Part shown: positions 1 through 37,550 of the stretch, piece after piece
How positions within the stretch are numbered: the stretch's first letter is position 1
Layout: the number at the start of each line of letters is the position of its first letter
NCBI GenBank assembly: GCA_903908265.1
Contig: CAIVRI010000089.1
Span: forward strand, 1 to 37,550
Reading direction: 5' to 3'
Source of the DNA: an uncultured Pseudomonadota bacterium
Lineage (GTDB): Bacteria > Pseudomonadota > Gammaproteobacteria > Steroidobacterales > Steroidobacteraceae
Length of the DNA stretch: 37,550 nt
Notes under the pieces: generated by a model
Told to the model about the DNA's origin: nothing
Database searches by the model: none
The model's input: only the letters and a program-made list of their open reading frames with translations
Made by a program: the position numbers and the translations under genes

Positions 1-734
1 GCCACGTCGTCCATTTCCAGACAGGTGTCGACCAGTTCCGTACGGAACTTGGCGATGTCGGCGAGGATGGCACGATCGCTCGGCACTTCAATACCCAGAT
101 CATCGGCGATGGTTGGGGAGATATCGAGGACCTTCCACTCAGCGTCCTTGTCATCCGATTCCCAAACCAGGGCCTTCATCTCGACCAAGTCGATCATGCC
201 CTTGAAGTTGTCTTCGGAACCAATCGGCAGGTGGATCGGCAGTGGGCGCGCGCCAAGGCGCTTCTTGATCATGTCCACACAACGCAGGAAGTTTGCGCCG
301 CTACGATCCATCTTGTTGACGTAGCACATGCGCGGCACTTCGTAGTTGTCCGCGAGACGCCAGTTGGTCTCTGACTGCGGTTCTACACCGGCAACGCCGT
401 CAAATACGACGACCGCGCCGTCGAGCACGCGCAGCGAACGGTTCACTTCAATAGTGAAGTCGACGTGTCCCGGGGTGTCGATGACGTTGATCTTCTTCTT
501 GCGCCAGAACGCCGAGACAGCGGCTGACTGAATCGTGATGCCGCGCTTCTGCTCCTGCTCGAGATAGTCGGTCGTCGTCGAGGACTTGAGGTCCTTGGTG
601 TCATGGATGTCGACGATGGTGTGCTTGCGCCCCGTGTAGTACAGGATGCGCTCGGTCGTCGTCGTCTTGCCGGCGTCGACGTGGGCGATGATCCCGATAT
701 TGCGGATATCGGAAAGCGGAGTAGTGCGGGGCAT
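1..734 (-). CDS. fusA: Elongation factor G, N-terminal part (cut by window edge)
   Basis: EF-G is the translational GTPase that moves tRNA and mRNA through the ribosome. About 244 N-terminal residues are visible, covering the GTP-binding domain. The start ATG (734-732) opens with [14 protein letters not shown]. The P-loop [11 protein letters not shown] is at residues 17-27, and DTPGH and NKMD follow, so the G1, G3 and G4 motifs are intact. Switch I is unusual: where common EF-G has roughly VHDGAATMDWMEQEQ, this protein has [20 protein letters not shown], about five residues longer. Neither rpsG nor tuf is next to it, so this is not the classical str operon arrangement on this side. It may be a second EF-G paralogue. 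The family assignment is certain; paralogue status is inference. Confidence 0.95.
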
Positions 735-1207
735 GGCAGGTTCCGTGCGGTTTTGGGTGATGCGGTCAATAGCAAACCGGGACCGGGAGCCCCCGGCTCC
801 GACCGTCTTGCGGCCGAAACGGGCTCCGGCCACGGTTCAGTGGGCGCGGATTCTGCCAGAAATAGCGGACAAAGTGCTGATTCAGGGCGGGTTTTTCATC
901 AGCCAGGCGACCGGGCTACCTCTCGGATGCAGGGGTGCGTTGGCTTCAAATCAGCGCCTAGCAGACCGTCATGTCCCGCGCAGTCTGCGCCGGCTTAGGA
1001 CTTGGTAATTTTTCCAAGCACTTGATTTAAAACTAAAATTACTCTTTATGGCTTGGGCCGGACCGCATCTTGAGCGGGGGTTTCGTGACACAAGCCGGGC
1101 GGTGCTCAGCCCTCCCTTGCGCGCCTAGCTATGCGTAATCCGAAGTGGCTTGTCACACGCTGCGATGCCGCTGGCGCGAACGCGCATTCGCGACGGCTGG
1201 GCACCCT
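735..1207. other. Intergenic stretch between fusA and M20 gene
   Basis: I see no convincing gene here. An AT-rich patch at about 1001-1045 stands out from the GC-rich surroundings. It contains GTAATTTT (1005-1012) facing AAAATTAC (1035-1042), and CTTGG/CCAAG at 1001-1018. It could hold the fusA promoter on the minus strand, but no clear -35/-10 pair can be named. A 6-bp stem CGCGAA/TTCGCG at 1175-1192 lies just past the M20 stop and has no U-tract, so it is only a weak terminator candidate. Short open frames here show no family resemblance. Confidence 0.4.
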
Positions 1208-2566
1208 TTACCGGCCCAATAACGCGAGCGCCGCTGTACTCATGGCAATCACACCGGTCCGTAGCGTCGCAGTGGCTGCAGGGGCGTAATGGGAGGAGTG
1301 GATATTGGGTAAGGGTTCGTGCGTGCGTTCGGCCTCCACTGCTTTGGCCGGATCGCTGACGCCGAGCCAAAATAGGGTGACCGGCACTTTGCCATTGAGC
1401 CCCAGGTTGCCGAAGTCCTCACTGCCCATGATGCGGGGATAGTCGCGCACCTGGGCTGTACCGAGGGTGGCCTCCAGCACCGGCCGGATCCGCGCGACCA
1501 GTTTCGGATCGTTGAACAGCGCCGGTGCTTGCTCGGTTTCGATGACGTGCACGATCGGCAATCGATCTTCCGGCATGTCCGCGCCTAGCGCTGCAGCCCG
1601 CGCGATGCGCGCGACGGCCTGAATCATATGGGCCCGTGTTGATTCGGTGTAGGTACGCAGGGTCAGTTCGAGCTTTACTTCGTCCGGGATGATATTGCGC
1701 TTGGTACCACCATGGATGGAGCCGACCGTCAATACCGACGGATCGAAGGGCGAAATTTCGCGGCTCACGATGGTTTGTAGTTGCATCACGATCCCGGCGG
1801 CCAACACCACCGGGTCGCGCGCATCCTCGGGGCGTGAGCCGTGGCCGCCGACGCCCCGGACAGTCACATCGACTGAGGTCGAGGTTGCGAGTGCGTAGCC
1901 GCTGACGACGCCGACCGTCCCTGCCGGGATTGTCGATGTGCTGTGCAGCGCCAGCGCGTAGTCCGGCGTAGGGAACCGGTCATAGAGGCCACCGCGAATC
2001 AGGGCGCTAGCGCCGTCGATGGTCTCTTCAGCGGGTTGTCCGACCAGCATCAGCGTCCCGTGCCACTGGTCGCGTAGGGCGGCCAATACCCGCGCCACGC
2101 CGACCATGGAGGTGACGTGCACGTCATGACCGCAGGCATGCATGACCGGAAAGTCGCCGCCCGTACTGCCGGCCATGTGCTTGTGGCTCGCATAGGACAG
2201 TCCGGTCTGCTCCTCCACGGGCAGCGCATCCATGTCGGCCCGGATCAAAACCGTAGGGCCCCTACCGTTGTGCAAGATGCCGACGACCCCGTAGCCCTGC
2301 TGGCCGGGTACCGTGTATTGACCGAGGTGCTCGGTGACGTCAAAACCTGCCGCGCGCAGTTCTCGCGCTAAGTCCGCGGCGGTATGCGCTTCGAGGCGGG
2401 ATAGTTCGGGGTCCGCGTGCAGTGCTTCGTAATATTGCACAAGGCTCGGTAACTGCCGTTCGGTGAGGGTGGACGGGGTGGCTTCCCACGGATCGACTGC
2501 CCCGGCGTTTGTCGCAATGAGGCTTGCCAACAAAACGGTGGCGCACAGGCGTTGGGGTCGATTCAT
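1208..2566 (-). CDS. Secreted M20-family amidohydrolase/peptidase
   Basis: A zinc-dependent hydrolase of the M20 (M20D-like) family, of which known members cleave amide bonds of N-acyl amino acids or small peptides. The 452-residue product has a signal peptide (residues 1 to about 23, ending TNAGA). It then shows RADMDALPVEE (109-119), HACGHD (143-148) and GQPAEE (176-181), the usual metal-binding and general-base motifs, and a dimerisation/lid domain in the second half. ATG at 2566 is chosen because AGGGTG lies about 7 nt upstream. A GTG nine bases further up has no properly spaced ribosome site. The gene stands alone, and the substrate cannot be told from sequence. The signal peptide argues for periplasmic scavenging of peptides or conjugates. 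Confidence 0.88.
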   Translation of the reverse strand: MNRPQRLCATVLLASLIATNAGAVDPWEATPSTLTERQLPSLVQYYEALHADPELSRLEAHTAADLARELRAAGFDVTEHLGQYTVPGQQGYGVVGILHNGRGPTVLIRADMDALPVEEQTGLSYASHKHMAGSTGGDFPVMHACGHDVHVTSMVGVARVLAALRDQWHGTLMLVGQPAEETIDGASALIRGGLYDRFPTPDYALALHSTSTIPAGTVGVVSGYALATSTSVDVTVRGVGGHGSRPEDARDPVVLAAGIVMQLQTIVSREISPFDPSVLTVGSIHGGTKRNIIPDEVKLELTLRTYTESTRAHMIQAVARIARAAALGADMPEDRLPIVHVIETEQAPALFNDPKLVARIRPVLEATLGTAQVRDYPRIMGSEDFGNLGLNGKVPVTLFWLGVSDPAKAVEAERTHEPLPNIHSSHYAPAATATLRTGVIAMSTAALALLGR

Positions 2567-2816
2567 TGCAGTCACCCTGTTTTATCGGGTACCGGCGTAT
2601 GCCGGCAGGTTCTGGGATGGTGCTTTCTACGCTCGTAAATTGGTGCAAGCGCAGCGCTGATGCTGTCGATCCGGGCAATACTACCCCGATCAGGTTGCGA
2701 TCGGGTGTTCGGGTCAGGCCTATCTAAGGGGTCCTATTTCGGTGGGATTTTTAAATGCCGGTCGTCCGAGATCTGGCCTTGCCAGCCTAGGCTTGGATGG
2801 CAGGGACCAGAATCAT

Positions 2817-2848
2817 TTGCCACCCCGAGCCAATAATTTGTGTAAAAT
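2817..2848 (+). promoter_or_regulatory. Likely promoter of tRNA-Arg(ACG)
   Basis: A -10-like TAAAAT at 2843-2848 is followed directly by a GC-rich discriminator (CCGCGCCC), which is typical of growth-rate-controlled stable-RNA promoters. A TTGCCA at 2817-2822 is the best -35, but the 20-nt spacing is longer than ideal. The rest of the 2567-2917 gap holds no recognisable gene. Confidence 0.4.
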
Positions 2849-2917
2849 CCGCGCCCTCACGCGTCGAACGGGTCACCGGGCGACGGGATGCCGAAGACGC
2901 ATCAGCTACTCAAGCAC

Positions 2918-2994
2918 GCGCCCGTAGCTCAGCTGGATAGAGTACCTGGCTACGAACCAGGTGGTCGGAGGTTCGAATCCTTCCGGGCGCGCCA
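2918..2994 (+). tRNA. tRNA-Arg (anticodon ACG)
   Basis: A complete 77-nt cloverleaf. The acceptor GCGCCCG (2918-2924) pairs with CGGGCGC (2984-2990), followed by discriminator G and encoded CCA (2992-2994). The anticodon stem CCTGG/CCAGG encloses the loop CTACGAA, giving ACG. The T-loop is TTCGAAT. Its 3' half is repeated twice downstream (3637-3685 and 5966-6010), marking it as an integration target. Confidence 0.97.
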
Positions 2995-3047
2995 TTTCCC
3001 AAAGCGTTTTCAGCGACTTGCCCGATCAACTCGGGCGATGGTTGCGC

Positions 3048-3067
3048 TTGCACACCCGTTGCACACC
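3048..3067 (+). repeat. Doubled TTGCACACC, candidate integrase arm site
   Basis: TTGCACACC occurs at 3048-3056 and again at 3059-3067 with an 11-nt period. The first copy begins 54 nt after the last base of the tRNA-Arg CCA. The same layout, with TCGCACACC, occurs at 6064-6083, again starting 54 nt after the CCA of the last partial tRNA copy. Spacing and repetition fit integrase arm-type binding sites beside an attachment core. This function is inference. Confidence 0.5.
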
Positions 3068-3112
3068 AAGAGCACAGTGTCGGCCCCCAACTCCCGCGGG
3101 CTTGAGAAAAGC

Positions 3113-3128
3113 GCTATACTTGTATAGC
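3113..3128. promoter_or_regulatory. Operator palindrome of toxin-antitoxin pair
   Basis: GCTATACTTGTATAGC is a perfect inverted repeat (7-bp arms, 2-nt centre). It covers a -10-like TATACT (3115-3120) 18 nt upstream of the antitoxin start. RHH antitoxins usually bind such sites to repress their own operon, so this is the expected autoregulatory operator. No convincing -35 was found. Confidence 0.6.
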
Positions 3129-3145
3129 AATTTAGGAGGCGCCTC

Positions 3146-3370
3146 ATGTTGGCTCTACGTTTGCCCGAAGAGATTGAAGAGCGTCTTGCAGCGCTGGCCA
3201 AGGCGACCGGTCGCACCAAGAGTTTTTATGCCCGAGAAGCCATTGTCGAACACCTCGACGATCTGGAGGACTTGTTTCTGGCTGAGAAGAGATTGGCCCG
3301 CGTTCGCGATGGGAAAAGCAAGACCTACTCCTTGAAACAAGTGGAGGACGAGCTTGGTTTGGCGGATTGA
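3146..3370 (+). CDS. RHH antitoxin of a RelBE/ParDE-type module
   Basis: A 74-residue antitoxin. The N-terminal part ([20 protein letters not shown], then [17 protein letters not shown]) is a ribbon-helix-helix DNA-binding domain. The acidic and basic C-terminal half would wrap and neutralise the toxin. AGGAGG at 3134-3139 lies 6 nt before the ATG. It overlaps the toxin gene by 17 nt, and the palindrome at 3113-3128 is the probable autoregulatory site. It lies between the intact tRNA-Arg and its first partial copy, so the pair probably arrived with, and stabilises, an integrated islet. Family placement is by pattern; the exact RelB subfamily is not resolved. Confidence 0.85.
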
Positions 3371-3623
3371 GTTTGACCAGGCTGCCAAGAAGGAACTTTT
3401 GAAACTTGACCTGCAGGTAGCCCGCCGAATCCTCGATTTCCTGCATAAGAGACTTCTGCATGTTCAAGATCCGCGAAGCTTGGGGGAGGCTCTGAGAGGA
3501 TGTAGGTTGGGGAATTTATGGAAGTATCGGGTTGGTGATTACCGGGTCATCGCCAACATTGAAGATAACGTGCTCTGCATTTTGGTGGTCCGGATCGGCA
3601 ATCGTAGAGAGGTTTACCGGTGA
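3354..3623 (+). CDS. RelE/ParE-family toxin
   Basis: An 89-residue protein with the RelE/ParE fold pattern. It has an N-terminal strand ([18 protein letters not shown]), helices 1-2 ([12 protein letters not shown]), the basic segment [18 protein letters not shown]-like (here with N for G in GNLWKYR), and a final strand [12 protein letters not shown]. RelE members cut mRNA in the ribosome and ParE members poison gyrase; sequence alone does not decide between them. Translation appears to start at TTG 3354, because GGAGG (3343-3347) sits 6 nt upstream and TTG gives the family-typical N-terminus. The 17-nt overlap with the antitoxin gene couples the two. The stop lies only about 14 bases before the partial tRNA copy. 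Confidence 0.87.
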
Positions 3624-3636
3624 TGAAAGCGACCTA

Positions 3637-3685
3637 CTGGCTACGAACCAGAGGGTCGGGAGTTCGAATCTCTCCAGGCGCGCCA
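3637..3685 (+). repeat. Partial tRNA-Arg copy (att-like remnant 1)
   Basis: A 49-nt copy of the 3' part of tRNA-Arg, starting in the anticodon stem (CTGGCTACGAACCAG) and ending in CGCGCCA. It has several substitutions relative to 2918-2994, mainly in the T-stem (GGGAG/CTCTC, still pairable) and acceptor strand. There is no 5' half, so it cannot be a functional tRNA. Such 3'-end duplicates are the usual scar of tyrosine-integrase insertion into a tRNA gene. The divergence suggests an older event, or an element that came from a related tRNA-Arg. Confidence 0.85.
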
Positions 3686-3732
3686 ACTTCCCGCTTCCTG
3701 ATCAGTCACTTGCACGCTCTCAGCTTACCCGG

Positions 3733-4564
3733 GGTTCTGGTGCATTAACGGCGGCCGTGTAGACTCCGCGCCTTTTGCCCGAGGCGCCCGAAGTGACCCA
3801 ACCTATTGAGCGGGATGCCATTTACCGGCGTTGCCGGTTCTCGCGCGAGACCATCGAAACCTGTGTCCGTTGGTACGTTACGTACCGACTGAGCTGCCGC
3901 GACTTGGTCGCTATGATGGCCGAGCGCGGCATTCGTGTTTCGCACTCGACCATCCTGAGGTGGGTATTTCGATACGTTCCGGAATACGAGCGGTGCTTCA
4001 ATCAGTGCAGTCGGCGCGTGGCATCGTCGTGGCGGGTGGCCGAGACTTATATAAGAGTCGGTGCTGAGATGATGTACCTCTACCGCGGGGTAGATAAGTA
4101 TGGCAAGACCGTGGCGTCGCTGTTGAGCCCTACCCGAAGCATAGAAGCGGGCATGGAGTTCTTCCGGAGAGCGGCCGCTGCGGTGGCGCCACGGTTCTCG
4201 CGGAAAATCACGCTCGACGGCTACAGGGCGAGCCACCAGGCTCTTCGCGAGCTTCGCTGCGAAGATCATCGCTGGAAGTACGTGCTCGTCAGATCGAGCA
4301 GGTACTTGAGCAACATCGTCGAGCAGGACCATCGCGCAGTGAAGGTGCGCTGCCAGGCAATGCTCAGACTGAGGTCTTACCAGAAGGCTGCTGTCACCAT
4401 TGCCGGCATCGCATTGGCACACCGCATCCGCAAGCAGCAATGCAATTTCGGGCCAGGGCGCAGGGCCAGATGGTCCCTGAAGCAGCAGTGGGAAACGGCG
4501 CTCTCATAGCGTCAGGTGACGGGGAGGAATCGCGCTGGTACCGCGCCGCCAATGCACCAGATCC
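3733..4564 (+). mobile_element. IS6-family insertion sequence (832 bp)
   Basis: The ends are imperfect inverted repeats. GGTTCTGGTGCATT (3733-3746) faces AATGCACCAGATCC (4551-4564), matching 13 of 14 positions. The size and the single transposase gene fit the IS6/IS26 group. The flanking octamers (TTACCCGG left, GCGGACCA right) do not match, so no target duplication remains. It starts 47 nt after the partial tRNA copy, just before the point where the GCACACC doublet would be expected, so it may have removed that site. Confidence 0.85.
3793..4509 (+). CDS. IS6-family transposase, first catalytic Asp missing
   Basis: A 238-residue DDE transposase. It shows an N-terminal HTH region (VRWYVTYRLSCRDLVAMMAE, then RGIRVSHSTILRWV) and the IS6 catalytic core: WRVAETYIRV, TLDGYRASHQAL, and LSNIVEQDHRAVK followed by GIALAHRIRK. 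The family has WRVDETY at the first position. Here codon 4039-4041 is GCC (Ala83), a single A-to-C change from GAC. The second Asp (about 142) and the Glu (about 177) remain. The product is full length but should be unable to catalyse transposition, so the element is probably immobile by itself. GTG 3793 is chosen over TTG 3775 because GAGG (3781-3784) lies 8 nt upstream. Confidence 0.9.
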   Translation: MTQPIERDAIYRRCRFSRETIETCVRWYVTYRLSCRDLVAMMAERGIRVSHSTILRWVFRYVPEYERCFNQCSRRVASSWRVAETYIRVGAEMMYLYRGVDKYGKTVASLLSPTRSIEAGMEFFRRAAAAVAPRFSRKITLDGYRASHQALRELRCEDHRWKYVLVRSSRYLSNIVEQDHRAVKVRCQAMLRLRSYQKAAVTIAGIALAHRIRKQQCNFGPGRRARWSLKQQWETALS

Positions 4565-4612
4565 GCGGACCACTGCCTGCACGCGCCGCGGAAGAGTCGG
4601 TAGGCCCATTTC

Positions 4613-5200
4613 TCAATTGACCGGACCTACGAATGCGAGCAGTGGCTTGTAGTCACCGCGATCAGCGGCCTGCAGGGCGGCAATGTACTGCGCCCGGCGT
4701 TCGCCAGGCGTGGTCAACGAAGCTGTGCCCCAGTCGAGCCGCTGGCCTGTCATCTGCTGCATGAGCAGGTCCGCCATGATCCGGGCGTGCCGGCCGTTGC
4801 CGTTGGGGTAGAGATGGATGGCCACCAGACGATGGTGGAAGCGGGCCGCAAGTTCGCGCGGCTCCCACGTTGCGTGCTGCACCTGGAAGCGCACGTCGTC
4901 CAGTAGCGTGCGCAGGCGTGCCGAGATGTCGAACCAAGGTGCGCCGATGTTCTTGTCCGAGTGCCGCGGGGTGCCTGCCCAGCGCCAGACACCCGAGAAC
5001 ATCCGCTTGTGCACCCGATGCACGAAAGCTTCATCAAGCGGATCGCCACGGCGACGTTCGCCCAGCCATGAGATGGCCAGGAGGATATTGGCTTCTTCCA
5101 GCTCGTTGAGCTCGCGTTGCAGGGTGACATGACGCGGAATGAGCTGCGCGAGCTCGTCGGCATCGAGGGGTGTCGCGCCGGGGGGGTATTCGGGCTTCAT
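4613..5200 (-). CDS. Fic-domain protein, mobile mystery protein B type
   Basis: A 195-residue Fic protein. Fic enzymes usually transfer AMP or another nucleotide part onto a target side chain. The active-site loop HLYPNGNGRHAR is at residues 129-140, with catalytic His129 and the GNGRxxR anion hole. The residue usually Asp/Glu before GNGR is Asn, as I recall for the 'mobile mystery protein B' branch. MFSGVWRWAGTPRHSDKNIG (about 67-86) is the conserved segment before the Fic core. Its ATG overlaps the stop of the upstream HTH gene (ATGA), so the two are co-translated as a toxin/antitoxin-like pair. The cellular target is unknown. The pair sits between two tRNA-Arg fragments, as expected for cargo of an integrated element. 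Confidence 0.88.
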   Translation of the reverse strand: MKPEYPPGATPLDADELAQLIPRHVTLQRELNELEEANILLAISWLGERRRGDPLDEAFVHRVHKRMFSGVWRWAGTPRHSDKNIGAPWFDISARLRTLLDDVRFQVQHATWEPRELAARFHHRLVAIHLYPNGNGRHARIMADLLMQQMTGQRLDWGTASLTTPGERRAQYIAALQAADRGDYKPLLAFVGPVN

Positions 5201-5655
5201 CGCCAGAGGCGTGACGGCCGCCCCTCGAGCAGCTTGCGCTTGAGTTGGCTCACTTGGCGCTCTGCAAAGGTCTTGCTCGTGGCTTGGTCTTCCAGCGCCA
5301 TCGACTGGCGGACGCGGGACACTTCCTCGCGGGCCACGCGTTCGGCCTGCGCTTCAATTGTTTCCTGCAGCGAGCGCCGCGGTACGAGTGCATAGACAAG
5401 CTCGCAATCCATCGCGTTCGCGTAGCGGCGCAGGGTCGCCAGGGTGATGTACTGGTCCGCCTCGCTACGCTCGGCTGCGACCACGGCGGCTTGCGAGACG
5501 CCGACGCGCTGGGCCAACTGGCGTGTCGTTAGGCCCAGGGCCTGGCGAATGGTCTGCAGGCAGCGGCCGACCAGTTGGCTCGGCCGCAAGGCGCGCCATG
5601 GGGAGAGGGCCGCATCGAGTTGGCGGTTTCCCAAGTCATGGAGTGTCGTTCGCAT
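5197..5655 (-). CDS. HTH protein, mobile mystery protein A type
   Basis: A 152-residue protein with a Cro/C1-type helix-turn-helix at about residues 35-85 (TIRQALGLTTRQLAQRVGVS, then QAAVVAAERSEADQYITLAT). A charged helical tail (about 95-145) may contact the Fic partner. The family regularly precedes a Fic gene on mobile DNA and is thought to be the regulator and probable antitoxin. The ATG at 5655 lacks a strong Shine-Dalgarno (upstream context is CCTCCCGTAAAT), hinting at weak or leaderless-like initiation. A near-perfect 18-bp palindrome (5673-5690) lies 18 nt upstream of the start, between a consensus-like promoter and the gene. This is a natural site for autorepression. Confidence 0.85.
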   Translation of the reverse strand: MRTTLHDLGNRQLDAALSPWRALRPSQLVGRCLQTIRQALGLTTRQLAQRVGVSQAAVVAAERSEADQYITLATLRRYANAMDCELVYALVPRRSLQETIEAQAERVAREEVSRVRQSMALEDQATSKTFAERQVSQLKRKLLEGRPSRLWR

Positions 5656-5672
5656 ATTTACGGGAGGATGAC

Positions 5673-5690
5673 TGTTCTATTAATTGAACA
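5673..5690. promoter_or_regulatory. Operator palindrome upstream of the mmpA-like gene
   Basis: TGTTCTATTAATTGAACA is an 18-bp inverted repeat with only one mismatched pair. It lies between the predicted promoter (5708-5738) and the start codon at 5655, so a bound HTH protein could block transcription. Assigning it to the adjacent HTH protein is inference. Confidence 0.55.
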
Positions 5691-5707
5691 AGTAAAGGAT
5701 ATCAAAA

Positions 5708-5738
5708 TATATAAATATGAACAACTAAGAATTGTCAA
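5708..5738 (-). promoter_or_regulatory. Promoter of the HTH-Fic operon
   Basis: On the minus strand a perfect -35 TTGACA (5738-5733) is followed by the AT-run TTTATATATTTT. This offers -10 choices TTTATA, TTATAT or TATATA at spacings of 17, 18 or 19. This is the most AT-rich stretch in the neighbourhood and is compositionally unlike the host backbone. Confidence 0.6.
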
Positions 5739-5965
5739 AAAAGAGCTGCTTGGAAAGGGTATCCTGCTGTCCTAGGGGCCGTAGAGCCGCCATGCCGACT
5801 CTGGAAAGACCAGATGATTGTGGGGATTTTGCGGGAATCCACGCTGCTTCGTAGTGCCCAGTGGTGCTGTTATTGCAACAATGTCCCGGTGGCGAGTAAT
5901 GTAACCGCTTGAATCTAGACAACTAAAAGATCCGATAAATTGGTGCGCCGCAGGGCCTTGTCGAA

Positions 5966-6010
5966 CTACGAACCAGGTGGTCAGAGGTTCGCATCCTTCC
6001 GGGCGCGCCA
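5966..6010 (+). repeat. Partial tRNA-Arg copy (att-like remnant 2)
   Basis: A 45-nt copy of tRNA-Arg(ACG) from the anticodon loop (CTACGAACCAGG) to the CCA end, with only two substitutions relative to 2950-2994. It is followed by TTTTCC where the intact gene is followed by TTTCCC. The 5' half is missing. The doubled GCACACC motif and an integrase relic follow. It is best read as the distal attachment site of a tRNA-Arg-targeting element. Confidence 0.92.
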
Positions 6011-6063
6011 TTTTCCTGTGTAGATACTCGCGGTTACCCTAACAGGCTAACTGTAGAGCGTCG

Positions 6064-6083
6064 TCGCACACCGCTCGCACACC
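6064..6083 (+). repeat. Doubled TCGCACACC, candidate integrase arm site
   Basis: TCGCACACC at 6064-6072 and 6075-6083, with the same 11-nt period and the same 53-nt gap from the CCA as the pair at 3048-3067. Short further similarity follows both (a GCGGGCT motif about 30-40 nt on). The two flanks therefore appear to derive from related elements. Confidence 0.5.
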
Positions 6084-6116
6084 ATCCAGCCCGTCTTCAC
6101 GCGGGCTAATTCGGCG

Positions 6117-6461
6117 GTGGCTGTTAGGGCGCAAACCACCCACGGCCTACTCGACCGAGCCCTGATTCTCTACCGCCGCCGCCGCAGTGCCGTCTGGCAG
6201 TGCCGCTACAAGGTGGGCGGCGTGTGACAGCGGGTAACCACCCAGCAACACGACCTAGCACAGGCCCAGATCGCGACTCGTGAGCGCATGATCTAGGCCG
6301 AGATACGACAGCGGTCCAACCTGCCGGTCATCACCCGCAAGTTCCGGCATGTAGCCTCTTTAGCGATCGAACGTTTAGAGCACGAGGAGCGTATTGGCCG
6401 CGGCAAAGTTACTTAGAAGCAGCACATCCAAATCATTCGGGACTAGCTGATCCCAATTTGA
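6117..6461 (+). pseudogene. Tyrosine integrase relic, N-terminal part
   Basis: One reading frame gives a recognisable phage/island integrase N-terminal region. It reads TTHGLLDRALILYRRRRSAV, then WQCRYKVGGV, LAQAQIATRERMI, SNLPVITRKFRHVASLAIE, RLEHEERIGRGKVT and IQIIRD. This is the arm-binding and SAM-like core-binding region. The frame is kept throughout but broken by five stops (6225 TGA, 6294 TAG, 6414 TAG, 6444 TAG, 6459 TGA), several at positions where Trp, Glu or Tyr would be expected. No catalytic domain (R...HxxR...Y) follows before the next gene, so the 3' part is deleted. Its position directly after an att-like tRNA end fits the usual place of an island integrase. Decay by point mutation implies an old, fixed insertion. 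Confidence 0.85.
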
Positions 6462-6655
6462 GCCAGCCGAAGCGTCCCAACCATCCGCGGGCGCACTATG
6501 TCCCGATATCGGATGCAGCGGATTACAGGCAATCGCAAGTCACGACGGGCCTGCGCCACCGCAGATTAATCAGAGGAGAATGACCGTGGCATACCGGATT
6601 CAGTCTGACCTAGGCGCCAAGAATGCCGGGTAGCAGCTCTATTGGCGCCGTGTTT

Positions 6656-7174
6656 CTAACGTAGTCGGGTGCCTTGAATGGGCCCGTTGAACGATGTGCC
6701 GGCTGCTGTGGGGCCATTGGCAGGGATTAAACCAACCACCAGGGTAAACGTCCCTACTAAGTTTCCGCTTCGGTCGATCGTTCCTGCATATTCAAGGCGT
6801 GCCATGCCAGGATCGGTGACGGCCTGACTGACGCCTCCGACGAGTGCCTTTAGATTGAAGTCGATGATGTAGCCTTTAAATGCATGCGCGCCGTTACGGC
6901 GCTCCTCGCACTCGGTCACGATGCCAGCCGCATCGGAGAATGGCGGGAAAGCGCCATTATTCCCGTCTTGGTGCGAATCAGTGTAGTGCATGAGCGCGTC
7001 ACTGGTGATCATGAGCATCCCCGCCGAGCCACTGGGGCCGACGCCCGAAGTATCCGTGAGATACGCACCTTTGATGGCGCCGAGGCAAGCGGGCTCAATT
7101 CGGGCATAGGCGTCGCCGACGAATAAAGCCGCAGCGAGAGACACGGTCAGGTGCACAGTCGAGGCGCGTTTCAT
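6656..7174 (-). CDS. Small secreted protein of unknown function
   Basis: A 172-residue product. The start at ATG 7174 is supported by AGGA about 8 nt upstream and by the signal peptide that follows (MKRASTVHLTVSLAAALFVG, then DAYA, with cleavage about residue 24). The mature part has two cysteines (PACLGAIKGAY and TECEERR), which could form a disulfide, and glycine-rich strands near the C-terminus (YAGTIDRSGNLVGTFTLV). That pattern suggests a small beta-barrel or lipocalin-like exported protein. I recognise no family. It lies between the integrase relic and the S9 peptidase, with no operon partner. Confidence 0.65.
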   Translation of the reverse strand: MKRASTVHLTVSLAAALFVGDAYARIEPACLGAIKGAYLTDTSGVGPSGSAGMLMITSDALMHYTDSHQDGNNGAFPPFSDAAGIVTECEERRNGAHAFKGYIIDFNLKALVGGVSQAVTDPGMARLEYAGTIDRSGNLVGTFTLVVGLIPANGPTAAGTSFNGPIQGTRLR

Positions 7175-7942
7175 AATGATTCCTGAAGCTAAGCAAAATA
7201 GCCGCTCTACGCAGCTGAGATGAATCATCGCAGCCACTGAACGCTAACCCAAGAGCCACTGCAAGCGCTACCTCCCTACACGCGTCAAGAGCGCTGGCAT
7301 CGGTATTGTTCTGGGGGATGCCTACGACGCGTCCACGTGAATGATTCAGCGACCTAGAAGCGAGCCCCTGACAGCGCGCTACGGCAGCTCCACGCGGGCT
7401 GTCCGGTGACCTCGAGCAAGACGGGCGTTGCAGGTCCAATGCGGTCACGCCCGATGGACGACTACGGCGGACGACAGTTCAGCCGTGGGGGACGGCTTCT
7501 GCGGGCATCTAGGGCAATTGCCGGATGCGCAACGGTTGACCCGGCGCCGTAGCCCGCGCGGGCACAGTGCCGAGCGGATATAGACACTCGCGTGGATTGG
7601 CGCCTGCTCTTGCGCTGGCCGGAACGCGATGTAAGTTCAGGCCCAATCGTATAGGCGCTATCGCGACTGCGTGCGGGCGTTACGCAGACCACGACTGCCT
7701 CGGTGGCCACCCCATGGTCTCGAATTACCCACTGCCACTGGCGCCGACGGCGCTGTAGATAAACGCGGGGCAATAGCCCGTGTCTCACCACAAAAACCAA
7801 TAGCAGGCTCAGTGGCATACGGGTTCCCCAAAGCAATCTACATGGCAACTGACGTCCGGGTGCGCGGCAGCGTTTATGCCAAGAACAAGCTCCAGCGATC
7901 GCGCCTGGGAGAGTAAGTCTCGGTCACGGGTCTGTATTCGCG
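7175..7942. other. Gene-poor gap of about 770 bp
   Basis: No open frame here has a plausible start with ribosome site and family resemblance. The longest frames (minus 7462-7848, plus 7671-7916) are Arg/Pro/Ala-rich and look like chance frames in GC-rich DNA. It may be decayed accessory DNA adjoining the integration hotspot. Confidence 0.4.
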
Positions 7943-10120
7943 CTAGTGCGTCGTCGTCGATGGGATTGCCAATGCGCCCTGCTCGAGTTCGCTCGTGCCG
8001 TACAGCGCCGAATCGGTTGGAAATGGCTCGTTCCACAGGTAATGGTTGAACCAGTCTAGATTGGCCTGCAGTAGGGCCAGCGCAGACTTTGGCTTGTTGA
8101 TGCCATGCCCAAAGCCGGTATAGAGGATCAGTCGTGTGTCGACGTTCTGATCCCGAAGGCCCCGATACAGTTCGAAGGCATCGGAAACCGGTACGCGATG
8201 ATCCTCGCTACCGTGCTGGATCAGCGTGGGTGTGCGTGCCTGGCGAATCGTGGTGATTGGTGAGGTCTTGGCATAGATCGCAGGGTCATTCCAAGGGGTC
8301 GCATGCAGGTACTGGCGCGTGAAAGGCGTAATGTCAGTGCTGACGTAGTACGTGCTCCAGTCGCTGATGCCGGCGCCGACCGAGATTGCGCGGAAGCGGT
8401 CGGTATGCGTTGTCAGAAACGCCGAGATGTAACCGCCCTCCGACCAACCCATTGCCGCGAGTCGATCCGGGTCCGCAATGCCGCGTGTGATCATCGCGTC
8501 GACGCCGCTCATGACGTCCCACATATCGCCAACTCCTAGGTTGCGCACGTTCAGTGCGCGAAATGCGGCGCCATAGCCGGCACTGCCCCGATAATTCGGT
8601 TCCAGTACTAGCGCGCCCTTCGCGAGGAAGGCCTGCACGGGATAGGCGTAGTCTGGTGGCAGCAGGCTCGGCTGTGACGTGCCCGTCGGTCCGCCGTGGA
8701 TATGGACCAGTAGCGGGTAGCGGCGCGCTGGGTCGTAATCGGCAGGTTTGTGCAGCACACCATCGATCACGGTGCCATCTTGGCTTCTCCAGGACACGAC
8801 TTCGACCGTCCCGAGCGTCCAGCCGCGCACCTGCGCCGTGAGGTCTGTGAGTGCCTTTGGAGCAAAGTTGGTGGTTGGGGAGACATAAAGTTCGGCCGTG
8901 TGCGTGGGATCCGCGGCGATGAATGCGACAGCGCTGCCGTCGGGCGTCACCGACGCCTCATCGATGATCCAGTGGTCGCCCGTCGTGATGCGCTCGATCC
9001 GACCCGTGGCCGGATCGAGGCGGTACACGAATGCGGCCGTCTTCTGCGTGGCGCCGAAATAGATCCCGCCCGCTACCCACCGGATCGCCTGCGGGCTCTC
9101 GTCGAAGCTTGCCGTAAGGTCGCGCACGTCGCGCGCCGAGGTTGCCACATGGGTCCGTACAGTCGGCAGGTCCACGACGCCTATATGCGCGTTCGCATAA
9201 TAGGCGTATGGCTGCCCGAGGCTCGTGACGAAGGCCAGTTGGCTGCCGTCGGGCGAGAACATGGGCGCGTTGTCGGGGCCTGGTAACGCGACAATCTTGG
9301 TCACGGCATTGCCGTGACCAAGGTCGAGCAGGTAAATGTCCTCCTCGTCCGCGAAGGCCAGTAGTGGACTGCGGGTGGCACTGAACGCAATCTGCGTCGC
9401 ATCGGGGGAGATGGCAAAGCTATTGACGCTGAGGGTTGGGTCGGCCGTGAGCGGCATCGCGGTGAGCGGACGGGCCAAGCGGGTTGCGGCGGCGACGTCC
9501 ACTGCCCACAGTGCCTTCTGGTCGTAGTCCTTCTCGACGACCGTATAGGCGCTGTAGCGCTTGGTGCGAGCCTTGCTGGCCTTGCTGTTGGGTGCGGTCG
9601 CTGTGAACACGATCGACCGCCCGTCTTGCGCCCAGTGCAGCTCCTCGACATCGGTCGGCGACTGCGTCAGTTGCCACGCTTCACCGCCGCGCGATGACAG
9701 CAACCAGACCTGCTTGGCAGCAGGCTCCGATTCCTCTTTAGTATCGCCGTTCGTGTCGGCCGTAGTCACCGGCTCGACCGCAGTTTTTTCGCGCTCCGTA
9801 ACGAAGGCAAGCCAGTGTCCGTCGGGCGACCACTCGGCGATCCCGGCTGACTTTTTGCCACGAGTGAGTTGGACGCTCGTGCCGCTGGCCACGTCGGCAA
9901 GCCAAAGCTGCCAGACGAACTCGTTTTGTTTCCAGTCGGTCTCACTGCGGAGGTAGGCGACGCGCGATCCATCTGGAGAAATCGCCGGCGCGCGGATGTC
10001 CGTGCGGCTTAGGCTCTCCTCCAGCGTTGCGACGTGCGTGGGGCCACCCGCTTGCGCAAGGGGTCCAGCCAGCAAGGTGCACAAGGCCAGGCACGACGGC
10101 CACATCGCTCTATGACCCAT
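7943..10120 (-). CDS. Secreted S9-family serine peptidase (DPP/acylaminoacyl type)
   Basis: A 725-residue prolyl-oligopeptidase-family enzyme. A signal peptide (about 1-25, ending PLAQA) is followed by a TolB/WD40-like beta-propeller, with repeated SPDG(S/H) motifs such as ISPDGSRVAYLRSE and WSPDGHWLAFVTE. A C-terminal alpha/beta-hydrolase domain follows. The catalytic triad is readable: Ser560 in GWSEGGY, Asp640 in GSEDHRVP and His672 in GFGHGI. The propeller restricts access to short peptides. ATG 10120 has GGAG 8 nt upstream. It is monocistronic in this window. Like the M20, M28 and amidohydrolase enzymes nearby, it suggests a periplasmic peptide-degrading lifestyle. Exact specificity (dipeptidyl or acyl-aminoacyl) cannot be read. 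Confidence 0.93.
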   Translation of the reverse strand: MGHRAMWPSCLALCTLLAGPLAQAGGPTHVATLEESLSRTDIRAPAISPDGSRVAYLRSETDWKQNEFVWQLWLADVASGTSVQLTRGKKSAGIAEWSPDGHWLAFVTEREKTAVEPVTTADTNGDTKEESEPAAKQVWLLSSRGGEAWQLTQSPTDVEELHWAQDGRSIVFTATAPNSKASKARTKRYSAYTVVEKDYDQKALWAVDVAAATRLARPLTAMPLTADPTLSVNSFAISPDATQIAFSATRSPLLAFADEEDIYLLDLGHGNAVTKIVALPGPDNAPMFSPDGSQLAFVTSLGQPYAYYANAHIGVVDLPTVRTHVATSARDVRDLTASFDESPQAIRWVAGGIYFGATQKTAAFVYRLDPATGRIERITTGDHWIIDEASVTPDGSAVAFIAADPTHTAELYVSPTTNFAPKALTDLTAQVRGWTLGTVEVVSWRSQDGTVIDGVLHKPADYDPARRYPLLVHIHGGPTGTSQPSLLPPDYAYPVQAFLAKGALVLEPNYRGSAGYGAAFRALNVRNLGVGDMWDVMSGVDAMITRGIADPDRLAAMGWSEGGYISAFLTTHTDRFRAISVGAGISDWSTYYVSTDITPFTRQYLHATPWNDPAIYAKTSPITTIRQARTPTLIQHGSEDHRVPVSDAFELYRGLRDQNVDTRLILYTGFGHGINKPKSALALLQANLDWFNHYLWNEPFPTDSALYGTSELEQGALAIPSTTTH

Positions 10121-10612
10121 GAGTTGACTCCGCTTTTTGCGCCAGACAAAGGCCAGTCGCGATTGACGGGCCTCGCTGCCAACGACAATGCCCTATGTTA
10201 ACCAGAAGATCCCGCGCTTGTGGTGCTGCCGGTCGACTATTTCTGAGGGGTGCTAGTGCCGATAGCGGACCCAAACAGAAATCGCAATGCTTGACGCCGT
10301 TGCTATGTGGCGATGCGCCGATGTATCTGCGTGTTGAAGAACACGCCCAGATCCCGTTTCTTGGTCCCGCGCACGATGCGTCGGCAGCCCAGCTCGGTCG
10401 ACGATCATTGGTGCTGCCCCGAGCAGGGGGTCAAGCCAGCGTAGGGCGGCGTGGGCAGCGAGGCTGGAAGACGCGCAGCCTGCACCGCGGCGCAACTGGC
10501 GCGCCACCTGCGCGTCAGTTGGCGATGCGGACGGTACGCGTTTGCTGCGGCCTATTTAAAAAAGACTTTTGAGAAAAAAAGGGAACAGCTCCGTCATCGA
10601 CACATTCTTCGA
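10121..10612. other. Intergenic stretch without a supported gene
   Basis: It contains the upstream region of the S9 gene. An A-rich run lies at about 10559-10582 (minus strand CCCTTTTTTT) just past the rquA stop; it may aid rquA termination but lacks a strong stem. Frames at 10195-10572 (plus) and 10253-10507 (minus) show no convincing family. A faint resemblance to IS110-type fragments was considered and rejected. Confidence 0.4.
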
Positions 10613-11314
10613 TCAGGGTTGCTTGGTGATGACTACCATTTGATACAGGCCGGCGAAGAAAAGGCGCTTTTCTAATAGATACATGGCGTCTTTTGGTAGA
10701 AGACTCTCAATGGAAATATCGACCAAGGATTGTGCATAAGGCTCTAGAAATTTGAATACCAGTGCCATGATCCACCGCAGTGGGTGCCATTTTGCGGGTC
10801 GATGATAGTCGGTCACTATCAGCTTGCCGCCTGGCTTAAGCGCGCCGATCAAATTTCTAAGGGCGGGCATGCGCAGCTCGTTTGGCATTTCATGCAAGAG
10901 AAAAAAACAACAGGCCGCATCGCATGAATCTCGATTAAAAGATCCGATAACTGGATGCGTCAGGTCTTCAAGATGGAAGGTGACGTTGGTCTGGCCTTGC
11001 AACTTTGCTCGGAGGTTTGCCAGTTGTATCGGCGCGACATCGATGACCTGCAGTGCGCCCAGTGCACCGATCCGCGTTAATATATTTTTTGAGAAATCGC
11101 CGTAGACGCACGCCGCTTGGAGAACGCGGGTGTTTGGTTGGAGACGATTGACGACCGCGCCAATTAATTGTCTGGACTGGCCCCACAAGATGAGATTGAC
11201 CACAAAATTATGGTCAAGAAGTCGGATGGATCTCGGTCGTAAATAAGCCCAACTGTAGGTATTAACCAAGTACCGAGGCAGGCGATGGGGCCGGTCGGGC
11301 TCAGCGGAATGCAT
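10613..11314 (-). CDS. rquA: Rhodoquinone biosynthesis protein RquA
   Basis: RquA converts ubiquinone to the low-potential aminoquinone rhodoquinone, which lets fumarate reductase (complex II in reverse) work under low oxygen. It descends from SAM-dependent methyltransferases but uses SAM differently. The 233-residue product carries features I recognise from RquA: YLVNTYSWAYLRPRSIRLLD (residues 15-34), VVNLILWG, the altered motif I VLQAACVYGDFS (64-75) instead of the usual ExGxGxG, VIDVAPIQLANLRAKL, FFLLHEMPNELRM, and PGGKLIVTDYHRPAKWHPLR (161-180). The ATG at 11314 has GGAGTAGGA just upstream. It stands alone, with no quinone genes beside it. Confusion with UbiE/COQ5 is unlikely given these motifs. 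Confidence 0.87.
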   Translation of the reverse strand: MHSAEPDRPHRLPRYLVNTYSWAYLRPRSIRLLDHNFVVNLILWGQSRQLIGAVVNRLQPNTRVLQAACVYGDFSKNILTRIGALGALQVIDVAPIQLANLRAKLQGQTNVTFHLEDLTHPVIGSFNRDSCDAACCFFLLHEMPNELRMPALRNLIGALKPGGKLIVTDYHRPAKWHPLRWIMALVFKFLEPYAQSLVDISIESLLPKDAMYLLEKRLFFAGLYQMVVITKQP

Positions 11315-11928
11315 GGTTCTATCCTACTCCTTAAAGACTAGTCACATCCCGACTGCTGCAGGATAGTGACTTCGCTGTGCCGTTGCGCAGGTCGATCCTA
11401 ATGCCGGTGTTCACGACTTCGTATTTTTTTGTACACCAATGGTAGACACAGCCTAACCCGCTAGCACTGCGCTGCGGTCGCGGACGTGCGCTCATTGGGT
11501 GCGATGGGAGTCGATGGAGATCTTCTGATTACTGTGATGTCTTAGATTCGGGGCGTAGGCGTATGGTATGTGCGGCGCAGTGAGCGCTTTCGCTGAATTC
11601 TGGCGGCTCCAAAAACGCCCGCATTGGTCACTTTGGGGGCTGACAGCGTCTGAGCTGTCGTAACCGCGCGCCCTGTTCTTACGCTCCGGAATGGTCATGG
11701 CGTTTGGATAAGTGTGGGTATGGAGCGATTAAGAGTATTTATATCAATGAGATAGCGTCTATTCGGTGTGCTCTGCGCCGCCTGTGGCTGTGTGGAATAG
11801 TCCCCGAGCGACTGCCTGCGGGCTGCTGCGATCATCACTCCCACGCGCCTCTAGGCCACCACGCATGTTGCGCACAGAACCGGTAGCATCAGCCATGGAT
11901 TACTAGTGCAGACAGGACCATAGTCATT
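11315..11928. other. Intergenic stretch of about 610 bp
   Basis: It lies between divergently transcribed rquA and the permease, so it must hold both promoters. I cannot name boxes with confidence. The AT-rich part near 11421-11432 (GTATTTTTTTGT) is the most promoter-like. No open frame resembles a known family, and no known riboswitch fold was recognised. Confidence 0.35.
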
Positions 11929-13476
11929 ATGCGTAAAGAGTCGACTGGCAAATCAGATTGCGGGATGGAGCACTTCGGTTATCGAGAAACGCTCGACCGG
12001 AGTATCGGCGCTTTCGGCAGTTTCGCCGCGGGTGTTAGTTATATCTCGATTCTGACCGGGACTTTCCAGTTGTTCTATTTCGGTTTCGGCACAGCGGGGC
12101 CTGCGTACCTCTGGTCCTGGCCGTTGGTACTTGTGGGCCAACTCGCTGTCGCTTTGTGCTTCATGGAGCTGGCTGCCAAATACCCTATCGCAGGCTCAGT
12201 TTACAATTGGTCTAAGTTGCTCGGTAGCCCTGTAGTCGGCTGGTCTTCAGGTTGGTTGATGCTCACGGCATCAATCGTTAGCTTGTCTGCGGTCGTATTG
12301 GCGCTGCAGCTGAATCTGCCGAGGCTATGGCGTGGATTTCAGATCATCGGGGACGGTAGCGGGCAATATGATTTCGCTGAGAACGCCGTGATTCTCGGTA
12401 CCGTCCTCATTTGTATAACTACCCTCATTAATGCACTGGGGGTGCGATTGATGGCGATCATCAACAGCGCTGGTGTTTTCATTGAGCTTATTGCGGCTTG
12501 TTTAATTGCGCTGATTCTCGCGTTGCATACGACGCGGGGTCCTGAGGTCTTTTTTTCTACCCATGGTGTTGGCGTGGGCAGGGACGGTGGGTATCTCGGG
12601 GCGTTCCTGATGGCATCACTGGCGTCCGGTTATGTCATGTACGGGTTTGATACCGCCAGTTCCCTGGGCGAAGAAACCTTAGAGCCTAGGCGCACCGCAC
12701 CTCGCGCCATCCTGCGCGCCATTCTGGCGTCGTTTGTGATTGGTGGCTCTATTCTCGTGTTCGCGGTGCTGTCGGTGCCAAATCTGGATGACCCGAAGAT
12801 CGCTAGTAGCGACGGCGGGTTGCAGTACATCGTCGAGCAGGTCATGTGGGGACCGCTCGCCAAAGTGTTCTTAGGTTGTATTGTCATCGCGGTTTCGGTG
12901 TGCGCGTTGGCGGTGCATACCGCAGCCATTCGGCTGGCGTTCGCAATGGCAAGGGATAATGCCTTGCCATTTGGTGAGCGAATCGCCCGTGTGAATGCCA
13001 AGACCCAGACCCCGATTGTTCCGGCGGTTACTATTGGCATCATCGCCGCCCTGATTCTCGTCATCAACGTGGGTCAACCGAAGATATTCACCGTGCTGAC
13101 CTCGATCGCTGTGATCATGATTTATTTGGCGTATCTGATGGTGACGATGCCGATGCTCACGCGGCGTCTGCAGGGACTGTGGCCGCCACCAGATCTTCCT
13201 GCCGACGGATACTTCTCGATGGGTCGGTGGGGATTGTTAGTCAATCTGCTCGCTGTGGTTTGGGGCTTGGCAATGGCGATCAATTTGGCATGGCCGCGCG
13301 AGTCGTTGTACGGGCTGCCTTGGTACAACACATGGGGTGCCTTTGTTTATATCGCCGTGATTCTCGGTACCGGATTGCTCTGGTATGCCCTCAAGGGGCG
13401 GCATCACATTGGAACGCTGGCGGACCATGCAATGACCGAGCAGCCGCACGTTCAGTCGCTGGGGCGTCCGGACTAA
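11929..13476 (+). CDS. APC-superfamily amino acid/polyamine permease
   Basis: A 515-residue inner-membrane transporter of the amino acid-polyamine-organocation superfamily, nearest in feel to the GABA/choline/amino-acid permease branch. About twelve hydrophobic segments are visible. The first conserved block, SIGAFGSFAAGVSYISILTG, and the following ELAAKYPIAGSVYNWSKLLG are hallmark APC sequences in TM1 and TM2-3. The loop FDTASSLGEETLEPRRTAPR (start of TM6/loop) is also typical. The first ATG (11929) has AGGA about 11 nt upstream; the internal ATG at 11965 (MEHFGYRETL) is an alternative start. No neighbouring gene fixes the substrate. The polyamine genes 13 kb away invite but do not prove a link. 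Confidence 0.85.
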   Translation: MRKESTGKSDCGMEHFGYRETLDRSIGAFGSFAAGVSYISILTGTFQLFYFGFGTAGPAYLWSWPLVLVGQLAVALCFMELAAKYPIAGSVYNWSKLLGSPVVGWSSGWLMLTASIVSLSAVVLALQLNLPRLWRGFQIIGDGSGQYDFAENAVILGTVLICITTLINALGVRLMAIINSAGVFIELIAACLIALILALHTTRGPEVFFSTHGVGVGRDGGYLGAFLMASLASGYVMYGFDTASSLGEETLEPRRTAPRAILRAILASFVIGGSILVFAVLSVPNLDDPKIASSDGGLQYIVEQVMWGPLAKVFLGCIVIAVSVCALAVHTAAIRLAFAMARDNALPFGERIARVNAKTQTPIVPAVTIGIIAALILVINVGQPKIFTVLTSIAVIMIYLAYLMVTMPMLTRRLQGLWPPPDLPADGYFSMGRWGLLVNLLAVVWGLAMAINLAWPRESLYGLPWYNTWGAFVYIAVILGTGLLWYALKGRHHIGTLADHAMTEQPHVQSLGRPD

Positions 13477-13650
13477 AAGTGACGTGGGGGCGGCGATTCC
13501 AAAGCCAATTATTGGCGCCGAATCCGGGCCGCATGAGACGTACATGTGCAGGGCTACTCGTACAAGCCGAGCAAAAATTGCCGAATCGCTCGCTACGCGC
13601 TAATTGGACTTTCCGTTGGCCTTGAATTTGCTACTGTGGTGGCCTATCAG

Positions 13651-13727
13651 GCGCCCGTAGCTCAGCTGGATAGAGTACTTGGCTTCGAACCAAGTGGTCG
13701 GCGGTTCGAATCCGTCCGGGCGCGCCA
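13651..13727 (+). tRNA. tRNA-Arg (anticodon TCG)
   Basis: A 77-nt cloverleaf. Acceptor GCGCCCG (13651-13657) pairs with CGGGCGC (13717-13723), followed by discriminator G and CCA. The anticodon stem ACTTGG/CCAAGT closes the loop CTTCGAA, anticodon TCG. It is very similar to the ACG isoacceptor at 2918. Unlike that one, I find no 3' duplicate or GCACACC doublet downstream, so this copy appears unoccupied. Confidence 0.97.
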
Positions 13728-14709
13728 ACTCCTTTGTGCCCATACCGGGGACATCAGTAATACCTTTGCGTCGGGTCGCATTGTTCCGCTCGCGGACGCC
13801 AGGGGCGAAGACCGTTCTCTTGCGTACGCGCTGCATGTAGCCCGAGTGTGGGCAGCGAATCAGAAACCGGGGGACTTGACGCACTCGCTCTGGTCGTTGC
13901 GTGCTGACGCCCGCTCGGGAGAGGCGCGTGGTGACGTCTCTGGTGACATGGTGTATCCGCTCAGGCTGTACGAACGATTGCGGGCGCCAGGCTTTATGGC
14001 GTGCACAACGAGTCTGGCGCTTTAGGACACTGGATCCGGCATGAACCGATCCCTAGCGCGCTACCTGCTGGAACGGCGTGATCGGTTGGATTCCACCTGG
14101 CGGGTCGATACCCGCAGGCGCCTGCGTTTTGTTCGTCGGACGTTCACGCAGGGGGAATGGGGTGTGCAGTTCTGCCACGCGCGAGAAGCGGACCATGAAC
14201 GTGGGGTGGAATAAATTTGACTTACAGTAGCGTGGTCGCTCTTTTTGCCAAAGCTACCGGCTCGCCACGCTGGGCGGCGCAGGCGCGCGCGGCGCTCACG
14301 TACACGCACTCTGCGATTGATGATCAGTGTCGTCCGGGGTGGTAGTTGAAGCGCTCTGCACCCGGCGGTGGGCAGGAGGATGCGCGCACCGATATCCTCC
14401 ACAACTACATGGACGCGATGGTAGCGTTTCCTGCGTGGGCAACCGCACACTCACTCGTCGATCGGCGATTACGGGGCGGCACGCGCTGGGAACGGATGCC
14501 TTGGTCCCTGCCTAGCTGAACCGACGGCGCAGTGCTTTGTGGCGCTTGATAAAGGGTTTGGGCCGATCCCGTAGTGGCGGCTCGCTGGAAAGATTGACGT
14601 CGATCGAGGACACAGACAGCATCGTTTATGGAGCGCTGGAATCGACGCCAAAATCGCTGCATGATTGAAATCTCTGGTAAAAATAATTTCAAATGAGAGT
14701 GCCGTTATC
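13728..14709. other. Gene-poor gap of about 980 bp
   Basis: No supported gene. A 57-codon frame at 14041-14214 (MNRSLARYLLERRDRLDSTW at its start, Arg-rich, GGAT about 8 nt upstream) is the only candidate small ORF, and I recognise no family. An open minus frame at 14061-14450 overlaps it and is very Arg-rich, probably chance. AT-rich DNA at 14680-14700 precedes the PQQ dehydrogenase and probably contains its promoter. Confidence 0.35.
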
Positions 14710-16695
14710 ATGATCAGGGTCCTTTTTCGCTCATTAGCGTTTCAAGGCTCGCGCGCTCTCTATCGGAATGGCATTGCGGCGCAAACGCGGCGTCCAACCG
14801 TGGCATGGGCCCGGTGGTGTGGCGGTGTGTTGGCGCTCCTCTGCGGGGTTGCGGCGGCTGCGCGTGTTCCGGATGTGGATTGGCCCGTTTATGGTGGGGA
14901 TTCGGGCGGTCTAAAGTACTCCGCGTTGGCTGACATTGATCGTGGCAACGTGGGGTCGCTGCAACTAGCCTGGGCTTGGGAGACTGGCGAAACGGCAAAG
15001 GCGGAGTTTGGCACTTCGCCGGGCCTGTTCGAGGCGACGCCTGTGGTCGTCGAGGGCGTCATGTACTTGCCAACACCCTATAACCAAGTGGTTGCAATCG
15101 ATGCTGCTACGGGACACGAACGCTGGCGCTTTGATCCTGGCGCCTATCGAGAAGGCCAGGTACCGAATGGGATGGGCTTTGTGCATCGCGGCGTTGCGGT
15201 GTGGCGCGATGCGCAGTCGGGTCGCCTGCGGGTGCTATTGAACTCACGTCATCGTCTGTTTGAACTGGATGCCGCGACGGGGAAGCCTGTCGAAGGCTTC
15301 GGTGAGCATGGGGTGGTGGATTTGTTACAGGGCTTGGCCTGGCCATTTGATCCCAAGCACTACACCAACACGTCGCCACCCTTGGTCTGGAAAGATCTCA
15401 TTATTGTGGGTAACGGGGTTGCCGACCGGCTCATCTATCGCAAAGACCCGCCGGGTGATGTGCGCGCTTTTGATGCTCGGTCAGGGCGGTTGGTGTGGTC
15501 CTTTCACACCGTGCCGCGACCTGGGGAAGCGGGCGCTGAGACCTGGACCAACGGGGCCAATGCCTACACGGGCCATACGAACGTTTGGGCGCCGATGAGC
15601 GTCGATGTGCGGCGTGGGCTGCTGTATCTACCGGTTAGCACGCCAAGCAATGATTTCTTTGGGGGTAATCGCCCGGGTGATGGCCTATACGGGGATTCGT
15701 TGGTGTGCCTTGATGCGCGCTCGGGTCAGCGACGTTGGCATCGCCAACTGGTGCACCACGGACTCTGGGATTACGACCCGCCGGCGGCGCCGTCGTTGGT
15801 CACGTTGCGTCGTGGTGGGCGCCGCGTCGATGCGGTGGTGCAATTGACCAAGCAGGGTTTTGTCTTTGGTTTTGATCGCGTCACCGGACGGCCGCTCTGG
15901 CCGATCGAGGAGCGGCCTGTGCCGGCCTCAGACGTGCCCGGTGAGTGGGCGTCGCCTACCCAGCCGGTGCCGATTGGTATGCCCGCACTGGTCCCCCAGG
16001 GCGTCACGCTGGACGATGCGACAGACCTCACGCCGGCATTGCATGCGGAGGCCGTCGCCGTGTTGTCGAAGCTGCGCTTAGGGCCTATATACACACCGCC
16101 AAGCCTGCAGGGCACGCTGCAGCGTCCGGGTCTGGAAGGCGGGGCGGATTGGGGTGGTGGGGCATTTGACCCCAATTCCCATACCCTTTACATCAAAGTA
16201 AACGATGGGCCGGAGATCGTTTACCCGGACCTCACCGATGCGGCCGGTAATGTGCCGGCGGTCGGCCCGAACGATGCCTCCGAGGTTTCGGTGTTTTTGC
16301 GCCACCGTATCCCATTGCTAAAGCCGCCCTATGCCTATCTCGATGCGCTAGATCTAGAGTCCGGTCAAATGCGTTGGCAGGTGCCTTTCGGCGATGATGC
16401 AGCGATCCGCCGGCACTCAGCGCTAGCGGGTGTCGCTTTGCCCGCGCAACTGGGCGCTGCGGGCAATGCGGGCGTGATGGTGACCAAGGGTGGGCTGGTC
16501 TTCGTCGGCGGTGGTGATGCGGCGTTCCATGCGATCGATAGTGCGAGTGGTGCCGACTTGTGGCGTTACGACACCAATGGGCAGAAGACCACCGGCACAC
16601 CGATGACCTATCGGGTCGGCGGTCGGCAGTACGTGGCCATCGCAGTGGGTGGCCCGGGGGTGGGCGCCCGTTTGCTGGTCTTTGCGCGGCCATGA
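14710..16695 (+). CDS. PQQ-dependent dehydrogenase (soluble quinoprotein)
   Basis: A periplasmic quinoprotein that oxidises a sugar or alcohol with pyrroloquinoline quinone and passes electrons to a cytochrome or quinone. About 661 residues form an eight-bladed propeller. PQQ-family motifs include DWPVYGGDSGGLKYSALADI, VVAIDAATGHERWRFDP, VRAFDARSGRLVWSFHTVPR, GHTNVWAPMSVD and WHRQLVHHGLWDYDPPAAPS, and it ends with the tryptophan-docking blade GTPMTYRVGGRQYVAIAVGG. It lacks the five-helix membrane anchor of Gcd-type glucose dehydrogenase and has no fused haem domain. The haem is supplied by the overlapping next gene (ATGA). ATG 14710 is preferred over an upstream TTG at 14665; the signal region is long (to about residue 50, GVAAA). 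No pqq biosynthesis genes are in the window. Confidence 0.92.
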   Translation: MIRVLFRSLAFQGSRALYRNGIAAQTRRPTVAWARWCGGVLALLCGVAAAARVPDVDWPVYGGDSGGLKYSALADIDRGNVGSLQLAWAWETGETAKAEFGTSPGLFEATPVVVEGVMYLPTPYNQVVAIDAATGHERWRFDPGAYREGQVPNGMGFVHRGVAVWRDAQSGRLRVLLNSRHRLFELDAATGKPVEGFGEHGVVDLLQGLAWPFDPKHYTNTSPPLVWKDLIIVGNGVADRLIYRKDPPGDVRAFDARSGRLVWSFHTVPRPGEAGAETWTNGANAYTGHTNVWAPMSVDVRRGLLYLPVSTPSNDFFGGNRPGDGLYGDSLVCLDARSGQRRWHRQLVHHGLWDYDPPAAPSLVTLRRGGRRVDAVVQLTKQGFVFGFDRVTGRPLWPIEERPVPASDVPGEWASPTQPVPIGMPALVPQGVTLDDATDLTPALHAEAVAVLSKLRLGPIYTPPSLQGTLQRPGLEGGADWGGGAFDPNSHTLYIKVNDGPEIVYPDLTDAAGNVPAVGPNDASEVSVFLRHRIPLLKPPYAYLDALDLESGQMRWQVPFGDDAAIRRHSALAGVALPAQLGAAGNAGVMVTKGGLVFVGGGDAAFHAIDSASGADLWRYDTNGQKTTGTPMTYRVGGRQYVAIAVGGPGVGARLLVFARP

Positions 16696-17000
16696 GACGG
16701 TCATGGCTGCGCGCAGGTGCGCTGGGCGGACTTTCAGTGCAGGCGATGCTGATCACAGGGAGCGTGCGTGCTGAAAGCCCGCCCGTGCTGCCCGCGGGTA
16801 CGGGCCAGCCGTTGGCGGTGCGGATCTGCGGGCAATGTCATTCGGTGGAATTAGTCATGCGCCATCGTATGACCCGCCGGCAGTGGATGGCGCAGATCGA
16901 CACCATGATCGCAAAAGGAGCGAAGGTCGAAGAAGAGGAGTTCGATGCCCTAGCAGACTATTTGGCAGAGGCGTTGGGGCCGGAGGCGCTGTCGCCTTAG
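16692..17000 (+). CDS. Small c-type cytochrome, partner of PQQ dehydrogenase
   Basis: A 102-residue exported protein: an Arg-rich start (MRRSW) with a hydrophobic stretch, signal peptide to about residue 28 (SVRA), then a single haem c site CGQCH at residues 46-50. The sixth ligand is not certain; Met57, Met61 and Met66 are candidates. The short acidic tail (KVEEEEFDALADYLAEAL) is the closing helix common to cytochrome c. Its ATG overlaps the dehydrogenase stop, so the two are made together. It is almost surely the direct electron acceptor. Many quinohaemoproteins carry this domain fused to their C-terminus; here it is a separate gene. Confidence 0.9.
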   Translation: MRRSWLRAGALGGLSVQAMLITGSVRAESPPVLPAGTGQPLAVRICGQCHSVELVMRHRMTRRQWMAQIDTMIAKGAKVEEEEFDALADYLAEALGPEALSP

Positions 17001-17019
17001 TCCCTGTCACCGTCGCCTG

Positions 17020-18279
17020 TTAGGGTCGTTGGGCGCCGCGCCACTTGTAGACGGTGCCACCACGCATCACAAAGGCTACACGACGCACTGCGGTGAGATC
17101 TTGCAGCGGATCGCCCTCCAGAGCGATGAGGTCTGCCTCAAATCCGGGTGCGATTCGGCCAATGCGATCGCCAAGTCCAATTGCGTCTGCGGCGAGTGAC
17201 TGCGCTGAGGTAAGTGCCTGCAAAGGGGTTTGACCGCAGGCTTGGACTCGACCGAAGAACTCTTCCGCATTGCGGCCATGGGCGCCTGCGGTTGCGTCGG
17301 TTGAGAACACGATCTTTGCCTTTGGTTCCGCCATCATCATCTGGCATACCTCGACGTCGAAGTGCAGGTCCTGCAGCATGGTCTGCATGCCTTGTGGGGT
17401 GTAGTTGCCGACGCCGATATAGCGTTCCTGATTGGCAATGTAGTTCTGTACTACCAAGCCTACTTGCGGACTGAGGTAGGCGCCGGCTTCTACGGCCACA
17501 TGCACGTCTTGTGCGCTGGCATAAGTGGCATGCTCTATCTGACGACAACCAGCGCGCGCAGCAGCGGCTACCTGCGAGCGATAAGCATGGACCATGCTGC
17601 GTAAACCAACCGCTTTTGCCTCGTCACAAAGTACCTTTAATTGATGTTCAGTGAGTGTCGGCGTCGCGCCGACACGCTGGCTTGACGAGGCAAATATTTT
17701 TACGAGATCTGCACCCTCCGCTTTGCGCTGCTGGACCATCGCGCGCAAGGCGTCATCGGAGGTTGCCGGATCGCCTTCGATCCATGCTAGTGAGGTGAGT
17801 ACGCGCGGGCCCGGGAAACCGCGGTCGCGAATCGCGTCTCGTAGTGGACGCTCGGTCGGATCACCAACGGACTGCACAGTCGTAAAGCCACCCATGAGGG
17901 AGGCCCAGGCGGCATTCGCGATACCGGTCGCGCCATCGGCGACCGACTCGGTCTCCGTAGCAATGCGCCCTTGGGCATCCCAGTGAGAATCGAGATGTAC
18001 GTGTGTGTCAATGAAGCCCGGGAGTACCGTGTAACCGCGCAAATCAATCACTGCACCAGAGAGTTTTTCGGTGCCGGTCGGACTGATGCTTTCAATGTGA
18101 CCATTACGTATGACTAGCGTCAGATCCCGCGACTCTCCACCGAGGCCATCGAGCACGTGGGATGTCAGCACGCTGATCGGACCAACGGGTGCCTGAGGGG
18201 GCGGCAAGGGCGTGACGGCCGTGGCGGCCTCGGTTAGGCCTGTGAACAGGAGTAGTACCGGCAAGAGTAGCGGTTTCAT
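17020..18279 (-). CDS. Secreted amidohydrolase (imidazolonepropionase/prolidase-like)
   Basis: A metal-dependent hydrolase of the amidohydrolase superfamily. The 419-residue product has a signal peptide (1 to about 19, ending TEA), then HVH (93-95), Lys194 in DLVKIFASSS (candidate carboxylated lysine bridging two metals), His231, His250 in QIEHATY and Asp328 in FSTDAT. Members studied in this branch cleave dipeptides (Xaa-Pro or Xaa-Xaa carboxypeptidase activity). ATG 18279 is chosen because it begins the signal peptide directly; the TTG at 18300 adds seven untypical residues. It follows the M28 gene by 17 nt in the same direction, so the two form an operon for exported peptide breakdown. It converges with the cytochrome gene. 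Confidence 0.88.
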   Translation of the reverse strand: MKPLLLPVLLLFTGLTEAATAVTPLPPPQAPVGPISVLTSHVLDGLGGESRDLTLVIRNGHIESISPTGTEKLSGAVIDLRGYTVLPGFIDTHVHLDSHWDAQGRIATETESVADGATGIANAAWASLMGGFTTVQSVGDPTERPLRDAIRDRGFPGPRVLTSLAWIEGDPATSDDALRAMVQQRKAEGADLVKIFASSSQRVGATPTLTEHQLKVLCDEAKAVGLRSMVHAYRSQVAAAARAGCRQIEHATYASAQDVHVAVEAGAYLSPQVGLVVQNYIANQERYIGVGNYTPQGMQTMLQDLHFDVEVCQMMMAEPKAKIVFSTDATAGAHGRNAEEFFGRVQACGQTPLQALTSAQSLAADAIGLGDRIGRIAPGFEADLIALEGDPLQDLTAVRRVAFVMRGGTVYKWRGAQRP

Positions 18280-18296
18280 ATAGAGATCACTCCGGG

Positions 18297-19910
18297 TCAA
18301 GGCTTAGCGGGTTCAGCGTAGCGCAACGGGTTGGTCACCGCGGGTGGTGAGGGAAACGCTTTGCGGGGGAGTTGCATGTCTGCGTTCGCCGCGTCTAAAA
18401 GTAGTGTGGCCAGTATGACGGCCGCTTGGCGCAGGTCATCGGGACGCAGATGGTCGAACGTGTCGAGGTTGGTGTGGTGTACCCGCGAGGCATAGTCCAG
18501 CGGATCCTGTACGAACTGAAATGCGGGCAGTCCGATGCGACTCATCAGCACGTGGTCGGTCCCACCGGTAGGGGAGGCGACGACGTTGTTGGCACCGAGG
18601 CTCGCAAACGGCGCGAGCCATTCGCGTAACACGCTGGTAGCGCCGAAGTTACCTTCTGTATGGATGCCGCGGATCTTGCCCGAGCCGTTGTCGACATTGA
18701 AATAGGCAGCCAATTCGCTGTAGCCCGGGAGACGGTCGGTCGGGACCGCATCGTCGACGAAATACGGGCCGAGCGCGGCGACTTCAGGATCTGCAGGTAC
18801 AGGCCATGTAGCTAGATGCGCCGTAACGTACGCAGCGGAACCATAGAGTCCCTGTTCTTCGCCCGCCCATAAAGCGATACGAATAGTTCGCTTCGGGGTT
18901 AGCCCGAGGCTTGCGAGAATGCGGCCCGCTTCCATGACCACGGCGCTGCCAGCACCGTTGTCGGCGGCGCCGTCTGCGGCGACCCAACTGTCGAGGTGTG
19001 CACCGGCGAGCACGTAACCGGCCTTCGGATCTTTGCCGGGGATCTCGGCAAAAACGTTGTAGGCCTTCGTGTCGCGATCGTCGAAATGCACACGGCTATC
19101 TATCTCCAGCCTCACTTCGCCGCCCTTGGCGAGTCGGGCCAGTCGACGATAGTCCTCCGCAGAGAGTTCAACTCCCGGCAGTTTGGCCGTATGCCCAACC
19201 TTAAATTCATAACCTTCCCCATGGACGAGACTGCCTGGCAGGCGTGACATACGTACCCACGCTACAGCCCCTTCCTGGACGAGGAATCGATCCATCGCGG
19301 CGGCAAAGCGTCGCCGCTCCAGCGTCTTCGCTAGGCTGTCCGCATCGGTGTGCGGTAGCGCGTAGCGATCCTGTTTGTAGAGGTCTGTATCGCTTAAGCG
19401 CTGGAAGGGCGCTTCGGTGTCGTCTTTTGGGTCGTCCGGCCAGGTGACCAACACGATTCGCCCCTGCAGCAATCCCTTGTGGGTGGCAAAGTCTTTTTCG
19501 CTGCGCATGGGCGCAACAACGATCGGTGCGCTGACCGCGCCGGGTGTTGCGGGTGTCCACGCGATAGGTATCGACCGCAGCGCCAATGGTCGTGGGCTCA
19601 GCATGCGCACTGTCGCTGACTCGATCCACCAGCCGCGGCCAAACTCAAAGCCCTCAGTGTGGACGTTTTTAAGGCCCCAGCGCTGGAGCTCGCTTTGCGT
19701 CCAACGTTCGGCTTCGCGCATTGCCGGGGAATTGGTCATGCGCCCACCGATCACATCGCTTAGATGGGCCACCGTGGTGACCACCTCGCCATGGTTTAAA
19801 CCGGCGTCGGCGATCCGTTCCATGGTCATGGCGTCAACCGGGGGGGCGGCCCGGGCGTAGGTAATGGAACAGGCGAGTAGGGCGGCGAGCAGGACGTGGC
19901 GCTGTGACAT
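18297..19910 (-). CDS. Secreted M28-family zinc peptidase
   Basis: A 537-residue peptidase of family M28, a class of aminopeptidases and carboxypeptidases with two zinc ions. The signal peptide ends about residue 21 (SITYARA). A PA-like insert lies around residues 120-260. The metal ligands are readable: His305 (AHLDSW), Asp317 (ADNGAGSA), Glu351/Glu352 (WAGEEQGLYGS), Asp407 (FNVDNGSG) and His478/479 (HHTNLDTFD). The start ATG has AGGT about 9 nt upstream. It is first gene of a pair with the downstream amidohydrolase. Sequence supports periplasmic peptide hydrolysis but not a defined substrate. Confidence 0.93.
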   Translation of the reverse strand: MSQRHVLLAALLACSITYARAAPPVDAMTMERIADAGLNHGEVVTTVAHLSDVIGGRMTNSPAMREAERWTQSELQRWGLKNVHTEGFEFGRGWWIESATVRMLSPRPLALRSIPIAWTPATPGAVSAPIVVAPMRSEKDFATHKGLLQGRIVLVTWPDDPKDDTEAPFQRLSDTDLYKQDRYALPHTDADSLAKTLERRRFAAAMDRFLVQEGAVAWVRMSRLPGSLVHGEGYEFKVGHTAKLPGVELSAEDYRRLARLAKGGEVRLEIDSRVHFDDRDTKAYNVFAEIPGKDPKAGYVLAGAHLDSWVAADGAADNGAGSAVVMEAGRILASLGLTPKRTIRIALWAGEEQGLYGSAAYVTAHLATWPVPADPEVAALGPYFVDDAVPTDRLPGYSELAAYFNVDNGSGKIRGIHTEGNFGATSVLREWLAPFASLGANNVVASPTGGTDHVLMSRIGLPAFQFVQDPLDYASRVHHTNLDTFDHLRPDDLRQAAVILATLLLDAANADMQLPRKAFPSPPAVTNPLRYAEPAKP

Positions 19911-20074
19911 GGCGGGACCTGTAACCAGAGGACGAACTGCCGATGCTACGGGTCGCAGGACGCAATGCCAACCCGGGCATGCGAGCGCGAGTGGCCGACT
20001 CTAGTGCGGGCTTGTGCCGCTAAGGCCGATGGGTCGGCTCCAGGCGCCAACTTCTGGCGCAAGGAAGGGGCGGT

Positions 20075-21067
20075 TCAGCCGCCGCGGCGCCCGTTGCTGT
20101 GGCTGCCATCGCCCAATTGGCGTTCTAGCCACTGGCGCACGCGTTGGGCATCGGCCACGCGCGTGTAGGTCCCCGCCGAATCGAGCAGCACGATGATGAC
20201 CGAGCGACCCTCGACGATCGCGCGTAGGACCAAGCAGCGGCCTGCCTCGGCGATATAGCCAGTCTTCTGGACAAGAATATTCCAAGTTGGGTTACGCACC
20301 AACGCATCGGTGTTGTGGAACTCCACCTGCTTGCGCTGGACCGAGACCGAGTAGCTCGGATCGGTAGAATATTCCTGAATGATCTGATGGTCGCCCGCTG
20401 CGCGGACCAGTTTGGCCAGATCCTCCGGGCTTGCGACATTCCCTGTGTCGAGCCCCGTTGGTTCTGCAAAGTGAGCGGAGTTCATCCCCAGCGCCTTTGC
20501 TTTGGCGTTCATTGCCGCAACGCAGGCCGCAATGCCACCGGGATACGTGCGGCCTAATGCATGGGCAGCCCGATTTTCTGAAGACATCAGCGCCAGATGC
20601 AGCAGGTCACTGCGGCTCAGTGCGGTGCCGAATGCCAATCGTGATGTGGAGCTCTTGGCTGTCTCGCCGCGGTCTTCTGGCGTCACGGTGATGATTTCGT
20701 CCATCGGCTGATGTGCTTCCACGATCACGAGGGCGGTCATCAGCTTGGTGATCGAGGCGATGGGTGTTGCCACATCCGCCTGTTTGGAGAGCACGACCGC
20801 TTGTGACGCTTCATCCAGTACGTAGAACGAGTTGGATTTGAGGTCCGGGCCGGCGGCATGATTACTTGTCGCGGTGCGCGGGCGTACCGTGTTCGAATGC
20901 GCATGAGCCGCTACCGGGTTGGCGCCGGAATGGCGCGTCGCTGCGGCCGCATGATGATGGTTCGCGGCCGTGTGTTGGCGCGGCGCAGCCGCACAGGGAC
21001 GCGCACCCAAGACCAGAAGCAAGGTGGCGGGTAGCAGGACGGCGGTGATGCGGCGGTGATGGTGCAC
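20075..21067 (-). CDS. pbpG: D-alanyl-D-alanine endopeptidase, PBP7 type
   Basis: An S11-family penicillin-binding protein that cuts D-Ala-linked cross-links in murein. Of 330 residues, 1-27 are a signal peptide. Residues 30-75 form an odd His/Ala/Thr/Asn-rich low-complexity linker (HHHAAAATRHSG and similar) before the catalytic domain. The three active-site motifs are present: SITK (105-108), SEN (163-165) and KTG (268-270). Length and the absence of a C-terminal amphipathic anchor favour PBP7/PbpG over DacA/DacC. It starts at GTG 21067 with GAGG about 7 nt upstream. It precedes the M28 gene by 165 nt on the same strand; co-transcription is uncertain. Confidence 0.9.
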   Translation of the reverse strand: MHHHRRITAVLLPATLLLVLGARPCAAAPRQHTAANHHHAAAATRHSGANPVAAHAHSNTVRPRTATSNHAAGPDLKSNSFYVLDEASQAVVLSKQADVATPIASITKLMTALVIVEAHQPMDEIITVTPEDRGETAKSSTSRLAFGTALSRSDLLHLALMSSENRAAHALGRTYPGGIAACVAAMNAKAKALGMNSAHFAEPTGLDTGNVASPEDLAKLVRAAGDHQIIQEYSTDPSYSVSVQRKQVEFHNTDALVRNPTWNILVQKTGYIAEAGRCLVLRAIVEGRSVIIVLLDSAGTYTRVADAQRVRQWLERQLGDGSHSNGRRGG

Positions 21068-21105
21068 GAAAACCTCGATCGACCTATCTCAACTAGATTA
21101 AGGCT

Positions 21106-21288
21106 TTACGTGTCATACGTCACGCCCAATCTGAGCATGATATTTGAAATATTCTGACCAGTGTTCTGGTGACCGGTGGCGCTGCTGCGCCAATGCAACG
21201 GTTTTAGGTCTTTTTTGGCGGGTGTTGCCGGTGCTGCGGCGTTGTTGGGCGTTGGGGCCGGGCTGACGATAACTTCTTGCGTCGCCAT
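21106..21288 (-). CDS. Possible 60-residue protein of unknown function
   Basis: A short frame with an Ala/Pro-rich N-terminal half (VIVSPAPTPNNAAAPATPAK) and a mixed C-terminal half (LHWRSSATGHQNTGQNISNI). GGAGG sits only 3 nt before the ATG, which is close. It lies 38 nt upstream of pbpG on the same strand and faces the divergent amidohydrolase gene. I recognise no family. It may be a small exported or regulatory protein, or just leader sequence. Kept because a ribosome-site-like element and sensible spacing are present. Confidence 0.28.
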   Translation of the reverse strand: MATQEVIVSPAPTPNNAAAPATPAKKDLKPLHWRSSATGHQNTGQNISNIMLRLGVTYDT

Positions 21289-21341
21289 GGGCCTCCGGTA
21301 CGCTAGTGCGTTTATTTCCTAGCCGACCTCAGGACGCCCAT

Positions 21342-22622
21342 ATGTTCTTATTTCGCCCTCTCGCCGCATTGTTGGCGTTGCTGCTGACTGCCGCCGTTTT
21401 CGCCGATACGGTCGTAGTCACGGCCGACCGCATGGTGGATGTGATCTCCGGGCGCGTGGTTGAACACCCTGTGGTGACCATCCTAGATGGACGGATTACG
21501 GCGGTGACGACCCATGCAGGCGCCGTAGCGGCGGGGGTGCGTCATATAGACCTGCCCGGTCAAACACTGCTGCCGGGTTTTATCGATATGCACGTGCATC
21601 TGACGTCCGATCCGGCGCTGGGTGGTTACCGCGGGTTGGAATTCACGGACAATTTCTGGACTGTTGTTGGCGTCGCGAACGCCCGTAAAACGTTGGATGC
21701 AGGCTTTACGACGGTACGTAATGTGGGCTCATCGAACTTCGACGATGTGGCTCTGAAACAGGCGATTGAAGCGGGCTACGTGCCGGGACCGCGCATCGTG
21801 CCGGCGACCTATGCGATTGGCGCTACGGGTGGTCATTGTGATGCGACTGAGTTCCCCCCGTCGGTGCAGGTGCCGTCACCGGGTATCGCGAACGGACCGC
21901 TGGAGATCCGTGCGGTGGTGCGCAAATTGCGCAAATACGGTGCCGAAGTCATTAAGTTCTGTGGGACTGGGGGCGTGTTTTCCAAGACGGACACCGTTGC
22001 CGGGCAGCAATATTCCTTGGCGGAAATGCAAGCGCTAGTAGACGAGGCGCATATGCTAGGTCTGCGCGTTGCAGTGCACGCGCACGGCGCGGCAGGCATC
22101 AAGGATGCGATCCGTGCTGGTGTGGACACTATTGAGCACGCCAGCCTAGCCGACAGTGAGGCGATTGAGTTAGCTAAGCAACACGGCACCTATTTCTCAA
22201 TGGATGTGTATGACGACGATTACATTCTCGCCGAAGGTGAGCGCAATGGGACGTTTAAGGAATCCCTCGAGAAGGAGCGCAAGCTCGGTCTGCTGCAGCG
22301 ACAGAACTTTAGGGCGGCACATACTGCCGGCGTGAACATGATTTTTGGCACTGACGGCGGGGTCTATCCGAATGGCGATAACGCCAAGCAGTTTGTCACC
22401 ATGGTGCAGTGGGGTATGACGCCGATGCAGGCGATTCGCGCGGCGACCGTGACGGCTGCTGAGGCGCTAGGGCGACCGGCTGATGTGGGCGCGATCGAGG
22501 TGGGTCGCTATGGCGACTTGATCGGCGTACAGGGCGATCCTCTGAGTGATGTGGCGAGACTGCAGCATGTATCGTTTGTCATGAAGGGTGGCGTGGTGGT
22601 GAAAGGCACCGCGGCGCAATGA
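21342..22622 (+). CDS. Secreted amidohydrolase, prolidase-like dipeptidase branch
   Basis: A 426-residue amidohydrolase with a signal peptide (1-21, LLLTAAVFA). The binuclear metal site is readable: HVH (84-86), Lys205 in VIKFCGTGG (probable carboxylated lysine), His246/His248 in AVHAHGA, His266 in IEHASL and Asp338 in FGTDGG. This set matches the group once annotated as prolidases or imidazolonepropionases and later shown for some members to hydrolyse Xaa-Xaa dipeptides. ATG 21342 has AGGA 7 nt upstream and opens the signal peptide, so the longer upstream frame from 21306 is not used. Its stop overlaps the next gene (ATGA), giving a coupled unit with the SDR and PGDYG-like genes. Confidence 0.9.
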   Translation: MFLFRPLAALLALLLTAAVFADTVVVTADRMVDVISGRVVEHPVVTILDGRITAVTTHAGAVAAGVRHIDLPGQTLLPGFIDMHVHLTSDPALGGYRGLEFTDNFWTVVGVANARKTLDAGFTTVRNVGSSNFDDVALKQAIEAGYVPGPRIVPATYAIGATGGHCDATEFPPSVQVPSPGIANGPLEIRAVVRKLRKYGAEVIKFCGTGGVFSKTDTVAGQQYSLAEMQALVDEAHMLGLRVAVHAHGAAGIKDAIRAGVDTIEHASLADSEAIELAKQHGTYFSMDVYDDDYILAEGERNGTFKESLEKERKLGLLQRQNFRAAHTAGVNMIFGTDGGVYPNGDNAKQFVTMVQWGMTPMQAIRAATVTAAEALGRPADVGAIEVGRYGDLIGVQGDPLSDVARLQHVSFVMKGGVVVKGTAAQ

Positions 22623-23371
22623 CCATTCGCCAGCGCATTCTGATCACGGGCGCAAGCGCGGGATTGGGTCGTGGGATGGCGCTCGAATTTGCGGCCAAGG
22701 GCCGGGATCTGGCGCTTTGCGCTCGGCGTCTGGATCGACTCATCGCGCTGCGCGACGAAATTGTTGGGCGTTATCCGCACATACGCGTCGTGATCCGTGC
22801 GCTCGATGTTACCGATTATGATCAGGTCTTCGCTGTCTTCCGCGCTTTTGATGAGGAGTTGGGAGGCATCGATCGGGTAATTGTGAATGCAGGGATCGGT
22901 CGCGGCGAGTCCGTGGGTACGGGCCACTTCGCGGAAAATCTCGTTACGGTCAACACCAACTTTGTTGCGGCGCTGGCGCAGTGTGAAGCGGCGCTCGAGT
23001 TATTCCGTTCGCGGGATCAGGGCCACTTGGTCACGATTTCCTCGGTGGCGTCTGTACGGGGATTGCCCCGTTCCCAGACGGTGTATGGCGCCACCAAAGC
23101 GGGCCTCTCCGCGTTGACCGAAGGGGTGCGCGCAGATACTTGGGGTTCTGGCATTCGGGTCAGCGCCATCCTGCCCGGCTATATTGATACCGAGATTTTG
23201 TCCGGTTCGCGTCGCCGGCCTTTTATCGTGGATGCAGATACAGGGTGTCGTGCCATCGTGCAGGCGATCGAACGGGAGCGTCCGACGGCTTTCGTTCCCC
23301 GTTGGCCCTGGGTCCCAATCGCATTTCTCCTGCGGCACGCGCCGTTGGGGCTTATCTTGAAGTTTCTCTGA
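22619..23371 (+). CDS. Short-chain dehydrogenase/reductase
   Basis: A 250-residue classical SDR oxidoreductase using NAD(P)H. TGASAGLG (10-17) binds the cofactor, with basic residues after beta-2 (CARRLDR, 34-40) favouring NADP. NAG is at 90-92, the catalytic Ser at about 141/142 (ISSVAS), and Tyr156 and Lys160 are in YGATK. The last 25 residues are hydrophobic (VPIAFLLRHAPLGLILKFL) and may touch the membrane. It is cytoplasmic, though encoded between an exported hydrolase and a PGDYG-like protein. Start and stop overlap both neighbours, so co-translation is likely. Substrate unknown. Confidence 0.92.
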   Translation: MTIRQRILITGASAGLGRGMALEFAAKGRDLALCARRLDRLIALRDEIVGRYPHIRVVIRALDVTDYDQVFAVFRAFDEELGGIDRVIVNAGIGRGESVGTGHFAENLVTVNTNFVAALAQCEAALELFRSRDQGHLVTISSVASVRGLPRSQTVYGATKAGLSALTEGVRADTWGSGIRVSAILPGYIDTEILSGSRRRPFIVDADTGCRAIVQAIERERPTAFVPRWPWVPIAFLLRHAPLGLILKFL

Positions 23372-23802
23372 TGACTATTCATCTGGGATGCCCGCGACTC
23401 TCCCTCGATCCACAGGCCATCCGCGCGGTGAAGGATGAAGTGGTGAGCGTGGTATTTGCGGCGGCAAACGGGCTGTTAATGAGTGCGGTAGGACCCAACC
23501 ATTATGGGGAGGGAGATGCGCTCATTACGGGATCAACCGGTGATCGCTGGTCGGTCACTCGCGACCGTTTCGACGCCAAGTATCGCCCAGTGGGCGGGCA
23601 GGCGTCGGGAGAGGACGGTCCCTACCGGAATATTCCGGTCCCCATTTGGGCCAAACGCATGCGCGAAGCGTTCACGATTGAACGGCACGCGGGCGGTGAT
23701 TTGCTGGTGGGAGCCGCTGGTGACTGGGCGGTTGAATATGCAGCCGACGATTGTGGTCTCGTTGCGCAGGACCGATTTGTGGCGGTTTATCGTCAAGCCT
23801 GA
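23371..23802 (+). CDS. PGDYG-domain-like small protein
   Basis: A 143-residue protein starting at the ATG that overlaps the SDR stop (TGATG). Two segments look related. One is EGDALITGSTGDRWSVTRDR (about 46-65), with FDAKYRPV after it. The other is GDLLVGAAGDWAVEYAADDC (about 109-128), with GLVAQDRFVAVYR after it. The pattern G-D-x-L-(V/I)-x-G-(x)n-G-D-x-x-x-V-x-x-D-x-F-x-x-Y-x-P resembles the little-characterised PGDYG family. No signal peptide. Function unknown. Fixed coupling to an SDR and an amidohydrolase may hint at a shared pathway. Assignment is tentative, from motif shape only. Confidence 0.6.
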   Translation: MTIHLGCPRLSLDPQAIRAVKDEVVSVVFAAANGLLMSAVGPNHYGEGDALITGSTGDRWSVTRDRFDAKYRPVGGQASGEDGPYRNIPVPIWAKRMREAFTIERHAGGDLLVGAAGDWAVEYAADDCGLVAQDRFVAVYRQA

Positions 23803-23814
23803 CGGGGTGGGACA

Positions 23815-23842
23815 GGACTGCGGGCCCCGGGGCCCGCAGTCC
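23815..23842. terminator. Bidirectional terminator-like hairpin
   Basis: GGACTGCGGGCCCC is followed at once by its exact reverse complement, a perfect 28-nt palindrome with 14-bp arms. It sits 13 nt past the PGDYG-like gene and 11 nt past the convergent TonB receptor gene. The T-tract is minimal (TTAT on the plus side), but position and strength fit a shared terminator. Confidence 0.75.
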
Positions 23843-23853
23843 TTATCCGAAGC

Positions 23854-26352
23854 TCAGCGTCGATAGGTGAACGTCACGCCGATCGTGCGTGGCCGGAAGG
23901 TCCACTGCCGACCCAGTCGCGTCGTTGACGAATTGACGCCATCGGCGGCAACTCCTGGATTGATCGTCCAGTCGGAGTTTGTGACCGTGTGGCTATCGAG
24001 CAGGTTGTCGATAAAGGCCGCCACCTGCCAATCACCAAACTGCATGCCGAGGCGTGCCGTGACGAAGTTCGTGGCGGGCAGCGTATATTTGGCGTCATCG
24101 TACTGCAGCGTACCCGGGTCTTGTCCCGGTGAAGCCCACTTCGCTTTGCTCTGGTTTTGCCAGTCGCCACGCAGGAATGACTCGTGACCGAAGGCGTCGA
24201 ACTTGTATTCGAGGCCTAGCGATACCGTAACAGGTGAGCCGGGCTGGCCGCCTTGTCCCACAATGGCATCGCCCTTCGCGGCAACGGGCAGCACGCTGGT
24301 GTTGGTGCCGACATAACTCGACCTAGAGTATCGCGCGTCGGTGTAACCGGCGGCAAATTCGGCCGTTAAGCTGGGCGTGACCAGCCAGTCGGCCTGAATG
24401 TCGGCGCCCTTGGCAACGGCCTCGCCCAAGTTCTGGATCCAACTAATCTGGCAGACGGGGGGTAGTACCGTCTGTTGGATGTTGTGCCATTTGATGTAGT
24501 AGATGCTGGAAGCCAGCCGGAACCGATTGTTGAAGTTGTTCTTGCTGCCAACCTCGTAGCTCTGCACCGTGTCTGAGTCATAGGTGGCCGGTGAGTTGGT
24601 GATCCCGAAGTTTGCAAAGTCGCCTTCGCAGGCTGCCTGTGGGACCGGATTATTCGCACCGCCTGGGCGGAAACCCTTTGAATAGGTCGCGTAGTACAGG
24701 TTGCTCGGATCGTGCTGGAACGACACGCCGAGTTTCGGTGTGAATACGGACTCGGAATGGCTATTAGTGAGATAGGTGTCGTAGTCAAATAACTGCGCAG
24801 CCCCGGTGACCGTGTCGACGGAGAATTTCACCTTCGCAAAACGGCCGCCTGCGATGAGTTTTACGGAATCGGTGACGGCATACGTCGCCTCGCCGTAGAC
24901 CGCGGTTTGCTCGTCCTTGGCATGGGTGCGCAGGAAGTAAGACGACTGCGGGTCAATTCCCAGCACGGTCTCACCGCAGTGCGGTGTCGGGGCTGAGTCA
25001 CAGGGGCGCGGATTGCTGCCGAGCCCTACGCCAAAATAGTCGGTAACGCTGGCATAGCCTGCCGCCTCGAAGAAGGTGCCGAGTTGAGGGTCGTGCAACT
25101 GCTCTAAATAATCCTGTTTGTTTGAGCCATAGAATAGGCCGGCCGTCCAAAACAGTTTCGAATTGGGGTCATTCGACTGCAAACGAATTTCCTGTACGAA
25201 GTTCCGTTGACCGTTGTTGATCGTCGCGGGTGCGCGATAGTTCAAGCCCGGCGTGAGTGGGTGCACGCCGTTCTGGTCGAGTAGTAGTGAGCCGGCCTCA
25301 AGACCGAGCAGTGACTGGTAGAAGCCAAGGTTGTACAGCGTACCGTCATAGCCGGTCGCTTCGTCACGTTTGTAGTAGGAGGTGTTCGAGATGAAGCGCA
25401 CTGCCCCTAAATCGGCCTCTATTTTCAGGGCGGGCAGATAGAATTTATCCGGTGAGGACCGCGTTGTTGGGTTTGCGCTCACGAAACGATGCGCGGACGG
25501 GTCCGAGTACAGCGTCCAGTAGTTGGTGACGTCATTTGCTTGGCGATCTTGATAGTAGAGGCTTGGCGTGATTGTCCAATTGTCGTTGGGCGACCAGACC
25601 GCGGCTAAACGAATCAGATCCGTGTCGGTGCGGTTGGCATGCTTATCTAATACCGTGGTGGGGTCGTAGGCATCGACTCGATCGACCCAGCCGCCGTCAT
25701 GGCGGTGCCAAACGCTGATTCGGGCGCCTAGTTTGCCCTCAATAAGGGGGCCGCCCACGGCGTAGCCGGCCTCATAACTGGCTTCGCCGCCGGGGTTGAA
25801 GGACGCCTCGGCCCGTGCGTTGACGCTGGTTTTCGACAGCGACGGTTGGACCGTGATGTAGCGCACTGTGCCGCCCTCAGAGCCGGCACCGAATAGGGTG
25901 CCTTGCGGGCCGCGCAGCACTTCGACGCGTTCGAGGTCGAAGGATTTGGGCAGCGATTCGTCTGGATTGAAGGCAATAGACCGCATCTGAATGGGGGTGT
26001 CGTCCACATAGATGCCGGTTGTGCCCGCGCCGCCGGAGGAGGCGATGCCCCGGATGGAGATATTGGCGGTGCCGGAGTTGTCGACGTGGATGCCGGGGGT
26101 AAAGCGCGCGATATCTTCGATGTCTTTGATGCCGCGCAGGTCCAGGCCTTCGGCGGTCATGGCGGTGACGCTGACCGGTACTTTGCTGAGGGCTTCTTCG
26201 TGGCGGGTCGCGGTCACTACGATTTCATCTAGTCCACCCGTTTGGGGGGCTTCAGCCGCCACTGTGGCTGCCGCGGCGAGTGCCGTGGCGAGTGCCGTGG
26301 CACAGACCGACGCGAGTCGCCCCGATGGACGGGCTTTAGAGGGAGTAAACAT
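23854..26352 (-). CDS. TonB-dependent outer-membrane receptor
   Basis: An 832-residue receptor that imports a ligand across the outer membrane using TonB/proton-motive energy. Signal peptide to about residue 34 (AAAATVAAEA). The TonB-box-like DEIVVTATRHEEALSKVPVS lies near residue 43. The plug domain includes IRGIASSGGAGTTGIYVDD and VEVLRGPQGTLFGAGSEGG. A 22-strand barrel follows, ending with the aromatic-rich GVTFTYRR. Start supported by GAGG 8 nt upstream. The class is the broad organic-nutrient type; no siderophore genes are near. It diverges from the SpdH-like gene across a 201-bp region with a palindrome, suggesting co-regulation with polyamine genes; the ligand is unproven. A perfect 12-bp tandem duplication (26275-26298) lies in the signal peptide. 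Confidence 0.95.
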   Translation of the reverse strand: MFTPSKARPSGRLASVCATALATALAAAATVAAEAPQTGGLDEIVVTATRHEEALSKVPVSVTAMTAEGLDLRGIKDIEDIARFTPGIHVDNSGTANISIRGIASSGGAGTTGIYVDDTPIQMRSIAFNPDESLPKSFDLERVEVLRGPQGTLFGAGSEGGTVRYITVQPSLSKTSVNARAEASFNPGGEASYEAGYAVGGPLIEGKLGARISVWHRHDGGWVDRVDAYDPTTVLDKHANRTDTDLIRLAAVWSPNDNWTITPSLYYQDRQANDVTNYWTLYSDPSAHRFVSANPTTRSSPDKFYLPALKIEADLGAVRFISNTSYYKRDEATGYDGTLYNLGFYQSLLGLEAGSLLLDQNGVHPLTPGLNYRAPATINNGQRNFVQEIRLQSNDPNSKLFWTAGLFYGSNKQDYLEQLHDPQLGTFFEAAGYASVTDYFGVGLGSNPRPCDSAPTPHCGETVLGIDPQSSYFLRTHAKDEQTAVYGEATYAVTDSVKLIAGGRFAKVKFSVDTVTGAAQLFDYDTYLTNSHSESVFTPKLGVSFQHDPSNLYYATYSKGFRPGGANNPVPQAACEGDFANFGITNSPATYDSDTVQSYEVGSKNNFNNRFRLASSIYYIKWHNIQQTVLPPVCQISWIQNLGEAVAKGADIQADWLVTPSLTAEFAAGYTDARYSRSSYVGTNTSVLPVAAKGDAIVGQGGQPGSPVTVSLGLEYKFDAFGHESFLRGDWQNQSKAKWASPGQDPGTLQYDDAKYTLPATNFVTARLGMQFGDWQVAAFIDNLLDSHTVTNSDWTINPGVAADGVNSSTTRLGRQWTFRPRTIGVTFTYRR

Positions 26353-26442
26353 GAAGTCACCTCAGGTGGTCGCAAAGTCAGTCAGGCGGAAAATCTACGG
26401 TACGGGGGGGTGACACGCAAATATATTATGTCTTTTTGTTCC

Positions 26443-26458
26443 ATCTGTGATCGCAGAT
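26443..26458. promoter_or_regulatory. Candidate operator in divergent region
   Basis: ATCTGTGATCGCAGAT is an inverted repeat matching at 7 of 8 arm positions. It lies between the divergent TonB receptor and SpdH-like genes, 2 nt upstream of a possible -35. It is a natural candidate for the GntR/FCD regulator encoded in the operon. That link is inference. Confidence 0.45.
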
Positions 26459-26460
26459 CG

Positions 26461-26490
26461 TTGACTGCACCCCCATCGGAACGGTAGTTT
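26461..26490 (+). promoter_or_regulatory. Candidate promoter of the polyamine operon
   Basis: TTGACT (26461-26466) and TAGTTT (26485-26490) with an 18-nt spacer lie 63 nt before the SpdH-like start. The -35 is good and the -10 weak, which suits a promoter under activation or repression. Confidence 0.4.
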
Positions 26491-26553
26491 TAGGTGCTGG
26501 GTTGGCCGATATGGAATCACTTTCGGTTCCGATGCGCCGCTCGGGGGTGAGTC

Positions 26554-28479
26554 ATGGCCAAGCGTCCGTCCGATCGGTTATTGGGAATGGGCGCGGCCAT
26601 CACTCGACGCGACTTCGTGCAAGGGGCCGTGCTCGGCGCCGGTGCGCTGGCATTGCCGGGCTTGGTAGGGTGCTCACGCCGAAACGTTCCGTTGGCGCAG
26701 GCCATGCAGGATCGGATGGGTTATTACCCGCCGACGTTGACTGGATTGCGTGGCAGTCATCCCGGTGCCTTTGAGGCTGCGCATGCGTTGCGCGACGGCA
26801 CCGCCCATGCCGCGCCACTCGATCTTGGTGAGCAATACGATCTGGTGATTGTTGGCGGTGGGATCAGTGGGCTGTCAGCCGCTCTCCTCTATCGCAAGGA
26901 GCGTCCCGACGCGCGCATTCTGATCCTTGAAAATCATGATGACTTTGGTGGTCATGCAAAGCGCAACGAGGTAGCCATTGATGGAACGATCCGCCTCCTG
27001 AATGGAGGCACCTACTCCATTGAAAGTCCAAAGCCCTTTAGCGCGGTTGCAGATAGCGTCTTGCGCGAGATCGGTATTGATGCGCCAGCCTTGGCCCTGA
27101 AAACCCAGAAAAAAGATTTCTACAGGTCGCTCGGTTTGACCCAGGGCATTTTCTTCGACCGCGAAACCTTCGGGGCGGATCATTTGGCACCAGGCTACCG
27201 CCAGCGCAGCTGGGCAGAATTTCTGAAAGGGGCTCCGTTGTCAGCGGCAGCGAAGCGCGACCTGGAGCGTGCTGAGGTTGGTAACACGGACTATTTTGTC
27301 GGTTTGGGTGCTGTCGCCAAAAAAGAAAAACTATTGCGCATGAGCTATCTGAGCTATCTGCGTGACGTGGTCAAGGTGGACCCTGCCGTACTTGCGCTCT
27401 ACCAAGCGCTCACCCAAGGATGGTGGGGAGTTGGCATCGATGCCATTAGCGCGCTAGACGCTTGGGGTTCTGAGATGCCCGGTTTCCATGGTCTGCGGTT
27501 GCCGGCGGGATCCATCCCCGGGATGGGCTACACGCCAGCCGGTTTTACCGATACCGGCGGTTCGGTGTTCATGCATTTCCCCGACGGCAATGCCTCCGTA
27601 GCACGCGCCTTGGTCCGTAAACTGGTGCCGGCCGCCGTGCCAGGATCCACCATTGAGGATCTGGTCACGGCCCGAGTTAATTATCGGCAATTGGATCGTG
27701 AGGACGAGCCGGTACGCATTCGCTTGAATTCGATCGTACTCGGCGTGCATCACGACGAGCCGACCATCGAACGCTCGCGTAGTGTGCGCATCGCTTATCA
27801 CCGCGATGGTCGGGTGCTGGAAGTGCGTGCGAAGCAGTGCATTTTGGCTTGCTATAACAACATTATTCCCTATCTCGTGCCCGAATTGCCTGAGTCGCAG
27901 AAGGCCGCGTTGCGTGAGGCGATCAAGACGCCACTCGTTTACACCTCCGTTGCTCTATCCAACTGGCGCGCATTTTCCGAGCTCGGGGTACATTCTATTT
28001 ATGCGCCAGGCTCTTATCACACAACTATTCGCTTGAATCCGACGGTCGATATTGGTGCTTATCAGAGCCCCCGCTCGCCAGACGAACCTAACTTGCTAGC
28101 GATGGTTAGGACTCCGTGTAAGCCGGGCTTGACAGAGCATGAACAAAATAAAGTTGGTCGCGCTGAACTGCTCGCAACGCCGTTTGAAATTTTTGAGCGT
28201 GAGATACGCGATCAGCTGCGGCGCATGCTCTCCGGGACATCATTTGATCCTGTGAAAGACATACGAGCCATCATCGTCAATCGTTGGCCGCATGGGTATG
28301 CACCGGAAAACAACTCGCTGTTCGATCCTGATGTTGCTCCCGGTGAAGAACACTATGTGAGAGCGAGAGCCCGATTTGGGAGGATCGCGATCGCCAATTC
28401 TGATGCCGGCGCTGGCGCCTACACGGATGTCGCGATTGAGCAGGGGCATCGTGCGGTTTATGAATTACTCGGTGCCTAA
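26554..28479 (+). CDS. Tat-exported SpdH-like polyamine dehydrogenase (FAD)
   Basis: A flavoprotein resembling spermidine dehydrogenase SpdH, which cleaves spermidine to an aminoaldehyde and a diamine outside the cytoplasm. It has 641 residues. Twin-arginine motif TRRDF (17-21) and hydrophobic stretch are followed by lipobox LPGLVGC (Cys40), so a Tat-routed lipoprotein is likely. The SpdH-type segment YYPPTLTGLRGSHPGAFEAA (57-76) leads into the Rossmann motif YDLVIVGGGISGLSAA (95-110) and HDDFGGHAKRNE. The C-terminal FAD block includes RIAIANSDAGAGAYTDVAIE. ATG 26554 follows GGGGGTGA. It is first gene of the operon, ahead of the transaminase. The SpdH family may include other amine substrates, so spermidine itself is inference. 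Confidence 0.85.
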   Translation: MAKRPSDRLLGMGAAITRRDFVQGAVLGAGALALPGLVGCSRRNVPLAQAMQDRMGYYPPTLTGLRGSHPGAFEAAHALRDGTAHAAPLDLGEQYDLVIVGGGISGLSAALLYRKERPDARILILENHDDFGGHAKRNEVAIDGTIRLLNGGTYSIESPKPFSAVADSVLREIGIDAPALALKTQKKDFYRSLGLTQGIFFDRETFGADHLAPGYRQRSWAEFLKGAPLSAAAKRDLERAEVGNTDYFVGLGAVAKKEKLLRMSYLSYLRDVVKVDPAVLALYQALTQGWWGVGIDAISALDAWGSEMPGFHGLRLPAGSIPGMGYTPAGFTDTGGSVFMHFPDGNASVARALVRKLVPAAVPGSTIEDLVTARVNYRQLDREDEPVRIRLNSIVLGVHHDEPTIERSRSVRIAYHRDGRVLEVRAKQCILACYNNIIPYLVPELPESQKAALREAIKTPLVYTSVALSNWRAFSELGVHSIYAPGSYHTTIRLNPTVDIGAYQSPRSPDEPNLLAMVRTPCKPGLTEHEQNKVGRAELLATPFEIFEREIRDQLRRMLSGTSFDPVKDIRAIIVNRWPHGYAPENNSLFDPDVAPGEEHYVRARARFGRIAIANSDAGAGAYTDVAIEQGHRAVYELLGA

Positions 28480-28513
28480 GCGGCGCCGTCACTGACAAGA
28501 GAGGTCAAAAAAA

Positions 28514-29911
28514 ATGAGCATTGGACAACTGCCTGCTAGCGAAGCCGCGGAATTGAAGCGGTTGGATGTCGCTCACCATCTGCCAGGTCAGACGGACTAT
28601 AAATTGCAGGCGCAGTTGGGTGGCAGTCGCATCATCACCAAGGCGTCTGGCTGCCTGATCCATGACGCAGACGGCAATGAACTACTGGATGGTATGGCAG
28701 GACTGTGGTGTGTCACCGTCGGGTATGGTAGGGACGAACTCGCCAAGGTGGCTTATGAGCAAATGCTTGAGCTGCCGTACTACAACACATTCTTTAAGAC
28801 CGCGAGCGCACCTGCGGTACGGCTCGCAGCCTCGGTGGCGGGGAAACTCGGCAATGGCCTGACGCACGTGTTCTTCAATTCGTCTGGCTCCGAGGCGAAT
28901 GACACCGTGTTCCGTCTCGTGCGGCACTACTGGACAGTGAAAGAGCAGCCCTGGCGCCAGATCATCATCGGTCGCTGGAATGGCTACCACGGCTCTACCG
29001 TTGCGGGCGCCAGCCTCGGCGGCATGAAGGCCATGCACGCGCAGGGTGGACTACCCGTACCGGGAATTGAGCACATCATGCAGCCTTATCTTTTTGGTGA
29101 TGCCTTTGGTGAGGACCCCGAGGCATTCGCGATTCGAGCGGCAAATGCCCTTGAGGAGCGCATTCTCCAGGTAGGCCCGCATAACGTTGCTGCTTTTATT
29201 GGTGAGCCTGTGCAGGGCGCTGGTGGCGTGATTATCCCGCCGCCAGGCTACTGGACCCGTATTGAGGCGATCTGTCGCAAGTACGGCATCCTCTTGGTCT
29301 GTGACGAGGTGATTTGCGGCTTTGGGCGGCTGGGACGCTGGTTTGGCTTTCAGCACTTTGGCATTCGCCCCGACATCGTGACGATGGCTAAGGGCCTCTC
29401 CTCTGGATACCTGCCAATTTCCGCGACGGCGATGTCGACTGAGATCGTCGAGACGCTGCGAGAGGGTGGGGAGTTCGTGCATGGCTACACGTATTCCGGG
29501 CACCCCACCAGTGCTGCTGTCGCCGTGCGCAATCTGGAGATCATCGAGCGTGAGCACCTGGTGGAACGAACGGCGGAGGATACGGGACCTTATATCGCCA
29601 ACGCACTGAACCGCCTGCGGGACCATCCACTCGTCGGCGAGGCAAGATCCCTAGGCTTGATCGGTGGTATCGAAATCGTGTCCAAGAAAGGCACCAACGC
29701 ACGGTTCGGTGGCGAAGAAGGTCACGCCGGTCCCATCGTCCGAGATATCTGTATCCGCCGCGGCCTGATGGTTCGCGCAATCCGCGATACGATTGTTTTT
29801 TGTCCGCCCTTGATTGTCAGTCATGCCCAGCTGGACCGGCTGGTAGACACAGTGCGTGCTGCCTTAGATGAGGCCACGCCCACACTAATGGCGCTGACGA
29901 AGGTTGGATGA
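28514..29911 (+). CDS. Class-III aminotransferase, SpuC-like (putrescine-pyruvate)
   Basis: A 465-residue PLP-dependent omega-transaminase. The family-typical N-terminus (LDVAHHLPGQTDYKLQAQLG, 17-36) and the motifs NSSGSEANDTVFRLVRHYW (122-140), YHGSTVAGASLGG (158-170), CDEV (263-266) and Schiff-base Lys293 in MAKGLSSGYLP match polyamine/beta-alanine transaminases such as SpuC. SpuC moves the amino group of putrescine to pyruvate, giving 4-aminobutanal and alanine. AGAGG lies about 9 nt before the ATG, and the stop overlaps the regulator gene (ATGA). Context with SpdH- and Puu-like enzymes supports an amine substrate. Cadaverine or diaminopropane remain possible. Confidence 0.88.
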   Translation: MSIGQLPASEAAELKRLDVAHHLPGQTDYKLQAQLGGSRIITKASGCLIHDADGNELLDGMAGLWCVTVGYGRDELAKVAYEQMLELPYYNTFFKTASAPAVRLAASVAGKLGNGLTHVFFNSSGSEANDTVFRLVRHYWTVKEQPWRQIIIGRWNGYHGSTVAGASLGGMKAMHAQGGLPVPGIEHIMQPYLFGDAFGEDPEAFAIRAANALEERILQVGPHNVAAFIGEPVQGAGGVIIPPPGYWTRIEAICRKYGILLVCDEVICGFGRLGRWFGFQHFGIRPDIVTMAKGLSSGYLPISATAMSTEIVETLREGGEFVHGYTYSGHPTSAAVAVRNLEIIEREHLVERTAEDTGPYIANALNRLRDHPLVGEARSLGLIGGIEIVSKKGTNARFGGEEGHAGPIVRDICIRRGLMVRAIRDTIVFCPPLIVSHAQLDRLVDTVRAALDEATPTLMALTKVG

Positions 29912-30579
29912 AATTGCCCGAAAAGAAAGAACAGGATGGCTCGGTACGCGCATCTGTGCATGCTGAGTTGCGCCTGCGCTTTTTGACCGGCCGAATTACT
30001 CCGGGAACGCATCTTTCGACGCGCCGTTTGGCGCATGAGTTGGGCGTCAGTCAGATGCCCGTTCGAGATGCGCTCGGACGTTTGGCTGCGGACGGCGCGG
30101 TAGATATTCGCTCTAAGCGCCGAATTATCGTGCCGCCGATGACCGCTGCGCGACATGCGGATCTACTGGTTTGCCGAGAGTTGCTTGAGCCTGCTGCGGC
30201 CCAGGCCGCGATTGCAAGACTGGACGATGTGGCGATTCAGCGGCTTGAGGTCGTCGACAAGGCGATTGGCGATGCGCTGGATAGCGGAGACGTTGACGCC
30301 TACATGCGTGCCAATCATGAGTTTCATTTCACGATTTATCGGGCACAGCCGCACCCAACGCTCGTTCAGTTGATTGAAACGCTGTGGTTGCAGTTCGGTC
30401 CCTATATGCGCATTGTTTATGATCGTTATGACGGTGAGCGACTTGCGGATCAACATGTGTGCGCTATCCGCGCCATTCGGCGGCGCCGTGCGGCTGACCT
30501 GTCCCGGGCCATCCTGCTTGATATCCGTGACGGCATGAATTTGTTGCAACGGAACGGTTTTGCCGTTGATCCATCATGA
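29908..30579 (+). CDS. GntR-family regulator with FCD domain
   Basis: A 223-residue transcription factor. The N-terminal winged helix (residues about 12-78) shows LRLRFLTGRITPGTHLSTRR and LAHELGVSQMPVRDALGRL, the classical GntR pattern. The helical FCD ligand domain follows, with its metal-binding-type Asp/His residues (RANHEFHFTIYRAQPHPTL, about 134-152, then DQHVCAIRAIRRRR). It lies inside the operon, overlapping its neighbours by 4 nt on both sides, so it is co-produced with the enzymes and probably autoregulates. Candidate operator: the palindrome at 26443-26458. The effector is presumably a polyamine or catabolite (inference). Confidence 0.92.
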   Translation: MKLPEKKEQDGSVRASVHAELRLRFLTGRITPGTHLSTRRLAHELGVSQMPVRDALGRLAADGAVDIRSKRRIIVPPMTAARHADLLVCRELLEPAAAQAAIARLDDVAIQRLEVVDKAIGDALDSGDVDAYMRANHEFHFTIYRAQPHPTLVQLIETLWLQFGPYMRIVYDRYDGERLADQHVCAIRAIRRRRAADLSRAILLDIRDGMNLLQRNGFAVDPS

Positions 30580-31880
30580 GTGTTTATGGCAGTACGCTGA
30601 CGCCGTCAATCCAGCATGTGGACACCTACTACGCCGCAACACGACGTGAACAGGCGGATGGGCTGCCTTTCTTAGGCGATACCCAGACAGACGTCTGCGT
30701 TGTGGGCGGTGGCTACGCGGGTCTCGGTACCGCGTTACATTTGGCTCGTCGCGGGATCGACGTGACATTGCTTGAACAATCACGCCTCGGTTGGGGCGCG
30801 TCTGGTCGTAACGGCGGGCAAGTGCATGTCGGGATGCGTCGTGACCAGCTGTGGCTCGAGAAGACTCTGGGGGAGGCTGCCGGGCAGCGATTCTGGCGAC
30901 TCGCATTAGCTGCCCGCGGACACCTCGATGAGCTGATTGAAACCTACGGGATCGATTGCAGTTATCGTCCCGGTCTGATGCATGTCGACCACAAACCCCG
31001 CTATGTTGACGAAACTCGTCAGCATGTGGAATTCATGCGTAGTCGCTACGGGTACACCGATCTTTCGTTCTTAAGTGGTGATGCGTTGGCCTCACTTTTA
31101 TCCAGCCCATGCTACTACGGTGGGAGTATGGATGCGCGAGGAGGGCACCTGCAGGCGCTTGACTGGGCGCTCGGCATGGCACGCGCAGCGCTATCGCTTG
31201 GGGCACGCTTGCACGAAGGTGTTGAGGTCACCGGCATCTGTCGAAAAGATGCCGGATTCGTCGTTACAACGCCTCAAGGAGCCGTGCGCGCACGTCGCGT
31301 GGTCTTGGCGTGCAATGGCTACCTGCGTCGCTTGTCGACTCGTGTGCGTGGCAGAGTCATGCCGATCAATAATTATGTGGCGGTTACGGCGCCGCTTGGA
31401 GAGCAGGCGCGGCAGTTAATTCGCAATGGCGCCGCTGTGTCTGACTCCCGGTTCGTCGTGAACTATTTTCGCGTCACGCCGGATGATCGCCTATTGTTCG
31501 GTGGTGGAGAAAATTATAGCTACCGTTTCCCGAGAAATATTAGTGAATTTGTGCGACCCCACGTTGAGTCGGTCTTTCCTCAGTTGCGGGGCGTGCGTTT
31601 CGATTATGCGTGGGGTGGCACCCTCGGTATAACCTCGACTCGCATGCCTTACGTGCGGGAGTTGGAGCCGGGACTATTAAATCTCAGCGGCTTCTCCGGG
31701 CTCGGCGTCGTCCTCGCCCCTTATGTTGGCAAGATTGTTGCCGATGCCTTGGCGGGCGAAGCTGCTTCTTTCGAACTCCTATCGAGTCTGTCGGTACCAC
31801 CCTTTCCGGGTGGCCCTTTGTTGCGGTGGCCAACTATGGTCGCGGCCATGCTGTATTACGCACTCAGAGATCGTCTCTGA
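30576..31880 (+). CDS. FAD-dependent amine oxidase, PuuB-like
   Basis: A 434-residue DAO-family flavoprotein close to gamma-glutamylputrescine oxidase PuuB, which oxidises gamma-glutamylputrescine to the aldehyde with release of ammonia and peroxide. SIQHVDTYYAATRREQADGL (11-30) is the typical PuuB-like N-terminus, followed by the dinucleotide motif VVGGGYAGLG (42-51), LEQSRLGWGASGRNGGQ, and the C-terminal NLSGFSGLGVVLAPYVGKIV. No signal peptide, so it is cytoplasmic, unlike the SpdH-like enzyme. Its stop codon lies inside a strong hairpin (31860-31884) that separates it from the ligase gene. The neighbouring PuuA-like ligase supports the gamma-glutamyl route. Confidence 0.88.
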   Translation: MSVYGSTLTPSIQHVDTYYAATRREQADGLPFLGDTQTDVCVVGGGYAGLGTALHLARRGIDVTLLEQSRLGWGASGRNGGQVHVGMRRDQLWLEKTLGEAAGQRFWRLALAARGHLDELIETYGIDCSYRPGLMHVDHKPRYVDETRQHVEFMRSRYGYTDLSFLSGDALASLLSSPCYYGGSMDARGGHLQALDWALGMARAALSLGARLHEGVEVTGICRKDAGFVVTTPQGAVRARRVVLACNGYLRRLSTRVRGRVMPINNYVAVTAPLGEQARQLIRNGAAVSDSRFVVNYFRVTPDDRLLFGGGENYSYRFPRNISEFVRPHVESVFPQLRGVRFDYAWGGTLGITSTRMPYVRELEPGLLNLSGFSGLGVVLAPYVGKIVADALAGEAASFELLSSLSVPPFPGGPLLRWPTMVAAMLYYALRDRL

Positions 31881-31884
31881 GTGC
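31860..31884 (+). promoter_or_regulatory. Intra-operon hairpin at the puuB/puuA junction
   Basis: A perfect 11-bp stem, GCACTCAGAGA (31860-31870) with TCTCTGAGTGC (31874-31884), closes a 3-nt loop TCG. It includes the oxidase stop codon and ends 21 nt before the ligase ATG. There is no U-tract (ACACGT follows), so it is not a classical terminator. It may instead act as an RNA-stability or processing element, or a protein site. It contrasts with the 4-nt overlaps elsewhere in the operon. Confidence 0.6.
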
Positions 31885-31905
31885 ACACGTCGAGTAGAGG
31901 GCATC

Positions 31906-33270
31906 ATGCATGAACGGAAACACGGAACCTATGCTGCAGTAAGTGAGTGGGACGAATTTCTTGTCAACAACCCCGATATACAGGCGATCGACGCTTTTGT
32001 CATTGATTTGAATGGCAACTTGCAGGGTAAGCGGCTCGAAGCGGCGGACGCTCCAGGATTGTTCAAGAATGGGGTGCTTTTTTCGGCATCCTCTTTAGTC
32101 GCGGACGTGCGTGGCTACGGCATGGAAGAGCACGGATATGGCAGTTCTGATGGTGATCCGGATGGAGCGGCCATGCCGCTCCCTGGGACGCTGGTTCGAG
32201 CCTCTTGGGCTCGCCAGCCGACCGCGCAAGTCTTGTGCGAAATGACCAACATACAATCCGGGCGCCCTTTCTGGTACGACCCCCGCCATGTGCTCGCTGA
32301 TGTGGTCGCGCGATGTCGGGCCGAAGGAATTCATCCGGTCGTCGCTTGCGAACTCGAGTTTTATTTGGTTGATCCCAAACGCGCCGAAGATGGCAGCCTG
32401 CGCTTAGGAGCGCAGCCCGGTCGGACGCCACCGGCGCGCGGCGCGAACCTCTCGATGGAAGCGGTTGACGAGTTTGGTGAATTTCTCGAACGGATCCATG
32501 TTGCTGCGAAAGCGCAAGGTTTGCCGGTCGCCGGCTGTGTATCCGAATATGGTGTCGGTCAGTTTGAAGTGAACCTGAGCCATCTGCCAGATCCCGTGGT
32601 AGCCGCAGATCAAGCGGCTCTACTGAAGCGTTTGGTGAAGGGTGTCGCGCGCTCATTGGGGATGGAAGCGACCTTCATGGCAAAGCCCTTCGTTGCGGAA
32701 GCGGGTAATGGGCTACATATACATGCCAGCATAGTCGATGAGGCGGGGTGCAATCGATTCGGCGGCCCAGACGGCGAACAATTATTGCAGCACGCAATCG
32801 GTGGCATGCAAGCATTACTGTACGATTCGTTCGGTCTTTTCGCTCCTAACTTCAACTCGCAGCGCCGTTATTTGGGTTCCTTCGTGCCAACCTCTCGGTC
32901 GTGGGCAGAGAACAATCGCAGCGTTGCGTTTCGAATACCGGCGCAGCACGGCGCCGCGCGCCGGGTCGAGCATCGCGTGGCGGGCGCCGACGCCAGCCCG
33001 CATCTGGTCATGGCCGCGATGCTGGCGGGGTTACTCCACGGCATCCGGCATAAGTTGGATCCCGGCGTTCCGGCGGTGGGAAGAAGCGTTGGTGGTGATC
33101 CTGAATTCCCAGGTGACCTGATCGTGGCATTGAACCGGTTGAGTGAGGCCAAGCTACTAAGCGAGTACATTCCGAAGGCCTTTCTGGACGTTTTTGTGAT
33201 CACCAAGCGAGGTGAGTACCTTGATCTGATCGAGTCTATTTTCCCCCGCGAGCATGACTTTTATGTCTGA
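31906..33270 (+). CDS. Glutamine-synthetase-like ligase, PuuA/SpuI type
   Basis: A 454-residue glutamine-synthetase-family enzyme. PuuA/SpuI relatives join glutamate to putrescine (ATP-dependent), the entry step of the gamma-glutamyl pathway. The beta-grasp N-terminus IDAFVIDLNGNLQGKRLEAA matches PuuA rather than GlnA. Catalytic-domain motifs are VVACELEFYLVDP, GQFEVNLSHLPDP, HATFMAKPF-like EATFMAKPF, GNGLHIHAS, FAPNFNSQRRY and VEHRVAGADASPHLVMAAML. ATG 31906 is taken because AGAGGG lies 5 nt upstream; the open frame extends further up into the oxidase gene without a sensible start. No adenylylation tyrosine motif like that of GlnA is evident. It overlaps the next gene. Confidence 0.9.
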   Translation: MHERKHGTYAAVSEWDEFLVNNPDIQAIDAFVIDLNGNLQGKRLEAADAPGLFKNGVLFSASSLVADVRGYGMEEHGYGSSDGDPDGAAMPLPGTLVRASWARQPTAQVLCEMTNIQSGRPFWYDPRHVLADVVARCRAEGIHPVVACELEFYLVDPKRAEDGSLRLGAQPGRTPPARGANLSMEAVDEFGEFLERIHVAAKAQGLPVAGCVSEYGVGQFEVNLSHLPDPVVAADQAALLKRLVKGVARSLGMEATFMAKPFVAEAGNGLHIHASIVDEAGCNRFGGPDGEQLLQHAIGGMQALLYDSFGLFAPNFNSQRRYLGSFVPTSRSWAENNRSVAFRIPAQHGAARRVEHRVAGADASPHLVMAAMLAGLLHGIRHKLDPGVPAVGRSVGGDPEFPGDLIVALNRLSEAKLLSEYIPKAFLDVFVITKRGEYLDLIESIFPREHDFYV

Positions 33271-34624
33271 AACGTTGCGCGGTATCGGGCGTGCACGTCT
33301 GGCAAGCTTTGTGCAGAAAGAGACCTGCGAGTTCGTTGCGGCGCATCCGCGTTCGCAGGCCGCTGCTGCGGGGGCCCAAGGTTTCTATGCCGGCGTGCCG
33401 ATGCATTGGATGCTTGATTGGCCGTCACCATTCCCATTAGCGGTTGCAGAGGCGCGCGGGGCTCGACTGCAGACGATTGATGGAGATGCACTCAATGACT
33501 TTTGCCTCGGGGATACCGGATCCATGTTCGGGCATTCGCCGGAGCCCGTCTTGCGCGCATTAGAAAGGCAGGTTGCGCGAGGCTTTACGTATATGTTGCC
33601 CACCGCAGATGCCTATGCGGTAGGTCAGTTACTGCAGGAGCGGTTTGGTTTGCCACACTGGCAGGTGGCTACTACGGCATCTGATGCGAATAGGTTCGCG
33701 TTGCGTGTTGCCCGTGCCGTGACCCGCCGACCGCGGATCTTGGTCATCCATGGTTGCTACCACGGCGCGGTAGATGAGACCTATGTCGGCCTTTATGACG
33801 GTGTCGCGCGTAATCGCCCAGGGCTCATTGGCCAGGTGATCGACCAGACGGCGCACACGCGCGTCGTTGAGTTTAATGATTTGCCCGCTCTAGAGGCCGC
33901 ACTGGCTGACGAGACGGTTGCGGTCGTTCTGGCGGAACCGGTCATGACCAACTGTTGTATGGTGCTTCCAGACCCCGGATACCATACGGCGCTCCGTGAG
34001 ATGACGCGGCGTACCGGGACGTTACTGCTCATAGACGAAACCCACACGATTTCGAGTGGATGGGGTGGTTACACCCGCCGGCATCATCTTGACCCTGACA
34101 TGTTCGTATTGGGTAAACCTATCGCGGGCGGTACCCCGGCGAGCGTCTGGGGATTTACGGATGCGGTGGCGACGCGCTGGGATGCAATCCGGGCAACCAA
34201 GGAGCCGGGTCACTCTGGATTAGGGACGACCCTTTCTGCCAATGCCTTGTCGATGGCGCTGATGCGAGCCACGCTCGAACAGGTCATGACCGAATCGGCT
34301 TACGCCCATATGGAACAGCAGGCTAATCGCCTCGCCGACGGCTTAGCGCGTTCAATTTTGGCGCATGCGTTGCCTTGGCATGTAGTGCGGGTCGGCGCGA
34401 GAGTGGAGTTTATCTGCGCGCCCGGACCGTTGCGCAACGGTACGGCCGCCACGGCGGCGCACTGCGGGGAAATCGAGGCGGCAGTGCACCTAGGGCTAGT
34501 GAACCGCGGCTGTCTGATTGCCCCGTTTCACAACATGATGCTGGTCTGCCCGGCAACGGAGTCGGTGCAAATAGATCAGTTAGTCCATGCGTTCGGCGAG
34601 GTGCTTAACGACTTGGCTGGTTAA
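33254..34624 (+). CDS. Second class-III aminotransferase, glutamate-semialdehyde-aminomutase-like
   Basis: A 456-residue PLP enzyme of aminotransferase class III. The general layout resembles glutamate-1-semialdehyde 2,1-aminomutase: GDTGSMFGHSPEPVLRAL (86-103), ATTASDANRFALRVARAVTR (139-158), HGCYHGAVDET (166-176), LIDETHTISSGWGG (259-272) and Schiff-base Lys288 in VLGKPIAGGTPASVWG. It differs from true HemL (GKIIGGG), so haem synthesis is not implied. It is the last gene of the polyamine operon and overlaps the ligase gene by 17 nt, or 8 nt if ATG 33263 is used. The amine or amino-aldehyde it handles is unknown; pathway membership is from context. Confidence 0.85.
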   Translation: MTFMSETLRGIGRARLASFVQKETCEFVAAHPRSQAAAAGAQGFYAGVPMHWMLDWPSPFPLAVAEARGARLQTIDGDALNDFCLGDTGSMFGHSPEPVLRALERQVARGFTYMLPTADAYAVGQLLQERFGLPHWQVATTASDANRFALRVARAVTRRPRILVIHGCYHGAVDETYVGLYDGVARNRPGLIGQVIDQTAHTRVVEFNDLPALEAALADETVAVVLAEPVMTNCCMVLPDPGYHTALREMTRRTGTLLLIDETHTISSGWGGYTRRHHLDPDMFVLGKPIAGGTPASVWGFTDAVATRWDAIRATKEPGHSGLGTTLSANALSMALMRATLEQVMTESAYAHMEQQANRLADGLARSILAHALPWHVVRVGARVEFICAPGPLRNGTAATAAHCGEIEAAVHLGLVNRGCLIAPFHNMMLVCPATESVQIDQLVHAFGEVLNDLAG

Positions 34625-34625
34625 T

Positions 34626-34641
34626 ACGCCACTAGTGGCGT
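34626..34641. terminator. Palindrome between convergent operons
   Basis: ACGCCACTAGTGGCGT is a perfect 16-bp palindrome. It lies immediately after the aminotransferase stop (TAA 34622-34624) and 8 nt past the convergent permease gene. Neither side has a strong U-tract, so it may be a weak bidirectional terminator or a transcript-end stabiliser. Confidence 0.5.
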
Positions 34642-34649
34642 GAGCAGGG

Positions 34650-35510
34650 TCAGCGGTCCGTTTGTTTGCCGCGGCGCATCAGACTGAGCGCTAACACCGC
34701 TGAAGCAACCATCAGAAATAGACTCACAGCGTTCAGTACCGGGGTAGCACCCTCCCGCATACGTCCGTACATCAATATGGTGAGCGGCGTATCGGCGCCG
34801 ACGAGCATCAACGTGGTGTTGAAGTTCTCAAATGACATCAGGAAAGCGATGACGGCGGAGCCGACCATAGCTGGGCGCAGATAGGGCAGGGTGATGTGCC
34901 ATAGTACGGCCGTGCGGGAGGCGCCAAGATTGAGCGCGGCTTCTTCCAAAGTATGATCAAAACGCTTTAACCGCGCACTGACTGTTAACGTGGCGATAGC
35001 TGCGATGTAGGAGAACTGGCCCGCAACGACCAACGGCAGCCCAGGGCGCAAAAATTCGATATCTAATCCAAATGTGCTATCGGCGAAGTCAGCAAGTCGA
35101 CTCGCGAAAGCCAGAATCGAGATGCCGAGGATGACGCCTGGAATGACCAATGGGACCAACATCATCATCGACAGCGCTTGACGTCCCGGGAATTTTGCAC
35201 GTTCCATGAGAAACGCGTTCGTTGTGCCGACAATAACCGAGAGCGCGGTAACCCAGACGGCCACCACTGCACTAGTCAGAATGCTACCGAGTAGTTCCTC
35301 GTCATGAAAAAGTCCAACGCGCCCAGTAGCCTCGTTACCTAAAAACCAGTCGAGGGTAAACCCGTGCCACGGTGGCGCCGGATACGGCGCGTCATTGAAA
35401 GCAAATACGGCAACCGTCAGCAACGGCAAAAAAAGAAAGACCAGAAACACGGCCAGGTAGATCGCGTTTGTAGCGCGTATCCATCGAGAAGAGGGGAGTG
35501 AGGGAATCAT
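34650..35510 (-). CDS. Polyamine-type ABC transporter permease, PotC/PotI-like
   Basis: A 286-residue inner-membrane permease of the spermidine/putrescine (PotC-type) class. Six hydrophobic segments are visible, from IYLAVFLVFLFLPLLTVAVF near the N-terminus. The EAA loop EEAALNLGASRTAVLWHITL, then PYLRP, docks the ATPase, and SFENFNTTLML-type sequence follows. ATG 35510 overlaps the stop of the PotB-like gene (ATGA), so the longer upstream frame to 35621 is rejected. It pairs with the upstream permease to form the channel. The substrate is inferred from the facing polyamine operon. Confidence 0.9.
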   Translation of the reverse strand: MIPSLPSSRWIRATNAIYLAVFLVFLFLPLLTVAVFAFNDAPYPAPPWHGFTLDWFLGNEATGRVGLFHDEELLGSILTSAVVAVWVTALSVIVGTTNAFLMERAKFPGRQALSMMMLVPLVIPGVILGISILAFASRLADFADSTFGLDIEFLRPGLPLVVAGQFSYIAAIATLTVSARLKRFDHTLEEAALNLGASRTAVLWHITLPYLRPAMVGSAVIAFLMSFENFNTTLMLVGADTPLTILMYGRMREGATPVLNAVSLFLMVASAVLALSLMRRGKQTDR

Positions 35511-36385
35511 GCGCGGCGCATCACGTCGGCGAAGCGCTGTCCACTGGCTTTGAGCCCGAGCCAAACGATGGTAGTCGAGAGGCCGAGCAGAAGAAAGCCA
35601 AAAGCAGCACCCTGTTCCCAATTGAAACGAGTGATGAACTGGTTATAAATCTGCTCGGTGAACCACTGTGAGCTCGTTCCGCCGAGCAGATTGGGCGTTA
35701 GATAGTTGCCCAACGTGAGCATGAACACGACAATGCAGCCCGCCGTGATACCGGGTGCAGCATGCGGAATCACGATGTCGCGCAGGACTGAGAAGGCCCC
35801 CGCTCCAAGATCATAGGCTGCCTCAATGAGCGAATTGTCCAGTGTCTCCAGACTATTGACGAGAGGGACCACCATAAAAAGTAGGGAGGTATAGACCAGA
35901 CCGACTAGAATTGTGGCGTCGTGGTACAGCAGTTCCGGCGGCGCTGCGGCTATTCCCAGTTTGACCAGTAGTGCCGGAAGGACGCCGGATTCCCGCAGCA
36001 GAATCATCCAGCCGAGAGTCCGTACGGTTTCGCTGACCCAGAATGGAATCAAACAGACCAAAAACAGTAGCGTGGCTTTCCGGCCTTGCGCGATTTTCGC
36101 GATCGTCCACGCGACGGGAAAAGCGATGAGCAGCGTAATCAAGGTCGACACAGCGGATACGAGCGCCGTGCGGACAAAGACATGCCAGTACAGTGGCTCT
36201 GTGAAAAATGTGCGGTACTGGGCGAGACTAGTCACGTATTCGCGCGGGGCAACACGTTCTCGGATTGATACCATCGCCAGATCAGCGTGCGGTAAAATAA
36301 TCGTTAATAGAAGCCATAATACTGCGGGCGCCAGCAGCAGCAATAGTACAGCGCGCCCCCGCAAGTTCTGTCCGGTGTCGATCAC
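35507..36385 (-). CDS. Polyamine-type ABC transporter permease, PotB/PotH-like
   Basis: A 292-residue permease. The first membrane segment (AVLLLLLAPAVLWLLLTIIL) is near the N-terminus. The PotB-type loop SLAQYRTFFTEPLYWHVFVR, the conserved PFWVSETVRTLGWMILLRES and the EAA motif IEAAYDLGAGAFSVLRDIVI, then PHAAPG, are all present. GTG 36385 is chosen: it overlaps the ATPase stop (GTGA) and has GGGAG about 8 nt upstream, whereas the GTG at 36409 lies further inside the ATPase gene. Gene order ATPase, PotB-like, PotC-like matches many putrescine/spermidine systems. Confidence 0.9.
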   Translation of the reverse strand: MIDTGQNLRGRAVLLLLLAPAVLWLLLTIILPHADLAMVSIRERVAPREYVTSLAQYRTFFTEPLYWHVFVRTALVSAVSTLITLLIAFPVAWTIAKIAQGRKATLLFLVCLIPFWVSETVRTLGWMILLRESGVLPALLVKLGIAAAPPELLYHDATILVGLVYTSLLFMVVPLVNSLETLDNSLIEAAYDLGAGAFSVLRDIVIPHAAPGITAGCIVVFMLTLGNYLTPNLLGGTSSQWFTEQIYNQFITRFNWEQGAAFGFLLLGLSTTIVWLGLKASGQRFADVMRRA

Positions 36386-37500
36386 CGAGATGCTCCCGCA
36401 ATGAAGCACACCGCACGTTCTGGATCAAATGCAAAGTGAATTAATTCGCCGGGAATAAGGTCTGAAAATTGACCGGTTTGCGGTAATGCCACTCGGAACT
36501 CAAGGTTGGATTTGCTTTCTCGGATTAAGACTGCCGAGTTCGCGCCGTCGAACAGGAGACTATCGACCCGTCCCACATGGCTGCGCTGGGTGCTCGGCAG
36601 ATCCGCAGCAGCACGCGCGAGTGTCGCCGCTTCGGGCCGAACAAAGGCAATTGCGCTATGACCAACGACAAGGCTATCGCGAACCCGCGCCTCTAACAGC
36701 CAGCCATCGTCTGTAGCAATCGTGGCGATCCCATGCGACAGCGCTGCAACGCGTCCTGTGACTCGATTGCTGGAGCCAACAAATCCAGCGACAAACGGTG
36801 TAGTAGGCTCGTAATACAGTGATTGCGGGCTACCGAGTTGCTCAAAACGGCCGGCGTTCATGACCCCGACGTGATCTGACAAAACGAGCGCTTCAGACTG
36901 GTCGTGCGTGATATAGACGAAGGTGGTTCCAAAGGCCGCTTGCAGCTGCTTGAGCTCGATCTTCATGTGTTCGCGCAACTTAAGGTCGAGTGCGCCGAGT
37001 GGTTCATCGAGCAGTAGAAGGGTGGGTTCCAGCACGAGACTGCGAGCGATTGCGACGCGCTGACGCTGACCACCGGAAAGCTCATCGACTCGTTTGCCCT
37101 GTGCGCCACCGAGGCCGACGCGCTCGAGCATTGCCTCTGCTTTGCGCAGGCGCTCTAATCTGCCGACGCCGCGACGGGCGAGACCGAAGGCAACGTTCTC
37201 AGCGACATTCATCATTGGAAACAGTGCGAGCTGCTGGAAAACCATGTTCACTGGGCGTTGATTTGGAGCGACACCCGCCATAGACCGGCCGCCGATACGT
37301 ATGTCGCCGGAATCCGGCTGAATGAAGCCAGCGATCATGCGCAGCAAGGTAGTCTTGCCGCAGCCGGAGGGGCCCAAGATGGAAAAGAAGCTGCCATGCG
37401 GGACGCTAAATGATAGTTCATCCACTGCCGCGTGGCTGCCAAACGTCTTTTTTACGGCGTTGACCTCGAGGTCCGCTGCGCCACTCTTGGAGCTATTCAA
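36382..37500 (-). CDS. Polyamine-type ABC transporter ATPase, PotA/PotG-like
   Basis: A 372-residue ATP-binding subunit. Walker A GPSGCGKTT is at 43-51, Q-loop Gln89 in VFQQLALFPMM, the ABC signature LSGGQRQ at 141-147, Walker B LLLLDEP at 161-167, and the D-loop and H-loop (ITHDQSEAL) follow. The C-terminal TOBE domain (about 240-370) is of the PotA/MalK kind and often senses inhibitors. It starts at TTG 37500, overlapping the stop of the upstream binding-protein gene (TTGA). No better start is available upstream because that gene's reading frame ends there. First of three chained overlaps in the transporter operon. Confidence 0.92.
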   Translation of the reverse strand: MNSSKSGAADLEVNAVKKTFGSHAAVDELSFSVPHGSFFSILGPSGCGKTTLLRMIAGFIQPDSGDIRIGGRSMAGVAPNQRPVNMVFQQLALFPMMNVAENVAFGLARRGVGRLERLRKAEAMLERVGLGGAQGKRVDELSGGQRQRVAIARSLVLEPTLLLLDEPLGALDLKLREHMKIELKQLQAAFGTTFVYITHDQSEALVLSDHVGVMNAGRFEQLGSPQSLYYEPTTPFVAGFVGSSNRVTGRVAALSHGIATIATDDGWLLEARVRDSLVVGHSAIAFVRPEAATLARAAADLPSTQRSHVGRVDSLLFDGANSAVLIRESKSNLEFRVALPQTGQFSDLIPGELIHFAFDPERAVCFIAGASR

Positions 37501-37550
37501 TTCGCTGCCTTGATGCGATCGAGGACTTTGCCCTCGATTTCCTCTAGACC
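37497..37550 (-). CDS. C-terminal end of probable PotD/PotF-like binding protein
   Basis: Only the last 17 codons are in the window, reading GLEEIEGKVLDRIKAAN then TGA (37499-37497). The position directly upstream of a PotA-like ATPase, with overlapping TTGA, and the helical, charged end suggest the periplasmic substrate-binding protein of the same transporter. The sequence shown is too short to identify by itself. Confidence 0.6.
   Translation of the reverse strand, partial: GLEEIEGKVLDRIKAAN

What the first reader, a model, noticed from the sequence alone, without database searches (positions are those of the whole stretch)
26554..34624. Hybrid polyamine operon joining three catabolic routes
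One coupled operon encodes an exported SpdH-like dehydrogenase, a SpuC-like transaminase, PuuA- and PuuB-like gamma-glutamylation enzymes, an internal GntR/FCD regulator and an extra aminotransferase. These routes are usually encoded separately. PuuC (aldehyde dehydrogenase) and PuuD (hydrolase) are absent from the window, so the aldehyde product must be handled elsewhere or by the second aminotransferase. This may be a variant pathway with extracytoplasmic cleavage first.
Basis: partly seen in the sequence, partly recalled or inferred. Interest (0 to 1): 0.72.

Follow-up and report, generated by a model that had tools for sequence, protein, structure and literature searches.

The report
Polyamine-degradation operon with exported dehydrogenase
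A bacterial operon that probably cuts spermidine-like polyamines outside the cytoplasm and then breaks the pieces down inside by a known glutamate-tagging route; it is a real, conserved gene set with its own switch, built from known enzymes in an unusual combination.

Summary
In detail: 26554-34624 carries six closely packed co-directional genes: SpdH-like, SpuC-like, GntR/FCD, PuuB-like, PuuA-like and a second class III aminotransferase (AT2, PRK07046). The reading needs corrections. (1) The missing PuuC and PuuD partly reflect a contig end: the contig stops at 37550 inside potD, and contig C153 ends in the rest of that gene, preceded by aldehyde dehydrogenase and amidotransferase genes. These are linked to the operon in 7 of 10 congeners with enough sequence. 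A PuuD homologue lies on C77. (2) Transaminase, gamma-glutamylation and transport genes already cluster in Pseudomonas (spu); the unusual member is SpdH. (3) SpdH keeps both haem-b histidines and a Tat-like start. A TonB receptor gene lies beside 20 of 37 close SpdH genes against 1 of 57 distant ones; in congener G003 SpdH is absent and only a receptor remnant remains, with the other five genes kept. (4) A palindrome occurs once in the assembly, beside the operon's -35 box, and at the same place (up to one mismatch) in 17 of 17 copies with the GntR gene. (5) AT2 adjoins a PuuA-like synthetase in 79 of 80 best-matching loci, less often in remoter ones. Substrates are untested.

The parts
23854..26352 (-). 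TonB-dependent outer-membrane receptor, divergent from the operon; frequent partner of this SpdH subfamily
   Evidence: Plug and barrel domains over Pfam cut-offs; within 1.5 kb of 20 of 37 close SpdH genes vs 1 of 57 distant
26443..26458 (.). 16-bp palindrome ATCTGTGATCGCAGAT, candidate operator of the operon's GntR/FCD regulator
   Evidence: only site in the own assembly at up to 1 mismatch; exact in 12 of 15 genomes of the genus, own included; not found in the SpdH loci scanned that lack the GntR gene
26461..26490 (+). sigma-70-like promoter: TTGACT, 18-bp spacer, TAGTTT, just after the palindrome
   Evidence: read directly; TTGAC follows the palindrome in all 14 upstream regions printed
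26554..28479 (+). SpdH-like FAD/haem-b dehydrogenase with Tat-like start
   Evidence: 7d9i 456.8 bits; H77 and H580 align with haem ligands His54 and His562
28514..29911 (+). SpuC-like class III aminotransferase (AT1, PRK07480)
   Evidence: 688 bits, cut-off 510; PDB 7ypm 762 bits
29908..30579 (+). GntR/FCD transcriptional regulator
   Evidence: PF00392 and PF07729 over cut-off
30576..31880 (+). PuuB-like FAD oxidoreductase (DAO)
   Evidence: 39% to E. coli PuuB over 97%; PF01266 246 bits
31906..33270 (+). PuuA-like gamma-glutamyl amine synthetase
   Evidence: 39% to E. coli PuuA over 96%; catalytic residues kept, ammonium-site Asp50 and Glu327 replaced
33254..34624 (+). second class III aminotransferase (AT2, PRK07046), frequent neighbour of PuuA-like synthetases
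   Evidence: 701 bits, cut-off 425; GS adjacent in 79 of the 80 best loci
34650..35621 (-). PotC-like permease
   Evidence: PotC 110 bits, below equivalog cut-off 326
35507..36409 (-). PotB-like permease
   Evidence: PotB 174 bits, below equivalog cut-off 348
36382..37500 (-). PotA-like ATPase
   Evidence: PhnT2 308 and PotA 307 bits, both below their equivalog cut-offs
37497..37550 (-). C-terminal end of a PotD-like binding protein cut by the contig end
   Evidence: GLEEIEGKVLDRIKAAN*; 11 of 11 relatives printed read WYPAIP, one residue, then this end, and C153 ends ..WYPAIP plus two bases

Best explanation
A self-regulated polyamine catabolic operon with an extracytoplasmic front end. Shown here: gene content, coupling, conservation, haem-ligand and Tat-like motif conservation, PuuA-type acceptor-site residues, a single palindrome at the promoter, linkage to a TonB receptor and a PotDABC importer, and further amine-catabolic genes next door. 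Inferred: a triamine such as spermidine reaches the periplasm, perhaps aided by the TonB receptor. Tat-exported SpdH cleaves it (known products of the P. [quoted passage not shown] PotDABC imports the diamine. The synthetase caps one amine with glutamate; the PuuB-like oxidase or one of the aminotransferases turns the free amine into an aldehyde; an aldehyde dehydrogenase and a PuuD or amidotransferase (next-door cluster, C77 or elsewhere) finish to an omega-amino acid. The GntR/FCD protein represses from the palindrome until an amine or intermediate is present.
For: Gene set with SpdH in 13 of 14 congeners, TonB receptor beside it in 12 of those 13 (the 13th, L039, is cut by its contig end). 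Convergent PotDABC in 11 of 14. ALDH, alcohol dehydrogenase and amidotransferase genes linked beyond PotD in 7 of 10 with enough sequence. Own C153 and C89 ends meet in PotD. Both haem histidines in 24 of 24 sequences, window included. GS residues. Natural rearrangement G605 (L172): TonB-SpdH-PuuB-PuuA-PuuD-PuuA2-PotFGHI on one strand. Another family, G461 (L179): TonB-SpdH-SpdH-PuuA-SpuC. Palindrome unique and tied to the regulator. Products of SpdH: PMC9397018 section 23.
Against: No activity, induction or binding is shown. PuuA and PuuB homologues are 39% identical and below curated equivalog cut-offs. SpdH relatives are many in this order (96 of 246 genomes at E<=1e-100), so this subfamily may have another amine substrate. 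G605's cluster lacks SpuC, GntR and AT2, and G003's lacks SpdH, so the parts need not form one obligate pathway. Of 24 close SpdH genes outside the same-genus operon copies, 16 have no TonB receptor within 1.5 kb. The lipobox-like cysteine is not conserved. Three of 10 congeners lack the next-door cluster, and its ethanolamine permease suggests its own substrate.
Confidence: 0.62

Rival explanations
1. The core (SpuC-like, GntR, PuuB-like, PuuA-like, AT2) is a diamine operon fed by PotDABC, and TonB-SpdH is a separable module that joined the same promoter region and may serve another amine or a polyamine conjugate.
For: G003 keeps the core and its palindrome but has no SpdH there and only 60 matching receptor residues. 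Close SpdH genes sit beside TonB receptors with no GS within 8 kb in L048, L174, L182, L188 and L189, though a PuuB-like oxidase lies about 5 kb away in L188 and L189.
Against: SpdH is first behind the shared promoter in the 13 congeners that have it; SpdH with PuuA-like genes recurs in G605 and in another family, G461. G003 is 85% complete.
Confidence: 0.3
2. The operon handles ethanolamine-type or other monoamines, as the ethanolamine permease cluster next door might suggest, and the polyamine label comes from homology only.
For: Ethanolamine permease 577 bits, cut-off 382, in the linked cluster of most congeners that have it.
Against: That cluster has its own GS; SpdH, SpuC-like and Pot-type transport point to di- and triamines; three congeners keep operon plus PotDABC without that cluster nearby.
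Confidence: 0.08

Closest known systems
P. aeruginosa / P. putida spu clusters (spuABCDEFGH, spuI)
   Same: SpuC-type transaminase, glutamine-synthetase-like gamma-glutamylation genes and a polyamine ABC transporter together (passages of PMC10606097)
   Different: SpdH, a TonB receptor, a PRK07046 gene and a GntR/FCD gene are not mentioned in the passages seen
E. coli puu cluster
   Same: PuuA- and PuuB-like enzymes and an in-cluster regulator
   Different: no PuuC, PuuD, PuuP or PuuE counterpart in the operon (AT1 and AT2 are 28% and 26% to PuuE); regulator is GntR/FCD; adds SpdH and two class III aminotransferases
P. aeruginosa SpdH (PA3713, locus tag recalled)
   Same: full-length homology, both haem-b histidines, Tat-like start
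   Different: here encoded in a gamma-glutamylation operon beside a TonB receptor; the P. aeruginosa gene context was not examined
Alphaproteobacterial AT2-GS gene pairs and PA5522-PA5523
   Same: PRK07046-type aminotransferase beside a PuuA-like synthetase in 79 of 80 loci; PA5522 glutamine synthetase and PA5523 aminotransferase have consecutive locus tags and both rise in a table of PMC13024080 (passages)
   Different: gene order reversed here; that PA5523 is PRK07046-type and is PDB 5ykr is recalled, not tested

Membership tests
spermidine dehydrogenase (SpdH) | full-length sequence match to a solved SpdH | tested here: met
   7d9i, residues 16-638 vs 3-619, E 1e-135
spermidine dehydrogenase (SpdH) | haem-b ligands His54 and His562 | tested here: met
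   H77 and H580; histidine in 24 of 24 sequences, window included (ligands from passages of PMC12564564)
spermidine dehydrogenase (SpdH) | oxidises spermidine | not testable with these tools
   needs an enzyme assay
gamma-glutamylputrescine synthetase (PuuA) | GS metal, ATP and glutamate residues kept, ammonium-site Asp50 and Glu327 replaced (roles recalled) | tested here: met
   E129, E131, E212, E220, H269, R321, R339, R344, E357, R359 kept; D50 to S, E327 to F (E. coli PuuA: P, Y)
gamma-glutamylputrescine synthetase (PuuA) | NCBIfam equivalog NF045547 cut-off 650 bits | tested here: not met
   146 bits
gamma-glutamylputrescine oxidase (PuuB) | full-length DAO homologue of E. coli PuuB | tested here: met
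   39%, 97% coverage, E 5e-91
gamma-glutamylputrescine oxidase (PuuB) | acts on gamma-glutamyl amines | not testable with these tools
   best NCBIfam model is L-pipecolate oxidase, 207 of 600 bits
SpuC-type aminotransferase | PRK07480 subfamily cut-off | tested here: met
   688 bits, cut-off 510
E. coli puu cluster | PuuC and PuuD in the same cluster | tested here: not met
   none in the operon; PuuD homologue on C77, ALDHs next door and elsewhere
GntR/FCD self-regulated operon | palindrome at own promoter, tied to presence of the regulator gene | tested here: met
GntR/FCD self-regulated operon | regulator binds the palindrome | not testable with these tools
   needs a binding assay

The most novel reading that the evidence does not exclude
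This SpdH subfamily and its TonB-dependent receptor form an outer-membrane-to-periplasm module for scarce or bulky polyamines or polyamine conjugates: energised uptake, haem-linked cleavage in the periplasm, import of the pieces by Pot transport and gamma-glutamylation inside. Alongside, PRK07046 aminotransferases would be a transaminase alternative to PuuB acting on gamma-glutamylated amines, encoded with PuuA-like synthetases in many Proteobacteria.
Probability: 0.3. Interest if true: 0.62.

Novelty: new variant of a known kind. Interest (0 to 1): 0.43.

Why it matters
It gives SpdH a gene context: an outer-membrane receptor, a promoter element of its own and a gamma-glutamylation pathway. 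That makes the questions of where polyamines are first cut, and how they cross the outer membrane, directly testable. It also suggests a pathway for PRK07046 aminotransferases through their frequent pairing with PuuA-like synthetases.

Tried and rejected
Rejected: 'PuuC and PuuD absent' as a plain biological feature (contig edge). Rejected: SpdH as a conserved lipoprotein; the LVGC cysteine is in only part of the homologues. Rejected: naming the ALDH at C80:91801-93261 the PuuC of this pathway; it is 48% identical to E. coli PuuC but below the PuuC cut-off (541 of 850), and its neighbours look like Pot-type permeases, a TetR-type and a Rieske-type gene (names recalled from sequence). Rejected: the C80 oxidase-ALDH pair as the only beta-alanine source; a PanD match is present. 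An Rfam scan at gathering thresholds gave only two tRNAs. No exact overlap joins C153 and C89; adjacency rests on the shared gene and on relatives. Literature, all in the held open-licence library: no paper held both 'TonB-dependent' and 'spermidine dehydrogenase'. Two held 'TonB-dependent receptor' with 'polyamine uptake': in one I saw passages, unrelated; the other I did not open. None held 'glutamate-1-semialdehyde' with 'gamma-glutamylputrescine' and 'aminotransferase', nor 'gamma-glutamylputrescine' with 'Mesorhizobium' and 'aminotransferase'. I ran no structure prediction and no signal-peptide predictor.
Full report
OBSERVATION. AT1/GntR and GntR/DAO overlap by 4 bases and GS/AT2 by 17; the other gaps are 34 and 25 bases. 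Families: SpdH full length; PRK07480 (AT1) and PRK07046 (AT2) aminotransferases over cut-off; GntR and FCD over cut-off. The PuuB-like protein is 39% identical to E. coli PuuB and the PuuA-like protein 39% to E. coli PuuA. Two other synthetases of the genome are less like PuuA: 35% (C77) and 29% (C153).

CONTIG EDGE. The window is a whole contig, C89, of 37550 bases. Its last bases on the minus strand encode GLEEIEGKVLDRIKAAN*, the end of a PotD-like protein. Contig C153 ends in a PotD-like gene at ..KNVRWYPAIP plus two bases. All 11 relatives printed with this gene end read WYPAIP, one residue, then G(L/F)EE(I/M)EG.. (two further rows of that output are chance matches). So the two contig ends meet in one gene, though they share no overlap. 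Before PotD on C153 lie a GS-like gene, an aldehyde dehydrogenase, an iron-type alcohol dehydrogenase, an amidotransferase and an ethanolamine permease (577 bits, cut-off 382).

Among 14 congeners, PotDABC follows the operon convergently in 11, directly or (G002, G011) after a few kilobases. The other three contigs end first (G006, G012, and G008 after 5 kb). Beyond PotD, the ALDH, alcohol dehydrogenase and amidotransferase genes follow in 7 of the 10 with enough sequence (G002, G003, G005, G007, G009, G011, G014). The permease has no room in G002, and the GS was not in the held part of G003. They do not follow in G001, G010 and G013; in G004 the contig ends. L094 is taken as the G003 contig because both are 26598 bases and both lack SpdH. 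A PuuD homologue (41% to E. coli PuuD; 196 bits, cut-off 266) sits on C77 with a GS and PotFGHI-like genes. Seventeen aldehyde dehydrogenase matches, fragments included, are in the assembly.

SPDH. P. aeruginosa SpdH is a flavocytochrome with haem b held by His54 and His562 (passages of PMC12564564). Counting on the chain printed, these align with H77 and H580 here. Both columns are histidine in 24 of 24 sequences, window included. The first arginine of the Tat-like motif is R in 24 of 24, and RR is seen in every printed row. The known products of the P. [quoted passage not shown]

TONB LINK. I examined 94 SpdH genes in fetched loci: 37 at 53% identity or more to the window's, 57 below. A TonB receptor ORF lies within 1.5 kb in 20 of 37 close ones and 1 of 57 distant ones (Fisher p 2e-9). 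Leaving out 13 same-genus copies it is 8 of 24 (p 1.7e-4). Cautions: the 53% line was drawn after seeing the matches, relatedness is not corrected for, some loci are cut by contig ends, and the receptor model was seeded with three receptors that lie beside close SpdH genes. Eighteen of the 20 receptors are 47-83% identical to the window's; L179 is 24% and L182 a weak match. In G003 (85% complete) SpdH is absent from the operon and only 60 receptor residues match at 55%, while the palindrome, AT1, GntR, DAO, GS, AT2 and PotDABC remain. G003 has another SpdH elsewhere (L050) without a receptor nearby.

REGULATION. All 14 upstream regions printed (13 of the genus, own included, and L040) carry a palindrome just before a TTGAC box. 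ATCTGNGATCNCAGAT occurs once in the own assembly at up to one mismatch, and exactly, once per genome, in 12 of 15 genomes of the genus, own included. The other three (G008, G009, G011) have one-mismatch copies. The two loci outside the genus with the GntR gene also have it: L040 exact, L046 with one mismatch. That makes 17 of 17. At up to two mismatches none was found in the SpdH loci scanned that lack the GntR gene (L172, L179, L048, L049, L174, L175, L188, L189 and others) or in 756 kb of background. In the window alone one match at up to two mismatches is unremarkable (11 of 100 shuffles had one or more); the weight lies in exactness, uniqueness and conservation.

SECOND AMINOTRANSFERASE. 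A PuuA-like GS is immediately adjacent in 79 of 80: 75 downstream and 4 upstream (the 4 are of the window's genus); the exception is L077. Among 369 genomes of the class, 9 have the gene at E<=1e-60; 6 of the 8 besides the own genome have a GS beside it (L151-L156), L157 and L158 do not. Of six more loci taken from the order, three have the GS (L176, L177, L186) and three at 47-55% identity do not (L184, L185, L187). The own genome also has a second, 42-43% copy at the end of C134 with no GS seen. In G027 the adjacent GS is only 37% like the window's. G023 has the operon without AT2.

SURVEY. In 246 genomes of the order, 96 have SpdH at E<=1e-100 (match listing cut, so locations are a lower bound) and 35 have AT2 at the same level. 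By reading the listed coordinates, 9 have both within 15 kb on one contig: 8 in the genus, own included, and G027 of the family. Other SpdH-PuuA arrangements: G605 (TonB-SpdH-PuuB-PuuA-PuuD-PuuA2-PotFGHI) and G461 of another family (TonB-SpdH-SpdH-PuuA-SpuC).

SYNTHETASE CHEMISTRY. The GS-like protein keeps ten catalytic residues and lacks the two ammonium-site acids, as E. coli PuuA does (residue roles recalled).

CONCLUSION. The finding is a real, lineage-conserved variant of known polyamine catabolism, with an extracytoplasmic first step supported by sequence. It is not shown to be a missing-enzyme pathway. The TonB-SpdH pairing and the AT2-synthetase pairing are the parts worth testing.

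Noticed in passing
G000 C80 = L230:1164-6514: An oxidase-aldehyde dehydrogenase pair (2117-4809) sits directly beside genes that look like coaX, panC and panB (names recalled from sequence), suggesting amine-derived beta-alanine feeding pantothenate synthesis; a PanD match is nevertheless present.
   Followed up: partly
G000 C80 = L230:6599-9488: AptA-like omega-aminotransferase (680 bits, cut-off 500) next to a methylmalonate-semialdehyde dehydrogenase (678 bits, cut-off 448.5): a possible beta-alanine route that could take diaminopropane-derived carbon.
   Followed up: partly
L068, L208, L222, L223: Six of 57 more distant SpdH genes, in four loci, lie within 1.5 kb of an aldehyde dehydrogenase, in L068 and L208 as SpdH-ALDH-SpdH.
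   Followed up: no
G016 (several contigs): One related genome gave nine matches to SpdH, six of them near full length at 31-57% identity: an expanded family with unknown substrates.
   Followed up: no
window 3775-4509 and 4613-5200: A transposase-like ORF beside a Fic-like ORF (both by eye, recalled motifs).
   Followed up: no
window 2918-2991 and 13651-13724: Two tRNA genes.
   Followed up: no
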